This document shows, one piece after another, positions 1 to 64,000 of a stretch of DNA of 64,000 nucleotides. The notes beneath the pieces were generated by a model that worked only from the letters and a program-made list of their open reading frames with translations, did no database searches and had not been told where the DNA came from. The stretch covers positions 558,001 through 622,000 of the forward strand of contig NZ_RAPO01000003.1 of the NCBI RefSeq assembly GCF_003610195.1. Reading direction: 5' to 3'. The number at the start of each line of letters is the position of its first letter. Position 1 is the stretch's first letter. A program made the position numbers and the translations under genes. This DNA comes from Halopiger aswanensis. GTDB lineage: Archaea > Halobacteriota > Halobacteria > Halobacteriales > Natrialbaceae.

Positions 1-2
1 GG

Positions 3-872
3 GCCGGCGAGGGCTACCTGCAGTTCTGGCTCACCCTGCTGTTCATGGGCGTCGGCTACGCCGGCTTCACCGTCGCCTTCCCGACGCTCGAGAGCACGTA
101 CTTCGACGCGCTCACGTTCGGTGAGGGCGTGAGCCTGTTCGCGTACTCCTCGCTGCCGGCCGGCCTGCTCGCGCTGCTGGTCTCGGGCGCCGCGTTGCTC
201 GTCTACGCGACGCTCACCGGCCGCTCGTCGGTCGGCGCCGCGCTCGGCGAGCGCGCCGACGCGGCCGAGTTCCGACCGGCGGCGCTGGCCGCGCCCGCCG
301 TGGGCCTCCGGCAGTTCGCCGACGGGACTCGCGCGTACTTCGCCGGGCTGGCCCGCGCCTGGCGGAACCCGATCGAATCGAGCAAGCAGCCGTGGGACCC
401 CCGCACCGCGGCGCTTGGAATCACCGCCGCCGCGGTGCTGTGGTTCACGCAGGTCTCGATCGTCGGCGTGACCGGCCCCGAGGCTCGCTGGACGGGCTAC
501 CTGCTCTCGCAGGTCGGCGTCGACGCGGGGTCGTTCGAGTACTGGGGCTCGGTGCTGTTCCAGGGCCAGGGCGTCGGCGTCACGGTCGACATGGTGATGA
601 TCGCGTTCGTCATCGTCGGCGCGTTCCTAGCCGCCCTCTGGAGCGGCGACTTCTCGGTGCGCGTCCCGAAGCGCCGCCGGCTTCCCAACGCCGTCTTCGG
701 CGGCCTCGCGATGGGCGCCGGCTCGCGGCTCGCGCCGGGCTGTAACATCGGGAACATCTACTCCGGCATCGCGGAACTGTCGGTCCACTCCTTCATCGCC
801 GCCGTCGGCATCGTCGCCGGCGTCTACGTGATGACCCACTGGATCTACCGCGAAGTCGGCTGTGCGATCTAA
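3..872 (+). CDS. YeeE/YedE-family sulfur-compound transporter, 5'-truncated by window edge
   Basis: The frame is open from the left edge, so the N-terminus is outside the window; 289 residues are visible. The protein is a hydrophobic multi-span membrane protein. Near the C-end the segment GAGSRLAPGCNIGN (about bases 718-759) is the glycine-rich, Cys-bearing loop typical of the YeeE/YedE (sulf_transp) family, members of which carry thiosulfate through Cys relays in the membrane. A TusA-like and a rhodanese gene follow on the same strand after 64 bp, which supports uptake of thiosulfate or another sulfane-sulfur compound. Family membership is read from the motif; the substrate is inferred from context. 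Confidence 0.85.
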   Translation, partial: AGEGYLQFWLTLLFMGVGYAGFTVAFPTLESTYFDALTFGEGVSLFAYSSLPAGLLALLVSGAALLVYATLTGRSSVGAALGERADAAEFRPAALAAPAVGLRQFADGTRAYFAGLARAWRNPIESSKQPWDPRTAALGITAAAVLWFTQVSIVGVTGPEARWTGYLLSQVGVDAGSFEYWGSVLFQGQGVGVTVDMVMIAFVIVGAFLAALWSGDFSVRVPKRRRLPNAVFGGLAMGAGSRLAPGCNIGNIYSGIAELSVHSFIAAVGIVAGVYVMTHWIYREVGCAI

Positions 873-936
873 GCGACTCGAGCGGTATCGTTCGCCAACC
901 ATACCACGCAGCGACAACTGACACACGCACACCACA

Positions 937-1230
937 ATGCCATCCATCGACGACGTCACCGACGCACCGGACGAACTGAGCGACGACCGAGCCGACGAAC
1001 TGCTCGAGGAGGCCGACCTCGTCCAGGACATGATGGGCGAGGTCTGCCCGTATCCGCAGGTCGAGGCTAAGAAGGGGCTCCAGCAACTCGAGTCGGGCGA
1101 CCTCCTCGTGCAGGAGACCGACCACGTCCCCTGTACCGAGAACGTGCCCAAGGCCGTCGGCGACGACGCCGAGGCGAAGGTCTGGCGCAGCGGGGACGCG
1201 ACCTACCGCATCTACCTCCGCAAGCAGTAG
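937..1230 (+). CDS. TusA-like sulfur carrier protein
   Basis: 97 residues, about the normal TusA length plus an acidic 30-residue N-terminal extension. The hallmark is Cys37 in GEVCPYPQVEAKKG, matching the CPxP sulfur-carrier active site, followed by the usual helix. A second Cys66 (VPCTEN) sits in the C-terminal strand region. TusA proteins accept a persulfide and pass it to other sulfurtransferases. Only 3 nt separate its stop from the downstream rhodanese gene, and a YeeE-type transporter lies upstream, so the three look like one sulfur uptake and relay operon. Confidence 0.85.
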   Translation: MPSIDDVTDAPDELSDDRADELLEEADLVQDMMGEVCPYPQVEAKKGLQQLESGDLLVQETDHVPCTENVPKAVGDDAEAKVWRSGDATYRIYLRKQ

Positions 1231-1233
1231 AGC

Positions 1234-1557
1234 ATGGTCGAGGAACTCACCCCCGAGACGGTCCGCGAACGCATCGAGCAGGACGACGCCGACGAGTTCG
1301 ACCTGATCGACGTCCGCGACGCCGACGCCTACGACGACGGCCACCTCCCCGGCGCCGAGCACGTCACCATCGGGGAACTCGAGGACACCGTCCTCGACCG
1401 CGACTGGGCCGACGACGTGGTCGTCTACTGCTACGTCGGCAAGACGTCCGTTCAGGCCGCCAGACTCATCGAGGAGTACGGCGACGCCGAGTCCGTCGCG
1501 AGCATGGCCGGCGGCTACGACGCCTGGGAGCCGCTCGAAGCGGAAGCCGCGGACTGA
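1234..1557 (+). CDS. single-domain rhodanese
   Basis: 107 residues, one complete rhodanese domain. It shows the N-terminal FDLIDVRDADAY strand-turn, the HLPGAEH segment, and the catalytic loop CYVGKTS with nucleophile Cys66. Rhodanese domains carry sulfur as a Cys persulfide. Placed 3 nt after the TusA-like gene and likely co-translated with it, it probably loads or unloads TusA. The ATG at 1234 is preceded directly by the previous stop, so coupling rather than an independent promoter is likely. Confidence 0.88.
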   Translation: MVEELTPETVRERIEQDDADEFDLIDVRDADAYDDGHLPGAEHVTIGELEDTVLDRDWADDVVVYCYVGKTSVQAARLIEEYGDAESVASMAGGYDAWEPLEAEAAD

Positions 1558-1656
1558 CTCGAGGCGTCGGCTCGAGGAGAGCCGCCCGAACGCTGCGACG
1601 GCGTCGACCCCGAAGTCGAGTCACCGCCTGTTTTCGCCGCCGTGATCGGCCAGTAG

Positions 1657-1665
1657 CTATATTTT
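1657..1665 (+). promoter_or_regulatory. TATA box for the small lipoprotein gene
   Basis: An AT-rich CTATATTTT stands out in GC-rich DNA, centred about 26 bp upstream of the ATG at 1687. This is the spacing expected for an archaeal TATA box driving a leaderless transcript. Confidence 0.5.
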
Positions 1666-1686
1666 CGCGTACTGATATCTCATCCC

Positions 1687-2037
1687 ATGCGCCGACGCAC
1701 GTTCGTCTCGCTCGCGGCGGTCGTCCCGCTGGCCGGCTGTAGCGGCTTGCTGCCCGGGGGCGGCGTAGACACGACGCTCGAAGAGGGCGATCGGGCGGAG
1801 TTCAGCGCCGACGAAGGGGCGGAACTGACGGTGACGGTCGAGGTTCAGGAGGTATTCCAGATCGAGGACATGGACATCGAACGGGAGGGCGTGAGCCTCC
1901 GCATCGACCACGCCGACGCTGGGCTCGTTGAGACTCGGACCATCGCGGAGACGACTACGTTCGATCTGACGATCGCCAACGGCGGGACACACACCGTGGC
2001 GGTCGCCGGCGGGGTCGCCGACGTGACGATCGAGTAA
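1687..2037 (+). CDS. small secreted lipoprotein, unknown function
   Basis: 116 residues. The N-terminus is MRRRTFVSLAAVVPLAGC, an arginine-rich start, a short hydrophobic stretch and a lipobox ending in Cys18, so it should be exported (probably by Tat) and lipid-anchored. The mature part is about 95 residues, acidic, with alternating hydrophobic strands (for example LTVTVEVQEVF and FDLTIANGGTHTVAVAGG), suggesting a small beta-sandwich. I do not recognise a family. A TATA box lies 26 bp upstream, so it is probably transcribed on its own. It converges with the helicase gene. Confidence 0.75.
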   Translation: MRRRTFVSLAAVVPLAGCSGLLPGGGVDTTLEEGDRAEFSADEGAELTVTVEVQEVFQIEDMDIEREGVSLRIDHADAGLVETRTIAETTTFDLTIANGGTHTVAVAGGVADVTIE

Positions 2038-2065
2038 CGCGGCATCGTTCGGCGTCTCACGACCC

Positions 2066-4243
2066 TCACGGCGCCGGCGGCTCGCCGTCGTACGCGCCGT
2101 GATCGCCGTAGAAGTTCCGCATCGCGAACTTGAGCTTTTCCGGGCCGATGTCGATCAGTTCCTCGCGCTCCTCGTGGGGGAACGTGCCGTTGACGCTGTA
2201 CCGACCGAGGTCGGATTTGGCCGACCGCGAGTAGCGCCGGTCGAGTAGCGCGCGGACCCCGACATCCTCCGGCGAGCGGAGCACGCGGCCGAGCGCCTGT
2301 CGCGTCTTGCGGACCGTCGGAATCTCGACGGCGTAGCGCCAGCCGGTCTCGGTGCCGTCGAAGGCCGCGTCGTAGGCCTCCTGAACTGCTTCTGCGCGGT
2401 CGTCGAGGTGCGGATAGGGGACGCCGACCACGAGGACGGTGTGGGCGTCGTCGCCGTCGAAGCTCACGCCCTCCGCGAGCGTTCCCCACAGTGACGTACA
2501 GAGGACGGCGTTGTCATCCGCGACGAACTCCTGTCGCAGTTCCTCGACGGCCACGCCCGGCTCGTCTACGTAGAGTTTCCGGTCGCCGCCGAGCCGGCGC
2601 TCGAGGCGATCCGCGTACCGCTCGGCTTCGCCGTAGTTCGGGAAGAAGGCGAGCGTATTGCCGGGCGTCATGCGGGCGGCGTCGTAGATGGCGTCGGTGA
2701 CCTCCTCCTGAACGGCGGGATCGTCCCGGTCCGACGCGAACAGCGGCGGCGTCTCGACGGCGTAGGTACGACGGTTCTCCTCGGGGAACTGCAGTCCGTA
2801 GGCCATCGTGACGGGATCCTCGAGGCCGAGCACGTCCTCGGTGACGTCGAACGGCTGGAGGGTGGCGCTCATCAGGACGGTGGCGTACACCTCCTCGAAC
2901 AGTTGGCCGGTGACCTGTCGCGGGAGGCACGTGTACAGTTCCGCGCGGCCGTAGATTTCGTCGGTGCCGGCGTCGCGCGTGACGGAGACGACCGGGTACT
3001 GGCCCTCCTTCGAGCCCTCCGACATCCACGCGCTGACGAAGGCGGCGGCCTGCAGGGTCTGACACTCCGTCCGGGTCGCGGTCTCGCCCTCCCGATACGC
3101 TTCCTCGTACTGCTGGTCGAGTTCCTGGCCCAGCTTCATCGCCGCCTCGAGGTCCTCCTGGATCCCACGACCCGAGTAGCGCTGGAGGAACTCGAGGGTC
3201 AGATCGTCCTTGCGGTCCTCGTTGGCGATGGGGACGTCTTCCCAGTTCTCGCCGATCTGTTCGCGCTCGCCGAAGCCGAAGGAGTCCTCGTAGGTTTCGA
3301 CGAGCGCGCGGTGGAACGCCGAGAGGACGTTCGCGGCGTCCTCCGATCGCGGGTCGTCGGCGTCGGCGAGTTCGTCCAAAGCAGCGTCGAAGGTCCGCTC
3401 GGAGCAGTGTTGCGTGGCGTGGTCCCTGGCGGCGTCCTCGACGTTGTGGGCCTCGTCGAAGACGGCGATGACGTCCTCGGGGTCGCGGCCGAGCCAGCGG
3501 AAGAACTGCTCGCGGATCATCGGGTCCAGCAGGTGGTGGTAGTTACAGACGACGAGATCGACGCCCTCGATGCCCTCCTTCAGCAGTTCGTAGCCACAGA
3601 GGTGCTGTTGCTCGGCGTACTCGTAGATGTCGTCGGGCGTGCGGACGTCCTCGAAGAGCCAGCCGAAGAAGTCGTCCGTGTTCTCGGTGAGGTTGTTCCG
3701 GTAGTAGTCGCAGACGTTCTGGTCCTCGAGATCCTCGAGTCGCTCCTCGATGTTCTCGAGTTCGTCCATCACCGCGGAGCGGGCGTCCGCGGCGCTGCCG
3801 TCGCCCTCCTGACTCTCTGCGAGCAACTCGCGCTGGCGGCGCTCGAGTTGCTGCTTGTCGCGTTCGGCGTCGACCAGCGCGCGGGTGTTGTCCCGCAGCG
3901 CCTGGCACTCTTCGTAGCCGACGTCGATGTGGCACATCGAGCCTTTTCCCTTGAAGACGACGGCGCGAATGTTCTCTTCGCGGGTGATCGCCCGGGCTTC
4001 GGCGACGAACTGGCGCATCTGCTGGTGGACGTTGGTCGTGATGACGACCGTCTTGTCCTGCTCGCGGGCGACCTCGAGCGCCGGCACGAGCGACGAGAGG
4101 GTCTTGCCGGTCCCGCAGGCCCCCTCGAAGAGGACGTTCTGGCCGCGTACCAGGGCGTTGTGGATGCGGTCCATCGCCTCGCGCTGGTTCTCGTACGGCT
4201 GGTCGTACGGGAAAAAGCGCATGTACCCGGTAGTCTCGGACAC
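2066..4243 (-). CDS. XPD/Rad3/DinG-type superfamily 2 DNA helicase
   Basis: 725 residues, normal for archaeal XPD/DinG-like helicases. Walker A GACGTGKT lies at residues 41-48 and the DEAH box (VFDEAHNVED) at 263-266. Between them sit Cys104, Cys113, Cys178 and Cys216, placed as expected for the iron-sulfur domain of this family. The C-half has a motif VI-like QALGRVLRSPEDVG. These enzymes unwind DNA 5' to 3' in repair. The segment 120-175 is charged and probably coiled coil. Its gene is divergent from the hypothetical at 4384. Confidence 0.92.
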   Translation of the reverse strand: MSETTGYMRFFPYDQPYENQREAMDRIHNALVRGQNVLFEGACGTGKTLSSLVPALEVAREQDKTVVITTNVHQQMRQFVAEARAITREENIRAVVFKGKGSMCHIDVGYEECQALRDNTRALVDAERDKQQLERRQRELLAESQEGDGSAADARSAVMDELENIEERLEDLEDQNVCDYYRNNLTENTDDFFGWLFEDVRTPDDIYEYAEQQHLCGYELLKEGIEGVDLVVCNYHHLLDPMIREQFFRWLGRDPEDVIAVFDEAHNVEDAARDHATQHCSERTFDAALDELADADDPRSEDAANVLSAFHRALVETYEDSFGFGEREQIGENWEDVPIANEDRKDDLTLEFLQRYSGRGIQEDLEAAMKLGQELDQQYEEAYREGETATRTECQTLQAAAFVSAWMSEGSKEGQYPVVSVTRDAGTDEIYGRAELYTCLPRQVTGQLFEEVYATVLMSATLQPFDVTEDVLGLEDPVTMAYGLQFPEENRRTYAVETPPLFASDRDDPAVQEEVTDAIYDAARMTPGNTLAFFPNYGEAERYADRLERRLGGDRKLYVDEPGVAVEELRQEFVADDNAVLCTSLWGTLAEGVSFDGDDAHTVLVVGVPYPHLDDRAEAVQEAYDAAFDGTETGWRYAVEIPTVRKTRQALGRVLRSPEDVGVRALLDRRYSRSAKSDLGRYSVNGTFPHEEREELIDIGPEKLKFAMRNFYGDHGAYDGEPPAP

Positions 4244-4383
4244 AGTGCGTGATAGGTTCCCGCTGCGATAAAAGCGTTCGTCTCGAGTCAGAGTCGGATA
4301 TAACCTGCCGACTGCGAATCGACCGCCGGCCGGCTATCGCACGGTCCACAGCCATACGTCTTGAGCGCTTCGCCCCGAATAGA

Positions 4384-4800
4384 ATGGCCATCCCGGGATA
4401 CGATTCCGATAGCGTCGCGGAAGCCACACTCGAGTACGCCGGCGCTCGCGTCGCCGTCGTCGCGGGCGTCGTCCCCGACGAGTTCGGGCTCGAGCGAAGC
4501 GACAGCGAGCCGCCGGTCGACGGCCTCTCGGAGCCGGTCGACATCGCGGGGCTGGACGGGCTGAAAGCGATCGAGGCCGTCCGCATCTCGCTGGTTTACG
4601 ACCCCTCCAAGCTGCCGCCCGGCGCGAGTCCGACCGACGTCGCGGTCGCCGTCGAGACGGACGACGGCTGGGACCCGCTCACCTCGACCGTGGATCTCGA
4701 GGAGACGACCGTCGAGGCGGTGCTGAACGAGCGCCCGCCGGGGTCGACGATCGTGGCCGGCTACGACGATCGGGACGAGACCGACGCCTCGAGCGCGTGA
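4384..4800 (+). CDS. conserved-looking acidic protein, unknown function
   Basis: 138 residues from the ATG at 4384; the open frame reaches further upstream but that stretch is basic and looks non-coding, whereas everything after MAIPGYDSDS has haloarchaeal acidic composition. No motif is recognised. There is no signal peptide or membrane span. The C-terminal half alternates strands and turns (VRISLVYDPSK, DVAVAVETDDGW, STIVAGYDD). It converges with the CDF transporter gene and may be monocistronic. Confidence 0.65.
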   Translation: MAIPGYDSDSVAEATLEYAGARVAVVAGVVPDEFGLERSDSEPPVDGLSEPVDIAGLDGLKAIEAVRISLVYDPSKLPPGASPTDVAVAVETDDGWDPLTSTVDLEETTVEAVLNERPPGSTIVAGYDDRDETDASSA

Positions 4801-4816
4801 GCCCGCGCGTCGACGA

Positions 4817-5773
4817 TTAGGGCGTCGCCTGCGTTTCGGGTTCGATGTAGACGCGCTGCACCTGACCGTCGTGGTCGCGCAGCGCGCGTTCGATCTCGGT
4901 GATGCGCTCGTCGATTTCCTCGGCCTCGAGATCGGCGTCGAACGCGACGTCGGCGGTGACGAGCAGTTCCTCGGCGCCGAAGTAGACGGTCCGGAAGTCG
5001 ACGAGTTCGGTGACGCCGTCCCAGTCGGCGACGATCGCGCGGAGTTCGTCCTCGGCCGGTTTCGGAAGGCTCTCCCCGATGATGAGCCGCTTGTTCTCCC
5101 AGGCCAGCGCGACGGCAAAGCCCATGAGCAGGAGGCCGATGATGAGCGCGGAAGCGGCGTCGTACATCGGGTTGCCGGTCGCTCGAGTGAGGTAAATGCC
5201 GAACAGCGCGATCCCCGCGCCGGCCAGCGCGATGCTGTCCTCGGTGAGCGCGGTCAGCGTCGTCACGTCGCTGGTCTTGCGGAACGCCTCGCGGAGGCTG
5301 GTCCAGCCGAACTCGTCCATCTGGCGGCTGATCCCCTGATAGGCCTTCCAGAGCGCGTAGGTCTCGAAGACGATCGCTCCGATCAGGACGGCGTAGTTGA
5401 CGTAGACCGGATCGAACGTCCGTCCCAGTAGGGTAACGTCCCCGGCGGCGCGGTGGACCCCGCCGTGGGTCAGCGCGTCGTAGCCGTGGTGGGCGCTCTC
5501 CCAGCCGGCGATGCCGAACAGCATGATGCTTACGAGGAGGCTGTAGAAGAACTGCGATTTCCCGTAGCCGAACGGGTGGGTCCGGTTCGCCTCCTGGGCG
5601 CCGTACTTGATCCCGATCAGCAGGAAGATCTGGTTGCCCGTATCCGAGATCGAGTGGTACGTCTCCGACAGCATGGCAGGACTGCCCGTCAGCAGATACC
5701 CGCCGAACTTCAGAATCGCGATCGCGCCGTTCGCGAACAGCGCCGCGAGCACGACGGAGGTACTACTTGCCAT
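4817..5773 (-). CDS. cation diffusion facilitator (CDF) metal exporter
   Basis: 318 residues, standard for the CDF family. The N-terminal 210 residues hold several membrane spans, including the metal-site helices with HSISDTGNQ (HxxxD pattern) and EDSIALAG. The C-terminal 90 residues form a cytoplasmic ferredoxin-like domain ending in IERALRDHDGQVQRVYIEPE. CDF proteins export Zn2+, Mn2+ or Fe2+ in exchange for protons. The metal cannot be decided here. A TATA box lies about 30 bp upstream of the start. Confidence 0.9.
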   Translation of the reverse strand: MASSTSVVLAALFANGAIAILKFGGYLLTGSPAMLSETYHSISDTGNQIFLLIGIKYGAQEANRTHPFGYGKSQFFYSLLVSIMLFGIAGWESAHHGYDALTHGGVHRAAGDVTLLGRTFDPVYVNYAVLIGAIVFETYALWKAYQGISRQMDEFGWTSLREAFRKTSDVTTLTALTEDSIALAGAGIALFGIYLTRATGNPMYDAASALIIGLLLMGFAVALAWENKRLIIGESLPKPAEDELRAIVADWDGVTELVDFRTVYFGAEELLVTADVAFDADLEAEEIDERITEIERALRDHDGQVQRVYIEPETQATP

Positions 5774-5800
5774 CGGCGGCGACTACAGAGGGCTCCGTGA

Positions 5801-5810
5801 AAAGTATAAG
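5801..5810 (-). promoter_or_regulatory. TATA box for CDF transporter
   Basis: On the minus strand CTTATACTTT, about 30 bp before the ATG at 5773; an AT island in GC-rich sequence with leaderless spacing. Confidence 0.5.
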
Positions 5811-5995
5811 GCACTCTAGAGCAAGTCGACGCGGCTCGGGTGCGGTGAACGATCGTCGCTATCGCGGACTCGAGCGGCTATACTCGGGTCCGACCGGCAA
5901 CAGGCAACCACCGGGGTCGGCCCCGTCGCCGGACGTGGACACGAACGGCGACCGGAAAGGGAAAGGAACCTGTCACCGGCGGCCGAAGCCACGCT

Positions 5996-6523
5996 ATGAC
6001 CAGGATCGCGATCTTCTCGGACACGCACAGCGCCGACGGCCACGAACTCGAGGGCGAGGCCCTGACCGCCGCCCGCGAGGCGGACGTGGTCATCCACGCC
6101 GGCGATTTTACGAGCACGGCGGCGCTCGAGGCCTTCCGGAGGGAGTGCGACCGCCTGTTCGCGGTCCACGGAAATTCCGATAGCGGTGCGGTTCGCGATC
6201 GACTGCCCGAAGCGCGGGTCCTCGAGGAAGGAGGCGTCCGCTTCGCGGTCACGCACCGCCGCGAGGGCGGCGAGGTCGGCCTGTCGATGTTCGGCCGCTC
6301 GCGCGGCGCGGACGTCGTCGTCTCGGGCCACACCCACCGGCCGACCGTCGTCGACGCCGAGGACTGTCTTCTCCTCAACCCTGGCAGTCACGCCCAACCG
6401 CGCGGGCACAGACCCGGATTCGCCGTGCTCGAGGACCGCGAGGACGGGACCGGACTCGAGGGCGAGATTCGCGAGCCGGACGGGACGCTCGTGGAATCGT
6501 TCGACGTGGCGGGGACGGCATAG
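5996..6523 (+). CDS. YfcE/MJ0936-type metallophosphoesterase
   Basis: 175 residues, normal for the small YfcE/MJ0936 phosphodiesterase group. Metal-binding motifs are in order: SDTHS at the N-terminus, HAGDF, VHGNSDS (GNxD type), THRREGG and SGHTHRP. Such enzymes hydrolyse phosphodiesters with two metal ions; the natural substrate is usually unknown. It is cytosolic with no signal peptide. No operon partner is evident, since about 450 bp without a gene follow. Confidence 0.88.
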   Translation: MTRIAIFSDTHSADGHELEGEALTAAREADVVIHAGDFTSTAALEAFRRECDRLFAVHGNSDSGAVRDRLPEARVLEEGGVRFAVTHRREGGEVGLSMFGRSRGADVVVSGHTHRPTVVDAEDCLLLNPGSHAQPRGHRPGFAVLEDREDGTGLEGEIREPDGTLVESFDVAGTA

Positions 6524-6972
6524 CCGTTGCAGCGGTAGCCGCTGGTCAGCGGAATCGTTCTGAAGAACTCGTGACCGAACTCGGGGAAGCGTCAGCGGGA
6601 TGGCGCGCGATACGCAGTCGGGGCGGTCGGGACGTCAGCGGGAGCCCCCGATCCGCTCGAGCGTTCGTCGAGCGGACCGGCGGTGGGGAGGGCGATTCGA
6701 TCGACCCGAGGCCGGGGTGGATCGGATCCGGAGTGATGATCGGGACCGTGGCCGTCTCGATCCGGCCAAACAGGCCGTCGGGCGGCGGTGGCGGGCCGCA
6801 GATCGAGACGCAATACTGCCTTCGCTCTCCGGGGCATTATACGCAGCGTAAGGTGAAACTCCGGTTTTAGCTACCGTCGTGAGCGTCGATCGATCGGTCG
6901 GCACACACTCGCGAGCGGTACCGCTGAAACGCGTCGAAACCGTTATCCACGCTGACACGGTATCGCCCTCGT
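6524..6972. other. gene-poor stretch of about 450 bp
   Basis: Reading frames here are short, arginine/glycine-rich and lack the acidic haloarchaeal signature, so I see no gene. No clear RNA fold or repeat was noticed. The right end should hold the promoter of the 43-codon gene at 6973. Confidence 0.5.
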
Positions 6973-7104
6973 ATGCTGGAGCTCATCCCCGACGATCCCA
7001 TCATCATCGCCATCGTGTTGATCCTGCTGGCGCTGATTTTCTTCTCGTACCTGCTGCTCCGGCGCACCGTCCTCGAGTTCCGCGAGGGAATGCGCCAGAA
7101 GTAG
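6973..7104 (+). CDS. 43-residue single-span membrane protein
   Basis: A short frame translating to 43 residues: MLELIPDDP, then a roughly 20-residue hydrophobic helix (IIIAIVLILLALIFFSYLLL), then a basic amphipathic tail RRTVLEFREGMRQK. The strong transmembrane helix with a positive-inside tail and a normal stop make a real gene likely. Function unknown. Its stop ends at 7104 and the threonine aldolase gene on the other strand ends at 7105, so the two converge with no gap. Confidence 0.7.
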   Translation: MLELIPDDPIIIAIVLILLALIFFSYLLLRRTVLEFREGMRQK

Positions 7105-8118
<1,014 letters not shown>

Positions 8119-8279
8119 ACCCGTGGTACCCGCGCAACGCGAAAATAGGCGACGATCCGGCGGCTTCTTGACCGAGGATCACATCCGCCGTCCACCCACC
8201 CCCTGCGGCCCCACCCCCGTATAAAGACCCGATAGGCTTCGCGAGTACCTACTCGTTCGACTCGCCCCGAACGACGATC

Positions 8280-8993
8280 ATGGAACGGAAGGTGCGAGAC
8301 GCGACGGAGGCCGGCAATTCGGCCGGTGCAGGCGGCTCGAGACGGTCGTCCTACGAAGCCCACCTCGAGCGAAGCCGCCGAGTGTGGGATCGCTGGAGCG
8401 ACTACTACGCGATGAGCGAGCGCGATCTCGAGCCGATGCGCGAGGCAGCGATCGATCGCTTGGCGCTCGAGTCCGGGGATCGCGTCCTCGACGTGGGCTG
8501 CGGTCCCGGCGTCAACTTCGAGCGGCTTCGGGACGCGATCGGTCCCGAGGGGCAACTGGTCGCGGTCGATTACAGCCCCGAAATGGTTGCGAAGGCGTGG
8601 GACCGCGTCGAGCAACGCGGCTGGGAGAACGTCGAGGTCCGCCGCGCCGACGCAACCACAGTTGAGTTCGAGGAACCATTCGACGCGGCGGTCGCGACGC
8701 TGTCGCTGAGCGTCATGCCCGACGTCCGCGGCGCCGCCGAGAACGCCTACGGCCTCCTCGCCCCTGGCGGTTCGTTCGCCGTCTGTGACGTGCGACCCGT
8801 GCCAGCGGGACCGCTACGTCTCGCGAATCCGCTGCTTCGGCGCTTCTTCCGCTGGTACGCGAACCGGAACCCCGACGGTGACGTCCTCGAGTCGCTCCGG
8901 GCCGTCTTCGACGAATGCGCGGTCCTCGAGACGTACTGGTGCGGCATCGGCTACGCCGCAGTCTGCCGGCGGGCGGGTTCGTCGGACGCGTAG
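8280..8993 (+). CDS. class I SAM-dependent methyltransferase
   Basis: 237 residues. Motif I RVLDVGCGPGVNFERL binds S-adenosylmethionine, followed by LVAVDYSPEMVAKA (acidic loop), VEVRRADATTVEF and an FDAAVATLSLSVMPD strand, the usual Rossmann order of the UbiE/Methyltransf_11 group. The C-terminal part RLANPLLRRFFRWYANRNPDG may form a substrate lid. The acceptor is unknown: quinone or small-molecule methylation is possible but not shown. The N-terminal 30 residues are low complexity. Confidence 0.85.
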   Translation: MERKVRDATEAGNSAGAGGSRRSSYEAHLERSRRVWDRWSDYYAMSERDLEPMREAAIDRLALESGDRVLDVGCGPGVNFERLRDAIGPEGQLVAVDYSPEMVAKAWDRVEQRGWENVEVRRADATTVEFEEPFDAAVATLSLSVMPDVRGAAENAYGLLAPGGSFAVCDVRPVPAGPLRLANPLLRRFFRWYANRNPDGDVLESLRAVFDECAVLETYWCGIGYAAVCRRAGSSDA

Positions 8994-9008
8994 CCGCAGG
9001 AAGGCGGG

Positions 9009-9671
9009 TTACCGCCGCGAGTCGAGTACTCGGTCGATCACGTTGGCCTCGCCGCGTCGCAGGAGCGTCGATGCCGTCGAGACTGCGCAGTCGAGTTCGT
9101 CGGCGACCGCCTCGATACCGTTGCGCCGCGGCACCTCGTAGTAGCCGACCGCCCGCGCAGCCCGCAGCGCCGTCAGTTGACGGTCCGACGCCGCCGTTTC
9201 CGTCGTCGTGACGCCGTCGCTCGTCCACAGCACGTCGACCGTCACGCCGTCCGAAAGCGACTCGATCACGGCCGTGAGGTCCGGCGAGCGGCCGACGATC
9301 GTCGTCCGGATCGTTCGATCGGCACGCAGTTCGATCGGCGGTACGACGACGACCGTCTCCTGCGCGAGCGCGTTCAGCAACGACAGTCCCTCGGACCCGA
9401 GTTCACGGCGGAGGTAGAGAAAGAACCCCTCGTCGGCCGGCGTCGCGTCGTACTCGCGGACCGCCTCGAGGTCCTCGAGCGCCGATTCGTAGTCGCCTCG
9501 TCCGTCCCCGCTCCCGCCCTCGTAGACGAACGAGGTGATCGTTTCGACGCCGTCGACCGCCTGCCCGCCGAGGACGACCTCGCGCTCGAGCGCGGGCGAC
9601 GTACAGAGGGTCTCGTGGAGCGGCCCGAGCGTCGCCGTATCGCACCCGAGCGAGACGCGGACGGATCGCAT
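9009..9671 (-). CDS. HTH_10 (bacterio-opsin-activator type) transcription regulator
   Basis: 220 residues from the ATG at 9671 (MRSVRVSLGCD); the frame is open further upstream, but the TATA box at 9695-9703 fits this start. The N-terminal about 150 residues match the sensor-like part seen in small haloarchaeal Bat-like regulators. The C-terminal LTALRAARAVGYYEVPRRNG followed by a helix-turn-helix ending STASTLLRRGEANVIDRVLD is the HTH_10 signature. No partner regulon is visible; the membrane-protein gene at 9826 is divergent and could be a target. Confidence 0.88.
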   Translation of the reverse strand: MRSVRVSLGCDTATLGPLHETLCTSPALEREVVLGGQAVDGVETITSFVYEGGSGDGRGDYESALEDLEAVREYDATPADEGFFLYLRRELGSEGLSLLNALAQETVVVVPPIELRADRTIRTTIVGRSPDLTAVIESLSDGVTVDVLWTSDGVTTTETAASDRQLTALRAARAVGYYEVPRRNGIEAVADELDCAVSTASTLLRRGEANVIDRVLDSRR

Positions 9672-9694
9672 CGCGCGGTGCAACGGTGCCGAGC

Positions 9695-9703
9695 GGGATA
9701 AAG
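9695..9703 (-). promoter_or_regulatory. TATA box for HTH_10 regulator
   Basis: Minus-strand CTTTATCCC about 28 bp before the start at 9671, matching leaderless spacing; it supports the shorter start. Confidence 0.45.
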
Positions 9704-9825
9704 GGTCGAGACGGTTCGAATCGTCGTCCGAGCGGGTGGGTTCCCTCTCGAGTCTCGGGACAAGGCGGCGACCGCCGCGTCGACCGAGCGAAGGTTTCAA
9801 TTCCGTACCATTTGTTGGCGGTCGT

Positions 9826-10848
9826 ATGGTTCCCGAACCGGAGTCATCCGCCGAGTCCGCTGCCAGCCCGCCGCCGCGGGATCGGTCGAGTGGCGCGTTT
9901 TCGCGACACGTCTCCCGCGTCACCGACCGCCTCGGCGACCTCCTGCCCTACGCCGTGGTCCCGTTCGTCCTCTCGCTGCTCGAGGTCGACAAGATCGAGC
10001 GGACGCTCGATCCGCACCGCACCTCTTTCTCGGTCCAGTTTTCCCTCCCCTCGCCGCTGCTCGAGCTGTGGTCGCTGGTCGATCCGCCCGACCCGGCGAG
10101 CACCGGCTCGAGTACGACGACGGGGTGGGATACGGGCGCGCCGTTCGAGGGCTCGGGCGGCGCCGCGCCGGTCGGCGGCCCGACCACTACCGGCCCCGAG
10201 ATCACGATCGAGACGCCCGTCGAGTCGATCGTACTGCCGGTCGACGCCGTCGGATCCGCGGAGATCGCCTGGCTCGGAATCGCCCTCCTCGCGTACGGGG
10301 CGATCGGCGCCGCGGTCGCGGCCGCCTACCTCGGCGGCATCGATCGCCGACTGCGCGACGAGCCTGCGGTGCTGCTCGCCTGCGTCGTGGACTACGCGCC
10401 GCGGCTGTTCGCGTACTACCTCGTCGTCTTCGCCGCGTTTCTGGCCCTGCTTCCGATCGCGCTGATCGCGCCGGCGTTGGTCATCCTCGCAATTCCGCTG
10501 GTGCTCGTACTCGGCTATCTTTTCTACGCGGCGCCGTTCCTGCTCGTCGTCGCCGACGCGGGCGTCCTCGAGGCGTTCCGCCGTTCCTATGCGTTCGCGA
10601 TGGCAGGCGGGGCGTACTTCCGGTTCGCCGTGGGGCACGTCGTCGCCGCTGCCATCGTTTCGCTCGTGCTCTCGATACTCTTGAACGGCGGCGTCGTCGG
10701 GTTTGCCCTCGCGTTGCTCATCGCGAGCCCGGTCGGACTCGTGCTGACGGCCGCGACGGTCTCGCTCTGTCAGGAACTCGTCGACGCCGACGATAAGCCG
10801 CATCGAGCCCCGAGCGTCGACCGCGACCGTTTCGACTCGAGCACGTAA
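9826..10848 (+). CDS. haloarchaeal multi-span membrane protein, unknown function
   Basis: 340 residues from the ATG at 9826; sequence before this in the same frame is Arg/Ser-rich and looks non-coding. A first hydrophobic segment (LLPYAVVPFVLSLLEV) is followed by a Ser/Thr/Gly-rich extracytoplasmic-looking stretch, then about five spans from residue 145 on. The AFRRSYAFAMAGGAYFRFAVGHV segment resembles membrane proteins with a conserved F/RxS block. Its stop overlaps the next gene by one base (TAATG), so the two are probably translationally coupled. Function unknown. Confidence 0.75.
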   Translation: MVPEPESSAESAASPPPRDRSSGAFSRHVSRVTDRLGDLLPYAVVPFVLSLLEVDKIERTLDPHRTSFSVQFSLPSPLLELWSLVDPPDPASTGSSTTTGWDTGAPFEGSGGAAPVGGPTTTGPEITIETPVESIVLPVDAVGSAEIAWLGIALLAYGAIGAAVAAAYLGGIDRRLRDEPAVLLACVVDYAPRLFAYYLVVFAAFLALLPIALIAPALVILAIPLVLVLGYLFYAAPFLLVVADAGVLEAFRRSYAFAMAGGAYFRFAVGHVVAAAIVSLVLSILLNGGVVGFALALLIASPVGLVLTAATVSLCQELVDADDKPHRAPSVDRDRFDSST

Positions 10849-11054
10849 TGTCCCGGCGAATCACCGCGACCGACGTCGTTTCCCTCCTTCGGCTGGCGGC
10901 GCTGGCCCTGCTGGTGAGCGGCTTCATCGGCTGGGTAGTCGAGGGTAGTGCGTTCGACCTCGAGTCGCCGTACACGGTCGCGTTCGGTGCCGGACTGGGC
11001 TGTGCGCTGGTCGCGATCTATCTGGGCGTCTTCCTCGCGAACCGCGGGGAGTGA
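10848..11054 (+). CDS. small two-span membrane protein
   Basis: 68 residues with two hydrophobic helices (LLRLAALALLVSGFIGWVV and YTVAFGAGLGCALVAIYLGVFLA) joined by a short acidic loop and ending in a basic/acidic tail. It starts on the A of the previous stop (TAATG), indicating a two-gene unit with the 340-residue membrane protein. Function unknown. Confidence 0.75.
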   Translation: MSRRITATDVVSLLRLAALALLVSGFIGWVVEGSAFDLESPYTVAFGAGLGCALVAIYLGVFLANRGE

Positions 11055-11114
11055 TCGCCGCCCCATCATTTCGATTCGAAAACGGTATCCCGCCGTCTCC
11101 GGTACTCCCGCGAC

Positions 11115-12209
11115 ATGGATCCGCGCATCCGCGAACACGCCGAGATCATCGCGAACCACTCGGTCGACCTCGAGGAGGGGGACAACGTCGTCATCGACGC
11201 CCACCCAGTCGCCGAGGATCTGGTCGTCGCGCTGCACGAAGTGATCGGCGACCGGGGAGCGAACCCGGTCACGACCACTCAGCGAACCGGCGCGCGACAG
11301 CGCCGCGCCTACCTGCGCGCCGCCGATGGCGAGTTCGAGACGCCCGAGCACGAACTCGCGCTCATCGAGAACACGGACGTCTACATCGCCATCCGCGCCA
11401 GCGACAACGTCACCCAGACCAGCGACGTCGACCCCGAGACGCAGGCGGCCTACCAGCAGGCCCACCAGCCCATCCTCGAGGAGCGCCTCGGGATTCGCTG
11501 GTGTCTCACGCAGTTCCCCGCGCCGGCGAACGCCCAGCTCGCGGAAATGTCCACCGAGGGCTACGAGAACTTCGTCTGGGACGCCGTCAACAAGGACTGG
11601 GACGAACAGCGCGAGCACCAGGAAAACATGGTCGAGATCCTCGACCCCGCCGACGAGGTCCGCATCGTCAGCGGCGACACGACCGACGTGACGATGTCCG
11701 TCGACGGCAACCCGACGATCAACGACCACGGCGAGCACAACCTCCCCGGCGGCGAGGTGTTCACCGCGCCCGTCCCCGACAGCGTCGAGGGTGAAGTGCT
11801 GTTCGACATGCCGCTGTACCATCAGGGCCGCGAAATCACGGACGTCTACCTCGAGTTCGAGGGCGGCGAAGTGGTCGATCACTCGGCGGCGAAAAACGAA
11901 GGTGTCCTCACCGAGGTCCTCAATACGGACGACGGCGCGCGCCGGTTGGGCGAACTCGGCATCGGGATGAACCGCGAGATCGACCAGTTCACCTACAACA
12001 TGCTGTTCGACGAGAAGATGGGCGATACGGTCCACATGGCGGTCGGCCGCGCCTACGACGACACGGTCGGCGAGGACAACGAGCAGAACGACTCGGCGGT
12101 CCACGTGGACATGATCGTCGACATGAGCGAGGATTCGTTCATCGAGGTCGACGGCGAGGTCGTCCAGCGCGACGGTACGTTCCGGTTCGAGGACGGGTTC
12201 GAAGAATAG
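11115..12209 (+). CDS. M29-family (AmpS/AmpT-like) metallo-aminopeptidase
   Basis: 364 residues, normal for family M29. Family features are the N-terminal MDPRIREHAEIIANHSVDLEEGD block and C-terminal metal-site residues: Glu in GELGIGMN, the His/Asp region DTVHMAVGRAYDD, and SAVHVDMIVDM. These cytosolic dimers remove N-terminal residues from peptides using two metal ions. Just downstream a second, decayed copy of the last 18 codons is visible (12307-12360), so a tandem paralogue was probably once present. Confidence 0.92.
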   Translation: MDPRIREHAEIIANHSVDLEEGDNVVIDAHPVAEDLVVALHEVIGDRGANPVTTTQRTGARQRRAYLRAADGEFETPEHELALIENTDVYIAIRASDNVTQTSDVDPETQAAYQQAHQPILEERLGIRWCLTQFPAPANAQLAEMSTEGYENFVWDAVNKDWDEQREHQENMVEILDPADEVRIVSGDTTDVTMSVDGNPTINDHGEHNLPGGEVFTAPVPDSVEGEVLFDMPLYHQGREITDVYLEFEGGEVVDHSAAKNEGVLTEVLNTDDGARRLGELGIGMNREIDQFTYNMLFDEKMGDTVHMAVGRAYDDTVGEDNEQNDSAVHVDMIVDMSEDSFIEVDGEVVQRDGTFRFEDGFEE

Positions 12210-12237
12210 TACCGCGACGAACAGAGTGAGTTGTGGC

Positions 12238-12255
12238 TTTTTCATCGAACTTTTT
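12238..12255 (+). terminator. candidate T-tract terminator after the aminopeptidase
   Basis: Two T5 runs (12238-12242 and 12251-12255) lie 29-46 bp after the stop at 12209 in otherwise GC-rich DNA, as expected for archaeal oligo-T termination. Confidence 0.4.
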
Positions 12256-12306
12256 CCGCTCGGGTGGCTCACTGCGTTCGCCACCACTCGCGCAAAAACT
12301 TCGGTG

Positions 12307-12360
12307 CAGGTCGTGCAGCGAAACGGCACGTTCCGATTCGAGGACGGCTTCGACGACTAA
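12307..12360 (+). pseudogene. remnant of a second M29 aminopeptidase gene (3' end only)
   Basis: The 54 bp ending in TAA at 12360 align with the last 54 bp of the intact gene (12156-12209) with about 44 matches. They would encode QVVQRNGTFRFEDGFDD against EVVQRDGTFRFEDGFEE. Most differences are at third codon positions, so the copy evolved as protein before its 5' part was lost. The 94 bp between the copies holds T-tracts and a GGTGGC/GCCACC inverted repeat. It is a deletion scar of a tandem duplication, not an expressed gene. Confidence 0.75.
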
Positions 12361-12512
12361 CCGTCCGACTGATTTTTCGAGTTTCGATGGCTGCATCTCG
12401 GATAGCCCTACAAACGAACGTCGTCTACTACCGGTAACTGAGGCTGTGGATCGGTAGTTGTCAGGTGCATAATCGGTAAATACCATGCGTAACATATTGG
12501 AATGTAGACAGT

Positions 12513-13715
12513 ATGTCCGAGTTGCTTCTCGGTATCGGCGTCCTCGCCGCGGTCTTCGTCGGGTACAACGTCGGTGGCTCGACGACCGGTCCGGCGTTCG
12601 GCCCCGCGATCGGTGCCGGCGTCATCGGCAAGGGCGTCGCCGCCGCGCTCATGTCCGGCTGTTTCCTCCTCGGCGCGCTGACCGTCGGCCCGGAGGTCGT
12701 CCTGACCCTTTCGCGGGACCTCCTCCGCGATCCCTCCGTGTTCACCCTCCGCTCGAGCGTGGCCGTCCTGCTCGTGATCGGGGGCGCGCTGTTCCTCGGC
12801 AACTACGCGGGCGTCCCGGCGTCGACGTCGATGACCGCCGTCGGCGCCATCGCGGCGCTGGGTTCCGCGACTGGGACCCTCGCGTGGAGCGCGCTGGGCG
12901 AGATCGTCGTCGCGTGGCTGGTCGCGCCGGTCGTCGGCTTCTGGGTCGCCGGCGTCGTCGGTCGGTACTGGTATCCGCGACTCGCGGCTTGGCTCGCGCT
13001 CGAGGAGCGGGGAGCCGATCGCGCTCGAGCGCGACCGATGGTGACCGTGGTCTCGTCGGGACTCGTGCCGTGGCTCCGAATCCGTTCGACCGACGGGCGA
13101 CGGCAACGGATCGGAGCGGCGGCCGTCGTCGGCGTCGGCTGTCTGATGGCCTACGCCTCGGGGACGAGCAACGTCGCCAACGCCGTCGCGCCTCTCTACG
13201 CGATCGACGCGCTCGAGTTGGATGCGCTGATCCTGCTCGGGTCGGGTGCCGTCGCGCTCGGCGCGTTCACGATCGCCCGGCGCACGCTTGAGACGCTGGG
13301 CGACGACCTCACAAGGCTGCCGCTGCCGGCGGCGATCATCGTCGCCGTCATCAGTTCGGTGCTCGTCGTCGCGCTCTCGGCGGTCGGTATCCCGGCGAGT
13401 TTCGTCGTCATCGCGACGACCTGCATCATCGGACTGGGCTGGGGGCGGGCGACGCGAACGACGACGCTGGCCGACGCCGCTCGCGGCGAGGACACGCCGG
13501 TTTCAGTCGGCGCGCTGGCTGCGGACGATGAGAACGGCGACTCCGAACCCGCACCGCCGATCGGCGAGGAGACGGCAAGCGACGTTCCGGCGACGGCCGA
13601 GCTATTCGATCCCGCGACAACCGCCCGCGTGCTCGTCGTGCAGAACCTCGTGCCCGCGGTTGCCACGGTCGGCGCCTTCGTCCTGTTTCGGTTCGCTCCG
13701 GTCGTCGGGGCCTAA
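12513..13715 (+). CDS. PiT-family inorganic phosphate transporter
   Basis: 400 residues, roughly ten membrane spans in two inverted halves. The first PHO4 signature reads FVGYNVGGSTTGPAFGPAIG, the second ASGTSNVANAVAPLYAID. A hydrophilic loop (about residues 165-200) separates the halves and a second polar stretch lies near residue 330-365. PiT proteins import phosphate with a cation, probably Na+ in haloarchaea. The first signature lacks the usual ND pair, so substrate specificity (phosphate versus sulfate) carries some doubt. No phoU-like gene is adjacent; a Usp gene follows. Confidence 0.85.
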   Translation: MSELLLGIGVLAAVFVGYNVGGSTTGPAFGPAIGAGVIGKGVAAALMSGCFLLGALTVGPEVVLTLSRDLLRDPSVFTLRSSVAVLLVIGGALFLGNYAGVPASTSMTAVGAIAALGSATGTLAWSALGEIVVAWLVAPVVGFWVAGVVGRYWYPRLAAWLALEERGADRARARPMVTVVSSGLVPWLRIRSTDGRRQRIGAAAVVGVGCLMAYASGTSNVANAVAPLYAIDALELDALILLGSGAVALGAFTIARRTLETLGDDLTRLPLPAAIIVAVISSVLVVALSAVGIPASFVVIATTCIIGLGWGRATRTTTLADAARGEDTPVSVGALAADDENGDSEPAPPIGEETASDVPATAELFDPATTARVLVVQNLVPAVATVGAFVLFRFAPVVGA

Positions 13716-13731
13716 TCCCGACCCGCATCGG

Positions 13732-13740
13732 TCTTTATTG
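13732..13740 (+). promoter_or_regulatory. TATA box for usp gene
   Basis: TCTTTATTG about 28 bp upstream of the ATG at 13764, the usual leaderless distance; it suggests the usp gene has its own promoter despite being close to the phosphate transporter gene. Confidence 0.45.
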
Positions 13741-13763
13741 GCGTCGGCTCCGTACCGCCGATA

Positions 13764-14180
13764 ATGACCGTTCTCGTCGCCTACGACGGCTCCGACCCCG
13801 CACAGCAGGCGGTGACCTACGCGTTCGACGAATACGCCGACGACGAAATCGTCTTGTTGCGGGTCGTCGAGGTCGCAGACAGCTTCACCGAAGCAACCAT
13901 CCAGGCCATCGAGGAGACGCTCGCCGATCGGCGCAAAGCCGCGTCCGAGACCCTCCGCGAGGACCTCACGGAGTTAGTGACGACGACGGACGTCGAGTAC
14001 CGGGTCGAAACCGCGGCCGGCGATCCCGCTCGAGAAGTCGTCCGGTTCGCCGAGGAGCACGATGTCGATCACATTATCGTCGGCAGCCACGGGCGAGAGG
14101 GGGTCTCGCGCGTGTTGCTCGGCAGCGTGGCCGAACGAATCGTCCGCCGTGCACCGGTGTCGGTTACCGTGGTTCGCTAA
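13764..14180 (+). CDS. universal stress protein (UspA family), single domain
   Basis: 138 residues, one Usp domain. It begins MTVLVAYDGSDPAQQAV and ends with the ATP-binding type signature GSHGREGVSRVLLGSVAERI followed by VRRAPVSVTVVR. Cytosolic, likely dimeric. Usp proteins modulate stress physiology or accompany transporters; adjacency to the phosphate transporter is suggestive only. Confidence 0.92.
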   Translation: MTVLVAYDGSDPAQQAVTYAFDEYADDEIVLLRVVEVADSFTEATIQAIEETLADRRKAASETLREDLTELVTTTDVEYRVETAAGDPAREVVRFAEEHDVDHIIVGSHGREGVSRVLLGSVAERIVRRAPVSVTVVR

Positions 14181-14225
14181 TCGGCGGGCGACGGCGCAAT
14201 CCGCCGTCCGAATTCGGGGTACCCG

Positions 14226-14999
14226 CTACTGCGTGTTCGTCAGCCCGCCGTCGACCACCAGCGACTCGCCGGTGACGTAATCCGAGAGGTCGCTCGCCAG
14301 GTACAGCGCCGCGTCGGCGACGTCCTCCGGTTGACCCGCTCGCCGCGAGGGGATCATCTCGAGGAACTGGTCCTCCGCGTCCGTGCCGATGATCGGGAAG
14401 TCCTCGGTCGTCATCTTCGTCTCGATGAGTCCCGGATGGATCGCGTTCACCCGGATTCCGTCAGGTCCCAGCTTCGCCGCCATCGCGTAGGTCAAGAGTC
14501 GGACGGCCCCTTTCGTCCCGCAGTAGGTGACGAAATCGCCCGATCCCTCGAGGCCGGCGACCGACGAGAGGTTGATGATGCGGCCGCCGCCCGCGTCGAC
14601 CATCCGTTTCGCCGCGGCCTGCGCGCCGAAGTAGACACCCTTGACGTTGATATCCATCATCCGCTGGAAGTCGTCCTCCGCGACCTCGAGGAACTCCTCG
14701 CCGTGGAAGATGCCGGCGTTGTTGACCATCACGTCGACGCCGCCGAACTCCTCGGCCGCCTCGACTGCTCCCTCGAGGTCGTCGACGTTCGTGACGTCGC
14801 ACTCGACGTAGGTCGCACTGACCTCCTCTTCCTCCTCAACGAGGTCGTGAGTCGGCGTCCCGCCCTCGCGGGGTTCCTCCTGTACGTCTGCGATCACGAT
14901 GTCGGCCCCTTCTGCTGCGAACCGTCGGGCGATCTCCCGGCCGTTACCGCTCGAACCTCCTGTGACGACGGCGACGTCGTCTGTGAGCATTGGTGACAT
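14226..14999 (-). CDS. short-chain dehydrogenase/reductase (classical SDR)
   Basis: 257 residues from the ATG at 14999, chosen because a TATA box lies 28 bp upstream (15024-15032). The cofactor motif is TGGSSGNGREIA, an unusual Asn where the classical TGxxxGIG has Ile/Leu. NNAG follows, then the catalytic Ser (NLSSVAGLEG), Tyr and Lys (TYCGTKGAV), and NAIHPGLIETKMT. It should oxidise or reduce a hydroxyl/keto substrate with NAD(P); substrate unknown. A 15-residue EEEEE-containing insert near residue 50 is typical of haloarchaeal adaptation. Confidence 0.9.
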   Translation of the reverse strand: MSPMLTDDVAVVTGGSSGNGREIARRFAAEGADIVIADVQEEPREGGTPTHDLVEEEEEVSATYVECDVTNVDDLEGAVEAAEEFGGVDVMVNNAGIFHGEEFLEVAEDDFQRMMDINVKGVYFGAQAAAKRMVDAGGGRIINLSSVAGLEGSGDFVTYCGTKGAVRLLTYAMAAKLGPDGIRVNAIHPGLIETKMTTEDFPIIGTDAEDQFLEMIPSRRAGQPEDVADAALYLASDLSDYVTGESLVVDGGLTNTQ

Positions 15000-15023
15000 T
15001 GCACATGCCAGTACCACGTTTTT

Positions 15024-15032
15024 CTTTTAAAT
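15024..15032 (-). promoter_or_regulatory. TATA box for SDR gene
   Basis: Minus-strand ATTTAAAAG, 28 bp before the ATG at 14999; decides between the alternative starts at 15017, 14999 and 14990. Confidence 0.5.
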
Positions 15033-15129
15033 GTTGTTGACGATTCATCGAGGAAAGCGCCGAAACGCGACGTTGACCGCGAACGGAAGCGTTTCGCCGG
15101 ACGTCGCCGCTCGAGCGTTCGACCGGCGA

Positions 15130-15681
15130 TCAGTCCGACTCAGGAGAAATGAGTTGTACGTCACCGAGTTGCCCCACCGGCTGGTACTCGCAGCGGTAGG
15201 TGTCCATCTCCGGCGTCGCCTCGAACGCGAGCGTTTCGCGCTCCCCGAGCGTCTCGTTGCCCGGCGTCGAGTAGTCCTCGACGACCTCGCGATTTTCGTC
15301 CCAGAACGCGATGTTGTGGTGGATCCCGTCCTGATTCGTCCAGGTAAGTTCGTACTCCCGCCCCTCGACGAGCACCAGCGTCGGGTTCTCGACCAGTTCG
15401 ATCGGGGCCGGCTCGAGGCCAAGCCAGCCGCCGACGTAGCCGTCGAATCGGAGTTCGGTGACGTCCCGCCACGCCTCGGGGTCGGTGTTCGCGACGGTCG
15501 TCTCCGCGGCGTCGACGACGGGCTCCTCCGGGCCGTCGCCCTCGCTGTCGCCGCCACCGCCGCTACCCTCGTCGCTGCCGCTCAGACAACCGGCCAGCGA
15601 CGCTACGGCCGTCGCCCCGAGTCCCGTCAGGACCGCTCGCCGTCCGGTTTCGCCGCCGGTTCCGGTGCGGTTCGATCCCAT
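15130..15681 (-). CDS. exported cupredoxin-like lipoprotein with altered ligand loop
   Basis: 183 residues from the ATG at 15681. The twin-arginine start GRRAVLTGLGATAVASLAGC gives a Tat/lipobox anchor, followed by a Gly/Ser/Asp linker typical of haloarchaeal blue-copper proteins. The C-terminal domain has HHNIAFWD (first His ligand region) and TYRCEYQPVGQLGDVQL. In type 1 copper sites one expects Cys-x(2-4)-His-x(2-4)-Met; here the second His and Met positions appear to be Gln and Leu. The fold is probably cupredoxin, but copper binding is doubtful or atypical. Confidence 0.75.
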   Translation of the reverse strand: MGSNRTGTGGETGRRAVLTGLGATAVASLAGCLSGSDEGSGGGGDSEGDGPEEPVVDAAETTVANTDPEAWRDVTELRFDGYVGGWLGLEPAPIELVENPTLVLVEGREYELTWTNQDGIHHNIAFWDENREVVEDYSTPGNETLGERETLAFEATPEMDTYRCEYQPVGQLGDVQLISPESD

Positions 15682-15818
15682 CGTCGAACGTACTTCGCGT
15701 ACGTCCATAAGCGTGGGTTCACGGTGAGTGAACCGTCTTTGCGAGCGGACGGTTCCGGCTCGAGATCGATACTCCAGCGACCGAAGCGGCTTAGTGTAAT
15801 CACCGACGAATATACACC

Positions 15819-16487
15819 GTGAATTTCCCGAACTGGCAGACCTACCTCGTTACGCAGGCCTCGCTTTCCGAGGGGCGCTCGACCCTCGAGATCGTCGAGG
15901 CGGCGATCGACGGCGGGATCGACGCCGTCCAGTTGCGCGAGAAGGATACCGACGCGCGCCGGCGGTACGATCTCGGCCTCGAGGTGCGCGACCTGACCGC
16001 CGAGGCGGGCGTCGACCTGATCGTCAACGACCGCGTCGACCTCGCGCGGGCGATCGACGCCGACGGCGTCCACGTCGGCCAGTCCGATCTCCCGGTCTCG
16101 GTCGCGCGCGACCTGCTCGGCCCGGACCCGATCGTCGGCTGTTCGGCCTCGACGGTCGCGGAGGCCTGCGAGGCCGAAGCCGCGGGCGCGGACTACCTCG
16201 GCGTCGGCACGGTCTACGGCACCACCTCGAAGGACGTCGACCCCGAGCAGGACGGCGTCGGTCCCGAACGCGTCGCCGAAATCGCCGAGGCAGTTTCGAT
16301 CCCGATCGTCGGCATCGGCGGCATCACGGCCGACAACGCCGGCCCGGTCGTCGAGGCCGGCGCGACCGGCGTCGCGGTCATCTCCGAAATCGCCGCGGCC
16401 GACGATCCGCGGGCCGCGACCGAGGCCCTTGCACAGGCCGTCGAAACGGCGACGCCGCTCGAGAACGGAGGGATCACCAATGAGTGA
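15819..16487 (+). CDS. thiE: thiamine-phosphate synthase
   Basis: 222 residues with a GTG start. ThiE features include VQLREKD near residue 32, DLIVNDRVDLA, DGVHVGQSDL, VGCSASTVAEA, the loop GVGTVYGTTSKDVD and the phosphate-binding VGIGGITADNA. It joins hydroxymethylpyrimidine diphosphate and thiazole phosphate to thiamine phosphate. Its last 8 bases overlap the start of thiM, so the two are coupled. Confidence 0.95.
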   Translation: MNFPNWQTYLVTQASLSEGRSTLEIVEAAIDGGIDAVQLREKDTDARRRYDLGLEVRDLTAEAGVDLIVNDRVDLARAIDADGVHVGQSDLPVSVARDLLGPDPIVGCSASTVAEACEAEAAGADYLGVGTVYGTTSKDVDPEQDGVGPERVAEIAEAVSIPIVGIGGITADNAGPVVEAGATGVAVISEIAAADDPRAATEALAQAVETATPLENGGITNE

Positions 16488-17313
16488 GGACATCGACCTG
16501 GAGTCACAGGACCTCACGAACTCACTGGACGCCATCGCCGAGTCCGAACCGCTCGTCCACTCGGTGACCAACGAGGTGACGATGAACGACGTCGCGAACC
16601 TGATCCTCCACTGGGACGCGCTGCCGGTGATGGCCGACTCGGAGGGCGACGCCGGCGAGATGGCCGAACTGGCCGACGCGATCCTCTTCAACACCGGCCA
16701 GGTACCGGAGCGACGCGTCGACGCCATGCACGACGCCGCCGAGACGGCCAACGACCTCGGCACGCCGATCGTTCTCGATCCCGTCGGCGTCGGCGCGACG
16801 GCCACCCGCCGAAGCGTCGCCGAAGCCCTGCTCGAGTCGACCGACTTTGCGGTCATCAAGGGTAACTACGGCGAGATCAGCGCGCTAGCGGGCGTCGAGG
16901 CCGAAGTGAAGGGCGTCGAGTCGGTCGGCGACTACGAGGAGATCGAGGACACAGCGCAGTCGCTGGCCGAGTCGACCGGCGCGACGGTCGTCGCCAGCGG
17001 CGTCGAGGACGTCGTCGCAACCGAGGACGCCGTCTATCGGCTCGCCGTGGGCCACGAGATGCTCTCGACGGTCGTCGGCACCGGCTGCATGGTCGGCGCG
17101 ACGATCGCGGCCTTCCGCGGCGCGCTCGAGGACGATTTCGCCGCGGCCCTGCACGGGGCGCTCGCGTTCGGCCTCGCCGGCGAGCGCGCGGCCGACGCGA
17201 GCTACGAGGGACCGGCGAGCTATCGGACGGCGTTCCACGACACGGTGGCCGGGCTGTCGGGCGCGGATCTGGAAGCCGTCGACCTCGAGGCGCGGATCGA
17301 ACGCGTCGACTGA
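16480..17313 (+). CDS. thiM: hydroxyethylthiazole kinase
   Basis: 277 residues starting at the ATG overlapping the thiE stop (ATGAGTGA). Signature segments are PLVHSVTNEVTMNDVANLIL, the substrate loop, VLDPVGVGATATRR, VIKGNYGEISALAG and the nucleotide/catalytic loop GTGCMVGATIAAF with its Cys. It phosphorylates hydroxyethylthiazole for ThiE, so the operon salvages the thiazole half of thiamine. No TPP riboswitch fold was recognised upstream. Confidence 0.95.
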   Translation: MSEDIDLESQDLTNSLDAIAESEPLVHSVTNEVTMNDVANLILHWDALPVMADSEGDAGEMAELADAILFNTGQVPERRVDAMHDAAETANDLGTPIVLDPVGVGATATRRSVAEALLESTDFAVIKGNYGEISALAGVEAEVKGVESVGDYEEIEDTAQSLAESTGATVVASGVEDVVATEDAVYRLAVGHEMLSTVVGTGCMVGATIAAFRGALEDDFAAALHGALAFGLAGERAADASYEGPASYRTAFHDTVAGLSGADLEAVDLEARIERVD

Positions 17314-17373
17314 CGGCTCCCGCACCGTGACAGCGATCCGGGTGTTCCCGCGAGCGAGGGATTATTGAAACCG

Positions 17374-17381
17374 TTTTAGTA
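17374..17381 (+). promoter_or_regulatory. TATA-like element before the 90-residue gene
   Basis: TTTTAGTA, 26 bp before the ATG at 17403. Confidence 0.35.
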
Positions 17382-17402
17382 CCGACTGCCGAACGTCAGT
17401 AT

Positions 17403-17675
17403 ATGACGCGAGAAAACCTCGCAGACGCAGCCGAATCGCTTCAGACCGCAGCGGACGCGACCAGCAACGACGACGCGCGCGAGCGCCTCGAGAACCAATC
17501 GAGCGAGTTCGAGACCCTGGCGACGGCCGACCGCGGCCCGGACCACGGCAAACTCGCGCGCCACGAGCACATCCTCACGGACATCGCCGACGAAGAGGGC
17601 GGCGAGGTCGCCGCTCACGTCGAGGAGGCCCTCGAGTCGATCCGCGCGTTCCGCTCGACGGTCGAAGGGGTGTAG
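17403..17675 (+). CDS. small acidic haloarchaeal helical protein, unknown function
   Basis: 90 residues, strongly acidic, almost entirely predicted helical (MTRENLADAAESLQTAADAT, LARHEHILTDIADEEGGEVA). No signal peptide or membrane span. The pattern of short helices with conserved His residues in GKLARHEHIL suggests a small helical bundle. It resembles short conserved haloarchaeal proteins of unknown function; no role assigned. Confidence 0.7.
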   Translation: MTRENLADAAESLQTAADATSNDDARERLENQSSEFETLATADRGPDHGKLARHEHILTDIADEEGGEVAAHVEEALESIRAFRSTVEGV

Positions 17676-17743
17676 GCCCGAGTCGCCCGCCGACGCGCCC
17701 GGAAGCAGGGGTTACTTCCGCCGGTGCCCCGTGGCGGGCCGTA

Positions 17744-18265
17744 GTGAGCGACGTGATTACCGAGTACGCCGACTACGACGCGTTCGCCCGCGAGTGGCAC
17801 GCGCGGGACCTCGAGTCGCATTCGGTGACGCTGTCCGAGGCCCGAGCCCGGGGCCTGCTCAACGAACAGGACACGCGTCAGATCTGGCAGCTGCTGGACT
17901 TACTCGAGGACGACGAACTGTTCCTCCACCTTCCGCAGTGGCTGGCCGACGAGAAGGTCGACGGTGCGGACGGAGACGGGGACGCGCCGACGACGTTCGT
18001 CGGCCGTCTGTCCCGCGAAACCGACAAGGCGATTCTCGTCGAGGATTCGGCGGCGACGCACGCGCTGATGCGCCTCGCGCACGGAATCCGCTCGCTCGAG
18101 CGGGGCCTCGAGAACACCGGGGCCGACGCGGACCGCCGCGAGGAGTTAGAACAGCGGCTGCAAGCGAAGTACCGACAGTTCGAGACTCGCGAGGGGGCCG
18201 TCGGACTCGCGGACGAGTGGGTACCCAAGAGTCAGATCAGGAGCACCATTCGACGGCGGGAGTGA
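17744..18265 (+). CDS. conserved-looking haloarchaeal protein, unknown function
   Basis: 173 residues with a GTG start (MSDVITEYADYDAFAREWHA). Acidic, helical, with a hydrophilic insert around residues 75-85. The end carries VPKSQIRSTIRRRE. No recognised motif; a C-terminal helical hairpin (HALMRLAHGIRSLERGLENT) could be a dimerisation element. It converges on the ferritin-like gene. Confidence 0.65.
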   Translation: MSDVITEYADYDAFAREWHARDLESHSVTLSEARARGLLNEQDTRQIWQLLDLLEDDELFLHLPQWLADEKVDGADGDGDAPTTFVGRLSRETDKAILVEDSAATHALMRLAHGIRSLERGLENTGADADRREELEQRLQAKYRQFETREGAVGLADEWVPKSQIRSTIRRRE

Positions 18266-18308
18266 CCGGAACGGCGGCGTTTCGGCCTCCGGCTCGAGAT
18301 CGCGGGGA

Positions 18309-18944
18309 TCAGCAGACCGGCTTGGGGTTCGCGCCCATCGCTTCCATGTTCTCGACGTACTCGTCGTAGGCGGCCTCGATCGCGCCGTTAGCGGCCGCCT
18401 CGGCCTGCGCCCAGTCGTCGTCGCTCTCGCAGACGTCCTCGAGCAACTCCGTCGCGCGCTCGAGTTGCGCGTCCAGATCGCCGCCGAACTCCCGGAAGAC
18501 GCTGGCGGTCTGGGGACTGGCGTCGCCGACGAAGAAGCCGACGACCTGATCCTTCGAGCGCTGGCTCGCGAGGATGCGCCCGACGAGCGCGCCGACGCGG
18601 TCGACGGTCGAGTCGAGGCCGCGCAGGTACTCGTGGAGCGCGGGCACGTTCTGGGGCTCGTACTCCTCGTCGCCCAGTTCCTCGAGGACGGTCTCGAAGT
18701 GACCCTGTTCCTCCTCGGCCGTCGTTTCGAAGGCCTCGCGCGCGGCGTCGTGGTCCTCGTCGTCGGCCCACCCGCTGAAGGTCTGCCAGGCGGCGTGCTC
18801 GGCGTCGGCGGTCGCCTCGAGGACGGGCTCGGTGTCGATATCGCCGCCGGTGTCGGCGTACAGCGACTTCGAGGAGCCGAGCCGGGAGAGTTCGGTCTGG
18901 TTCTCGTCCTGAACGGTCTCGACGAACGCGTCGGCGTCGGTCAT
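18309..18944 (-). CDS. ferritin-like / rubrerythrin-family protein
   Basis: 211 residues, helical. Repeated Glu-rich helices fit a diiron four-helix bundle: EATADAEHAAWQTF (E..H) and TTAEEEQGHFETVLEEL (E..EQ.H), followed by a long second pair. There is no rubredoxin Cys motif; only a single Cys at the C-terminal tail and one in EDVCESDD. Likely cytosolic, perhaps in iron or peroxide handling; the assignment rests on the two EExxH-like helices. Confidence 0.65.
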   Translation of the reverse strand: MTDADAFVETVQDENQTELSRLGSSKSLYADTGGDIDTEPVLEATADAEHAAWQTFSGWADDEDHDAAREAFETTAEEEQGHFETVLEELGDEEYEPQNVPALHEYLRGLDSTVDRVGALVGRILASQRSKDQVVGFFVGDASPQTASVFREFGGDLDAQLERATELLEDVCESDDDWAQAEAAANGAIEAAYDEYVENMEAMGANPKPVC

Positions 18945-19023
18945 GGACGGTCGTTCGGGAGGCCGGGAGTTAGGCCTATCGTCATCGGCAGTGGTTTGCG
19001 GTCTCGAGGTGGCGACTGGCTAC

Positions 19024-19260
19024 CTATCCGTCGCCGTCTCGAGTACGCTCTACGTCGGCTGGCCGCGGACTGACGAGCCACCCGAGAACGAGGAGTACCG
19101 AACCGGCGAGGACGACCATCAGCAGCAGTTTTGCGACTGGTTGTAAGCCGCCGTATCCCTCGCCGATGCTGACGAACCCCGCGGCGAGGACGACGATCCC
19201 CACACAGAGCAGTTGGTTCGTCGCTTTGCGACTCGAGAGCCACGAGTCGTCGGTCATCAC
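19024..19260 (-). CDS. small two-span membrane protein
   Basis: 78 residues: a cytosolic start MMTDDSWLSSRKATNQ, two hydrophobic helices (LLCVGIVVLAAGFVSI and VAKLLLMVVLAGSVLLVLGWLV) separated by a Gly-rich loop, and an acidic tail. Gene-like by hydropathy and composition. Function unknown. Confidence 0.65.
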   Translation of the reverse strand: MMTDDSWLSSRKATNQLLCVGIVVLAAGFVSIGEGYGGLQPVAKLLLMVVLAGSVLLVLGWLVSPRPADVERTRDGDG

Positions 19261-19433
19261 CTTGGAAATCCAACTCGAGGGCAGTAACGGTTCCGATCCG
19301 AGCGGGTCAGGGACGCTCGCGTCGCGTGAAACAGGGCGTCGACATCCCGGTACCGACGGTACCGAGAGCGACGGCTACGGACGTCGACTCGCATCAAAAA
19401 TGAAACTGATCGCTTCGAACGACTACGCTGTCG

Positions 19434-20291
19434 TTAGTTACCCTTCTCGATCGGGGCGTTGACGAGGTTGCCCCACTCGGTCCAGGAGCCGTCGTAGTTG
19501 ACGGTGTCCTCGTAGCCGAGCAGTTCGTGCAGGGCGAACCAGGCGACGGAGGAGCGCTCGCCGATGCGGCAGTAGGCGACGGTCGTCTCGTCGCCGTCGA
19601 TGCCTTCCTCGGCGTAGAGTTCCTCGAGTTCCTCGGGGTCTTTGAACGTGCCGTCGTCGTTGGTCACGGCCGCCCAGGAGATGTTCTTCGCGCCGGGGAT
19701 GTGGCCGCCGCGCTGGGCCGTTTCGTTGAGTCCCGGCGGGGCGAGCACTTCGCCGCTGTACTCCTCGGGCGAGCGAACGTCGACGAGCGGAACGCCGCGC
19801 TCGATCGCGTTCTCGACGTCTTCACGGTAGGCGCGGATGCTCTCGCGCGGGCCGGCGGCGTTGTACTCCGTCTCGGAGAAGTCCGGCTCCTCGTCCGTGG
19901 TCGGGTAGTCGTTCTCGAGCCAGTACTCGCGGCCGCCGTCCAGCAACTTCGCGTCGTCGTGGCCGTAGTACTTGAACTGCCAGTAGGCGTAGGCGGCGAA
20001 CCAGTTGGAGTTGTCACCGTAGAGGACGACGGTGTCGTCCTCGCTGATGCCGTGACTGCCCAGCAGGTCCTCGAAGTCCTCCTTCTCGAGGATGTCGCGC
20101 TGGGTCTGGTCCTGGAGCTGCGTTTCCCAGTTGAACCCGATCGCGCCGGGTGCGTGCTCTTCCTCGTAGGCTTCCGTGTCGACGTCGACCTCCACGAGTC
20201 GGAGGTTCGAGTCGTCGTCCTGGAACTCGTCGAGGCGCTCCTCGACCCAATCGGCGTCCACGAGTACGTCTTTGGCGTAGTCGTCTGCCAT
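19434..20291 (-). CDS. double-domain rhodanese (thiosulfate sulfurtransferase-like)
   Basis: 285 residues from MADDYAKDVLVDADWVEE; two rhodanese domains in tandem. The N-domain (about 10-125) is degenerate at the active loop (VVLYGDNSN has Asp where Cys is expected). The C-domain has LVDVRSPEEYSGEV and the catalytic CRIGERSS loop. This architecture transfers sulfane sulfur from thiosulfate or 3-mercaptopyruvate to thiol acceptors or cyanide. The CRxGxR(S/T) loop is the thiosulfate-type. A second enzyme of the same architecture is divergently encoded 283 bp away. Confidence 0.92.
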   Translation of the reverse strand: MADDYAKDVLVDADWVEERLDEFQDDDSNLRLVEVDVDTEAYEEEHAPGAIGFNWETQLQDQTQRDILEKEDFEDLLGSHGISEDDTVVLYGDNSNWFAAYAYWQFKYYGHDDAKLLDGGREYWLENDYPTTDEEPDFSETEYNAAGPRESIRAYREDVENAIERGVPLVDVRSPEEYSGEVLAPPGLNETAQRGGHIPGAKNISWAAVTNDDGTFKDPEELEELYAEEGIDGDETTVAYCRIGERSSVAWFALHELLGYEDTVNYDGSWTEWGNLVNAPIEKGN

Positions 20292-20573
20292 AGGTGCATG
20301 AAGGGACCCAAGGGTCATAGTGGCTCACGAACCGGACAATTCGGACACCAGTCGATCGTTCAGGAAAGTATTGCTGGTACTCTGCGCGAACGGTCACCGC
20401 GGGTGCCGCGCCGCCGACCACTGACAGCGGTTTATACATAGGGCCGACATATGAGCGGTTGGGCTGGTGGAGGTCGGGCCCCTGAACCAGAAATTATTGC
20501 CGGAATCTCGGTACCGAGGGGAGACGTGCCGGGACCGATGGGTTGTGGGACCCACAGCGGCATCGTCAACGTA

Positions 20574-21386
20574 ATGGACGAATCCGTCGTCGTCGCCCCC
20601 GACTGGCTCGCAGCGCGACTCGAGGCCGAAGACGAGGACCCGCAGGTACGTATCGTCGACGTCAGGGACGCCTGGGAGTACGACGGCATCGGGCACATTC
20701 CCGGCGCCGTTAACATTCCCTTCGACAGCTACCGCGACGAGTCCGACGTCGACCGCGGCACCCTGCCGGGCGCCGACGCCTTCGCCGAACTGCTCTCCGA
20801 GGCCGGTATCTCGCCCGACGACACCATCGTCGCCTACGACGATACCCACGGCGTCTTCGCCGCCCGGTTCGTGCTCACCGCGCTCGAGTACGGCCACGAC
20901 GACGTGCGGCTGCTGGACGGCGACTACAGCGCCTGGAACCGCGAGTACGAGACCACGAGCGAGGTCCCCGACGTCGACCCGACCGACTACGAGCCCGACC
21001 CGCTCGAGGCCGCAGAGAGCCCGCTCGTCGACTACGAGGCGGTCGAAGCGGCCCTCGAGCGCGGCGCGCTGTTCGTCGACACCCGCGAGGACCAGGAGTT
21101 CGCGGACGCCCACCTTCCGGGCGCCGTACTGTTCGACTGGCGCGAGGTCATCGACGACGACACGCGGCGGCTCAAGCCCGCCGACGAACTCGAGGCGTTG
21201 CTGGAAGACCACGGGATCACGCGCGACCGCGAGATCGTCCTCTACTGTAACACGGCCCGGCGGATCAGCCACACCTACGTCGTCCTCACGGCGCTGGGCT
21301 ACGACGATGTCGCCTTCTACGAGGGCAGCCTGACGGAGTGGCTGGAACGCGACGGCGAGGTCGAGACTGGCGCACCCGAGGCGTGA
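20574..21386 (+). CDS. second double-domain rhodanese (sulfurtransferase)
   Basis: 270 residues from the ATG at 20574 (MDESVVVAPDWLAARLEAED); an upstream in-frame ATG at 20451 would add a Gly/Pro-rich non-homologous stretch. The N-domain is inactive in the Cys loop (IVAYDDTHGV). The C-domain has FVDTREDQEF and active Cys in YCNTARRISH. The loop CNTARR differs from the CRIGERS loop of the divergent paralogue, so substrate use probably differs. Both stand beside each other but on opposite strands. Confidence 0.9.
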   Translation: MDESVVVAPDWLAARLEAEDEDPQVRIVDVRDAWEYDGIGHIPGAVNIPFDSYRDESDVDRGTLPGADAFAELLSEAGISPDDTIVAYDDTHGVFAARFVLTALEYGHDDVRLLDGDYSAWNREYETTSEVPDVDPTDYEPDPLEAAESPLVDYEAVEAALERGALFVDTREDQEFADAHLPGAVLFDWREVIDDDTRRLKPADELEALLEDHGITRDREIVLYCNTARRISHTYVVLTALGYDDVAFYEGSLTEWLERDGEVETGAPEA

Positions 21387-21455
21387 GGCGACCTCTCGAT
21401 TTCGGAACTGCCACCCGATGACTCAAATAGGTCACCTTCGAATCGGACGGTACGA

Positions 21456-21914
21456 ATGTCACGCGAAGGGCAGTCGATCGATCGCGCGGCCGACCCCGGT
21501 CGCGTCATCGATGCGCTAGAGGACGACGCCTGTTGCGACATCCTCGCCGTTCTCGAGGAGCCGATGACCGTCAAGGAGATCGCCGCGGAAGCCGAGGTGC
21601 CGCTCTCGACGACGTACAAGAAGGTCGACCGGCTGACCGACACGTCGCTCGTCGGCGAGGAGATCCAACTCCGGCCGGGCGGCCACCACCGCTCGCAGTA
21701 CGTGGCCCGGTTCGAGCGGCTCGCCGTCGAGTTCGACGAGCACAGAAATTTGCAGGTCGAGATCGAGCGCCCGCCCGCGAAGTCGGAACGGGAACGCGAG
21801 TCCGGACTCTCCGAGCTGTGGTCGTCGGTTCGAGAGACTGCGGAGACCGTCCTCGAGGGCGGAACGGAAAGCCAGCGCTCGAGTCGAAGTGAGGAGTCGT
21901 CGACCGCGGACTAA
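21456..21914 (+). CDS. winged-helix (ArsR-like) transcription regulator
   Basis: 152 residues. An N-terminal winged helix-turn-helix is read from VIDALEDDACCDILAVLEEP through MTVKEIAAEAEVPLSTTYKK to the wing LRPGGHHRSQYVARFE. The tail is charged and Ser-rich. Haloarchaeal proteins of this form regulate nearby genes; the candidate target here is the preceding sulfurtransferase or the DoxX gene. The CC pair at residues 27-28 might sense redox or metal, but this is only a possibility. Confidence 0.85.
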   Translation: MSREGQSIDRAADPGRVIDALEDDACCDILAVLEEPMTVKEIAAEAEVPLSTTYKKVDRLTDTSLVGEEIQLRPGGHHRSQYVARFERLAVEFDEHRNLQVEIERPPAKSERERESGLSELWSSVRETAETVLEGGTESQRSSRSEESSTAD

Positions 21915-21974
21915 ATCGTCGTCACTCGCGGTTGGCGTTCGAATACCGAAGGAAAGGGGAACGGAAAACGCGAC

Positions 21975-22544
21975 TCATCCGAGGATGTAGTCGAGTTTCG
22001 GGTACTTCTCGAGCAGCGGTTGGCCGTCGATTTCGTACCGTTCGATGAGCGCGTCGAGCCCGAGGATCCGGCCGGCGCCGAAGGCGGCGACGGCGAGGAA
22101 GACGAGCAGGTACGCGAAGTCGCCGTTGATGAGGCCGTGTTCGACGCTCCAGTTCGCGAAGTAGAACATGAACATCATCATCGCGCCGAAGAAGGCCGCG
22201 AGGCGGACCAGCGCGCCGACGAGCAGGCCCAGGCCGATCGCGACCTGTCCGAACGGGACGGCGACGTTCACGAACTCGACGAACCAGGGTGTCGTTCCCA
22301 TCCAGGTAAACAGGCCGGCCAGCGGCGAGGCCTGGTTGACGCCGTAGAGGAGGAACCCCTCGGCGCTAAACGGCTCCGCGGCCAGGAGTTTGCCGAGGCC
22401 GGCGTAGAGGAACGCGTAGCCCATCATGAGCCGCAGCGCGAGGACGAACCACGCGCTCAGGCTGTGAGCCTTCCCGCGGACCGTCATGCCGCCGACCTTG
22501 CTCTCGAATACGTTCGCACCGACAGTCATCTTCTCAGTTGCCAT
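21975..22544 (-). CDS. DoxX-family membrane protein
   Basis: 189 residues, four spans: ALRLMMGYAFLYAGLGKLLA, VPFGQVAIGLGLLVGALVRL, FFGAMMMFMFYFANW, YLLVFLAVAAFGAGRILGLD. The R..MG..F...G..KL motif in helix 1 and the GAGR..GLD end are DoxX features. DoxX-type proteins serve in thiosulfate:quinone oxidoreductase or as thiol/oxidative-stress factors; with sulfurtransferases just upstream, a link to sulfur oxidation is plausible but not shown. Confidence 0.88.
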   Translation of the reverse strand: MATEKMTVGANVFESKVGGMTVRGKAHSLSAWFVLALRLMMGYAFLYAGLGKLLAAEPFSAEGFLLYGVNQASPLAGLFTWMGTTPWFVEFVNVAVPFGQVAIGLGLLVGALVRLAAFFGAMMMFMFYFANWSVEHGLINGDFAYLLVFLAVAAFGAGRILGLDALIERYEIDGQPLLEKYPKLDYILG

Positions 22545-22895
22545 TATATCTTCACCTACTCCTATAGAGGGCGGAAGATACTATATAAATAGACGGCAAT
22601 TCTCCGGAGGCGAGAATGTGCTCTCGTCGGCCGTAGAATCCACACGACCGCGAATCTGGAAAATCGGCCAGAGGGCGTTTGCTTATAAATGTGGGGGGGG
22701 GGGATGGCGTAGACGATCCGAGAGGGAACGGTCTCCGATCCGTCTCTCGAGCGCCCGTCAGTCCTCGAGCGTTCGCATCGGTTCGCGTCCGTGTCGCCGG
22801 GGACGCCGGAGGCACCGCTGCTGAGGGGCAGCCTCGAGACCGACGGACTGCCGGAAGCAGAAGAGTAAACCGCCCCTCTCGAGAAGCCCGACGCG
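22545..22895. other. 351-bp intergenic region with two TATA-like elements and a G11 run
   Basis: No gene is seen. The region contains the DoxX promoter (22581-22590, minus), a second plus-strand AT box GCTTATAAAT (22681-22690) and an uninterrupted run of 11 G at 22693-22703 directly after it. The plus-strand box would start transcription near 22710, giving the aldo/keto reductase gene a long leader. Confidence 0.5.
22581..22590 (-). promoter_or_regulatory. TATA box for DoxX gene
   Basis: Minus-strand TTTATATAGT, about 40 bp before the ATG at 22544; predicted start of transcription leaves a short leader containing a GGAG/GGTGA ribosome-binding-like stretch. Confidence 0.55.
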
Positions 22896-23708
22896 ATGCC
22901 ACGCGACGATTTCCCGCAGATCGGTCTCGGTACGTACTCGGACGACAACCGCGAGCAGTGGACCGAGAACGTCCGGACCGCCCTCGAGGTCGGCTACCGC
23001 CACGTCGACACCGCGCAGGTGTACGAGAACGAGGCGTACGTCGGCGAGGGGATCGAACGGGCCGACGTCGACCGCGATGACATCTTCCTCTCGACGAAGA
23101 CCGTCCACCACGACGTCCCGCCCGGACCCGAGCAGGTCCCCGAGGCCATCGACGGCTGCCTCGAGCGCCTCGGCGTCGACGCCGTCGATCTACTGTACGT
23201 CCACTGGCCGTCCGGGATCTACGAGCACGAGGAGATCCTGCCCTACTACGACGAGGCCTACGAGGCAGGCACGACGCGCAACGTCGGGCTCTCGAACTTC
23301 ACGCCGGAACTGCTCGACGAGGCCCTCGAGGTGCTCGACGCGCCGCTGTTCGCCCATCAGGCCGAGATGCACCCGCTGCTTCCCCAGGACGACCTGGTCG
23401 CGCACGCGCAGGAACACGACTACTGGTTCGTCGCCTACTCGCCGCTGGCCCAGGGCGCGGTGTTCGACGTCCCCGAAATTCGGGAGGTCGCCGAGAAGCA
23501 CGACGCGACGCCGGCCCAGGTCTCGCTGGCCTGGCTGCTCGATCACGATAACGTCGCCGTCATCCCCAAGGCCAGCAGCCGCGAGCACCTCGAGGGGAAC
23601 CTCGCCGCCGCCGACCTCGAGTTGGACGCGGAGGACCGCGAGTTGATCGACTCGATCGACCGGCGGGAGCGCCAGATCGATCCGGATCACGGTCCCTGGA
23701 ACTGGTAA
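22896..23708 (+). CDS. aldo/keto reductase (2,5-diketo-gluconate-reductase-like)
   Basis: 270 residues, TIM-barrel AKR of the shorter prokaryotic type. Catalytic tetrad: Asp in HVDTAQVYENE, Tyr in the same motif, Lys in FLSTKTVH, His in LLYVHWP. The NADP site segment VAVIPKASSREHLEGNL is present near the C-end. It reduces aldehydes or ketones with NADPH; substrate unknown. Possibly monocistronic with a long leader. Confidence 0.92.
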   Translation: MPRDDFPQIGLGTYSDDNREQWTENVRTALEVGYRHVDTAQVYENEAYVGEGIERADVDRDDIFLSTKTVHHDVPPGPEQVPEAIDGCLERLGVDAVDLLYVHWPSGIYEHEEILPYYDEAYEAGTTRNVGLSNFTPELLDEALEVLDAPLFAHQAEMHPLLPQDDLVAHAQEHDYWFVAYSPLAQGAVFDVPEIREVAEKHDATPAQVSLAWLLDHDNVAVIPKASSREHLEGNLAAADLELDAEDRELIDSIDRRERQIDPDHGPWNW

Positions 23709-23741
23709 CCCGATTTCGCTGCCCCTCGAGTCCTCGAGGTA

Positions 23742-25232
23742 CTATTCCTCACCCGACCCGCGACCGCTCGGCGCGACGTCCCGCCAGTCCGGCGCCGTCG
23801 AGAACTCGCTCGAGGACAGGTCGTCGAACGCCGTATAGATCGCTTCGGATAGCGCCGGGTGGACGTGCACCGGCTCGGCGACGTCGTCGACGGTACCGTC
23901 GCCGCGGTCCATCGCGACGACGACCTCCTGGATCAGCGTCGAGGCCTGCGGCCCGACGACGTGACAGCCGAGAATCTCGCCGTCCGGCGCCGCCAGCACC
24001 TTCACGAACCCGTCGTCGGCCCCGAGGATCAGTCCCAGCGGCGCGGCGTCGAACGGGACCGTCGTCGCCTCGTAGTCGCGGCCTTCGTCCTCGAGTTTAC
24101 TTTCCGTTCGCCCGACGCTGGCGACCTGCGGGCTGGTGAAGATCGCGTGGGGCATCGCGCCGTAGTCGACCTCCCGGCCAGCACCGTCGAGGACGTTCGC
24201 CATCACGATCTCCGCCTCGTAGTCGGCCGCGTGCTTGAACGGCTGCTCGCCGACGATGTCGCCCAACGCCCAGATTCCCTCGGCGGTCGTCTCGAGGCGC
24301 GCGTCGGTCTCGACGTACCCCTTGTCGTCGGTTTCGACGTCGGTCTCCTCGAGCGCGAGCGTGTCTGTGTTTGGGCGGCGCCCGGTCGCGAGGAGGAGGT
24401 CGTCGGCCTCGATTTCGACGGCGTCGCCGTCGCTACCGTTGCCGCTATCGTCGTCGCTGGGTTCCGCCGTGATCGTAACGCCACCGTCCCCGTTCTGCGA
24501 GACTTCCGCCGCCTCGTAGCCGGTGTAGAGTTCGCAGTAGTCCGCGAGCGAGTCGGTAACGACGGCGCTCGCGTCGTCGTCCTCGCCCGGAATCAACTGC
24601 TCGCTGCGCCCGATCATCGAGACGTCGGTGCCGACGGCGCCGAAGAAGTAGCCCAGTTCCGCGCCGATGTACCCCCCGCCGACGATCGCGAGTTCGTTCG
24701 GCCGCTCCTCGAGGTAGAGCGCGTCGTCGCTGGTGCGGAAGTCGACGTCCTCGAGGCCGTCGATCGGCGGCACCATGGGCCGCGAGCCGACGGCAAGGAT
24801 GATCGCGTCGCCGGTGATTTCGCTGCCCTCGCCGCTATCGCCGGTCGGTTCAACGGCAATCGTCCGCTCATCGACGAAGTGCCCCTCGCCGCGGTAGAGC
24901 GCGACGTTCTCGTTCTCCTCGAGCGACCGGTCCTGTCGTGCAGCCTTCTCGTAGACGGTGTCGTGGATCGCGTCCGTGATCTCGCCGTACGCGACGTCCT
25001 TCAGGTCGGCCGCGACCCCGAACTCGCCGGCGCGTCGCACCTCGTCCGCGAGGTCGGCGCGGTGGAGCAGCGCCTTCGAAGGGACACAGCCCCGGGTGAT
25101 GCAGGCCCCGCCTAGCGGTCCGGGCTCGATTACGGCCGCCTCGAGGCCCCGGTCGGCCGCCGCGGTCGCGACTTGACTGCCGGACCCGCCGCCGATCACG
25201 ACGGTATCGTACTCGTCCCTGTCTTGGTCCAT
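23742..25232 (-). CDS. FAD-dependent pyridine nucleotide-disulfide oxidoreductase
   Basis: 496 residues, class I flavin disulfide reductase. FAD motif VVIGGGSGSQVATAAADRG, redox-active pair in GGACITRGCVPSKALL (CxxxxC), NAD motif AIVGGGYIGAELG, second FAD motif GIWALGDI, and the C-terminal HVHPALSEAI with catalytic His-Glu. It is often annotated as dihydrolipoyl dehydrogenase or mercuric reductase, but no MerA C-terminal CC pair is present and no lipoyl-complex genes are adjacent. A low-molecular-weight disulfide reductase (for example bis-gamma-glutamylcystine reductase) is an alternative. Confidence 0.9.
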   Translation of the reverse strand: MDQDRDEYDTVVIGGGSGSQVATAAADRGLEAAVIEPGPLGGACITRGCVPSKALLHRADLADEVRRAGEFGVAADLKDVAYGEITDAIHDTVYEKAARQDRSLEENENVALYRGEGHFVDERTIAVEPTGDSGEGSEITGDAIILAVGSRPMVPPIDGLEDVDFRTSDDALYLEERPNELAIVGGGYIGAELGYFFGAVGTDVSMIGRSEQLIPGEDDDASAVVTDSLADYCELYTGYEAAEVSQNGDGGVTITAEPSDDDSGNGSDGDAVEIEADDLLLATGRRPNTDTLALEETDVETDDKGYVETDARLETTAEGIWALGDIVGEQPFKHAADYEAEIVMANVLDGAGREVDYGAMPHAIFTSPQVASVGRTESKLEDEGRDYEATTVPFDAAPLGLILGADDGFVKVLAAPDGEILGCHVVGPQASTLIQEVVVAMDRGDGTVDDVAEPVHVHPALSEAIYTAFDDLSSSEFSTAPDWRDVAPSGRGSGEE

Positions 25233-25337
25233 GAACTGGTTCCACCACGGACGGACGCGTAAAACCGAGACCTGCTCCCGAATGGCCTCCGATGGCCCCC
25301 GTTTCGACTCGACGATTCGAGTCGCGGTTCGGACTCG

Positions 25338-26219
25338 CTACGACGGACGTCCCTCGAAGCCGGCGGGAACGACCCGACCGACGCCTCGAGCGACGAGACT
25401 CGAGACGAGCGAGCACAGCGCGTACCAGGCCATCCACGCCTGTACCGGCCCGACGATCCGCGCGGTCCAGACGATATCGCCGAGCACGGGCGCGACGGTC
25501 ACCAGCGGCGCGGTCGCGTGGGCCGGCGCCGTCACCAGCCACGAGAGGTAGAGAAAGACCGGGACGGTCAGCACCATCGTCCACGCCAGCACCTTCAGGT
25601 GGTCGGTCAACAGCAGCGCCTGCCGCCCGACGAGGTCGCGGCGCTGGTCGGCGAGTCGCTCTACCGTCGTCTCGTCCCCGCGCGCTCGAGCGGCGGCCAG
25701 CCGCTCCCGAAGTTCCCGCGTCCGATGCCTGAACGCGCCCGTGTCCGGCCGCTCGAGGCGGCGGCGGACGAGCGTCGTCGCCAACGTGGTCGCGACCGCC
25801 AGCGCGAGGACGACGACCGGAAACGGTAACGCGGCCGCGAGCGGTCCGATCGCGAGATCGAGAGCCGCCGCGACGCCGTCGCGAATCGCCGACACCTGAT
25901 AGCCGGCGACCAGCGAGAGCGCGCCGATGCCGGCGGCGACGTCGCGCCGCGACCATCCCTCGGGTTCGGGCGGGTCGAACTCGCGGCCGTCGAGCGTTTC
26001 CCTGACCGCCGTCGGGTCGTTCAAGACGAACCGATCCTCGCCGTCGACGGGAACGAGGACGCCCTGCTCGAGCATCGCGCCCCAGTGTTCGCGGTCGATG
26101 TCGTCGCGGACGTCCGTCCGCGCGACGGTACCGTCGCTCTCCTCCGCAGTACGGAGGACCGTCGCCAGCGCCGCCGCGCCCTCGTCGTCGGCCGCGACGT
26201 GCGTTCCGGATGCTGTCAT
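25338..26219 (-). CDS. DUF106-family membrane protein with N-terminal soluble domain
   Basis: 293 residues from MTASGTHVAADDEGAAALAT. The N-terminal about 90 residues read like a small helical/winged module. Then come a hydrophobic span, a DUF106-type core with LVRRRLERPDTGAFRHRTRE, a coiled-coil-like charged segment (about 165-195) and two or three C-terminal spans. DUF106 proteins belong to the Oxa1/EMC3/TMCO1 superfamily of membrane-protein insertion factors. The N-terminal domain is an addition to the usual length. Confidence 0.75.
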   Translation of the reverse strand: MTASGTHVAADDEGAAALATVLRTAEESDGTVARTDVRDDIDREHWGAMLEQGVLVPVDGEDRFVLNDPTAVRETLDGREFDPPEPEGWSRRDVAAGIGALSLVAGYQVSAIRDGVAAALDLAIGPLAAALPFPVVVLALAVATTLATTLVRRRLERPDTGAFRHRTRELRERLAAARARGDETTVERLADQRRDLVGRQALLLTDHLKVLAWTMVLTVPVFLYLSWLVTAPAHATAPLVTVAPVLGDIVWTARIVGPVQAWMAWYALCSLVSSLVARGVGRVVPAGFEGRPS

Positions 26220-26376
26220 CCTCGAGGAGTTCGACGGCGACGGGTATCGACAGTGGGCTCGCGTTTCCGACGGCGACACGGCTACCGAAGGTTTAGGAGG
26301 CCGGTGCGGGCGGTGCCGAAACGGTGTTGCTCTGCGGGTCCGCGGACGGATACTCGAGAATCGACGCGCCGCGGGG

Positions 26377-27252
26377 TTACTCGTCGCCCCGCTGGACGGT
26401 CAGGACGGGGACCGGCGCGCTGCGCAGGAGTTGCTCGGTGAAACTGCCGAGCAGGTGCCGATCGAGGCCGGTGTGGCCGTGGGTCCCCATCGCGATGAGG
26501 TCGACGGCCTCGGCGTCGGCGTGGGTCCTGATTTCGTGGGGGACGGAGCCGCTCGAGACCGTCGTCGTGATCGACGCCTCCTCGAGCCCCGTCTCCGTCG
26601 CGGCCGCCGTCGCGGCCTCGAGGATCGCAGTGGCGTTTTCCTCGAGTTCGGCAGCGACCTCGTCTGAAACCGGCTCCTCCACTTCCGGCAGTTCGTCGAT
26701 CACGTACAGCAACTGCAGCGTCGCGCCGGTGTGGGCCGCGACCTGCGCGGCGAATCGAACCGCCGCCGTCCCGTGGTCGCTGCCGTCGGTCGGAACGAGA
26801 ATCGCCTCGTAGGGATACGATCGGGTGACGCCCTCGGCCGCCCGAACCGACAGGACGGGCGTCTCGGTGACGTTGATCACGTAGTCCGTCGTCGTGCCGA
26901 GCACGTACTCGCCGATCCCGTGACAGCCGTGGGCGCCCATCACGACGAGATCGGCGTCGGCCGCGGCCGCGACGATTTCCTCCCGCGGTTCGCCCCGCCG
27001 AACGTCGGTGACGACGTCGATCCCGCGCTCTTCGGCCCGCTCGCGCGCGTTTGCGATGATTTCGTCGCCTTCCGCCTCGAGCGCGTCGGCGACGCCGCTG
27101 CCGAGTCGGGCGAGGCTCGGCATCGCCGTGTCCGCGACGTGGAGCACGCGGAGGGTCGCGCCCATGTCCGCGGCGATCTCGAGGGCGTGGTCGAACGCGG
27201 CCGTCGCGGCGTCGCTCCCGTCCACGGGGACGAGAATATCGTCAACGGTCAT
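26377..27252 (-). CDS. tandem universal stress protein (two Usp domains)
   Basis: 291 residues from MTVDDILVPVDGSDAATAAF. The first Usp domain ends with VVMGAHGCHGIGEYVLGTTT; the second begins YEAILVPTDGSDHGTAAV and ends GTHGHTGLDRHLLGSFTEQL. Both carry G-x-x-G nucleotide-binding style loops. Soluble, stress-related; partner unknown. The following orphan HicB-like gene (27339-27584) lies upstream on the same strand. Confidence 0.92.
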   Translation of the reverse strand: MTVDDILVPVDGSDAATAAFDHALEIAADMGATLRVLHVADTAMPSLARLGSGVADALEAEGDEIIANARERAEERGIDVVTDVRRGEPREEIVAAAADADLVVMGAHGCHGIGEYVLGTTTDYVINVTETPVLSVRAAEGVTRSYPYEAILVPTDGSDHGTAAVRFAAQVAAHTGATLQLLYVIDELPEVEEPVSDEVAAELEENATAILEAATAAATETGLEEASITTTVSSGSVPHEIRTHADAEAVDLIAMGTHGHTGLDRHLLGSFTEQLLRSAPVPVLTVQRGDE

Positions 27253-27338
27253 ACACACCCGTGTCGTTCGCTCGGGTGGGGTTTACATCTACGGGCGGCG
27301 GGTGCCGCGTCGTCGCAGCGTCCGCGCCCCCGCGGCGG

Positions 27339-27584
27339 TCAGAGCCAGTTGTCGCCCGTCGTGTCCTCCTGCGCGTCGCGGTAGGAGCCAACCGCCTCCG
27401 CGAGGTTCGCGACGGCCGCGCGCTCGCTCTGGCCCTGGCTCGAGACGCCGGTGATCTCGTCCTCGGCGATGTGGAGCCCGTTTTCGTCGACCCAGGTCGT
27501 CACGTCCGCGTCCACGAGGGCGTCGTACTCGTTCGGGTCGACCGATTCGGCGTCGTCCGCGTCGACCTCGTCTCCGTCCGTCAT
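27339..27584 (-). CDS. HicB-like antitoxin-type protein, no HicA partner seen
   Basis: 81 residues from the ATG at 27584. An acidic 25-residue start is followed by the HicB partial-RNase-H-like core: VTTWVDENGLHIAEDEITG, then SSQGQSERAAVANLAEAVGSY. There is no DNA-binding domain after it, and no HicA-like (dsRBD, G-D/N-H) frame is adjacent: only 86 bp separate it from the Usp gene and the other side is the divergent HAD gene. Such orphan HicB-like proteins are common in haloarchaea. Confidence 0.75.
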   Translation of the reverse strand: MTDGDEVDADDAESVDPNEYDALVDADVTTWVDENGLHIAEDEITGVSSQGQSERAAVANLAEAVGSYRDAQEDTTGDNWL

Positions 27585-27734
27585 ACCCGTCACTTCTCGC
27601 CGCGCGAGTGAAATACGCATCGCCAGCGGTCGGCCGCGCGGGCCGTCTCGTCTCGAGTCCGAGCCGCCGGTTCCGCAACGGTAACGCCGACGACCGCCTC
27701 GAACCCTTATCACCCTCGTCGTGGTCCGTCCCGT

Positions 27735-28415
27735 ATGTCGTTCGATCCCGACCGCGTCACGACGATCACCTTCGACTCGTACGGCACCCTGGTCGACGTC
27801 GAGGCAGCCACCGCCGCGCTGGCCGACGTCGTCGACGATCCCGACGCCGTCTCCCGGCGCTGGCGAACCCGATCGCTGGCTTACGCCTTCGTCGCCAACC
27901 AGATCGACGCCTACCAGCCCTTCTACGAGATCAACCGCGACGCGCTCCAGTACGCGCTGGACGCCCACGACGCGGCCGTCACGGCGGACGAGCGCGACGA
28001 GGTCCTCGCGGTCTACCACGAACTCGAGGTCTTCGACGACGTCCGCGACGGCCTCGAGGGGCTCGTCGATGCGGGCTACGATTGCTACGTCCTCTCGAAC
28101 GGCAATCCCGAGATGCTCGAGTCGATGGTCGAACACGCCGACATCGAAGAGTTACTCGAGGACACCATCAGCGCCGACGAGGTCGAGACCTTCAAACCCG
28201 ACAGCGAGATCTACCGTCACGCCGCGGCCCGAACCGGGACGCCGATCGACGAGATCGCCCACGTGGCGGCCGGTTGGTACGACGTCCGCGGTGCGAACCA
28301 CGCCGGCATGCAGAGCGTCTGGGTCGACCGGAAAGGCAAGCCGTGGGGGCCGTTCGACGGCGAGCCGGATCTGACGATCGAAACGTTCGACGAACTGGTC
28401 GAGACGCTCGCGTGA
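27735..28415 (+). CDS. haloacid dehalogenase type II-like HAD hydrolase
   Basis: 226 residues. Motif I FDSYGTLVDVE contains the nucleophile Asp13; motif II LSNGNPEML; motif III Lys in ETFKPDSEIYRHAAARTG; motif IV region HVAAGWYDVRGANHAG. The W and NH-AG pattern matches (S)-2-haloacid dehalogenases, which hydrolyse C-halogen bonds, but many such proteins are phosphatases. Divergent from the orphan HicB gene. Confidence 0.9.
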   Translation: MSFDPDRVTTITFDSYGTLVDVEAATAALADVVDDPDAVSRRWRTRSLAYAFVANQIDAYQPFYEINRDALQYALDAHDAAVTADERDEVLAVYHELEVFDDVRDGLEGLVDAGYDCYVLSNGNPEMLESMVEHADIEELLEDTISADEVETFKPDSEIYRHAAARTGTPIDEIAHVAAGWYDVRGANHAGMQSVWVDRKGKPWGPFDGEPDLTIETFDELVETLA

Positions 28416-28461
28416 GGTCGCGCGGCGACGGTTGTGTCGTCCTGCTCCGCCAGATCCCTCG

Positions 28462-29436
28462 TTACTCGATCCCGATGATCGGCTGGGGCTCGTAGGGCTC
28501 CTCGAGGTACTCGACGTCCGACTCCGAGAGGTCGATCTCGAGGGCCTCGACCGCGTCCTCCAGGTGCTCGACGCTGGTCGTGCCGACGATCGGCGCGTCG
28601 ACGTACTCGTTCTGGAACTGCCAGGCGAGCGCGATCTGGGCCATCGTGACGCCCTTCTCGTCGGCCAGTTCCTGCACCCGCTCGTTGATCTCGCGGCCGC
28701 CGCCGCGCTCGTACTCCGGCGCGGGGTTGTGGAAGTTGTCCGGATCGCCGCGTTCGGTCGCCTCGAGGTCCTCGACCGGGCGGGCGAGGTAGCCCTGCCC
28801 GAGCGGTCCCCACGGGATGACGGCGATATCGTTCGCGTCACAGAGGGGGAGCATCTCGCGTTCCTCCTCGCGGTAGGCCAGGTGGTAGTGGTTCTGCATC
28901 GTCTCGAAGGAAACGAGGTGCTCGCGTTCGCTCGTCCGGAGGCGCTCGGCCAACTGGTGGGCGTACATCGAACTCGTGCCGACGTGTCGGACTTTCCCGC
29001 GCCGGACCGCGTCGTCCAGCGCGCGGAGCGTGGTTTCGGGCGGCGTGTTCGGATCGACCCGGTGGGTCTGGTAGAGGTCGATGGTGTCCATGCCGAGTCG
29101 ATCGAGCGAGGCCTCGAGTTCCTGTTCGATGGTCTTTCTCGAGAGGCCCGCCGCGTTCGGGTGCTCGTCGCCCGAAGGGAACCGGACCTTCGTCGCGACG
29201 ACCATCTCGTCGCGGTCGTAGTCGGCGAGCACGTCGCCCAGGATTTCCTCGCTCTCGCCGTCGGAGTAGGCGTTCGCCGTATCGAAGAAGTTGATGCCGA
29301 GGTCGATCGCGCGCTCGATGAGCTCGCGGCTCTCCTCGCGGTCGAGCATCCACGGTTCCTCGCTGCCGAAGCTCATACAGCCCAGACAGAGCTCGCTCAC
29401 TTCCATCCCGGTCGAGCCGAGGGTGGTGTATTCCAT
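28462..29436 (-). CDS. aldo/keto reductase (AKR11/12-like)
   Basis: 324 residues from MEYTTLGSTGMEVSELCLGC. Tetrad: Asp in FFDTANAYSDGESEE, Tyr in the same motif, Lys in VVATKVRFPSG, His in LYQTHRVDPNTP. The NADP region PIVGTTSVEHLEDAVEALE closes the barrel. This longer AKR group reduces sugars or aldehydes. Unlinked to the other AKR in the window and only distantly similar. Start fixed by good similarity from residue 1. Confidence 0.92.
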   Translation of the reverse strand: MEYTTLGSTGMEVSELCLGCMSFGSEEPWMLDREESRELIERAIDLGINFFDTANAYSDGESEEILGDVLADYDRDEMVVATKVRFPSGDEHPNAAGLSRKTIEQELEASLDRLGMDTIDLYQTHRVDPNTPPETTLRALDDAVRRGKVRHVGTSSMYAHQLAERLRTSEREHLVSFETMQNHYHLAYREEEREMLPLCDANDIAVIPWGPLGQGYLARPVEDLEATERGDPDNFHNPAPEYERGGGREINERVQELADEKGVTMAQIALAWQFQNEYVDAPIVGTTSVEHLEDAVEALEIDLSESDVEYLEEPYEPQPIIGIE

Positions 29437-29564
29437 ACCGATCGATTGTGATGGTCGCGCACTTACAGTCCCGTGAATCGGCGATATCCACCCCTTCGTT
29501 CGCGCCGGTGCGGCCGATATCGCCGCGATTTCGGGCCGCGAACCGAGATCCGGGGTAGAAAAAA

Positions 29565-29573
29565 CCTTTAACG
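29565..29573 (+). promoter_or_regulatory. TATA-like element for ffh
   Basis: CCTTTAACG within an A/T-rich patch, about 28 bp upstream of the ATG at 29597. Confidence 0.4.
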
Positions 29574-29596
29574 CCGTCGTCCCGTAGAACGAGCAA

Positions 29597-30994
29597 ATGG
29601 TACTCGACGATCTCGGGAGTTCTCTGCGGGGCACCCTCGACAAACTCCGCGGGAAGTCACGAATCAGCGAGGAGGACGTCGAGGAGATCGTCAAGGAGAT
29701 CCAGCGCTCGTTGATCTCCGCCGACGTCGACATCTCGCTCGTACAGGAACTCTCCGGCAACATCAAGGAACGCGCCTTAGAGGAGGAGCCGCCCGCCGGC
29801 ACGCCCGCGCGGGACTTCGTCCTCCGTATCGTTTACGAGGAACTGGTCGATCTCATCGGCGACTCCACGGAACTCCCGCTCGAGGAACAGACCATCCTGC
29901 TGGCGGGGCTGCAGGGGTCCGGTAAGACCACGTCCGCCGCGAAGATGGCCTGGTGGTTCTCGACGAAGGGGCTGCGCCCGGCGGTCATCCAGACCGACAC
30001 CTTCCGGCCCGGCGCCTACGAACAGGCCGAGGAGATGACCGAGCGCGCGGAGGTCGACTTCTACGGCAACCCCGACAACGACGACCCCGTCGAAATCGCC
30101 CGCAACGGGCTCGAGGCAACCAGCGAAGCCGACGTCCACATCGTGGACACCGCCGGTCGCCACGCCTTGGAGGACGACCTGATCGACGAGATCGAGCAGA
30201 TCGAGGGCGTCGTCGAGCCCGACACGTCGCTGCTCGTGTTAGACGCCGCGATCGGTCAAGGGGCGAAGGATCAGGCCCAGCAGTTCGACGAGTCGATCGG
30301 CATCGACGGCGTCGTCATCACGAAGTTAGACGGTACGGCGAAGGGTGGTGGCGCGCTGACCGCGGTCGATCAGACCGACTCGTCGATCGCCTTCCTCGGG
30401 ACCGGCGAGGAAGTCCAGGACATCGAGCGCTTCGAGCCCGACGGCTTCATCTCGCGGCTGCTCGGGATGGGCGACCTCTCCCAGTTGGCCGAGCGCGTCG
30501 AGCGCGCGATGGAGCAGACCGAGATCGAAGAGGACGACTGGGACCCCGAGGACATGCTCCAGGGCCAGTTCACCCTGAACGACATGCAAAAGCAGATGGA
30601 GGCCATGAACAACATGGGCCCGCTCGATCAGGTGATGGACATGATCCCCGGCTTCGGCGGCGGGATCAAGGACCAGCTCCCCGACGACGCGATGGACGTC
30701 ACCCAGGAGCGGATGCGGACGTTCTCGGTCATCATGGACTCGATGACCGAGGCCGAGAAGGAGTACCCGAAGGCCATCGGCGCCAGCCAGATCGAACGCA
30801 TCGCCAAGGGCTCCGGAACGAGCGAGGAACAGGTCCGGGAACTGCTCCAACAGTACAAGATGATGGAGAAGACGATCAAGCAGTTCCAGGGCATGGGCTC
30901 CGAGCAGGAGATGCAGCGCATGATGAAGCAGATGCAACAGCAGGGCGGCGGCGGTGGCGGCGGTGGCATGGGCGGCATGGGGCCGTTCGGATAA
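29597..30994 (+). CDS. ffh: signal recognition particle 54-kDa protein (SRP54/Ffh)
   Basis: 465 residues. N-domain 1-85, then the GTPase G domain with [15 protein letters not shown] (G1, about residue 105), [21 protein letters not shown] (G3), [13 protein letters not shown] (G4), and the methionine-rich M domain (about 300-440) which binds SRP RNA and signal peptides. It ends with a Gln/Met/Gly tail. It targets ribosomes with membrane proteins to the FtsY receptor, whose gene is at 49293-50735 in this window. Confidence 0.97.
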
Positions 30995-31145
30995 GTCGCC
31001 GCTCGAGTTGCGATTCGGCTATTCTATCTCGCTCGTTCGTCCCTTCTTGAGTCTGCATCGCTTGCAATTCGACCCGTACCAGCGAATAGTCCTCGAGCCA
31101 CCGCCTCACCCGCCGAACGGTTCGTTTCGGTGACAGTCCGGTCGC

Positions 31146-31155
31146 CATATTAAAG
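31146..31155 (+). promoter_or_regulatory. TATA box for the 327-residue lipoprotein gene
   Basis: CATATTAAAG about 31 bp before the ATG at 31182. Confidence 0.45.
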
Positions 31156-31181
31156 AACGGCTAGACCTAGCCTCGAGTATC

Positions 31182-32165
31182 ATGGCGACGAACCGGCGAC
31201 AGTATCTGGCCCGCACCGGCGCCGCGCTGGGCACGGCCGCGCTTGCAGGATGTCTCGATGTCCTCGGCGGCGAGGACGGGACCGACGTCGAGGTCGAGGA
31301 TCGAACCGGCCCCCGGGAACTCGACCGGGCGGTCGGACAGTTGAACCGGGCCGCGCTCGCGTTGAACGTCGACGAGGAAGCTCTCGAGAACCCCGAGGCG
31401 GTCGACTTCGACGGGTCCGAGCCCCAAGACCACATCGAGCGGGCTCGCGACCACCTTTCGACCGCCGAATCGGAACTGGACGGCCGCGAGGACGATTTCG
31501 AGGCGCTGCGGACCTACGCGAGCGTCCTCGAGACGCTGACCGACGTCACCGCGACGGTCGCCGACGACGCGCTCGTCGAGGACGTCGAACAGGTCAATAG
31601 CGCGCTCGAGAGCGACGACAGCGCGGATCTCGACGAGGCGGTGACGACCGTCGAGGACCGGCGGGCGACGCTCGAGTCGGCCCAGTCGGAGTTCGACGCC
31701 GCCACGTCCGATCTGATGTCGCTCGACGCCGCTCGTCTCGAGGAACTGGCCGTGATCGACCGGGCGGAGATCGAATCCGGCGCGTCGATACTCGGCGACG
31801 TCCTCGACTCCCAGGTCACGCTGGCCACGGGGTACGAGACGCTGCTGGGCGGCTACGAGTACCTCGACCAAGGGCGGACCAAGGCAGACAACGGGAATCA
31901 CGAGGACGCCGAGATGGCGTTTACCGCGGCGAAACAGGAGTTCGCGACCGCCGCCGAGACGCTCTCGAGCGGCAAGGAGGACGCCCCCGAGGGGTTGGTC
32001 GAGTACTTCGCGACGGCGCTGTGTCAGAGCGGCCACCTCGAGTCCGCGGCGGGGAGCTTCGCCGATGCCTCGGCTGCGGCGGCCGAGCGGGACGTCGTCG
32101 CCGCACGCCAGCACCGCGACGAGGCCGAGGCCTCGCTGGAGGATGCTCGCGCCTGCGCAGATTGA
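31182..32165 (+). CDS. exported helical lipoprotein, unknown function
   Basis: 327 residues. MATNRRQYLARTGAALGTAALAGC is a twin-arginine signal with lipobox. The mature part is very acidic and helical, with heptad-like segments (for example VNSALESDDSADLDEAVTTV and EEAAGSFADASAAAAERDVV-type stretches), consistent with a TPR-like or coiled-coil surface lipoprotein. A single Cys near the C-end (ACAD). No family recognised. Confidence 0.8.
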   Translation: MATNRRQYLARTGAALGTAALAGCLDVLGGEDGTDVEVEDRTGPRELDRAVGQLNRAALALNVDEEALENPEAVDFDGSEPQDHIERARDHLSTAESELDGREDDFEALRTYASVLETLTDVTATVADDALVEDVEQVNSALESDDSADLDEAVTTVEDRRATLESAQSEFDAATSDLMSLDAARLEELAVIDRAEIESGASILGDVLDSQVTLATGYETLLGGYEYLDQGRTKADNGNHEDAEMAFTAAKQEFATAAETLSSGKEDAPEGLVEYFATALCQSGHLESAAGSFADASAAAAERDVVAARQHRDEAEASLEDARACAD

Positions 32166-32295
32166 GGTCGCAAGAACTGCAGCGCAGTACACCTGAGCCG
32201 CGACCGCGGCGACTGCGATACTCGAGCCCTCGCCGCGTTTGGTCGTCGTCCGTCGACTCGATCGGCGGATCGGAGAACTACAGCAGGCGGGTCGT

Positions 32296-32709
32296 TCAGC
32301 CCGTAACCGGTTCGCCGTCTTCCGTCGGCGGCGCGATCTGATTGATGTACTCTTCGACGGACGGCTCCTCGACGCGAACGCGGACGTTGATCTCGCCGAG
32401 TTCGTCCGGTTCGCCGACCGAGAAGTTGATCCGATCCATAAAGGCGGCCTGCTTCTTGAGCGCGAAGGAGAACGTGTCACCCTCGCGGTTCGCGAAGAAC
32501 TCGCCGCGGGCGGTATCGAGGATCTCTTGGCGATGGAGCAGGTCCGAGAAGTGGTCCATCGAGTGGGCCTCGGCCCTGATCTCGCCGAACTCCTCCTCGA
32601 GGTCGGCGTTGGGGAAGATGTTGGCGACGGCGTCGGCGACGCGGCTCGTGACTTCGGTGTCGTAGATCGGTGCCGTGATCTCGACGTCGACGCGGTAGAT
32701 GTCGGTCAT
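32296..32709 (-). CDS. UPF0201 family RNA-binding-domain-like protein
   Basis: 137 residues. Begins MTDIYRVDVEITAPIYDTEV, with the alpha/beta segments and EEFGEIRAEAHSMDHFSDLL characteristic of the archaeal UPF0201 family (related to ribosomal L5/RNA-binding folds). Cytosolic. Its start overlaps the stop of the UPF0200 kinase-like gene by 4 nt (ATGA); this pair is conserved in archaea, implying a linked role, which is unknown. Confidence 0.88.
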   Translation of the reverse strand: MTDIYRVDVEITAPIYDTEVTSRVADAVANIFPNADLEEEFGEIRAEAHSMDHFSDLLHRQEILDTARGEFFANREGDTFSFALKKQAAFMDRINFSVGEPDELGEINVRVRVEEPSVEEYINQIAPPTEDGEPVTG

Positions 32710-33359
32710 GGGTCTGCTTCCGCTTCGGTTCGGTTGGTACTTTCGTCGTCGGTTTCGGTTCCGGTATCGGTATCGCTATCGCTATCGGCGGCGCCGTCGC
32801 CCTCGAGCGCTTCGGGCCCCTCGCGGATGATCGTCTGCATCCGCTCGTGGAACGCCTCGAGCGAGTCGGTGTTCTCGACGACGACGTCGGCTTCGTCCAT
32901 CGCGTCGTCCATCCCGAAGCCGCGCTCGCGCTCGTCGCGGGCGGTTAAGGGCTCGCCGCCCTCGTTCTCGCCGGCATCGCGGCCGCGGGCGTCGATCCGC
33001 TCGGCGCGGACCTCGAAGGGGGCCTCGATGCTGACGAGGATGAAATCGTCGCCGAAGCGCTCCTCGAAGACGTCGACCTCGGTGTCCGATCGGATGCCGT
33101 CCACGAGGACGGTGTCGTGGTCCTCGAGGCGGTTCTCGATCATCGGGAGCGAGCGCTCGGCGATGGCCGCCGGGCCGTTCTCGTCGCGCAGGGCCTGCGC
33201 GACCTTTCCGTGGTCTTTCGTCGGGTCGAGTCCGCGGTCGGCGGTCTCCTGGCGGACGACGTCGCCCATCGTCACCACCGGGATTCCGTCCTCGCGTGCG
33301 ACGGTGGCGGCTTCGCCCTTGCCGCTGCCGGGCAGTCCCACCGTTCCGATGACGTGCAT
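32706..33359 (-). CDS. UPF0200 family P-loop nucleotide kinase-like protein
   Basis: 217 residues. P-loop GLPGSGKGEAA near residue 8-16, then MGDVVRQE, a dephospho-CoA/adenylate-kinase-like fold with LVDGIRSDTEVDVFEERFG. The 35-residue C-terminal tail is a low-complexity S/D/T repeat. These archaeal proteins resemble dephospho-CoA kinase and adenylate kinase; the substrate is uncertain. First gene of a two-gene unit with UPF0201. Confidence 0.88.
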   Translation of the reverse strand: MHVIGTVGLPGSGKGEAATVAREDGIPVVTMGDVVRQETADRGLDPTKDHGKVAQALRDENGPAAIAERSLPMIENRLEDHDTVLVDGIRSDTEVDVFEERFGDDFILVSIEAPFEVRAERIDARGRDAGENEGGEPLTARDERERGFGMDDAMDEADVVVENTDSLEAFHERMQTIIREGPEALEGDGAADSDSDTDTGTETDDESTNRTEAEADP

Positions 33360-33636
33360 CGAGTCCGAATAGCAGCGTTGCCCGCTTAAGGACTGTGTCT
33401 CCGACTCGTCACAGGCAGGTCCCGACTCGAGAACGACGGTGTTCGACGAGAATAGCTTGGGCGCCCCTTTTTTCCACCCGCGGTGGATGGTCGGAGTGGC
33501 GACTCGAGAGGGCAGCGATCGTCGCGCTCGAGTGACTGTGTCGCTCCCGTCGCGGCGGCTGCGTCGATCGTCCGTCGTGTCGAATAGTAATGTTCAATCT
33601 GACAACATCACAACGTATCGACACTGGTCGATTGCC

Positions 33637-34125
33637 ATGGTCATGCGAATCCGGCTGGATGGGGACAGTGACGACTCCGACGACGCCGACGACCGGACGA
33701 TCAGGGAGTGGATACGAAACCCCTCGGATGTGGGTGGCGTGTTCGTCAGAGCCGCGATCGGGTCCATCGTGGCGACCTTTTTGTCCGTTCTCGGGCTCGT
33801 CGGCCAACTGCTCCTCGCTGCCGACGAGCCGCTCGTCGACGAACCGCACCTGGAAGAGCCGCTCACGGGATGGGTGTAGCTCGTCTCGCAGACCGCTGCG
33901 GGGGTCTCGGTGCTGGGATACGCCGTCTGGTCGGTGTGGAAGCAACGGCAGCTACGCTCCCGGAGCGAGTCGTCGCTGTTACGGGCGCTTCGACCCGCGG
34001 ACGGACACAGCAGCGACCCCGACGCGTACGAAACCCAGGTCAAAAACACCGTCTTTGCGCTTTTCCTCGCGGTCATCCTCGGCGCGCTTCCGTTCCAGAT
34101 CATCACCCACGCGCTCCTGTCTTAG
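33637..34125 (+). pseudogene. membrane-protein gene split by one in-frame TAG
   Basis: A single frame runs from ATG 33637 (or 33643) to TAA at 34125-region stop, interrupted only by TAG at 33877-33879 (after ...EPLTGWV). Both sides are gene-like: before it an acidic head and a span GGVFVRAAIGSIVATFLSVL; after it VSQTAAGVSVLGYAVWSVWK, a polar stretch and a final span KNTVFALFLAVILGALPFQ. Intact it would be about 162 residues. TAG is a normal stop elsewhere in this window, so a nonsense mutation is the simplest view. Function unknown. Confidence 0.7.
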
Positions 34126-34209
34126 CGGCTGGCCGCCTCCCAGCACAGCGGCGAGCCCGACTCGCCTCGAGCCCCGTCCTCTTTTGGACTCGAGGTGGAC
34201 GCCTCCCGT

Positions 34210-34350
34210 ATGCGGCTGTCGACGAAAGTGATCCTCGCGGCCCTCCTCTTGATCGCGATCCCGATTCCCGTCCTGCCGCCGCTGGTGGGAACCACGATCG
34301 GCGTGGTCCTGCTGTTGCTCGGGCTGTTCCTGCGATTCCTCGGAGTGTAA
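34210..34350 (+). CDS. 46-residue two-segment membrane protein
   Basis: Short frame of 46 residues: MRLSTKVILAALLLIAIPIP then VLPPLVGTTIGVVLLLLGLF and a basic end LRFLGV. Almost entirely hydrophobic, with a proline hinge in the middle. Intact, although both neighbours carry internal stops. Function unknown; reality judged from hydropathy and normal start/stop. Confidence 0.6.
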   Translation: MRLSTKVILAALLLIAIPIPVLPPLVGTTIGVVLLLLGLFLRFLGV

Positions 34351-34437
34351 TCGCAGGAATAGCGTCGGTGGTGAGACGCAGGTGCTCGAGCCGGCCCCTT
34401 CGAAACCGCTATCCGTCGGTCGCGTCCCGGTCGGGGT

Positions 34438-34815
34438 ATGACACAGCGACCGCTGTTGGTTCGTGCGCTCTGGTTCGTCTTCGTCGGCTGGTGGGCGACG
34501 CCGATCGTGGTCACCATCGCGTGGGCCCTGCACGTGACCGTGATCCTCGCACCCCTCGGCATCATGCTGATCAACCTCGTGCCGGCGGTCCTGACGGTAC
34601 AGGAACCGCGCTCGCGGCTGGACCCGGAGCAGGCCCGCGGGCAGCACCCGCTGATCGTCCGGGTGCTGTACTTCGTGCTGGTGGGCTGGTGGCTGAGTTT
34701 CTTCTAGGCGAATCTGGCGGTGCTGTGCGCGCTGACGATCGTCGGCCTGCCGGTTGCCATCTGGCTGGCGAACCGACTGCCCTCCGTCACGTCGCTGTAC
34801 CGTGTGCACGGATAG
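34438..34815 (+). pseudogene. YccF-domain membrane protein gene with in-frame TAG
   Basis: The frame from ATG 34438 to TAG 34815 is broken only by TAG at 34705-34707. The upstream part MTQRPLLVRALWFVFVGWWA...and the repeated LIVRVLYFVLVGWWLSFF, followed after the stop by ANLAVLCALTIVGLPVAIWL and ANRLPSV, is the duplicated YccF layout. In YccF proteins a Trp normally precedes ANLAWLL, so the codon is probably a TGG to TAG change. Intact length would be 125 residues. Truncated product would lose the second conserved block. Confidence 0.75.
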
Positions 34816-34836
34816 CGTTGACCGGCGAATCCACAC

Positions 34837-34846
34837 TGTTTATGCC
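34837..34846 (+). promoter_or_regulatory. TATA box for tRNA-Arg
   Basis: TGTTTATGCC about 30 bp upstream of the first tRNA base at 34871. Confidence 0.5.
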
Positions 34847-34870
34847 GGTCGATCCGTCATATGTGCTCGA

Positions 34871-34975
34871 GGGCACGTAGCTCAGTCTGGATAAGAGCGT
34901 CGGACTTCTATCCTCGTCGCGTCTGCGATGGGGGAAGACATCCGACGGTCGTGGGTTCAAATCCCATCGTGCCCG
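34871..34975 (+). tRNA. tRNA-Arg(TCT) with an intron in the anticodon loop
   Basis: Acceptor stem GGGCACG (34871-34877) pairs with CGTGCCC (34968-34974), discriminator G. The D-arm GCTC/GAGC, anticodon stem TCGGA/TCCGA and T-arm GTGGG/CCCAT with loop TTCAAAT all fold. The loop begins CTTCTA, anticodon TCT, then about 29 nt (34911-34939) are inserted before the 3' anticodon stem. The insert can form a CGTCGC/GCGATG hairpin with loop GTCT, as expected for an archaeal bulge-helix-bulge intron after position 37. No CCA is encoded. Confidence 0.9.
34911..34939 (+). other. tRNA-Arg intron (canonical position 37/38)
   Basis: 29-nt insert placed by keeping a 7-nt loop CTTCTAA in the mature tRNA. Exact ends could shift by a base. 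Too short to encode anything; removed by the archaeal splicing endonuclease. Confidence 0.75.
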
Positions 34976-34976
34976 T
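34954..34976 (+). repeat. att-like direct repeat, copy 1 (inside tRNA-Arg 3' end)
   Basis: 23 bp covering the T-loop, T-stem 3' side and acceptor stem of the tRNA. Identical to 35065-35087. A tRNA 3'-end duplication of this size is the classical mark of site-specific integration by a tyrosine recombinase. Confidence 0.8.
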
Positions 34977-35064
34977 GATTCTGCGACGAACGGACGTGAG
35001 GAGCGAATCACGAACGGAGATGGGTTGAAGTAGACGGCGGCGAGCGAACGCGAGCCGACGGCGT

Positions 35065-35087
35065 GGTTCAAATCCCATCGTGCCCGT
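35065..35087 (+). repeat. att-like direct repeat, copy 2
   Basis: Perfect 23-bp copy of the tRNA 3' end, 111 bp downstream of the first. The preceding bases also match apart from one missing G. No tRNA body precedes it, so it is a scar, not a second tRNA. The 88 bp between the copies has no gene. Confidence 0.8.
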
Positions 35088-35224
35088 CCGAAAACTATCG
35101 TTTTAGAACTTCTCTCAAGAAGTCCACTCGAAAGGTACTATCGTCCGTATTCGCGATATTCCAAATCAGAACGCCGCGCCTCGAGCAGCTATCCGAGTCT
35201 TGGCGGGCCGTGGGCTGTCTACAT

Positions 35225-35556
35225 TCATAATCCACCCTGAAGCGCCATGATTACGACCGTCAGGAATACCATCGGGAATGGCCACGCGACGATCGCCGCC
35301 AGCTCGTACCGGCCGTGACTTATGTCCCACGAGATCGCGAAGACCGCAGCGAGCAGTGCCACCGAGATATCCGCGCCCCGATGGTCCAGATTGCTCCCGT
35401 CAGGTTGTAGCCCCCGAATACGTCGATACTGATCGTGAACACGCCAAAGATCAGCGACGCGAAGAACGGCAGGAAGATCAGCGCCGCTACGTCGATCAGG
35501 TCGATTTCATTCTGTCCGCTCGGTCTCATCGAACCGATGTTCACTCGAGTTGCCAT
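35225..35556 (-). pseudogene. small membrane-protein gene with a 2-nt frameshift
   Basis: From ATG 35556 the frame reads MATRVNIGSMRPSGQNEIDL and a span VAALIFLPFFASLIFGVFTI up to GAIWTIG; it then becomes Arg-rich junk. Shifting by two bases in a GCGCG stretch (about 35380) restores ADISVALLAAVFAISWDISH, then two more hydrophobic stretches to a stop at 35225. A 2-nt CG insertion explains all of it. Corrected length is about 109 residues with three or four spans. Function unknown. Confidence 0.65.
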
Positions 35557-35673
35557 AGTGCGACGGCGAGCGGTCGCACCCGCCCCTACGAAAACCTCAG
35601 CAAAACCGTGGCACAACCTTGGTATCGCAGATAGTCACCACCATTTGTACCAAAGCGGGTTGCCGCCGCTGCT

Positions 35674-35859
35674 ATGGCGCTGAATAAACTCTGCCAGTTG
35701 GACCAGAACTAACTCGGTGTGACGCTCCCGAAAGACGATCTCCGTGTCGAGGGGTTGGTGAACGAAGACGGCGAACTCGAGGAAGAGCTTCACATTCATA
35801 TCCGGCATGTGGACGACGGCAAGTAGCAACTCGAACTCGTCAAGGCGATCGATATGTGA
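35674..35859 (+). pseudogene. small AbrB-like gene remnant with two internal stops
   Basis: One frame of 61 codons with TAA at 35710-35712 and TAG at 35824-35826. Around the stops the translation is coherent: LGVTLPKDDLRVEGLVNEDG, ELEEELHIHIRHVDDGK, then QLELVKAIDM. The GVTLPKDDL-R-GL pattern resembles SpoVT/AbrB-type swapped-hairpin proteins, where a Trp is common before QLEL, so TAG may again be a TGG to TAG change. Non-functional as it stands. Confidence 0.55.
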
Positions 35860-35995
35860 TCGAAACGGATGAAATGTATTTTAGAACGGATTATATACTA
35901 TGATCTGATGGAAACAGTGCTCCTGTTATTCTAGACAAGACCAGCTAAGTAGCCGCATATGCGATACAACGCCCAAAAAATCAGTGGTTATTTGC

Positions 35996-36451
35996 TTAGA
36001 AGTCCCACTCAGCAGAGCCAATAACGGTCTCAGCGTTACCGTCAACAGCAACGATGTTCACTTCACCAGAATCCAGAAGATGGCCAGTCGAGGTACTGTT
36101 CCCAATCGTCACAGTACTCCCGACGCCACTAAAGCTAAGTTCTGTTTCTCCATTACTAACGTCGGGGTGGCTGTCATCAAGCCCAGTGCCATTACGAATG
36201 TAGAACTCCTCAGCATTCCCTTCCTGTTCAAGGGTGAACGTTACTTCTCCGTCAGTGTTACTGACATCAGTATCAACAGCAGCGTTCACGGAACCTTCGC
36301 CCATGCTGTCACCCATATCTAGGACGAATGTCGCGATCACGGCAGCCAGAATCACAGTAATAGCCACCATGAGGATGACGCCGATAACGGGCGATACGGC
36401 GCGTTGTTCTTCCGATCCGACCAGTTTGTCACGCATTAGTTTCAGATCCAT
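35996..36451 (-). CDS. type IV pilin (archaeal pilin, N-terminal class III signal)
   Basis: 151 residues. The N-terminus has a charged head then RAVSPVIGVILMVAITVILA, the archaeal pilin N-terminal domain (DUF1628-type) with a conserved hydrophobic helix that is cut by a prepilin peptidase and packs into the filament. The mature domain is Ser/Thr/Asn/Gly-rich with NGT and NST sequons for N-glycosylation. Its base composition is clearly more AT-rich than neighbours. No pilB/pilC-type genes are nearby, so it is an isolated pilin within the tRNA-adjacent region. Confidence 0.9.
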   Translation of the reverse strand: MDLKLMRDKLVGSEEQRAVSPVIGVILMVAITVILAAVIATFVLDMGDSMGEGSVNAAVDTDVSNTDGEVTFTLEQEGNAEEFYIRNGTGLDDSHPDVSNGETELSFSGVGSTVTIGNSTSTGHLLDSGEVNIVAVDGNAETVIGSAEWDF

Positions 36452-36480
36452 GTATTCTCATGCGCCGTGAACGGTCGGAA

Positions 36481-36490
36481 GGATTATACA
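36481..36490 (-). promoter_or_regulatory. TATA box for pilin gene
   Basis: Minus-strand GTGTATAATC about 33 bp before the ATG at 36451. A second AT box (GGTATATATAATTT, 36593-36606) lies further upstream and may be another promoter. Confidence 0.5.
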
Positions 36491-36777
36491 CAGTGGTAAG
36501 GTACCACCGACTGCACGGGGGGATTGGACACACATCCCGTTGCACCCTTCCTTGCCGCTCCGATTTGGCGCTGATAACTACCAGTGGAAGCGGGGTATAT
36601 ATAATTTCCCGATAGTGTATTCGATCGAACGAAAAGACGGTCATATACGCTTTCAGGTCTGATAATTAGGCGCCTGTAGAACATCTACAGCACCGGCTTG
36701 AAGCAACGCCGTCTTGTGATTTCGGTTCTATCCCTCGAGTCAGTAGTTACTTGATACGTCTTTCGTGACGGAATTGT

Positions 36778-37375
36778 ATGACTGTGGATGGCCCACTACC
36801 GACCGAGCGTGGCTTCGCGCGCACCTACGGCGGCGGCTACTACGAGGACGCGGCGTCGGTCGTTGAGCAGTGCTACGACGTGCTCGCGTACGCACGCAAG
36901 CACGACGCAGGCTCGGCGGCAACCGCATCGGCTCTGGACCTGCCCCGGTCGCGGCTGCGGACGTGGATCGACGACAGTGGGGTACCCGATCCGGTTCATG
37001 CGGTCGAAACGGCGCGAGACTCAGGTGGCTCGAGTACGAATTTGATAACCCGGAGTTCGTTGGCCCGAACGCTCTCATCGCGAACGTCTTCTCCCGCAGA
37101 TCGATCGCCGAAGAGGACTACCGACCGTGTACGCGATCAATCACCGTGGTGAAGATAGCCACGTCTTCGACGCTCTCGAGTTGGCCGGGGTCGAGTACCA
37201 GGTCGTCGATGATCGCGACGGCCGAGCAAACGAAGTTCGACCGGCGGAGGCCGTGCCAGTATACCTCGAGGTCGCTCCGACTAGCGTTCGCGAGACGTTT
37301 GTGTACGCATATTTGGAAATGGAATCGCTACAACTGCTATTCTCGGAGTTACACATTGGCAAAAACAGCGCGGAT
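36778..37375 (+). pseudogene. decayed haloarchaeal HTH-type gene, two frameshifts and a likely deletion
   Basis: Three frames carry one coherent protein. Frame a from 36778: VEQCYDVLAYARKHDAGSAA, TASALDLPRSRLRTWIDDSG (helix-turn-helix-like), PDPVHAVETA. From about 37020 frame b: WLEYEFDNPEFVGPNALIAN, SIAEEDY. From about 37128 frame c: YAINHRGEDSHVFDALELAG, EYQVVDDRDGRANEVRPAE, then VYLEVAPTSVRETFVYAYLE. The join between RPAE and VPVYLE looks like an internal deletion. Frame c stays open into the next gene by chance. Confidence 0.6.
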
Positions 37376-37444
37376 GCCACTGATTCCGGCAGCCCCAATC
37401 GTTTCAAGCCGACTCCCCAAACGCCTCGAGCCACCAGCACCTGT

Positions 37445-38620
37445 ATGGACGACACCGCAACCAACCCCGCCGCGACCGTCCCCGAGGTCGACAGCTTCGC
37501 GGAACAGGCCCGCCGGCGCGCCGAAACCGAACGGGAGGCCGTCGGGTGGGCGATCGACGAACTCGAGACCCTCATCGACGCCCGCGGCGTCGACCTCGAG
37601 CCGTTGCTCGAGTACGCTCGGCGCAGCCGCGAGAGCCTGCCGGATCGCTACCGGCGGGCCTACGAAGCGATGGCGGACGTGTTCGACGTCGACGCGCCGG
37701 TCTACGAGGTCTACGTCTTCGCGTACTCGGAACTGTGCGAGGAACTGGCCGAGGGCCCCGAACCCTGCTCGGAGAAGAACCCGAAGGGGTGTACGAACGC
37801 GCTCGTGGCCGAGTCGTCGGTCGCCGACGGAGCCGACGCCGCCGGCCCGCTGGTGTTCAAGAACCGCGACATCGCGGGGCGGGGCCTGCGCCCGAAGTCA
37901 ATCGTCGAACAGCCGCCGATCGACGACTATCACGGCATCCTGACGATCGATACCTGCGGTACGATTTCGATGTTTAAAGGGGTCAACGATCAGGGACTGG
38001 TCGCCGCAAATACCTACATCGACAGCGAGTCCGCCGACGTCGACCCCGAGGATCAACTGCGCAACGGTACCGTCATCCGGACGCTCTTGGAGGAGTGTGC
38101 GACCGTCGACGCAGCCCGCGCAAAACTCGAGTCCCACCCCACGAAACACCTGATGGGCCAGACGCTGTTTCTCGCCGACGAGACCGATGCCGTCTTGCTC
38201 GAGGTCGACCCCGCTGCCGAGCGGATCGCGGCCGACGAGGGGCCGATCGCCACCCGAACGAACCACTTCGTCATCGCCGAGTCGACCGAGGCCAGGAGTT
38301 CCACGAAGCGACGCCGTCGCGCCCTCGAGTTGCTCGATGACCTCGAACCGCTCACCCGCGAGGACCTCTGGACGATCGCCCGCGACCACGAGCACGGCCC
38401 CGGCGACAACTCGATCTGTCGTCACCCCGAACCCGAGGCCGGCGAGTACGCGATGGGCCAACTCACCACCGCCAGCACGGCTGTCTTCGAGGGCGGTACG
38501 CCGACGATCGAGGTCGCGATGGGCAACCCCTGCGAGGGCGAGCGGCTGCGGTACTCGTTCGGCGACGCGGTGCCGGCCGACCTGCGGACGGGCCGGCGCT
38601 GGCTCGAGGGGATGAGCTAA
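37445..38620 (+). CDS. C45-type autoproteolytic acyltransferase/hydrolase (Ntn fold)
   Basis: 391 residues from the ATG at 37445 (MDDTATNPAATVPEVDSFAE); the open frame extends upstream only into the decayed gene. The N-terminal helical region is followed by KGCTNALVAESS, where the Cys would become the N-terminal nucleophile after self-cleavage, then VFKNRDIAG (Asn/Arg-Asp motif), GVNDQGLVAANTYID and TRTNHFVI. This is the acyl-CoA:6-APA acyltransferase / penicillin V acylase-like family, cleaving or transferring amide-linked acyl groups. Substrate unknown. It precedes GshA, convergently. Confidence 0.85.
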   Translation: MDDTATNPAATVPEVDSFAEQARRRAETEREAVGWAIDELETLIDARGVDLEPLLEYARRSRESLPDRYRRAYEAMADVFDVDAPVYEVYVFAYSELCEELAEGPEPCSEKNPKGCTNALVAESSVADGADAAGPLVFKNRDIAGRGLRPKSIVEQPPIDDYHGILTIDTCGTISMFKGVNDQGLVAANTYIDSESADVDPEDQLRNGTVIRTLLEECATVDAARAKLESHPTKHLMGQTLFLADETDAVLLEVDPAAERIAADEGPIATRTNHFVIAESTEARSSTKRRRRALELLDDLEPLTREDLWTIARDHEHGPGDNSICRHPEPEAGEYAMGQLTTASTAVFEGGTPTIEVAMGNPCEGERLRYSFGDAVPADLRTGRRWLEGMS

Positions 38621-38687
38621 CGACTCCGGTGAATCGTCTGACAAAAGTCGCTCCTCCGTAGCCAGCGGTGCCCGGATCCGAACGGCT

Positions 38688-39794
38688 TCAGGCGCGAACG
38701 CGGCGCCGCTCGAGATCGGCCTCGAGACGCCGCGCGGCCGCGAGTCGCAGACGCTTGGCGCGCCGTTCGGTAAGCTGGCCGTCGGGAAGCTGCGTCGTCA
38801 GCGGCTCGTACTTCGACGGCGTGAAGCCGAGCCTGCGGAGGTACGCTTGCACGTTCGCGTCCTCGAGGCCGTCGTAGATCGCGGCGTCGGTAACCTCCTC
38901 GACGGTGTCGAACGCGGGGAGCGGGACGCCGTCGGCGTCCGGATCGCCGCTCGTTTGGGCGCCGGCGCGATCGGGATCGCCGTCGACGACGGCGGTGCCG
39001 CGAGCGTCCGCCCGCGCGACGATCGAGCGGACTTCTTCGGCGAGTTGCAGCACCTGACTCGGCAGCGCGGCGTCCGGCGAGCGCCACTCGACGGTCGGCA
39101 TCGCCCGCCGCAGCCGGACCGGATTCCAGCAGGCCTCGTAGGGGTCGAACTCCTCGTCGAAGGCCGCCGGGTCGACGCCGCGCTCTATCGCGCGCTCGCG
39201 GAAGGTCTCGAAGGCGTCGTCCATCCGTTGCTCCCACTCGGCGACGCTATCGACGTAGGGCCACAGCTGGCCCTGGTCGGGGCAGGCGCCGTAGCAAGAC
39301 CGGCGGTAGAGGTAGGGGCGGGCGCACTCGAGGATCGGTTCGCCGCGGTAGTGGGACGAACTGGCCACGAGCGAGAACGCGGGATCGATCGCCGTCAGTG
39401 CGTTGAGCTGGTCGACGACGCTCGACTGTTCGAAGTGGATGTGCGTCCCGGCACAGACCCGAGCGTCGTCGAAGGCCGGGCCGACGATCCGGCGCTGGAG
39501 GTCGGTGCTTTGCTTCTCGCGGTACGGGATTTCCGACGGCGGGGCGTACAGCGGCGTCGCCAGCGGGACGAGCCGCTTTCCCCGCTCGCGGGCCGCCTCG
39601 ACGACGGTCGCGATCCGATCGCGAAACTCCGCGCGGAGCTCCGCCATCGACGTACAGGGGGTTGTCTTGATCTCGAGCATCGGCTCGACGAACTCGGGGT
39701 CGATCCCGTCACAGACGTCGAGCAGTGAGTCGGGCGGGACCAGGTCGCCGTCGTCGTCGACGACCCAGTACTCCACCTCGAGGCTGGTTTTCAT
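38688..39794 (-). CDS. gshA: glutamate--cysteine ligase (gamma-glutamylcysteine synthetase, GCS2 type)
   Basis: 368 residues from MKTSLEVEYWVVDDDGDLVP. GCS2 features are the E-x-E start (SLEVEYWVVD), EPMLEIKTTPC, CAGTHIHFEQSS (H-H metal/substrate loop) and MPTVEWRSPDAALP. It ligates glutamate and cysteine with ATP; haloarchaea use gamma-glutamylcysteine as their main small thiol. Start chosen because upstream codons are non-homologous. It is divergent from the 40296-42226 operon, leaving a 500-bp gap. Confidence 0.92.
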   Translation of the reverse strand: MKTSLEVEYWVVDDDGDLVPPDSLLDVCDGIDPEFVEPMLEIKTTPCTSMAELRAEFRDRIATVVEAARERGKRLVPLATPLYAPPSEIPYREKQSTDLQRRIVGPAFDDARVCAGTHIHFEQSSVVDQLNALTAIDPAFSLVASSSHYRGEPILECARPYLYRRSCYGACPDQGQLWPYVDSVAEWEQRMDDAFETFRERAIERGVDPAAFDEEFDPYEACWNPVRLRRAMPTVEWRSPDAALPSQVLQLAEEVRSIVARADARGTAVVDGDPDRAGAQTSGDPDADGVPLPAFDTVEEVTDAAIYDGLEDANVQAYLRRLGFTPSKYEPLTTQLPDGQLTERRAKRLRLAAARRLEADLERRRVRA

Positions 39795-40295
39795 GGATGT
39801 CTCTTGCGCGTGTGAAGCGGTGGCTCTCGAGCGCCGTCGGGGGACGGCGGGAGCCGAGTTGTGGCAGCACCGATACCGAATATCGCACTGCGCTGTACCG
39901 CATTCGGTGCCGACGTGGTGCGTCGTGTGTACCGGAAGTGTAGCGCCTATCCCCGTGAACCGATTGAGCTTGCGTACGAAAGTGATAGATTGGGGCGTAG
40001 AGGGCCTGTAACGTGCTAGCACACGGGTTTCAGAGAATGTGGTTCGGTACCAGGGAACCCACAATTCAGGGTCGCGCAACCGGCGTTTCGCTCTCTTTCT
40101 GTCCCCTCGAGGATCGAAGATCCCGCCCGACTGTCGATCCGTGGGCCCGTGGGCCGAATTTGACTCGTCGTCCGCGCCGTCCCTCCGTCCCTCCGCCGGC
40201 TGTGGTCAGCGCCGCCCCACTAACGCCCGTGTCACGTGATTGCGTCGGCGTCTCTGCTGGGTTCTTACCCCTGCAGTAACAAGATACAACCACGT
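39795..40295. other. 500-bp divergent intergenic region between gshA and the oxidoreductase operon
   Basis: Reading frames here are short and basic, none gene-like. It must hold promoters for both flanking transcription units. No repeat or RNA fold was recognised. A TATA-like TTCTTACCC lies near 40262, about 30 bp before the ATG at 40296. Confidence 0.45.
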
Positions 40296-40922
40296 ATGAG
40301 CGACGACGCAACCGAGACTGCGGACGACGGCGACGCTTCGGTGATCGTGGTCGGCGGCGGCCCCGCCGGTCTGAGCGCGGCCCTCTTTACCGCGAAGAAC
40401 GGCCTCGAGACGACGGTGTTCGACACGGACGCGACGTGGATGCACAAGGCGCACCTGTTCAACTACCTCGGCATCGGCTCCGTCGGCGGCACGGAGTTCA
40501 TGGAGACGGCCCGCCAGCAGGTCGACAGCTTCGGCGTCGACCGCCGGCAGGGCGAGGAAGTGACGAGCGTCGAGGAGACCGAGGCCGCCGACGGCTTCGT
40601 CGTCGCGACCGAGGCGGGCGAGTACGAGGCCGACTACGTCGTGCTCGCGACGGGTGCGAACCGCGACATCGCCGACGAGTTGGGCTGCGAGTTCACCGAG
40701 GAGGACGTGGTCGACGTCGACGTCGACATGGAGACCAGCGTCGATAACGTCTACGCGACGGGCGCGATGGTCCGTCCCGAGGAGTGGCAGGCCGCGATCG
40801 CCGTCGGCGACGGCGCCGCCGCAGCACTCAACATCCTCTCGGCCGTTAAGGGCGAACACTACCACGACTTCGACGTTCCCGCAGATGCCGAGCGCGTCTT
40901 CGGCGACGCGGTCGCGGAGTAA
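40296..40922 (+). CDS. FAD/NAD(P)-dependent oxidoreductase (thioredoxin-reductase-like, no CxxC)
   Basis: 208 residues from MSDDATETADDGDASVIVVG. FAD motif VVGGGPAGLSAALFTAKNG, then VLATGANRDIADELG and VYATGAMVRPEEWQAAIAVG (second FAD motif; usual ATGD is ATGA). It is shorter than thioredoxin reductase (about 300) and lacks both the NAD domain and the redox CxxC, so it is a truncated-type flavoprotein. First gene of a three-gene operon with a VOC dioxygenase and an esterase. Confidence 0.85.
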   Translation: MSDDATETADDGDASVIVVGGGPAGLSAALFTAKNGLETTVFDTDATWMHKAHLFNYLGIGSVGGTEFMETARQQVDSFGVDRRQGEEVTSVEETEAADGFVVATEAGEYEADYVVLATGANRDIADELGCEFTEEDVVDVDVDMETSVDNVYATGAMVRPEEWQAAIAVGDGAAAALNILSAVKGEHYHDFDVPADAERVFGDAVAE

Positions 40923-40928
40923 ACTCCC

Positions 40929-41555
40929 ATGTCCGACGAATCCGAATCCACGACGCCGGTCACGCCCGAACTCCCCGATAGCCCGTTCCACACGACGGGC
41001 ACCGATCACATCACCATCTGGGGGAGCAACGAGGAGGACACCGTCGAATTCTACCGGGATCTCCTGGGGATGCCGCTGGTGCTGCGCCAGCCGAACCTCG
41101 ACGACCCCTCCCAGACCCACCTGTTCTTCGACACCGGCGACGGCCGCATCCTGACCTTCTTCGTCAGCGACGACCGTCCCTCCGCGCGCGGCCAGCGCGC
41201 CGGCGTCGGCGCCGTCCACCACCTCTGTTTCAGCGTCGAACCCGACGAGTACGAGGAGATCATGCAGTCTCTCGAGGAGGCCGGCCACGGCTACAACGTC
41301 TTCGATCGGGGCATCTTCCACTCGATCTACACCCGCGACAACAACGGGCTGGTCATCGAACTGAGCGCCGACAAGTACGAGATTCCGAACGACCGCCGCG
41401 GCGAGATCCTCGCGAAAGCTCAGGAGCTGCGCGAGGCCGACGGCGCCGAGTACGCCAAGGACGAACACCTCCGGCAGGCGATCGAGGACCTCGGCCTCGA
41501 GGTCGTCAAACACGACCTGCCCGACGCCAGCGCCGGCGTCGGTGGTGTCGAATGA
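40929..41555 (+). CDS. VOC-family dioxygenase/glyoxalase-type protein (MhqO-like)
   Basis: 208 residues. TTGTDHITIWGSNEEDTVEF provides the first metal His, VGAVHHLCFSVEPDEYEEIM the second, and NNGLVIELSADKYEIP the Glu of the HHE site. One VOC pair plus a C-terminal helical tail. Similar to ring-cleaving dioxygenases of the MhqO group. Located 6 nt after the flavoprotein and overlapping the esterase by 4 nt, which strengthens the comparison with bacterial mhqD/mhqO clusters. Confidence 0.88.
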   Translation: MSDESESTTPVTPELPDSPFHTTGTDHITIWGSNEEDTVEFYRDLLGMPLVLRQPNLDDPSQTHLFFDTGDGRILTFFVSDDRPSARGQRAGVGAVHHLCFSVEPDEYEEIMQSLEEAGHGYNVFDRGIFHSIYTRDNNGLVIELSADKYEIPNDRRGEILAKAQELREADGAEYAKDEHLRQAIEDLGLEVVKHDLPDASAGVGGVE

Positions 41556-42226
41556 ACCGCGGCGGCGGCCACCAAGGCGAGAACCCCCATCAGGGGCAGG
41601 AACTGGTGACGGCCGGCACCGACCTCGAGGACGCCGAAGCCGCGATCGTCCTCGTTCACGGCCGCGGCGCGACGGCCCGCAGCATCGTCCAGATGGGCAG
41701 CGAACTCCACCGCGAGGGCGTCGCGCTACTGGCCCCGCAGGCGGCCCGGCGCACGTGGTATCCGAACTCGTTCCTCGAGCCGGTCGAAAAGAACGAGCCC
41801 GGCCGCACCTCGGGCCTGCAGGCGATCGAGGACGCCATCGACGAAGCGAACGAGGCCGGCATCCCCACGGAGCGGCTCGTGGTGCTCGGTTTCTCGCAGG
41901 GCGCCTGCCTCTCGAGCGAGTACGTCGCGCGCAACCCGCAGCGCTACGGCGGCCTCGTCGCCTTCAGCGGCGGTCTCATCGGGCAGGAAATCGATCCCGA
42001 CGACTACCTCGACGTCGAGGGCGACCTCGAGAACACCCCCGCGTTTCTCGGCTGCAGCGACTCCGATCCGCACATCCCCGAGGAGCGCGTCCACGAGACC
42101 GCTGACGTCCTCGCGGACCTGAACGCCGACGTCACTAAGCGCCTCTACGAGGGGATGGGCCACGGCGTCAACGAGGACGAACTCGAGTTCGCGTCCGAGA
42201 TGGTCGCGAACCTCCTCTCGGCGTAA
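41552..42226 (+). CDS. carboxylesterase/phospholipase-type alpha/beta hydrolase (MhqD-like)
   Basis: 224 residues. Oxyanion HGRGATARSI, nucleophile Ser in VLGFSQGACLS, Asp in GCSDSDPHIPEER, His in YEGMGHGVNEDE. This is the short esterase family (abhydrolase_2) that includes MhqD. The start ATGA overlaps the VOC gene stop. Likely acts on ring-cleaved or electrophilic products of the dioxygenase, by inference from the operon. Confidence 0.9.
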   Translation: MNRGGGHQGENPHQGQELVTAGTDLEDAEAAIVLVHGRGATARSIVQMGSELHREGVALLAPQAARRTWYPNSFLEPVEKNEPGRTSGLQAIEDAIDEANEAGIPTERLVVLGFSQGACLSSEYVARNPQRYGGLVAFSGGLIGQEIDPDDYLDVEGDLENTPAFLGCSDSDPHIPEERVHETADVLADLNADVTKRLYEGMGHGVNEDELEFASEMVANLLSA

Positions 42227-42235
42227 CTGCGGCGC

Positions 42236-42240
42236 TTTTT
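42236..42240 (+). terminator. T5 tract between convergent genes
   Basis: TTTTT 10 nt after the esterase stop and directly before the stop of the opposing GNAT gene; typical archaeal oligo-T terminator position. Confidence 0.4.
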
Positions 42241-42241
42241 A

Positions 42242-42847
42242 TCATTCGAGTCGGTGGTCGCCCGCTGCGACGAGCGACTCGAGGTCGACGGCGTCATCGG
42301 CTCGTAACTCGACAAACGACCGCGGCCGGTCCGGATCGTCGGTCTTCTCGCCGATCGAGCGCCGCCACCAGGCGACGTCCCGCCACTCGGCCTCCGTGTA
42401 GCCGACGGCGGGGAAATCGCCGACGCGCTCGAAGCCCATGCTCTCGTGGAAGCCGACCGTCTCGGGGTTCGGCAGCGTCGTCACGGCGTAGGCGTCGCGG
42501 ATCCCCTGGCGCTCGAGGACCGCAAAGAGCGACTCGTACAGCGCGCGGCCGACGCCGGCCCCGCGTGCGTCCTCGGCGACGTAGATCGAAAGTTCGACCA
42601 CCCAGTCGTACGCGCGGCGCTCGCGCAGTCGGTGGGCGTAGGCGTAGCCGACGACCTCACCTGCGACCTCGCAGACCAGCCACGGGTACTCCTCGAGCGT
42701 CGATTCGATTCGTTCGGCCATCTCGGCCGCCGTCGGCGGCGTCTCCTCGAAGGTGACGGCCGTCGAGTCGCAAAACGGCGCGTAGATGTCGCGGACGGCC
42801 GCGGCGTCGTCGGCCGTCGCGACTCGAATGCGCGATCGCGATTCCAT
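42242..42847 (-). CDS. GNAT N-acetyltransferase (phosphinothricin-acetyltransferase-like)
   Basis: 201 residues. Starts SRIRVATADDAAAVRDIYAP, with TAVTFEETPPTAAEMAERI and the acetyl-CoA loop VAEDARGAGVGRALYESLFA (R/QxxGxG/A). The order and length fit the Pat/Bar type that N-acetylates phosphinothricin, methionine sulfoximine or related amino acids. Substrate not determinable. A hydrophilic tail of 25 residues follows the domain. Confidence 0.9.
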   Translation of the reverse strand: MESRSRIRVATADDAAAVRDIYAPFCDSTAVTFEETPPTAAEMAERIESTLEEYPWLVCEVAGEVVGYAYAHRLRERRAYDWVVELSIYVAEDARGAGVGRALYESLFAVLERQGIRDAYAVTTLPNPETVGFHESMGFERVGDFPAVGYTEAEWRDVAWWRRSIGEKTDDPDRPRSFVELRADDAVDLESLVAAGDHRLE

Positions 42848-42982
42848 AGCGGGCGTTTCGATCGGTCGCTGATAAGCGCGCCGACTCCTCGTCGCCGCGT
42901 TCTCGCCCCGTTTTCGCTATCTCAGCCGCTGCAAAGGCACACAACGACTTTCCGTGCCGTCGGTGTCCGATCCCCGTACGCG

Positions 42983-43630
42983 ATGTCCCGATCTCGAGGA
43001 CCGCGATGCTCTCGACGGCGACTGCTCTGGGCCGCGAGCGGCGCTGCGGTCGGTCTCGCCGGCTGTACCGGCTTGCAGTCCGATGCGGGCGCCCACTGGC
43101 GGGAACCGGGTGCCGACGACGGCGAGTACGAGCGCTTCGGCGACGGTACCGAGTCGGCGGACACGGTCGCGGAGTCGGACGTCGACGCACAAACGGACGC
43201 GAACGGGACCGACGGCGACGACGACGGCACAGCCGCCGGATCGACCGACGACCTCGTCGTCGTCCCGCCCGATGACGAACCGGAGGGCGGGATCGAAACC
43301 GCCGGCTCCGTCGTCCTCGAACCCGATGCCTCGGTCGACGATAACGTCGAAGCCGGCTATCAGGTCGTCCTCGAGGACGAGGCCGAACTCGACGGAAATC
43401 TCGAGGCCGGCGACGACGTCCGGCTGGATCCGGGGGCCGCGATCGACGGCAACGTCGAGGCTGGCGGCGGCGTGATCCTCAGAACCGGTGCCGAGATCGA
43501 CGGGAATCTCGAAGCAGACGGGACCGTTTCTATCGCGGAAGGCGCGGAAATCGACGGGAACGTCACCGGCAGCACGGTAACTGTTGCCGGCGACGCCGAG
43601 GTCGACGGCGAGATCACTGAAACGGGCTGA
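42983..43630 (+). CDS. exported lipoprotein with 18-residue bactofilin-like beta repeats
   Basis: 215 residues from MSRSRGPRCSRRRLLWAASG; SRRRLL and AAVGLAGC give a Tat signal and lipobox. A low-complexity Asp/Thr/Gly linker (about 40-110) follows. From about residue 120 there are near-perfect 18-residue repeats: ASVDDNVEAGYQVVLEDE, AELDGNLEAGDDVRLDPG, AAIDGNVEAGGGVILRTG, AEIDGNLEADGTVSIAEG and a fifth ending. This x-I-D-G-N-x-E-A-G pattern is that of bactofilin/polymer-forming beta-helices, here placed outside the cell rather than in the cytosol. Confidence 0.8.
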   Translation: MSRSRGPRCSRRRLLWAASGAAVGLAGCTGLQSDAGAHWREPGADDGEYERFGDGTESADTVAESDVDAQTDANGTDGDDDGTAAGSTDDLVVVPPDDEPEGGIETAGSVVLEPDASVDDNVEAGYQVVLEDEAELDGNLEAGDDVRLDPGAAIDGNVEAGGGVILRTGAEIDGNLEADGTVSIAEGAEIDGNVTGSTVTVAGDAEVDGEITETG

Positions 43631-43653
43631 GGAGACGAGTCGGACGACTGTTC

Positions 43654-44634
43654 TCAAATGCCGCTGGCCCGACGGGATCGCACCGTGTGCAGTACGGGAA
43701 CTGCAAGGATCGCGGCGAGACCGAACCCGAGTGCGCCGCTGGCTGCGGGCACGGGCATCGAGACGAGTCCGAAGTAGACGAGCGCCACCGCCAGCGGCGC
43801 GAACGCGCCGACCGCGAGCCCGATTCTGAGCGCGAGGCGGCGATCGATCCGCGAGCGCGACCGCGAGTGGGAGCGGTGATCGCGTGCACGGTCGCGTTTC
43901 CGTTCCTGTTCACGTTCACGTTCGCGTTCCGGGAACCCTTCGCTAAGCCGAACGAGTTGCCAACCGCCGAACGCGCCAAGCGACGCACCGAGTAACAGGA
44001 CGGCGTCCGGATCGTCGCTGGCGACGAGAACGGCACTCGCGCTCGCGAGAATGGCCAGTGCGAACGCGGCCGTGGCGCGATCGGCTGCATATCGATCGAG
44101 CAGCCACTCTGTGGCGAGCACCAGGAGCAACCCGCCGGCCGCTCCGGCAGCGACGTCGACGAGGTAGTGGACCCCGAGCGCAACCCGCGAGAGACAGACC
44201 GCGACGATGACGGTCGCCGCGCCGAGTAGCCGCTGGCGGGCCGTTCCGATCGAGAGTCGTCTGGCGAGAGCGACGTAGATCACCGTCGTCATGAACGCGT
44301 GGCCGCTCGGAAAGCCGTAGCCGTCGGCCGTCCCGATCGACTCGTACAGTGGCCGTACTATTGCTGGCAGCGACTCGAGTCGGACGAACGGCTGCTCCGG
44401 TCGCGGGAGCGCGAATGCGTATTTCAGCGTGATGATGGTGGCGAAGCCGGTTAGCAGCAGGCCGACGACGACGGCCGCTTCCTCGCGGTCGTCCGTCCGG
44501 TACAGGTAGAGGCCGCCGACGAGCAGGGTCAGGAACCAGACGTCGCCCAACTGCGTCACGAGCGCGACGACGATCGCTGCCCACTCCGGGATCAGATCCT
44601 GTATCGGGCCGAACTCGCCGATGCCTCGAGCCAT
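43654..44634 (-). CDS. PAP2-family membrane phosphatase
   Basis: 326 residues. Phosphatase motifs lie between spans: KYAFALPRPEQP (KxxxxxxRP), FPSGHAF (PSGH) and SRVALGVHYLVD (SRxxxxxHxxxD). The first about 210 residues form the six-span core; the C-terminal 100 residues add further spans and a basic arginine-rich loop (ERERERE...KRDRARDHR type). It dephosphorylates lipid phosphates or pyrophosphates. Convergent with the exported repeat protein. Confidence 0.9.
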   Translation of the reverse strand: MARGIGEFGPIQDLIPEWAAIVVALVTQLGDVWFLTLLVGGLYLYRTDDREEAAVVVGLLLTGFATIITLKYAFALPRPEQPFVRLESLPAIVRPLYESIGTADGYGFPSGHAFMTTVIYVALARRLSIGTARQRLLGAATVIVAVCLSRVALGVHYLVDVAAGAAGGLLLVLATEWLLDRYAADRATAAFALAILASASAVLVASDDPDAVLLLGASLGAFGGWQLVRLSEGFPEREREREQERKRDRARDHRSHSRSRSRIDRRLALRIGLAVGAFAPLAVALVYFGLVSMPVPAASGALGFGLAAILAVPVLHTVRSRRASGI

Positions 44635-44756
44635 ACCGTCCCTCTAGACGGAGCAGCGACTAAGACGTGGCGCCTTCGCACGTCGCACTCGTCGGATCAG
44701 ATAGGCAGCTAGATAGGAGATGGTGCTGATACCGTCGAACAACGCCCGCTCGTGCC

Positions 44757-45266
44757 ATGATCTCCGCTCTCGTCGACGCCGGCTACGCTGCGCTGCTGGC
44801 GTACGGGTTGCCCGCACTGTTCGTCCTGTTCATCGTCAAGGGGGCGATCATCGGCAAGCCGTTTCCGACGTCGGTCTTTCTCCCCGGCTACATCGTCGCC
44901 GTCTCGGCGTCGCGGTGGACGATCGTCGCGAGCGTTCTCGTCGCGTCGCTTGGCTACACCTGCGGCCAACTGCTAATATACTGGCTGGCGGCCGCTCGCG
45001 GCCGCGAGGCGGTCGAATCGCTGCCCCGCGTCTCGATCACCGACGATCAGTACGCCCGAGCGGAGCGGTGGTTCCAGCGATACGCTGGTGCCGGGATCGT
45101 GATTACGAACCTGGTCCCGTACGTCGGCAGCTTCATCATGATCCCGGCGGGAATCGCGTCGTACCCGTTCGAACGGGCGGCGTTCTACGCGTTGACCTCG
45201 ACGCTGCTGAACTACGTGCTGATCGTCTGGGTCGTCGTCGGCTCCGTGCAGTTCGTTACCGGTTGA
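44757..45266 (+). CDS. VTT/DedA-like membrane protein
   Basis: 169 residues, about five hydrophobic segments. GKPFPTSVFLPGYIVAVSAS is the re-entrant loop, VLVASLGYTCGQLLIYWLA follows, and NLVPYVGSFIMIPAGIASYP contains the conserved glycine-rich loop near F.R. This group of flippase-like proteins is related to the DedA/VTT family. Smaller than full DedA (about 200). Role inferred as lipid or ion-related membrane function. Confidence 0.75.
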   Translation: MISALVDAGYAALLAYGLPALFVLFIVKGAIIGKPFPTSVFLPGYIVAVSASRWTIVASVLVASLGYTCGQLLIYWLAAARGREAVESLPRVSITDDQYARAERWFQRYAGAGIVITNLVPYVGSFIMIPAGIASYPFERAAFYALTSTLLNYVLIVWVVVGSVQFVTG

Positions 45267-45379
45267 AGTCGATGATTTCGCCCCTCGAGCGGAACCAGTG
45301 AGCCGAGACGAGAGCCGAACGGTGATGCAGAAATCGACTGAACGAGCCGATCCGAAAGCGAGTGAAGGTAGCGATAGCG

Positions 45380-47056
45380 TTAGTGGCCCTGATCGTGCGG
45401 GTTCAGCGCCGTGCCGTAGTTCTCGGCGTGGTCCGTGTAGTCGATGAACCGGGGCGCGTCGGGGTCGAAGGGCCGCTCTAAGCTCTCGAAGGCCTTCTTC
45501 TTGTCCCAGCCCTGGAGCTTGCCGATCGCCGAGCGGTCCTCTAAGTCGTGGTAGTCGAGGTTCGGCTCGGTGAGTTCCCAGGCCTTCATTCCCTGCTCGG
45601 TGCGGATGATGACGCTCGAGTACTCGTCGCTCGAGCCCACGGAGCCGACGGTGACGTCGGCGCAGAAGCCGGTGAAGTCGGCGCACTCGTCACAGCCCTT
45701 GAGCGCGGCGTCGTGGAAGTTCTCGATGTCCTCCTCCAAGATCATCTCGCCGTCGTGGCCGTAGATCATCATCTTCCCGTGGAGGACGTCCATCTTGCCG
45801 ATGTCCTCGGGGTCGATGCCGCGCTGCTCCTGGACCATCTCGCCCATGAGGCTGTAGTAGTTGAAGTTCTTCGTACACATCAGGGCGATCGTGTAGTCGA
45901 CCGCGCGGATGCCCTGATTTTGGGCCTGGTAGTCCCACTCGAAGTCCTGTAGGGCGCGGATGCCCTCGATCTCACAGGGCGTGCCGACGAGCGCCAGCGA
46001 GAGGTCGTCCCAGTCCTTGTCCGGGAGCTTATCCTCCCACTGCTCCAAGTCGAGGTTGCCCAGCGCCAGCGTCTGGTTGTAGACCGTGCCGGCGTTCTCG
46101 ATGAGCTCCTCCTTCGTCGTCGCGAGGAAGCTCTCGGCCTTCCAGGCTTCCTCCTCGCTCTCGGTCGCGATCAGCGCGCCGTCGATCTCGCCTTCCTCGA
46201 GCAGCGTCGCGAGGATGCCGGTGACGACGCCGCCGTCCTGGGCCTGATCGGTCCAGTCGTCGTCGACCTTCGCGGAGAACTCCGTGATCGGGTCGCCGGC
46301 GCCCTTGACGTTGTCCTCGCCGCCGGTGATCTTCCACTGGCGCTCGTACCGGAGGCCGCCGCGGGGACAGAAGTCCCAGCAGAGCGAACAGCCGGTGCAC
46401 ATCTTGACCAGCTTGGGCAGGTCGTCGTCGCCGACGCCGATCGAGTCGGAGGGACAGGCGGCGACGCAGGTCCCACACTGGATACAGCGTCCCTCGTCGA
46501 TGACGGCCTCGTCCAGTTCCATGAACCAGGTCTTCTCGTCCGGCGTCTCGATGTCGTTCATCTCCGACCGGATGGAGTACTCCGGCGTGTCCAGATCGAC
46601 GCCCTCGGGAACGCCGACGCGGGTGTCCGGCGCGTCGTCGTAGACGTCCTGACTCACGTTCTCGGCAGGTTCGGTGAACTCGAGGTCTCCGAGATTGCCT
46701 TCTTCGTCGACGTTGGCGACGCCCGCACCGTCGGTGGCGACGGGTTTGTCGGCTGACGCTGAGTCGGCGGTGGTGCTCGAGGCGTCGGCTGCGGGTTCTG
46801 CGGTCTTCTCGCCGCAGGTACAGGTATTCGGCGAGCAACTGTCGCCCTCTGCGTGTTCGTGACCGTGTCCGCCGTCCGTCGCGATAGCGCCCTCTCGAGC
46901 GTGCTCGGTCCCGTCCCGCGAGCGCGGCGCGGCGTGGCCGGCGTCGGGGACGATGACGGCGTCGTCGTCGCGAGCCTCGGATTCGGGGACGCTGGGGAAC
47001 GTGCGTTCTTCGGCGTCCCGTCCGTCGGTTCCGTCGTCGCGTCCGTTAGTCCCCAT
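45380..47056 (-). CDS. FrhB-type F420-dehydrogenase beta-subunit protein with two [4Fe-4S] clusters
   Basis: 558 residues from the ATG at 47056 (an earlier TTG at 47074 is possible). The disordered acidic N-terminus (1-170) includes a CSPNTCTCG cluster. Two ferredoxin motifs follow: CIQCGTCVAACP (Cys191,194,197,201) and CTGCSLCWDFCP (Cys220,223,226,230). The FrhB/FdhB N- and C-domains include VGTPCEIEGIRAL and KGCDECADFTGFCADVTVG. Such proteins bind FAD and F420 and pass hydride electrons to Fe-S clusters. The start overlaps the siroheme reductase by 11 nt. Confidence 0.9.
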   Translation of the reverse strand: MGTNGRDDGTDGRDAEERTFPSVPESEARDDDAVIVPDAGHAAPRSRDGTEHAREGAIATDGGHGHEHAEGDSCSPNTCTCGEKTAEPAADASSTTADSASADKPVATDGAGVANVDEEGNLGDLEFTEPAENVSQDVYDDAPDTRVGVPEGVDLDTPEYSIRSEMNDIETPDEKTWFMELDEAVIDEGRCIQCGTCVAACPSDSIGVGDDDLPKLVKMCTGCSLCWDFCPRGGLRYERQWKITGGEDNVKGAGDPITEFSAKVDDDWTDQAQDGGVVTGILATLLEEGEIDGALIATESEEEAWKAESFLATTKEELIENAGTVYNQTLALGNLDLEQWEDKLPDKDWDDLSLALVGTPCEIEGIRALQDFEWDYQAQNQGIRAVDYTIALMCTKNFNYYSLMGEMVQEQRGIDPEDIGKMDVLHGKMMIYGHDGEMILEEDIENFHDAALKGCDECADFTGFCADVTVGSVGSSDEYSSVIIRTEQGMKAWELTEPNLDYHDLEDRSAIGKLQGWDKKKAFESLERPFDPDAPRFIDYTDHAENYGTALNPHDQGH

Positions 47057-48746
47057 GGGCAACACCTCGTGCAACCGGCGCGTCGGCGTCGGTCATGAGC
47101 GACCGGAGCCGCTCGTTGTCGATGCGGCGGGCCCACTCGTAGAACCGCTCGTCGTCGTTGCGGTCCGCGTTGTAGGCGTCGAACAGCTGCTCGAGCGCCG
47201 GGATCACGCCCTCGGCGGGCACCGCGCGCTCGATCCAGTCGAGGAATTCGTTGTCGGCCCCGAGCGCACCGCCCAGCCCGAAGTCCATCCCCTCGACGAG
47301 GTTGTCGCCCTCGTCGTTGGGCGAGTCCTCGTCCTCGAGTTTGACGGTCTCGCCGCGGAAGCCGATGTCCGCGATCTGGGGCTGGGCGCAGGAGGCCGAG
47401 CAGCCCGACATGTGCATCCGGACGACCTCTAAGTCGTCGGGCGTGTCGATGCGCTCGTCGAGTTCGCGGGCCCAGCGCTTGGTGCGCTTTTTGGTCTCGA
47501 TGATGGCGTAGTTGCAGAACTCGGTGCCCGTGCAGCCGACGGCGCCCCGCGAGAACGGCCCCGGATCGGGGCTGTACTCCTGGGCGAACGGCTCCGCGAG
47601 GAGGTCGTCGACGTTCTCCTCGGGGATGTGGGTGATGAGGAAGTTCTGGTCCGTGGCGAGGCGGATCGAGGTCTCCTCGGTGCCGTACTTCTTGGCGGCG
47701 CGGGCGGCTTCCGCAAATTCGTCGCCGCCCATGCGGCCGGCGATGACGTTGAAGCCGACGTACTTCAGCCCGTCCTGCTTCTGGTCGTGGACGCCGACGT
47801 GGTCGCCGCGGTAGCCGACCGTCAGGTCCTCGCCGCTCTCGGGGAGGTCGACGGTGCAGCGGTCGCGGACGGCTTCCTCGAACTTGTCCGCACCCATCTG
47901 CTCGACGAGGTAGCGCATCCGGCAGACGCCGCGGTTGTTGCGGTCGCCCAGCTCCTTGAACGTCTGGGCGACGGCGCGGCAGAACTCGACGGCGTCCTCC
48001 GGCGGGATGAAGACGTCGAGATTCGAGGCCATCCGCGGGCCGTCGGAGAGGCCGCCGCCGACGCGGGCGTGGAAGCCGTAGTAGTATTGGCCATCTATTT
48101 CCTTCTTCGCCGGCGTGAGTCCGACGTCGTTGATCTGGGACTGGGCGCAGTCGTGCTTACAGCCCGTGATCGTGATCTTGAACTTCCGCGGGAGGTTGGC
48201 GTACTCGCGGTTTTCGGTGAAGTAGTCCGAGACGGCGTCGATGACCGGCTGGGCGTTGAAGCACTCGTGGTCGTCGAGCCCGGCCGCGGGACAGCCCAGC
48301 ACGTTCCGGGCGGAGTCGCCACAGCCCTGGACCGTCGTCAGGCCGACCTCGTCGTACCGCTCCCACATCTCGGGGACGTCCGAGACTTCGACCCAGTGTT
48401 TCTGGATGTCCTGACGGGTCGTAATGTCGAGGAAGGCGTCGCCCCAGAGCTCGTTCTGCTCCTCGCCGCCGTACTCTTCGGGTGCGGTAGCGTAGTCGGT
48501 GGCACACTCCCCGATGACCTCGGCCTGCTCGGGCGTGAGATAGCCGCCCGGGACCTTGGTCCGGATCATGAAGTAGTCGTCCTGCTTCTGGGAGTACATG
48601 CCGGCCCACTTGAGCCGCTCCCACTCGCCGCCGCCGGCGCGCTCCTCGATTTCCTCGTCGGAGAGGTTCCCCTCCGCGTAGTCGTAGACGTCCTCGATGA
48701 CGTCCAGCGGATGCTTTTCTTGCTTGTGTTGTTCGACTGTATTCAC
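47046..48746 (-). CDS. siroheme-[4Fe-4S] nitrite/sulfite reductase
   Basis: 566 residues with a GTG start (MNTVEQHKQEKHPLDVIEDV). Two pseudo-symmetric NIR_SIR halves. The C-half has the siroheme-cluster ligands GCTGTEFC (Cys405, 411) and HMSGCSASC (Cys449, 453). The N-half also keeps VQGCGDSARNVLGCP and TITGCKHDCAQ. It reduces nitrite to ammonia or sulfite to sulfide with six electrons. No nitrate reductase gene is adjacent, so sulfite is at least as likely as nitrite. It is followed directly by an FrhB-type electron-input protein. Confidence 0.9.
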   Translation of the reverse strand: MNTVEQHKQEKHPLDVIEDVYDYAEGNLSDEEIEERAGGGEWERLKWAGMYSQKQDDYFMIRTKVPGGYLTPEQAEVIGECATDYATAPEEYGGEEQNELWGDAFLDITTRQDIQKHWVEVSDVPEMWERYDEVGLTTVQGCGDSARNVLGCPAAGLDDHECFNAQPVIDAVSDYFTENREYANLPRKFKITITGCKHDCAQSQINDVGLTPAKKEIDGQYYYGFHARVGGGLSDGPRMASNLDVFIPPEDAVEFCRAVAQTFKELGDRNNRGVCRMRYLVEQMGADKFEEAVRDRCTVDLPESGEDLTVGYRGDHVGVHDQKQDGLKYVGFNVIAGRMGGDEFAEAARAAKKYGTEETSIRLATDQNFLITHIPEENVDDLLAEPFAQEYSPDPGPFSRGAVGCTGTEFCNYAIIETKKRTKRWARELDERIDTPDDLEVVRMHMSGCSASCAQPQIADIGFRGETVKLEDEDSPNDEGDNLVEGMDFGLGGALGADNEFLDWIERAVPAEGVIPALEQLFDAYNADRNDDERFYEWARRIDNERLRSLMTDADAPVARGVAHGD

Positions 48747-48756
48747 GCAAACCACC
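48741..48756 (+). repeat. direct repeat copy 1 at the reductase start
   Basis: ATTCACGCAAACCACC, spanning the GTG start of the reductase (on the minus strand). Identical to 48848-48863. Confidence 0.7.
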
Positions 48757-48788
48757 TCGTGGTTGGCTGAACGGTGTGAAGCGAACCT

Positions 48789-48809
48789 CGAGACGGCGGA
48801 GCCGTCTCG
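48789..48809. promoter_or_regulatory. short perfect hairpin in reductase leader
   Basis: CGAGACGGC - loop GGA - GCCGTCTCG, a 9-bp perfect stem upstream of the reductase gene. Role unknown; may affect transcription or translation. Confidence 0.5.
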
Positions 48810-48863
48810 GTGGTTTGTGTGAGTTCGAAAACGCTCGCGTTTTCGTTATTCACGCAAACCACC
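48809..48863. promoter_or_regulatory. long composite inverted repeat upstream of reductase
   Basis: Outer arms GGTGGTTTGTGTGA and TCACGCAAACCACC pair with one G-T/A-C difference; inside lies CGAAAACGC - TC - GCGTTTTCG, a 9-bp perfect stem. The right arm equals the repeat at the reductase start, so start-codon sequence is repeated directly and inverted in the leader. Confidence 0.6.
48848..48863 (+). repeat. direct repeat copy 2, 107 bp upstream of copy 1
   Basis: Perfect 16-bp copy of the reductase start region; also the right arm of the long inverted repeat. Confidence 0.7.
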
Positions 48864-49292
48864 CCGCGAGACGGTCAACTCGAGAATGAGTGTCGCTACC
48901 TTCAAGGACCATTGTTTAGCGGGTACTAGAACCCGACACGTATACGCTCCCGTAACTCGGCGAATCATGTCGTGGGTCGCTCCAACCAGTAAATGTTGCC
49001 TCATACGTTCGCGTTGACACGCCGTTGAATCGGGAAATTCCTTTCCACAGGCCGGTAGCCGGCAGCGACCGAATCTATCCGACAGAAACCGTGCCAACTA
49101 CCGGAGATATGATCCGGTAGTTGTGCGCATTCGGGCGATCGGGTTCTGCTCGTGGATCGGATTCGCAATTCGGCCGTCGAAGCGGGTGAGGTCCACCTTC
49201 ATGCTCGGATACCGACGCGACGAACTGTAGCCAAAAACAGACGCTGAACAGCTTGCCGACGGACCGCTACCGACGGCGATGACGAGCCGTCG
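48864..49292. other. 430-bp intergenic region between siroheme reductase and ftsY
   Basis: No gene seen. It should carry the reductase promoter, but I could not place a confident TATA box. The frame crossing it on the minus strand is basic and Cys/Arg-rich and looks non-coding. Confidence 0.45.
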
Positions 49293-50735
49293 CTACTCCT
49301 CGTCGTCCTCGAGCAGCCGGTCGACCATCTCGTCGGGGTCGAACCGCTCTAAGTGGTCGTAGCCCTGCCCGACGCCGAGGAAGAGGATCGGTTTCCCGGT
49401 GACGTGGGCGACCGAAATCGCCGCGCCGCCGTTGGAATCGGCGTCGGCTTTCGTCAAGACGGCGCCGTCGATCTCGGCGGCGTCGTTGAACTCGCGGGCG
49501 CGGTTGACGGCGTCCTGCCCGGCGACCGCCTCGTCGACGAACAGCGTCATGTCGGGGTCGACGACGCGGTCGATCTTCGCCAGTTGGTCCATCAGCCCCT
49601 CGTCGGTGTGGAGCCGACCCGCCGTGTCGCCGAGCACGACGTCGACGTCGTTAGCCTCGGCGTACTCGACGGCGTCGTAGAGCACCGCGGCGGGGTCGCC
49701 GCCCTGCTCGTGGCTGATGCACTTCGTGTCCAGCGCGTCGGCGTGCTCCTGAATCTGCTCGTTCGCGCCGGCACGATACGTGTCGCCGTTGGCCATCACC
49801 GTCGAGTAGCCCCGCTCCTCGAGGTAGCGGCTCATCTTGGCGATCGTGGTCGTCTTCCCGACGCCGTTGACGCCGGTGAAGACGATGACGACGGGCTTGT
49901 CCTCGATGGCGATGCGCTCGTTGAAGTCGAACTGGCCGACGCTGATCACGTCGTAGATCGCGTCGCGCAGGGCCTCCTCGATCACGTCGCCGGTCGAGGT
50001 GGTAAAGGCCCGCGTCTCGCCGATCAGTTCGTCGCGCAGGTTGTCGAGGATCTCGTCGACGACGCCCATCTCCACGTCGCTCGAGAGCAGGGCCAGCTCG
50101 AGTTCGTGGAGCGGGTCCTCGAGGTCCTCTTCCTCGATGACGAACTTGCCCTTGACGAGCGACTTGGCCTTGCGGCCGAAGCCGGTGCTGTTGCCGTCGT
50201 CCTCGCCGGCTGACTCCTCGTCCGCCGGTTCGTCGTCCTCGACGGGCTCCGCAGCGGCGTCGGCCGCGTCAGCCGTATTGACGTCGGATTCGGCGGCCTC
50301 GTCCGCCGGCTCCTCGGGCTCGTCGTCCCGAATCATCCCCTCGAGATCCAGTCCGGAACTGGACTCGGACTCGCTCTCGGGTTCGGGCTCGGCTACGGCG
50401 TCAGATGCGGCAGCCGTGTCGGCATTCGCCACCGATTCGGATGCGGTCGTCTCGGCCTCGAGACCGCTCTCGCCGTCGCCGTCGGGACCGGGATCGGGAT
50501 CGGCCCCCGCGGCCGCGTCGTCGGTGGTAGTGGTATCCGGGGCTTCCGGCTCGGCTGCGTCGGGTGCATCGGCTGTCTCGGTATCGCCATCGGCAGCCGC
50601 AGCGTCGCCCTCGATCGCCGCCTCGTCGACGTCTGCGAGATCGTCCTCGTCTTCGACCTCCTCGACGTTCTCTTCGGCGGCTTCTTCGGCGTCCTTCCGG
50701 AAGCTCCCGAGCTTCTCCTTCAGATTATCGAACAT
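49293..50735 (-). CDS. ftsY: signal recognition particle receptor FtsY
   Basis: 480 residues. The first about 175 residues are a very acidic Asp/Glu/Ala-rich low-complexity domain; the N domain follows (FGRKAKSLVKGKFVIEEEDL, about 180-260). The GTPase G domain then has TGVNGVGKTTTIAKM (G1), DTYRAGANEQ, DTAGRLHTDEGLMDQL (G3), TKADADSNGGAAISV (G4) and FLGVGQGYDHLERFDP. It receives SRP54-bound ribosomes at the membrane; Ffh is at 29597-30994. It follows pfdA closely, as in other archaea. Confidence 0.97.
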   Translation of the reverse strand: MFDNLKEKLGSFRKDAEEAAEENVEEVEDEDDLADVDEAAIEGDAAAADGDTETADAPDAAEPEAPDTTTTDDAAAGADPDPGPDGDGESGLEAETTASESVANADTAAASDAVAEPEPESESESSSGLDLEGMIRDDEPEEPADEAAESDVNTADAADAAAEPVEDDEPADEESAGEDDGNSTGFGRKAKSLVKGKFVIEEEDLEDPLHELELALLSSDVEMGVVDEILDNLRDELIGETRAFTTSTGDVIEEALRDAIYDVISVGQFDFNERIAIEDKPVVIVFTGVNGVGKTTTIAKMSRYLEERGYSTVMANGDTYRAGANEQIQEHADALDTKCISHEQGGDPAAVLYDAVEYAEANDVDVVLGDTAGRLHTDEGLMDQLAKIDRVVDPDMTLFVDEAVAGQDAVNRAREFNDAAEIDGAVLTKADADSNGGAAISVAHVTGKPILFLGVGQGYDHLERFDPDEMVDRLLEDDEE

Positions 50736-50784
50736 GGTGGGTAGGTAAACGTGAACGGAAACGTGGGGCCGCGGTTACGTGCGG

Positions 50785-51240
50785 TTACTCGTCGTCCGGC
50801 TGGCCCTGTCCCTGGCCCATCTGCTGCATCTGCTGTTGCATCGCCTGCTGCTGGAGCTGCTGGGCCTGCTGCTCGAGCTGTTCGCTTTCGCTCTCGAGTT
50901 CGGCGATCTCCTCGTTGACATCGTCGATGCGGTTGTCGACGGTGTCTTTCTTGTTCTCGAGGGCGTCGACGGCGTCGTCCTGCTCGAATTCGGCGGCGTA
51001 GTCGGCGCCGAGGTCGACGATGGCCTCGTCGATGTCTTCAATCGTCGCGCGAAGGTAGGCGCCGCCGCCGAGCGGGACCTGCACGGTCGAGCCCGTCTCG
51101 AGGGTCTCGAGGGCCTCGATGGCCTCGTCGATCTCGGTCTTTTCCTGCTGCAGTTCCTCGACGTTGGCCTGCAGCGCCTCGATCTGTTCCTGAATTTCCT
51201 GCAGTTCCTGGGAGAGCTGCTGGAGTTGCTGCTGCCCCAT
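50785..51240 (-). CDS. pfdA: prefoldin subunit alpha
   Basis: 151 residues. Two long coiled-coil helices (about 1-50 and 90-140) flank a beta-hairpin region VQVPLGGGAYLRATIEDID, the prefoldin alpha layout, with a Gln/Met-rich C-terminal tail. Forms the alpha2-beta4 chaperone that hands unfolded proteins to the thermosome. The start shares one base with the rpl18a stop, so translation is coupled. Confidence 0.95.
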   Translation of the reverse strand: MGQQQLQQLSQELQEIQEQIEALQANVEELQQEKTEIDEAIEALETLETGSTVQVPLGGGAYLRATIEDIDEAIVDLGADYAAEFEQDDAVDALENKKDTVDNRIDDVNEEIAELESESEQLEQQAQQLQQQAMQQQMQQMGQGQGQPDDE

Positions 51241-51431
51241 TAGGCCGTCACCTCCTCACTCTCGACGACGTCCTCGAGCTCGATCTGGGTGCGCTTGAGG
51301 CCGTGCTGGCTCCCGAGCTGCGCGTAGGCGTGCTCGCGAGCGACGTTCTCGTTTTCCGCCTCGATGGTCGTTTCGAACTCAGCGAAGCCGTCGCGAGTCT
51401 GGAACCGGCCGGTGACCGTAAACTGACTCAT
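51240..51431 (-). CDS. rpl18a: 50S ribosomal protein L18a / LX
   Basis: 63 residues from MSQFTVTGRFQTRDGFAEFE; the short archaeal LX protein (eL20 family). The N-terminal three codons in the longer frame are discounted because SQFTVTG is the family start. First gene of rpl18a-pfdA-ftsY, separated from eIF6 by a 110-residue membrane gene and the divergent ASCH gene. Confidence 0.95.
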   Translation of the reverse strand: MSQFTVTGRFQTRDGFAEFETTIEAENENVAREHAYAQLGSQHGLKRTQIELEDVVESEEVTA

Positions 51432-51726
51432 AGGTCCCACTCCGGCGGGCAGTCGGAAGAATCTTCCCTTCTATAAACGGGGGTGGCTTTCGGTCGCACC
51501 GAGTCGTTTCGAGGCCAGAGCCGGCCTCGAGTCGCTACGATCCCTGTCTTTCCCCGTCTTCCCGGCGATTTCGTCGACAAGCGTTCGGCGGCTCAAAGCG
51601 ACGGCGCTCTCCGACGGCCGACAGGCTCCGACCGGGGATTCGAGGGACGGCCGGTTCGTAGCGACGTGCTTCCCGCCGTCCCCCTCGAGCCCAACTAATT
51701 TCGTCCGCGCCGCTCAAGGATGACCC

Positions 51727-52038
51727 ATGGGAGAAATTGATTCCGACGACCTGTTACCCAATGACCGAATGCGCCAACAGGCCCTCGAGGGCGAGGTGAC
51801 GCAGATCCACCGCGGCCACCGGTATGCCGACGAGGGAGACACGTTCGCGATCGACGACGAGACGTTCGAAGTGACGACGGTCACCGAACGCACGCTGGGC
51901 GATATGACCGACGAAGACGCACAGGCAGAGGGGATGGACGATCTCGAGACCTACCGCCGGATGCTCGAGCGGGTCCACGACGACTTCGAGTGGGACGACG
52001 ACAGCGAGGTCGTGTTACATCGGTTCGAGAAACGGTAG
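51727..52038 (+). CDS. ASCH-domain protein
   Basis: 103 residues. EGEVTQIHRGHRYADEGDTF and FEVTTVTERTLGDMTDEDAQ fit the ASCH fold, a beta-barrel related to PUA RNA-binding domains. Cytosolic and acidic. A role with RNA is inferred from the fold only. Divergent from rpl18a. Confidence 0.8.
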   Translation: MGEIDSDDLLPNDRMRQQALEGEVTQIHRGHRYADEGDTFAIDDETFEVTTVTERTLGDMTDEDAQAEGMDDLETYRRMLERVHDDFEWDDDSEVVLHRFEKR

Positions 52039-52079
52039 CCGAGAATCAGCGCGGTAGCCAACAGTTGCTGCACGGTCGC

Positions 52080-52412
52080 TTACTTCTCGAGGTGGCGCAG
52101 TTGTCCCGGGGCGTCCGTGGTCCCGGATAGTGCCTCGGCCGTGGGATCGGTGGTCGAGCGAACCGCCGCTCGCGGCGCCCGCGGCGACCGGTACGCCGCG
52201 AGCAACGACCACGCCACACCGGTCGCGACGAGCCCGACTGCGGCGAGATCCATGCCGAGCGTGGCGAAGGTCACCGCGTAGACGGCGCCGAGCGCCGCTT
52301 TCGGCAGGCTCGTCAGGAGCGGAATCCGCGTCGTGCAATCTCGCAGCGCGGGGACGAGAACGGCGACCGTGAGGAGACTACCGGCCAGAAAGACGAGATC
52401 CTGCCAATCCAT
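52080..52412 (-). CDS. small multi-span membrane protein
   Basis: 110 residues with three hydrophobic helices (LVFLAGSLLTVAVLVPAL, LPKAALGAVYAVTFATLG and LAAVGLVATGVAWSLLAA) and a polar C-terminal tail. Gene-like composition. Function unknown. Sits between aif6 and the ASCH gene, converging with the latter. Confidence 0.7.
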   Translation of the reverse strand: MDWQDLVFLAGSLLTVAVLVPALRDCTTRIPLLTSLPKAALGAVYAVTFATLGMDLAAVGLVATGVAWSLLAAYRSPRAPRAAVRSTTDPTAEALSGTTDAPGQLRHLEK

Positions 52413-52497
52413 ACGTAGCGTACTCGCTCTCGAGTAAATATGGCTGCCGGTCAGAAACAGCGGTCCGAGAAGGGGGTCGCGACTTGCAGCGCGCCGG

Positions 52498-53163
52498 TCA
52501 GTCGATGTAGCCCAGCGCGTCCTCGATCCGGCCCAGTTCCGGGCCGGTCGTGTCCTCGCCGACGACGTAGCCGGACTCGTTCGCGATCAGGCCGGAGCCG
52601 ACAAGCGGCGCGCCGTAGTTGACGGTGCCGACGTCGGCCCGGACGTCTAAGGCCTCCTCGAGGAAGTCGAGTTCCTCGTCGGTCGCCTTCGGGTGACAGA
52701 GCACCCCGGTATTGTTCGCGACCGCGGCGGTGCCGACCGTCCGGACGCCCGCGAGGTCGCCGCGTTCGACGGGGACCTCGAGGGTGTCCTCGATGATCTG
52801 GATCGCCTCCCGTGTCAGGTCGGGATGGACGTAGGCGCCGTAGTCGTTCGCCAACACGACGTTCCCGGCCGCGTTGACGTTGCCCGGCAGCTCCGCGATC
52901 GGCACGTCGACGGCCTCCTCGAGGCGCTCGCGCTCGTACTCGAGGACGCGGGAACTGACCAGCAGGCCGTTCTCGTTACCCGTCGCTAACGCGCCGACCG
53001 TCGAGGAACCGCCGACGGTCGTTTCGATGGCGGGCACCTCGAGTTCGTCGGACAGGTCGGCGACGACGTCGTCGTCGACGTCCTGGCGAACGAGCACGCA
53101 CGAGTCGGTCGCGCGGGCGAAGACGCCGACGTACGCCGACCCGGCGAAGGCGAGACGTTGCAA
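52498..53163 (-). CDS. eif6: translation initiation factor aIF6
   Basis: 221 residues. [20 protein letters not shown] start, then five repeated subdomains each with the NENGLL/ANDYG/NNTGVL/NESGYV loop, as in the pentein-fold eIF6 family. It binds the large subunit and prevents premature joining. Its start is 2 nt after the rpl31e stop, in the conserved rpl39e-rpl31e-aif6 order. Confidence 0.97.
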
Positions 53164-53165
53164 GT

Positions 53166-53444
53166 TTAGTCGGCGACCTCGGCCTCGACGACGGCCTCGC
53201 CTTCTTCCTCGAAGCGGGCCGCGCGGACGCGGAGCTTTCGCGGCGGGTTGGAGCGTCCGTTCTCCCAGACGGCCTCGTTGATCGAGGGGTCCAGGCGGAT
53301 GGCGTCCTCCTCGACCGCGAAGTGTTTCGCGAGGTGCTCGCGGACGAGTCGCATCGCCAGATCCGCGGCCTCGTGGTTGGCGCCCTTCTTGACGTCTCGC
53401 AGCGGAACGGTAACGACGCGTTCCTCGAAATCACTTGCGCTCAT
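53166..53444 (-). CDS. rpl31e: 50S ribosomal protein L31e
   Basis: 92 residues. [20 protein letters not shown] and the [20 protein letters not shown] ending are L31e features. Second gene of the unit: 2 nt after rpl39e and 2 nt before aif6. Confidence 0.97.
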
Positions 53445-53446
53445 TG

Positions 53447-53599
53447 TTACTCGTCAGTGTCGCTGCGTCGCCAGTTGCGTCGCTTCGGGTTCCGCTGGAC
53501 TTCCATGTCGGTCTTCATCATGACCCAGGCCGGAACGCGGCTGTTCTGGTTCTCGAGTTTGGCAAGTCGCTTTTTCTTGCCCTTCGATTTCTTACTCAT
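53447..53599 (-). CDS. rpl39e: 50S ribosomal protein L39e
   Basis: 50 residues from [20 protein letters not shown] to the [14 protein letters not shown] end; the highly basic, conserved L39e. Start at 53599 is chosen because an upstream in-frame ATG would add a non-conserved 14 residues. First gene of the ribosomal unit. Confidence 0.97.
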
Positions 53600-53701
53600 A
53601 GTGGCCGAAGGTAGCCCATGCTGGCTTAAAATCTTGTCCATTGGATTCGACCACCGGTCTCGACCCGACTGTCGCCCCGAATCGGACGTTCGCGGGCCGA
53701 T

Positions 53702-54736
53702 TCATCCCGAAAGCGTTCGCTCGAGGTAGCGCGTGGCCGCCTCGAGCGTCGCGTCGGTCGGCGTCGCGGTGTACGCCCGGCGGTCGACGTCCTCGTAGCC
53801 GTCGTGGCGGGTGAACGCGTCGTGATTCGCGCAGCCGCGGCCGGGAAAGCGAGCGGCGCCGTCGGCGACGCGGATCCGATCCGGACCGGCGTAGGCCGTC
53901 GCCATCGGCGTGACCTGCAACCGACGGCCATCGTCCTCGGATTGTACGGCGGCGCCCAGATCGTGGTCGCACGGCGAGTCGTTGACCGCCTCGGCGACCT
54001 CGGGCGTGAGGAACGTGTGCAGCGTCTCGTGGATCGCCATGTTTCGCGTCACCGGCCTCGAGTCCCAGACTTCGGTGGCACCGAGATTCACGACCGCCAG
54101 CGCGCCGTCGACGGGCGTTCGTGCCGTGTCGGAATCGGGAGTTACGTCGGTCCCGTCGTCGGCTTGAGCCGTCGAGCCGATCGCCGCGTTCGGCGACAAG
54201 GTCCCGCCGTACCCCACGCGATAGTTGAACGGCGACCAGCAAAACAGCACGTGCGTCGTCAGTTCCTCGAGCACGTCTCGTCGGCTCAATTGCTCACGAA
54301 AGGCCTCGAGCACCGTTGACAGCGACGGGGCGACGAACTCGCCGGGGCCGTCGGCCGCCGAGAGCGGGTACCGGACTGGCGAGCCGCGTTCGACCTCGAT
54401 CTCGAGCCCTTCGAGACGCGAGTGTTGATCCGCGTACTCGCGGACGCGCTCGAGGGTCGCCTCGATCGCCTCGAATCCGTCCCTGAAGGGAAGCGGCCAG
54501 TCGCGGTGCATGCCGGCGACGCCGGCGTGGGCCCAGCCGTGCAACGGGACGGGGCCGGGATAGACGCGAACGCGGACGCGCGACGTGTCCGCGGTGGCAC
54601 TCGTCGTCCGCGGCGTAATCGCCGAGGCCGCACCCGCACCGCCGAGCGAGGCGAGCAGTTCGCGCCGGCTGACGACGCCGCCGTCGCGGCCGTCCCCGTC
54701 CTCGGCGCCGTCGGTTCCGCGGTCCGTTCGCGCCAT
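53702..54736 (-). CDS. Tat-exported HExxH protein (putative zinc peptidase), unknown family
   Basis: 344 residues from MARTDRGTDGAEDGDGR (an ATG three codons earlier is possible). The twin-arginine segment VSRRELLASLGGAGAASAI directs export. In the mature part MAIHETLHTFLTP carries an HExxH zinc motif (around residue 236-240) with a further CDHDLG about 18 residues on that could give the third ligand. The N-terminal mature half (VRVRVYPGPVPLHGWAHAG) is not recognised. Catalysis is inferred from the motif alone. Confidence 0.65.
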   Translation of the reverse strand: MARTDRGTDGAEDGDGRDGGVVSRRELLASLGGAGAASAITPRTTSATADTSRVRVRVYPGPVPLHGWAHAGVAGMHRDWPLPFRDGFEAIEATLERVREYADQHSRLEGLEIEVERGSPVRYPLSAADGPGEFVAPSLSTVLEAFREQLSRRDVLEELTTHVLFCWSPFNYRVGYGGTLSPNAAIGSTAQADDGTDVTPDSDTARTPVDGALAVVNLGATEVWDSRPVTRNMAIHETLHTFLTPEVAEAVNDSPCDHDLGAAVQSEDDGRRLQVTPMATAYAGPDRIRVADGAARFPGRGCANHDAFTRHDGYEDVDRRAYTATPTDATLEAATRYLERTLSG

Positions 54737-54959
54737 CGTTTTCACGCCGCCCTACACCGATCGGCCCTATCATAGCCATTCGTCCCGCGCCTGACGGTGT
54801 CCTCGTCCGGAGAGTCGCCGTCGGTGAACGGTGTGCGCTGCGGGACGGTCGTCGCAGCCGACTCGAGTGCGGTCGACTCGCCTGCGGTCGCCTCGAGACT
54901 GATCGCGCTGTACGGCAGGTCTACAGCGTCCGCCCCGCTTATGTGACACAGAAAAAGAC

Positions 54960-54969
54960 AAAATATTTG
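54960..54969 (+). promoter_or_regulatory. TATA box for small membrane protein
   Basis: AAAATATTTG about 29 bp before the ATG at 54994, which makes 54994 the likely start. Confidence 0.5.
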
Positions 54970-54993
54970 ATGTATCGGCCCGTCCGGCCGGGT

Positions 54994-55236
54994 ATGCCCT
55001 CCATCATCGTCGCAGCAGGAGTCGGTGTGTTCGCATTCATGATCTTCGCCGTTCTGATGCTCGTGTACCTCGGGATGGTCGTGTGGACGTTCTCGGATGC
55101 ACAGCAGAACAGCACCCACCCGGCGTTTCTCTGGGCGATCGTCGTCTTCTTCGCGCCGCTGCTGGGTCTCGTGCTGTACGTGCTCCTCGGTCGCGACGCG
55201 ACCGGTCCCAGGTCCGGTCCGGGTCGCGGGTACTGA
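54994..55236 (+). CDS. small two-span membrane protein (PLDc_N-like)
   Basis: 80 residues from MPSIIVAAGVGVFAFMIFAV: two spans flank VWTFSDAQQNSTHPAFLWAI and LLGLVLYVLLGR. The WTFSDAxQ and the second VLYVLLGR match the phospholipase D N-terminal membrane module (PLDc_N). Start set by the TATA box; a longer frame from 54943 is less likely. Function unknown. Confidence 0.7.
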   Translation: MPSIIVAAGVGVFAFMIFAVLMLVYLGMVVWTFSDAQQNSTHPAFLWAIVVFFAPLLGLVLYVLLGRDATGPRSGPGRGY

Positions 55237-55278
55237 CGGCCGACAGTCGCCGTTCGTTCGAATCCGCAAGGGCCGGCG

Positions 55279-55836
55279 TTATTCGAGCGGGAACGATTCG
55301 ACCGTGGAGTAGACCGGCCCGTCGCTGGTTAGCGTGCTCTCGGTCAGTCGCACCTCGTCGACGCGCATCTCGCCGATGGTCGGGTCGCGCTCCTGTACGA
55401 GTTCCTGCACCAGGTCCTTCCCGCCGGCGTGTTCCATCCGCGCGAGCGTGACGTGGGGCGTAAAGTCGTGCTCCTCCGGGTCGAACCCCATCGCCGTCGT
55501 CCGCTCTTCGATGGCCTCGTGGAGCCGCGTGAGTTCCTCGCCGCCCGTCTCGGTCCCGAACCAGACGACGCTGATGTACTCGAGGCTGGGGAACACGCCC
55601 AGGCCGCCGAAGCGGGCCTCGAAGGGGTCGACGCCCGCATCTTCGACCGCGGCCTCGAGTTCGTCCTCGATATCCGACAGGCGACTCTCGTCGACATCGC
55701 CGAGGAACTTCAGCGTGAGATGGGCCTGCTCGGGATCGGTGAAGTTCAGCCCGCCGGCGTCGGCGAACTCCGCTTGCAGGTCGGCCACCGGTTCCGCGAG
55801 TTCGTCTGGGAGGTCGACGCTGACGAACAGTCGCAT
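55279..55836 (-). CDS. thpR: RNA 2',3'-cyclic 3'-phosphodiesterase (ThpR/LigT)
   Basis: 185 residues. MRLFVSVDLPDELAEPVADL, first HxTx AHLTLKFLGDVDE, second HxTx PHVTLARMEH, and a conserved RFGGLGVFPSLEYISVVWFG. 2H phosphoesterase that opens 2',3'-cyclic phosphates on RNA to 2'-phosphates. Normal length. Divergent from the TPR gene. Confidence 0.95.
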   Translation of the reverse strand: MRLFVSVDLPDELAEPVADLQAEFADAGGLNFTDPEQAHLTLKFLGDVDESRLSDIEDELEAAVEDAGVDPFEARFGGLGVFPSLEYISVVWFGTETGGEELTRLHEAIEERTTAMGFDPEEHDFTPHVTLARMEHAGGKDLVQELVQERDPTIGEMRVDEVRLTESTLTSDGPVYSTVESFPLE

Positions 55837-55989
55837 ACGCGAGTTGTCGCGGGCGCGCTACTCAACGGTGACGGTCCCGACGGTGCTGATCGACCGTCCG
55901 CTGTCGACGCCGGCGTCGAGACGAACGCCGAATGTACCCGCGGTACCCAGGTCGCAGCCCTTAACAGCCCGCGACGCCAAATTCGGCTA

Positions 55990-56874
55990 ATGACTGACCG
56001 CGAGGCCGACGACGACGATCGGCACGAGTTCTCCGAAGGGGCGGGATTCGACGACCCCTACGACGAGTTCGATCTCGACCCGCCGGAACTGGACGTCGAC
56101 CCTTCGAGGGTCGACCCCGTCGACTCACGCGTCGTCGCCGACATGCTCGACGAGGAAAACATCGGGAGCGACGAGGTCGACGCTCAGGAACTGCTCGACG
56201 TCGGCCTGAACTACATGCAGATCAACCGCTACGAGCAGGCCACCGAGGCCTTCGAGCGGACCGCTCACTTCGCCGAGGACGACCACGTCGAGCAGGAGGC
56301 CTGGGTGAACAAGGGCGTCGCCCACGCCGAACTCGAGGAGTGGGACGAGGCCATCGGCGCCCACCGCGAGGCCCTGCGGATCGACGACTCGAGCGAGCAC
56401 GCCGCGACCGCGGAGACGAACCTCGCGTACGCGCTCTGGGAGTTCGGCGAGACCGCCCAGGCCCTAGAGCACGCCGAACGCGCCGTCGAGATCGACGAGC
56501 GCTTCGCCGAGGGCTGGTTCAACCGCGCCTTCTTCCTCTCGGAGCGCGGGCTGTCCGAGGAGGCCCTGCACTGTATCGACAACGCGATTCGGCTGGGGAT
56601 GCGCAACTCGCAGGTGCTCGAGGAGAAGGCCCACATTCTCGAGGAACTGGGCGAGTACGACGAGGCCGAGGAGATCGCCGAGGAGGCAAACGAGATGCGC
56701 GAGCGGGCCGAACAGCGCGTCATGGAGGAGCGCGAGGAGATGTTCGGCGAGGCGCCGGGCGGTGCCGGCGCGGGCCGACCGTCCGAGTTCCAGCGGGGTG
56801 AGCCCGAGGACGTGACCATCACCGATCCCGGCCGGGCCTCCGACCGCGACGACGAGGACTGGCAGTTGGAGTAA
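55990..56874 (+). CDS. TPR-repeat protein
   Basis: 294 residues from MTDREADDDDRHEFSEGAGF. Acidic N-terminus of about 70 residues, then four to five TPR motifs (LLDVGLNYMQINRYEQATEA, EWDEAIGAHREALRIDDSSE, NLAYALWEFGETAQALEHAE, IARSLGM-type helical pairs) and an acidic Gly-rich tail. Probably a protein-protein adaptor. It is followed 3 nt later by DUF424. Confidence 0.85.
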   Translation: MTDREADDDDRHEFSEGAGFDDPYDEFDLDPPELDVDPSRVDPVDSRVVADMLDEENIGSDEVDAQELLDVGLNYMQINRYEQATEAFERTAHFAEDDHVEQEAWVNKGVAHAELEEWDEAIGAHREALRIDDSSEHAATAETNLAYALWEFGETAQALEHAERAVEIDERFAEGWFNRAFFLSERGLSEEALHCIDNAIRLGMRNSQVLEEKAHILEELGEYDEAEEIAEEANEMRERAEQRVMEEREEMFGEAPGGAGAGRPSEFQRGEPEDVTITDPGRASDRDDEDWQLE

Positions 56875-56877
56875 GGG

Positions 56878-57171
56878 ATGATCGTCAACGAACGACAGAC
56901 CGAAGAGGGGCTGCTGGTCGCCGTCTGCGACAGCGACGTGCTCGGCGAGACGTTCGAAACTGACGCCGTCTCGCTGACGGTCACCGAGGAGTTCTACGGC
57001 GGCGACGAGGTCGACGAGAGCGCCGCGGTCGACAGCCTCGCGCGGGCCGACATCGCCAACATCGTCGGCACCCGCGCGGTCGAACTCGCGATCGAAGAGG
57101 GGTTCATCGACGAGGCGAACGTCCTCGAGGTCGGCGAGACCCGTCACGCGCAGTTGTTGCGGATGTACTGA
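56878..57171 (+). CDS. DUF424 family protein
   Basis: 97 residues. MIVNERQTEEGLLVAVCDSD, the VSLTVTEEFYGGDEV block and NIVGTRAVELAIEEGFIDEA match the archaeal DUF424 family. Cytosolic, unknown function; 3 nt after the TPR gene, likely cotranscribed. Confidence 0.9.
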   Translation: MIVNERQTEEGLLVAVCDSDVLGETFETDAVSLTVTEEFYGGDEVDESAAVDSLARADIANIVGTRAVELAIEEGFIDEANVLEVGETRHAQLLRMY

Positions 57172-57207
57172 CCGCGGCCGGGGCTGCGGTCAACGCGCCG
57201 AGTTGCA

Positions 57208-58089
57208 TTAGAGATCCGCCTTCTGAAACCGGTAGTAGCCGATCGCGACGGGCACGACCAGCCAGCACAGCAGGACGACGACGCCGAACCAGTCCTGCAG
57301 GAAGAACGGCGCGTCGCCGGCGCCGGCGTACCGCTCGGCCGGCGTCAACTGCGACGCCTCGAAGCTCTCGAGGCCGTACTGGAAGGTGAAGGACGGAACG
57401 TCACCGTCGACGATCGTACTCGCCAGCGTCGTGTAGGCGGACATCGGGTTGAACTGCTCGAGGAGGAGGTACCAGGTTTCGGCTTCGACGGGCGGCCCCT
57501 CGCCGTAGATGAGGTAGTACGGGCCCGCCGTAACGAGTTCCCACAGCGCGACGAGGAGCATGTAGATCCCGACGACGAGCGCCATCGACTTGCCCCGGGT
57601 AGCAACGGCGGCGGAGACGCCGACGGCTAGCCCGGCGAAGGCGACGCCGAACAGCAGCGTGACCGCGGCGAAGCCGAGCCAGTCGACGATCGGCACGCCG
57701 CCGAAGAGGACGGCGCTCAGGACGAGCGCAACGACGAACGCGAGGCCGACGGCTGCGCCGACGACGGCCATCCGCCCGAGCAGTTTGCCGAAGACGATGT
57801 CCGTCCGATTCGGCGGCAGGCCGAGCAGGAGTTTGATGCTGCCCGACCGGCGCTCGCCGACGACCGCCATGTAGCCGGCGATGAGCGCGGCGATCGGGAC
57901 GATCGTCTGTAGCGGAAATCCGAGGAAGCTCAGCATCTCGGCCGCGGTCACGTCGTCGGCCGTGTACCAGATCGCCGCGTAGCCGACGACCACGATACCG
58001 ACGAGCAATCCGATCAGCGCCCAGAGCAACTTCGACCGGCCGGCGTCGTCGAACTCCTTTCGCGCGACGGTGCCGATGTGGGAGGTCAT
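57208..58089 (-). CDS. ABC-2 type transporter permease
   Basis: 293 residues from MTSHIGTVARKEFDDAGRSK. Six or seven spans, with the ABC2 membrane signature VGERRSGSIKLLLGLPPNRT after the second span and a large outer loop around residues 190-260. Pairs with the ATPase gene: starts overlap by 4 nt (ATGA). Substrate unknown; ABC-2 systems export drugs, lipids or heme. Confidence 0.9.
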   Translation of the reverse strand: MTSHIGTVARKEFDDAGRSKLLWALIGLLVGIVVVGYAAIWYTADDVTAAEMLSFLGFPLQTIVPIAALIAGYMAVVGERRSGSIKLLLGLPPNRTDIVFGKLLGRMAVVGAAVGLAFVVALVLSAVLFGGVPIVDWLGFAAVTLLFGVAFAGLAVGVSAAVATRGKSMALVVGIYMLLVALWELVTAGPYYLIYGEGPPVEAETWYLLLEQFNPMSAYTTLASTIVDGDVPSFTFQYGLESFEASQLTPAERYAGAGDAPFFLQDWFGVVVLLCWLVVPVAIGYYRFQKADL

Positions 58090-59078
58090 TCCGCCACCCC
58101 CGAGCCCGCGGCCGTCGGATCCCCGGCGTCGGCTTCCGGGGCCGCGGCCGCGGACGTGGCGCCCGCGGCGCCGGTCAGACTCGCGAACAGCGACTCGAGC
58201 GAGACGTCCCGAATCCGAAGGTCTCGAACCGTCGCACCTGCATCGACGAGTTCGGTGACGACGATCGCCTTCGCCGCCGGATCGACGACCGTACACTCGA
58301 GCGTCCGCCCGGAGGCGGCGACGTCGGTCACGCCGTCGATCGACGCGGCGACGGGGGCGAGGTCGTCCGCGGCCGCGGGGTCAGCCAGCGCCAGTTCGAC
58401 CGTCGACTCGCCGCCGATCGACTCGCGCAGGCCGTCGATCGTGTCGACGGCGACGAGTTCGCCGTCGTTCAGCACCCCGACGCGGTCGCAGACGGCCTCG
58501 ACGTGCTCTAAGATGTGACTCGAGAAGAAGACGGTCGTTCCCCGTTCGGCCTCCGCGCGAACGAGGTCCTGCAGTTCGCGGATGCCGTGGGGATCGAGGC
58601 CGCTCGAGGGTTCGTCCATGATCAGCAGGTCGGGGTCGCCGACCAGCGCCATTCCCATCGCGAGGCGCTGGCGCATCCCCGTCGAGTAGCCGCCGGCCGC
58701 TCGGTCCCGGGCTTCGGGCTCGAGACCGACGCGATCGAGGATCTCGTCGGGGTCGTCGTCGGCCTCCTTGGTCTCGATGGCGAACTCGACGTGGCGGCGG
58801 CCGTCGAGTCGCGGGTAGATGTCGAACCCCTCGGGTATAATCCCGATTCGGGGGCTAATCCGGTCGGCCTCGGCCTGGGCGTCGTAGCCCAGCACGGTCG
58901 CCGATCCCGCCGTCGGCCGGGTGAAATCGAGCAGCATGTTGATCGTGGTCGACTTCCCGGCCCCGTTCGGGCCGAGGAAGCCGAACACCTCCCCGTCCCG
59001 AACCGTGAGATCCAGTCCGTCGACGGCGGTGAGGTCGCCGTACTCCTTCGTGAGCGCTGTCGTGTCGATCGCAGCCAT
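58086..59078 (-). CDS. ABC transporter ATP-binding protein
   Basis: 330 residues from MAAIDTTALTKEYGDLTAVD. Walker A FGPNGAGKSTTINML, signature GYSTGMRQRLAMGMAL (an S-x-G-x-x-Q variant), Walker B DLLIMDEPSSGLDP, switch His in FFSSHIL. An additional C-terminal 80-residue domain, as in DrrA/CcmA types, ends with an Ala-rich stretch. Forms the exporter with the downstream permease. Confidence 0.93.
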   Translation of the reverse strand: MAAIDTTALTKEYGDLTAVDGLDLTVRDGEVFGFLGPNGAGKSTTINMLLDFTRPTAGSATVLGYDAQAEADRISPRIGIIPEGFDIYPRLDGRRHVEFAIETKEADDDPDEILDRVGLEPEARDRAAGGYSTGMRQRLAMGMALVGDPDLLIMDEPSSGLDPHGIRELQDLVRAEAERGTTVFFSSHILEHVEAVCDRVGVLNDGELVAVDTIDGLRESIGGESTVELALADPAAADDLAPVAASIDGVTDVAASGRTLECTVVDPAAKAIVVTELVDAGATVRDLRIRDVSLESLFASLTGAAGATSAAAAPEADAGDPTAAGSGVAE

Positions 59079-59243
59079 CCCGCCGGGACCTACCACGATG
59101 GCCCGTATAAGTCACCGGCAGGGATCTCACGCCGGGAAACGCGCTCGAGGCCCTCGAGCGGGCCCGGCGCCACTGCTGCCGGTGCAGTCGCGAGCGGTGC
59201 GTCCCGGGCGAACGTTTTTGGTAACTGCCATGATCGTTCCGGT

Positions 59244-60143
59244 ATGGCATCCGAACGCTCGGGGCCGCTCGAGCGGTTCCGTCGGCCGGAGTATACGGGT
59301 ACCAATCGGTGTCTCCCGTGTACCGCGGTCAACATCGCGCTCGCGGTCGCTCTCTCGGCTGCCGTCGCCGTCGCCTCCCTTCCAGCGGCGCCGATCGTCT
59401 TCGCGCTGTCGCTCGCTGCGATCTACTTCCGTGGCTATCTGGTGCCGGGGACGCCGACGCTGACGAAGCGGTACTTCCCGGACTGGCTGCTCGCAGCGTT
59501 CGACAAGGATCCGTCACCCGCCGGACCCTCGACGAATGCGGGCACGCAGGCAGCGGCGGGCCGGACCCGCGACCACGACGAGGACGATGCTGCGGCTGCT
59601 CCTTCGCCAACGTCGATCGACCCCGAACGCGTCTTCCTCGAGCACCGGATCGTCGTTCCCTGTACGGACGGCGAGGACCGGACCAACGCTGACCAGCCGA
59701 CCGACGACGTCTGCCTGCCGGATCCGGTTCGCGGCGCCTGGCAAACCGAGATCGACGCACGACGCGACGGCGACCGTCGGCGACAGGTTGCGCGGTTCCT
59801 CGAGACCGATCCCGCGGCGGTGACGATCGACCGGCGCGACGATCGCGTGACCGTCCGGGTCGACGAACGGCTGGTCGGTCGCTGGGAGTCGGAACCGGCA
59901 CTGCTTGCCGATCTCGCGGGGGCGCAGGTGCTCGCCGATCAGATCCCGGACTGGAACCGGCGGCCACTCGGCCACCGCAGCCAGTTGGCGAACGGTCTGC
60001 GGGCGTTTCTCGAGACCTGTCCGCGCTGTGGCGGCCCGGTTTCGCTCGGCACGGAGACCGTCGACTCGTGCTGTCGATCCCAGCAGGTGTACGCGCTCAC
60101 CTGCGACGACTGCGCGGCGCGACTGCTCGAGGCGCCGCGGTAG
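59244..60143 (+). CDS. membrane protein with C-terminal zinc-ribbon, unknown function
   Basis: 299 residues from MASERSGPLERFRRPEYTGT. An early CLPC pair (residues 23-26) precedes two spans (NIALAVALSAAVAVASLPAA, PIVFALSLAAIYFRGYLVPG). The soluble part ends in a zinc-ribbon: CPRCGG, then CC and CDDC, which can bind Zn as a rubredoxin-like knuckle. Unknown role; possible regulator or sensor at the membrane. Confidence 0.7.
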   Translation: MASERSGPLERFRRPEYTGTNRCLPCTAVNIALAVALSAAVAVASLPAAPIVFALSLAAIYFRGYLVPGTPTLTKRYFPDWLLAAFDKDPSPAGPSTNAGTQAAAGRTRDHDEDDAAAAPSPTSIDPERVFLEHRIVVPCTDGEDRTNADQPTDDVCLPDPVRGAWQTEIDARRDGDRRRQVARFLETDPAAVTIDRRDDRVTVRVDERLVGRWESEPALLADLAGAQVLADQIPDWNRRPLGHRSQLANGLRAFLETCPRCGGPVSLGTETVDSCCRSQQVYALTCDDCAARLLEAPR

Positions 60144-60244
60144 GCGGTCCGAGAGGAGTTGCGGACAGGCGCGAGCGACCGCGATCGAAGCAACCCGTGA
60201 AGGGACCGAAGGAGTGTTTTGTGTGGGCACCCTGTAGACACACA

Positions 60245-61489
60245 ATGAGTCAACAGAACCTCGAGTCGCTCGACGTCGGGGCTATCCGCGAGCAGTTTCC
60301 GATTCTGCAGCGCGAGTTCGACGGCCAGCAGGTCGTCTACCTCGACAACGCGGCGACGACCCAGACTCCCGATCAGGTCGTCGACGCGATGAGCGACTAC
60401 TACCGCCAGACGAACGCCAACGTCCACCGGGGAATCCACCACCTCAGCCAGGAGGCCTCGATCGCCTACGAGGAGGCCCACGACCGCGTCGCGGACTTTA
60501 TCAACGCCGACGGCCGCGAGGAGGTCATCTTCACGAAGAACACGACCGAGGGCGAGAACCTGATCGCGTACTCGTGGGGGCTGAACGAACTCGAGCCCGG
60601 CGACGAGGTCGTCCTCACGGAGATGGAACACCACGCCTCGCTCGTGACGTGGCAGCAGATCGGCGAGCGGACCGGCGCCGACGTCAAGTACATTCAGGTC
60701 GACGAGACCGGGCGCCTCGACATGGACCACGCCCGCGAGCTGATCACGGACGACACCGCCATCGTCTCGGCGGTCCACGTCTCGAACACGCTCGGGACCG
60801 TCAACCCCGTCTCGGAACTCACCGACCTCGCCCACGAGCACGGCGCCCTCTCGTTCATCGACGGCGCCCAGGCCGTCCCCAACCGTCCGGTCGACGTCAA
60901 GGAGATCGACGCCGACTTCTACGCCTTCTCCGGGCACAAGATGGCCGGCCCCACCGGTATCGGCGTCCTCTACGGGAAACAGGACCTGCTCGAGGCGATG
61001 GAGCCCTACCTCTACGGCGGCGGGATGATCCGGAAGGTCACCTTCGAGGACTCCACGTGGGGCGACCTGCCCTGGAAGTTCGAACCCGGCACGCCCCCCA
61101 TCGCGGAAGCCGTCGGCCTCCACGAGGCGGTCGACTGGCTCGAGGAGATCGGCATGGAGCGCATTCAGGCCCACGAGGAGGAGATCGCGGCCTACGCCTA
61201 CGAGCAACTCGCGGCCGAGGAGGACGTCGAGATCTACGGGCCCGAACCGGGACCCGACCGCGGCGGCCTCGTGAGCTTCAACCTCGAGGGCGTCCACGCC
61301 CACGACCTCGCCTCGATCATGAACGACCACACGGTTGCGGTCCGCGCGGGCGATCACTGTACCCAGCCGCTGCACGACAAACTCGGCGTTCCGGCCTCGA
61401 CGCGTGCGTCGTTCTACGTCTATAACACGCGCGAGGAAGTCGACAAGCTCGTCGACGCGCTCGAGGACGCGCGGGAACTGTTCGCCTAA
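60245..61489 (+). CDS. sufS: SufS-type cysteine desulfurase
   Basis: 414 residues from MSQQNLESLDVGAIREQFPI. YLDNAATTQTPDQVV start, PLP lysine in FYAFSGHKMAGPTGIGVLYG, and the active Cys loop RAGDHCTQPLHDKLG with the R-x(13)-GxxC region of group II desulfurases. It removes sulfur from cysteine for Fe-S cluster building. No suf genes are adjacent in the window (sufU/BCD absent), so it is likely transcribed alone. Confidence 0.93.
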   Translation: MSQQNLESLDVGAIREQFPILQREFDGQQVVYLDNAATTQTPDQVVDAMSDYYRQTNANVHRGIHHLSQEASIAYEEAHDRVADFINADGREEVIFTKNTTEGENLIAYSWGLNELEPGDEVVLTEMEHHASLVTWQQIGERTGADVKYIQVDETGRLDMDHARELITDDTAIVSAVHVSNTLGTVNPVSELTDLAHEHGALSFIDGAQAVPNRPVDVKEIDADFYAFSGHKMAGPTGIGVLYGKQDLLEAMEPYLYGGGMIRKVTFEDSTWGDLPWKFEPGTPPIAEAVGLHEAVDWLEEIGMERIQAHEEEIAAYAYEQLAAEEDVEIYGPEPGPDRGGLVSFNLEGVHAHDLASIMNDHTVAVRAGDHCTQPLHDKLGVPASTRASFYVYNTREEVDKLVDALEDARELFA

Positions 61490-61610
61490 CTGGCCTGTCG
61501 TCGGTTTCTGTCACCGCCGCCGCTTGTTTGTTGATCGGATCCCGGTCGTGTCGTCAACGTCCCTCACGTCAGAGCTAGACAAGTAACACAGTTGAATGTT
61601 ACCGTGGCAC

Positions 61611-61620
61611 ACATTTATGA
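61611..61620 (+). promoter_or_regulatory. TATA box for the winged-helix gene
   Basis: ACATTTATGA about 29 bp before the ATG at 61645. Confidence 0.45.
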
Positions 61621-61644
61621 TAGCCGATTCCATGATATGGAGGT

Positions 61645-62052
61645 ATGGTAAGCCACCGGCGACAGGAGGCACAAGAGGCGATCCGACGATGGGACCGCGT
61701 TTTCGAGGCGCTGTCGGCCGCACCGCGGCGACACCTCGTCGACGAACTCGCAGCCGTACCCGACGGTGGCTCGGTTTCGCTGCCCGACGCAGCGGTACCG
61801 CCCGCCGGCGCGCAGTCGGAACCGGAGGAGTTGCGGATCGACCTCCACCACCGACACCTCCCGATGCTGGCCGACGCAGGGTATATCGAGTGGCAACGAG
61901 AACCGTTTCAGGCCGTCCGCGGGCCGCGGTTCGACGAGGTCGCGATCGTCATCGACGCGCTCTTCGAGAACGCGGGTGCCGTTCCCGAGCACCTACTACC
62001 GGCGTGTCCGACCCTCGAGCAAAAGTACGAACGCGAACAGTCCGAGTGCTAG
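61645..62052 (+). CDS. haloarchaeal winged-helix-like protein, unknown function
   Basis: 135 residues. MVSHRRQEAQEAIRRWDRVF start; AAPRRHLVDELAAVPDGGSV, then HHRHLPMLADAGYIEWQREP follow the helix-turn-helix plus wing rhythm of small haloarchaeal DUF7344-type proteins. A regulator is likely but the targets are unknown. The HD gene follows after 45 bp. Confidence 0.65.
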   Translation: MVSHRRQEAQEAIRRWDRVFEALSAAPRRHLVDELAAVPDGGSVSLPDAAVPPAGAQSEPEELRIDLHHRHLPMLADAGYIEWQREPFQAVRGPRFDEVAIVIDALFENAGAVPEHLLPACPTLEQKYEREQSEC

Positions 62053-62097
62053 ACGTCGAGGGTGTCGCTTTTGTCGGTGCCGTCGCAACGAGCGTCC

Positions 62098-62754
62098 ATG
62101 ACGACGCTCGAGGCAGTTCGCGACCGCGCCCGGACGTACTTCGAGGATGCACCGCCGGCCCACGACTGGCACCACGTTCGGCGGGTCGGGGCGCTCGCCG
62201 AGACGTTGATCGATCGCCACCCCGACGGGGACGCCGTCGACGAGCGCGTCGTTACCCTCGCCGTCTTCCTCCACGATATCGGCCGGGAGCGCGAGGACCG
62301 CGGCGAGATCGACGACCACGCGACCTGGGGTGCGAGGGAGGCCGGCGACATCCTCGCGGACGTCGGCGTCGACGCGGAGACCGCCGAACGCGTCCAGCAC
62401 TGCGTTCGCACCCACCGGTACTCGAACGCCCTCGAACCCGAGATGCTCGAGGCGAAACTCGTCTCGGACGCGGACAACTTAGACGCGCTCGGCGCGGTCG
62501 GGCTCGCTCGCGTGTTCGCCCACGGCGGTGCGGTCGGCTCGCCGATTCACGCCAGGCGCGCCAGTAATGGTGCTGACGAACGGGCCGCCGACGTAGAGCC
62601 GGCGGAGGCGCAGTACGACCACATTCACGAGAAGATCCTCGACCTTCCGGCGCGGATGTACACCGACCCCGGTCGGGAGCTCGCTGCGGACCGCGCAGCG
62701 TTCGTCCGCGAGTACGTACAGCGGTTCGACGCCGAAGTGGCGGGCGAGCAGTAG
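62098..62754 (+). CDS. HD-domain phosphohydrolase
   Basis: 218 residues from MTTLEAVRDRARTYFEDAPP. H-HD-D metal site: HDWHHVRRV, TLAVFLHDIGRER, later HTHRYS and VSDADNLDALG. Hydrolyses a phosphoester, such as a nucleotide; substrate unknown. Not fused to a sensor domain, and no GGDEF seen. Confidence 0.9.
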   Translation: MTTLEAVRDRARTYFEDAPPAHDWHHVRRVGALAETLIDRHPDGDAVDERVVTLAVFLHDIGREREDRGEIDDHATWGAREAGDILADVGVDAETAERVQHCVRTHRYSNALEPEMLEAKLVSDADNLDALGAVGLARVFAHGGAVGSPIHARRASNGADERAADVEPAEAQYDHIHEKILDLPARMYTDPGRELAADRAAFVREYVQRFDAEVAGEQ

Positions 62755-62815
62755 CGGGCCGAGGGTCGCTCGCGAGCAGTCGATACGTATCAAACAACAA
62801 GAAACCCGCGGAGGA

Positions 62816-62820
62816 TTTTT
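62816..62820 (+). terminator. T5 tract after HD gene
   Basis: TTTTT 62 bp after the HD stop at 62754, preceding the next start; weak oligo-T terminator candidate. Confidence 0.3.
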
Positions 62821-62862
62821 CCCGATCCCGTCGGTACTAGGACGATGCCGAGGTGAGAACGT

Positions 62863-63117
62863 ATGTACGAGAAACCCATCGGCAGTCCCCAACGGGATCC
62901 GTTCGACGCCCTGGTCGACGTTCTCGCCGCGGCCAGCCGGTACGACCTCCTGCTCGGGGCCGTTCCGGTTGCGTTCGCGGTTGCACTGGTCGTCGCGACC
63001 GTGACGAGCGTGTCACTGGTCGAAGCGATGCTCGTCGCGGCGATCATCGGCGTGCTCGTCATCGTCGATGGCTGCTATCGTAACCCCCCGATCGACCGAG
63101 ACCAGGGGTCGACGTAG
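62863..63117 (+). CDS. small two-span membrane protein
   Basis: 84 residues. Hydrophobic segments YDLLLGAVPVAFAVALVVAT and VEAMLVAAIIGVLVIVDGCY, with a polar head and tail. Function unknown. Confidence 0.65.
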   Translation: MYEKPIGSPQRDPFDALVDVLAAASRYDLLLGAVPVAFAVALVVATVTSVSLVEAMLVAAIIGVLVIVDGCYRNPPIDRDQGST

Positions 63118-63234
63118 CGGTATCGACCACCAACCGCTTCCCAGCGCCGAGGACGTGCAACCGTTTTCCGATCCACTGGTTGCGATTTGCCCGGACGGAC
63201 CGGTCTCCGATCAATGGAATCACCGGTCTTGACA

Positions 63235-63243
63235 AGTTATTTG
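63235..63243 (+). promoter_or_regulatory. TATA box for upstream ORF and heme-NO-binding gene
   Basis: AGTTATTTG about 30 bp before the ATG of the 25-codon frame at 63269; also 110 bp before the H-NOX start. Confidence 0.45.
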
Positions 63244-63268
63244 CCCGCTCGCTCCATTTTTCGTCGTA

Positions 63269-63346
63269 ATGTCGTCTGCGCTGAACGCACTCAGCGAGTC
63301 GAGCGGGGGCTCGCAGCAAGTGGGATGCTCCGTGGGGGGAGCCTGA
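63269..63346 (+). CDS. candidate 25-codon leader peptide upstream of the heme-NO-binding gene
   Basis: Frame MSSALNALSESSGGSQQVGC followed by SVGGA and TGA at 63344-63346. It lies at the leaderless position 30 bp after a TATA box and stops 2 nt before the GTG of the next gene, so ribosomes finishing it could restart there. It is Ser/Gly-rich with one Cys. No homology known. It may alternatively be plain 5' leader. Confidence 0.4.
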   Translation: MSSALNALSESSGGSQQVGCSVGGA

Positions 63347-63348
63347 GC

Positions 63349-63906
63349 GTGCACGGAATCATCTTAAAGGGGCTCAAGGATTTCGTCACCGAAGAGTACG
63401 ACGAGGAGACCTGGACGGCACTCCACGAGGCCGCTGGGTTGCGAACGCGGCTGTACGTCCCCGTTACGGAGTACCCCGACGAGATCGTCCTCGAGTTGGT
63501 CGACGCGGCGACCGACCTGACCGGCCTCGAGGAGGAGGCGCTGCTGGCCGCGTTCGGTCGCTTCCTCGTGCCACACCTGCTCTCGACGTACGGCGTGCAC
63601 GTCGACCGCGAGTGGACCGGCCTCGAGTTGATCGCCAACGTCGAAACGTACATCCACGAGGCGTTGCGCGCGAAGCAAACCGGCGAGTTCACGCCGCCGG
63701 AACTGCGAACGCGCCGCGTCGACGACCGCCGGGTCGCGCTCGCCTACGAGTCCGATCGCGGCCTCTGTGCGCTCGCCCGGGGGCTCCTCGAGGGGATCGC
63801 GGACTACTACGACGAACCGCTGCACATCGAACAGCGCCGCTGTATGCACGAGGGGGCGGACTGCTGTGTCTTCGTAGTGACGCGCCGACGAGCGGACGGC
63901 GCTTAG
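63349..63906 (+). CDS. heme-NO-binding (H-NOX-like) protein
   Basis: 185 residues with a GTG start (VHGIILKGLKDFVTEEYDEE). H-NOX features include GIILKGLKDFV, YPD, FGRFLVPHLLSTYG, the proximal-His region TYIHEALR, and YxSxR in AYESDRGLCAL, ending CMHEGADCCVFVV. Such domains bind heme and sense NO or O2. A GGGGGGAG stretch about 10 nt upstream could act as ribosome-binding site. No kinase or chemotaxis gene is seen before the window ends. Confidence 0.85.
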   Translation: MHGIILKGLKDFVTEEYDEETWTALHEAAGLRTRLYVPVTEYPDEIVLELVDAATDLTGLEEEALLAAFGRFLVPHLLSTYGVHVDREWTGLELIANVETYIHEALRAKQTGEFTPPELRTRRVDDRRVALAYESDRGLCALARGLLEGIADYYDEPLHIEQRRCMHEGADCCVFVVTRRRADGA

Positions 63907-64000
63907 GCTGTTTGACGGCGACCGGATCCGAACCGGTCGTCCGTCCGGGGCGACGGACGCCGCCGACCGCCCCGGTCGGAACCCTTTTCGGTCGACCCAC

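Follow-up and report, generated by a model that had tools for sequence, protein, structure and literature searches.

The temperate betapleolipovirus SNJ2 (NC_074646) infects Natrinema sp. J7-1 and has a tRNA-Met gene as its integration site (PMC5867852). tRNA-Arg(TCT) is one of the tRNA genes of archaea at which integration is most frequent (reviewed in PMC8371274). In Haloquadratum, partial tRNA duplications are left by prophage integration (PMC3119063).

The locus described here lies within 64 kb of DNA from a haloarchaeon (genome G000, contig C3, positions 558001-622000; assembly of 17 contigs), referred to below as the window. An earlier note on this DNA claimed that five broken genes are clustered within 3.7 kb around a tRNA, in an otherwise mostly intact region, and ascribed them to relaxed selection or to repeated insertion and loss. 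All five lesions are present in the sequence. However, these are not five independent decays. Two causes very probably meet at the tRNA-Arg(TCT) hot spot, namely the erosion of an SNJ2-like provirus relic downstream of the tRNA and the drift of two dispensable host genes upstream of it.

Distribution of lesions in the window

The features around the tRNA are listed in Table 1. The tRNA-Arg(TCT) gene itself was detected with Rfam, as ARAGORN missed it in the window.

Table 1. Features at the tRNA-Arg(TCT) site (positions are those of the window).
Feature	Position	Strand	Description
Gene A	33637-34125	+	162-codon membrane-protein frame; TAG at codon 81 (33877-33879)
Gene C	34438-34815	+	YccF family; TAG at codon 90 (34705-34707)
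tRNA-Arg(TCT)	34871-34975	+	29-nt intron at 34911-34939; integration hot spot
Double-hairpin unit	34976-35086	+	ends in direct copy of the tRNA 3' end (35065-35086)
Relic left end	35087-35165	+	abuts the tRNA-end copy in the hairpin unit
Gene D	35228-35556	-	SNJ2 gp12 (VP12) family, PHROG 3232; frame change near 35365-35377; 3'-truncated, C-terminal part lost
Gene E	35674-35856	+	SNJ2 gp11 family, PHROG 6313; TAA at codon 13, TAG at codon 51
Gene F	35996-36451	-	SNJ2 gp10 family, PHROG 16897; intact, 151 codons, pilin-like
Gene G	36778 to about 37330	+	SNJ2 gp09 family, PHROG 14115; frame changes at about 37020 and 37127; 3'-truncated
Host gene, far side of integration site	37445-38620	+	PF03417 acyltransferase family

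The window was compared gene by gene with a syntenic 108 kb region of the sister species G001, the sole other species compared within the genus. For most of the 68 genes predicted in the window, G001 has a counterpart of full length. The few gene pairs that were flagged can apparently be put down to the choice of start site or frame, or to a split in the G001 copy. No other host gene in the window is clearly broken, in agreement with the earlier note, and the concentration of lesions at the tRNA is therefore real. Four ORFs of the window (12513-13715, 14226-15017, 28432-29451 and 44757-45266) have no counterpart in the syntenic G001 region.

Since three of the broken genes (D, E and G) belong to one element, the lesions of the five genes are not independent. 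D, E and G share a single cause, whereas A and C are host genes that lie on the other side of the tRNA.

The intron of tRNA-Arg(TCT) is present in 18 of 106 genomes with a match, and its distribution is patchy even inside genera. It is commoner where a provirus sits (5/18 versus 3/88, Fisher p 0.003), in a set of genomes that cluster by genus. Given this clustering, and given the position of the attachment core on the 3' side of the intron, a link between intron and provirus is not claimed.

The provirus relic downstream of the tRNA

Genes D, E, F and G fall into the PHROG families of SNJ2 gp12 (structural protein VP12), gp11, gp10 and gp09, and their order and relative orientation are also those of SNJ2. 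As in SNJ2, this collinear block is found at a site at the 3' end of a tRNA. The two differ in that the site is tRNA-Arg(TCT) here but tRNA-Met in SNJ2 (PMC5867852), in that nearly all other genes of SNJ2 are missing, and in that three of the four surviving genes are broken. For the integrase, NTPase and spike genes, all of which are present in the G001 provirus described below, no counterpart was found in the window. The window holds a relic, not a complete SNJ2-like provirus.

From the tRNA side, the relic consists of the left end, a deletion, truncated D, E, F, truncated G, a second deletion in which the integrase and the right end have gone, and then the host gene. The element has shrunk from about 16 kb to 2.3 kb. 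Gene G is without 72 nt that are present in the G001 copy, and its C-terminal third is lost. Broken D, E and G together with intact F are best explained as the eroded relic of an SNJ2-like, betapleolipovirus-like provirus, an identity based on these four small genes together with the left end and the site.

Gene E matches PHROG 6313 (E 1e-24) and is 81% identical in amino acid sequence to its copy in the G001 provirus. It had previously been described as an AbrB-like gene with two stops. The stops are present, but neither gene E nor its intact homologues matched any Pfam domain, AbrB-type domains included, and the AbrB identity is without Pfam support at E<0.1. A search of IMG/VR with the 61-aa protein E gave no confirmed relative.

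Gene F encodes the archaeal pilin N-terminal domain Pilin_N (PF07790, E 2.9e-17), and SNJ2 gp10 is itself a Pilin_N protein. As compared with their viral homologues, E and F have dN/dS values near 0.1-0.2, which would be expected either if the decay is recent or if the constraint dates from viral life. The possibility that F (dN/dS about 0.2) is a domesticated pilin was considered but is unproven, as the constraint could have the latter origin. Furthermore, with about five lesions per 1.06 kb in the neighbouring genes, it is not very unlikely that 456 nt would stay unbroken, and domestication is therefore not inferred.

SNJ2-like viruses regularly carry a Pilin_N gene, in which the N-terminus is conserved and the C-terminus varies strongly; between two copies, dS is about 0.3 in the N-terminal and 1.4 in the C-terminal part. 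Copies are found in the window (35996-36451), at two positions in G001 (L113, 6818-7261 and 2971-3423) and in SNJ2 (gp10), and the gene is intact in both relics, that of the window and the second relic of G001.

Proviruses and empty sites in related genomes

In G001, tRNA-Arg is followed by an SNJ2-like provirus (L113, about 3738-19622). Its order is DUF7845 protein, NTPase, 282-aa membrane protein, a 620-aa protein in the position of the spike, D, E, F, G, integrase and right attachment site. The NTPase, the 282-aa membrane protein and the SNJ2-type integrase are respectively 76%, 63% and 62% identical to those of SNJ2. The tRNA, left end and gene order are common to this provirus and the window relic. 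However, the G001 provirus is full-length, includes the integrase and enters at the tRNA itself, whereas the window relic is joined not to the tRNA but to the tRNA-end copy of the hairpin unit.

The left end, CGAAAACTATCGTTTTAG or close variants of it, is found directly 3' of tRNA-Arg(TCT) in G015, G016, G070, G072 and G077, as well as in G001, and part of it is found in G037. The elements of G015, G016, G070, G072, G077 and G037 each encode an integrase 75-90% identical to that of G001. Related proviruses with left end and integrase at tRNA-Arg(TCT) are thus present in seven genomes of the family. The integrase of the G015 provirus (L118, 15951-16993) is split over two frames, and this provirus also seems to be decaying. 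In G103, G104 and G108 the site is empty, and the host gene starts about 230-760 bp past the tRNA.

A second relic in G001, which includes F and the start of G, lies beyond the provirus and adjoins the counterpart of the PF03417 host gene. The older relic is found past the hairpin unit in both species and is joined to the second tRNA-end copy, which is degenerate in G001. The F-G intergenic regions of the window relic and the G001 second relic are 90% identical. That the two represent one shared old insertion is not kept as shown, given that the dS of F between them is 0.76 as compared with a median of 0.25 for 37 core genes. As a minimum of two insertions is evident at this site in G001 either way, repeated insertion and loss is supported. 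This part of the earlier interpretation is upheld for downstream genes D, E and G, which come from a single provirus relic at a tRNA that is hit again and again, but not for upstream genes A and C, for which no link to insertion was seen. The turnover of tRNA-targeting archaeal viruses is visible at this single site, with empty, intact, doubly hit and eroded states in one family.

Two host genes upstream of the tRNA

Gene C was identified as a member of the YccF family (PF03733; 35.2 bits against a cut-off of 27, E 2e-8). It is like the YccF genes of relatives in this match and in its position adjacent to tRNA-Arg, but differs from them by the TAG at codon 90 and by extra changes at conserved sites. 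A YccF match was obtained in 44 of 125 family genomes (own genome included), and most of these genes are intact.

The earlier note had proposed a comparison with orthologues, and in this comparison the homologues of both genes have a tryptophan codon (TGG) and not TAG at the stop position, this being the case in 29 of 29 homologues examined for gene C and in all six closest homologues for gene A. Gene A differs at 9 of 44 otherwise conserved positions. Gene C differs at 8 of 61, a number that equals that of homologues with only 55-57% identity, whereas homologues with ~70% identity differ at 0-4. Neither gene was found in G001, in which there are only short stretches between the upstream neighbour and the tRNA, and A and C are therefore dispensable.

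These findings fit an interpretation of A and C as dispensable host genes under relaxed selection, each inactivated by a single TGG-to-TAG change. The stops would accordingly be due to relaxed selection rather than to a strain-level or sequencing event. Relaxed selection, as suggested in the earlier note, fits only these two genes, with their excess of changes at conserved sites and their absence from G001, and is not the explanation for D, E and G, which are pieces of the provirus relic.

Origin of the lesions

The favoured explanation draws on the homology, order and orientation of the downstream genes, the structure of the attachment site, the proviruses and empty sites of relatives, and the tryptophan codons at the TAG positions. 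An SNJ2-like, betapleolipovirus-like element would have integrated downstream of the tRNA, at the tRNA-end copy (35065-35086). Most of its genome, including the integrase, right attachment site, NTPase, spike and late genes, would then have been deleted, and the surviving counterparts of gp12, gp11 and gp09 would have gathered stops, frameshifts and truncations, with the pilin-like gp10 counterpart still open. Upstream of the tRNA, two small membrane-protein genes that are missing in many relatives would each have been inactivated by a TGG-to-TAG change and would now be drifting.

The presence of five broken genes inside 3.7 kb could also suggest a single process, in which recurrent insertion and excision at the tRNA would account for the damage to all five, including the upstream host genes, and G001 is also without both genes on the upstream side of its tRNA. 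However, A and C are affected by plain point mutations at tryptophan codons, with no insertion footprints, every provirus examined enters 3' of the tRNA, and YccF is missing, partial or broken in many family genomes irrespective of the provirus state. A decay process common to the five genes is not supported and appears very unlikely. Sequencing or assembly errors are a very improbable source of the lesions, even in an assembly of 17 contigs. Errors are conceivable in principle for the single-base lesions of A, C and E, but not for the large truncations of D and G, genes that are cut by deletions relative to their homologues in an element that has shrunk from about 16 kb. In A and C, each stop is a clean TGG-to-TAG substitution and is accompanied by further changes at conserved positions, and none of the remaining host genes in the 64 kb is clearly affected.

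Three of the four in-frame stops are TAG, all three fall at a tryptophan codon of the homologues, and the frames are open on either side of them. Readthrough of TAG, by means of pyrrolysine, an amber suppressor tRNA or programmed readthrough, would leave A, C and perhaps E functional, but is scarcely credible. TAG is an ordinary stop here, terminating 12 of the 56 predicted window genes of more than 100 codons. PylS was not found above the cut-off (33 bits versus 178, as in genomes without Pyl), and there is no CUA anticodon among the 43 tRNAs found, a list that does not include tRNA-Trp. Conserved sites are eroding in A and C, both of which are missing in the sister species, and E carries a TAA in addition to its TAG. 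The origin from two causes, an eroded relic and two drifting host genes, is therefore retained.

The tRNA-tail hairpin unit

The relic and the broken host genes are mostly of an ordinary, known kind, and the unexpected part of the locus is the segment between the tRNA and the left end of the relic. The earlier note took it for an integration scar. Instead, the second tRNA end is part of a tRNA-tail hairpin unit that is also found at provirus-free tRNAs. The fold of the unit consists of two hairpins. Compensatory changes and an invariant CGAnC...CGnGAG core are seen in the first; in the second, the 5' arm is an inverted copy and the 3' arm a direct copy of the 3' tail of the tRNA.

In the same genome, 15 of the 43 tRNAs have a copy of their own last 20 nt within about 120 nt downstream (at least 16 of 20 positions identical), 13 of them at 18/20 or better. 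Shuffled pairings of tRNAs and downstream regions gave means of 1.4 and 0.1 at these respective thresholds, and the tRNAs' own upstream regions gave none. Units at the 14 other tRNAs include, for example, C3:10937-11050, C2:84106-84213 and C2:268823-268932.

A covariance model of the unit, with at most 20 candidates scored per genome, found matches in 191 of 194 Halobacteria genomes. Thirty hits were fetched, one per genome and from several families, and in 24 of them the unit begins no more than 2 nt from the tRNA end and closes with the tail of its own tRNA as far as the hit extends; a 20-nt threshold, which hits that are cut off cannot reach, gives one. A similar unit of about 60-120 bp is found 3' of tRNA-Arg in many provirus-free genomes. 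In G001, G015, G016, G070 and G072 its position is beyond the provirus, immediately past the right attachment site, and the unit is therefore older than the insertion in these genomes.

The second tRNA-end copy (35065-35086) is hence not a simple scar of this provirus. It is like the partial tRNA duplications of Haloquadratum in being a direct copy of the tRNA 3' end downstream of a complete tRNA, but differs in that it sits in a conserved double-hairpin unit that also includes an inverted copy and that is found at provirus-free tRNAs as well. A search of phage and plasmid records with one hairpin unit gave no match, and no description of such a unit was found in a limited search of the open literature. 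The segment at 34976-35086 is tentatively assigned to a family of tRNA-linked units that occurs throughout the class and has apparently escaped description. Such units may represent minimal integrative elements, or they may serve tRNA-targeting integrases as secondary attachment sites that substitute for the tRNA.

As a widespread hairpin unit carries such a copy, a second tRNA end beside an archaeal tRNA should not be read by default as an integration scar, and the tail copy of the unit affects the calling of integration sites in Halobacteria. At tRNA-Ser(TGA) of the sister species (L007), there are two units in tandem, and a full copy of the tail of that tRNA is found at the second unit only.
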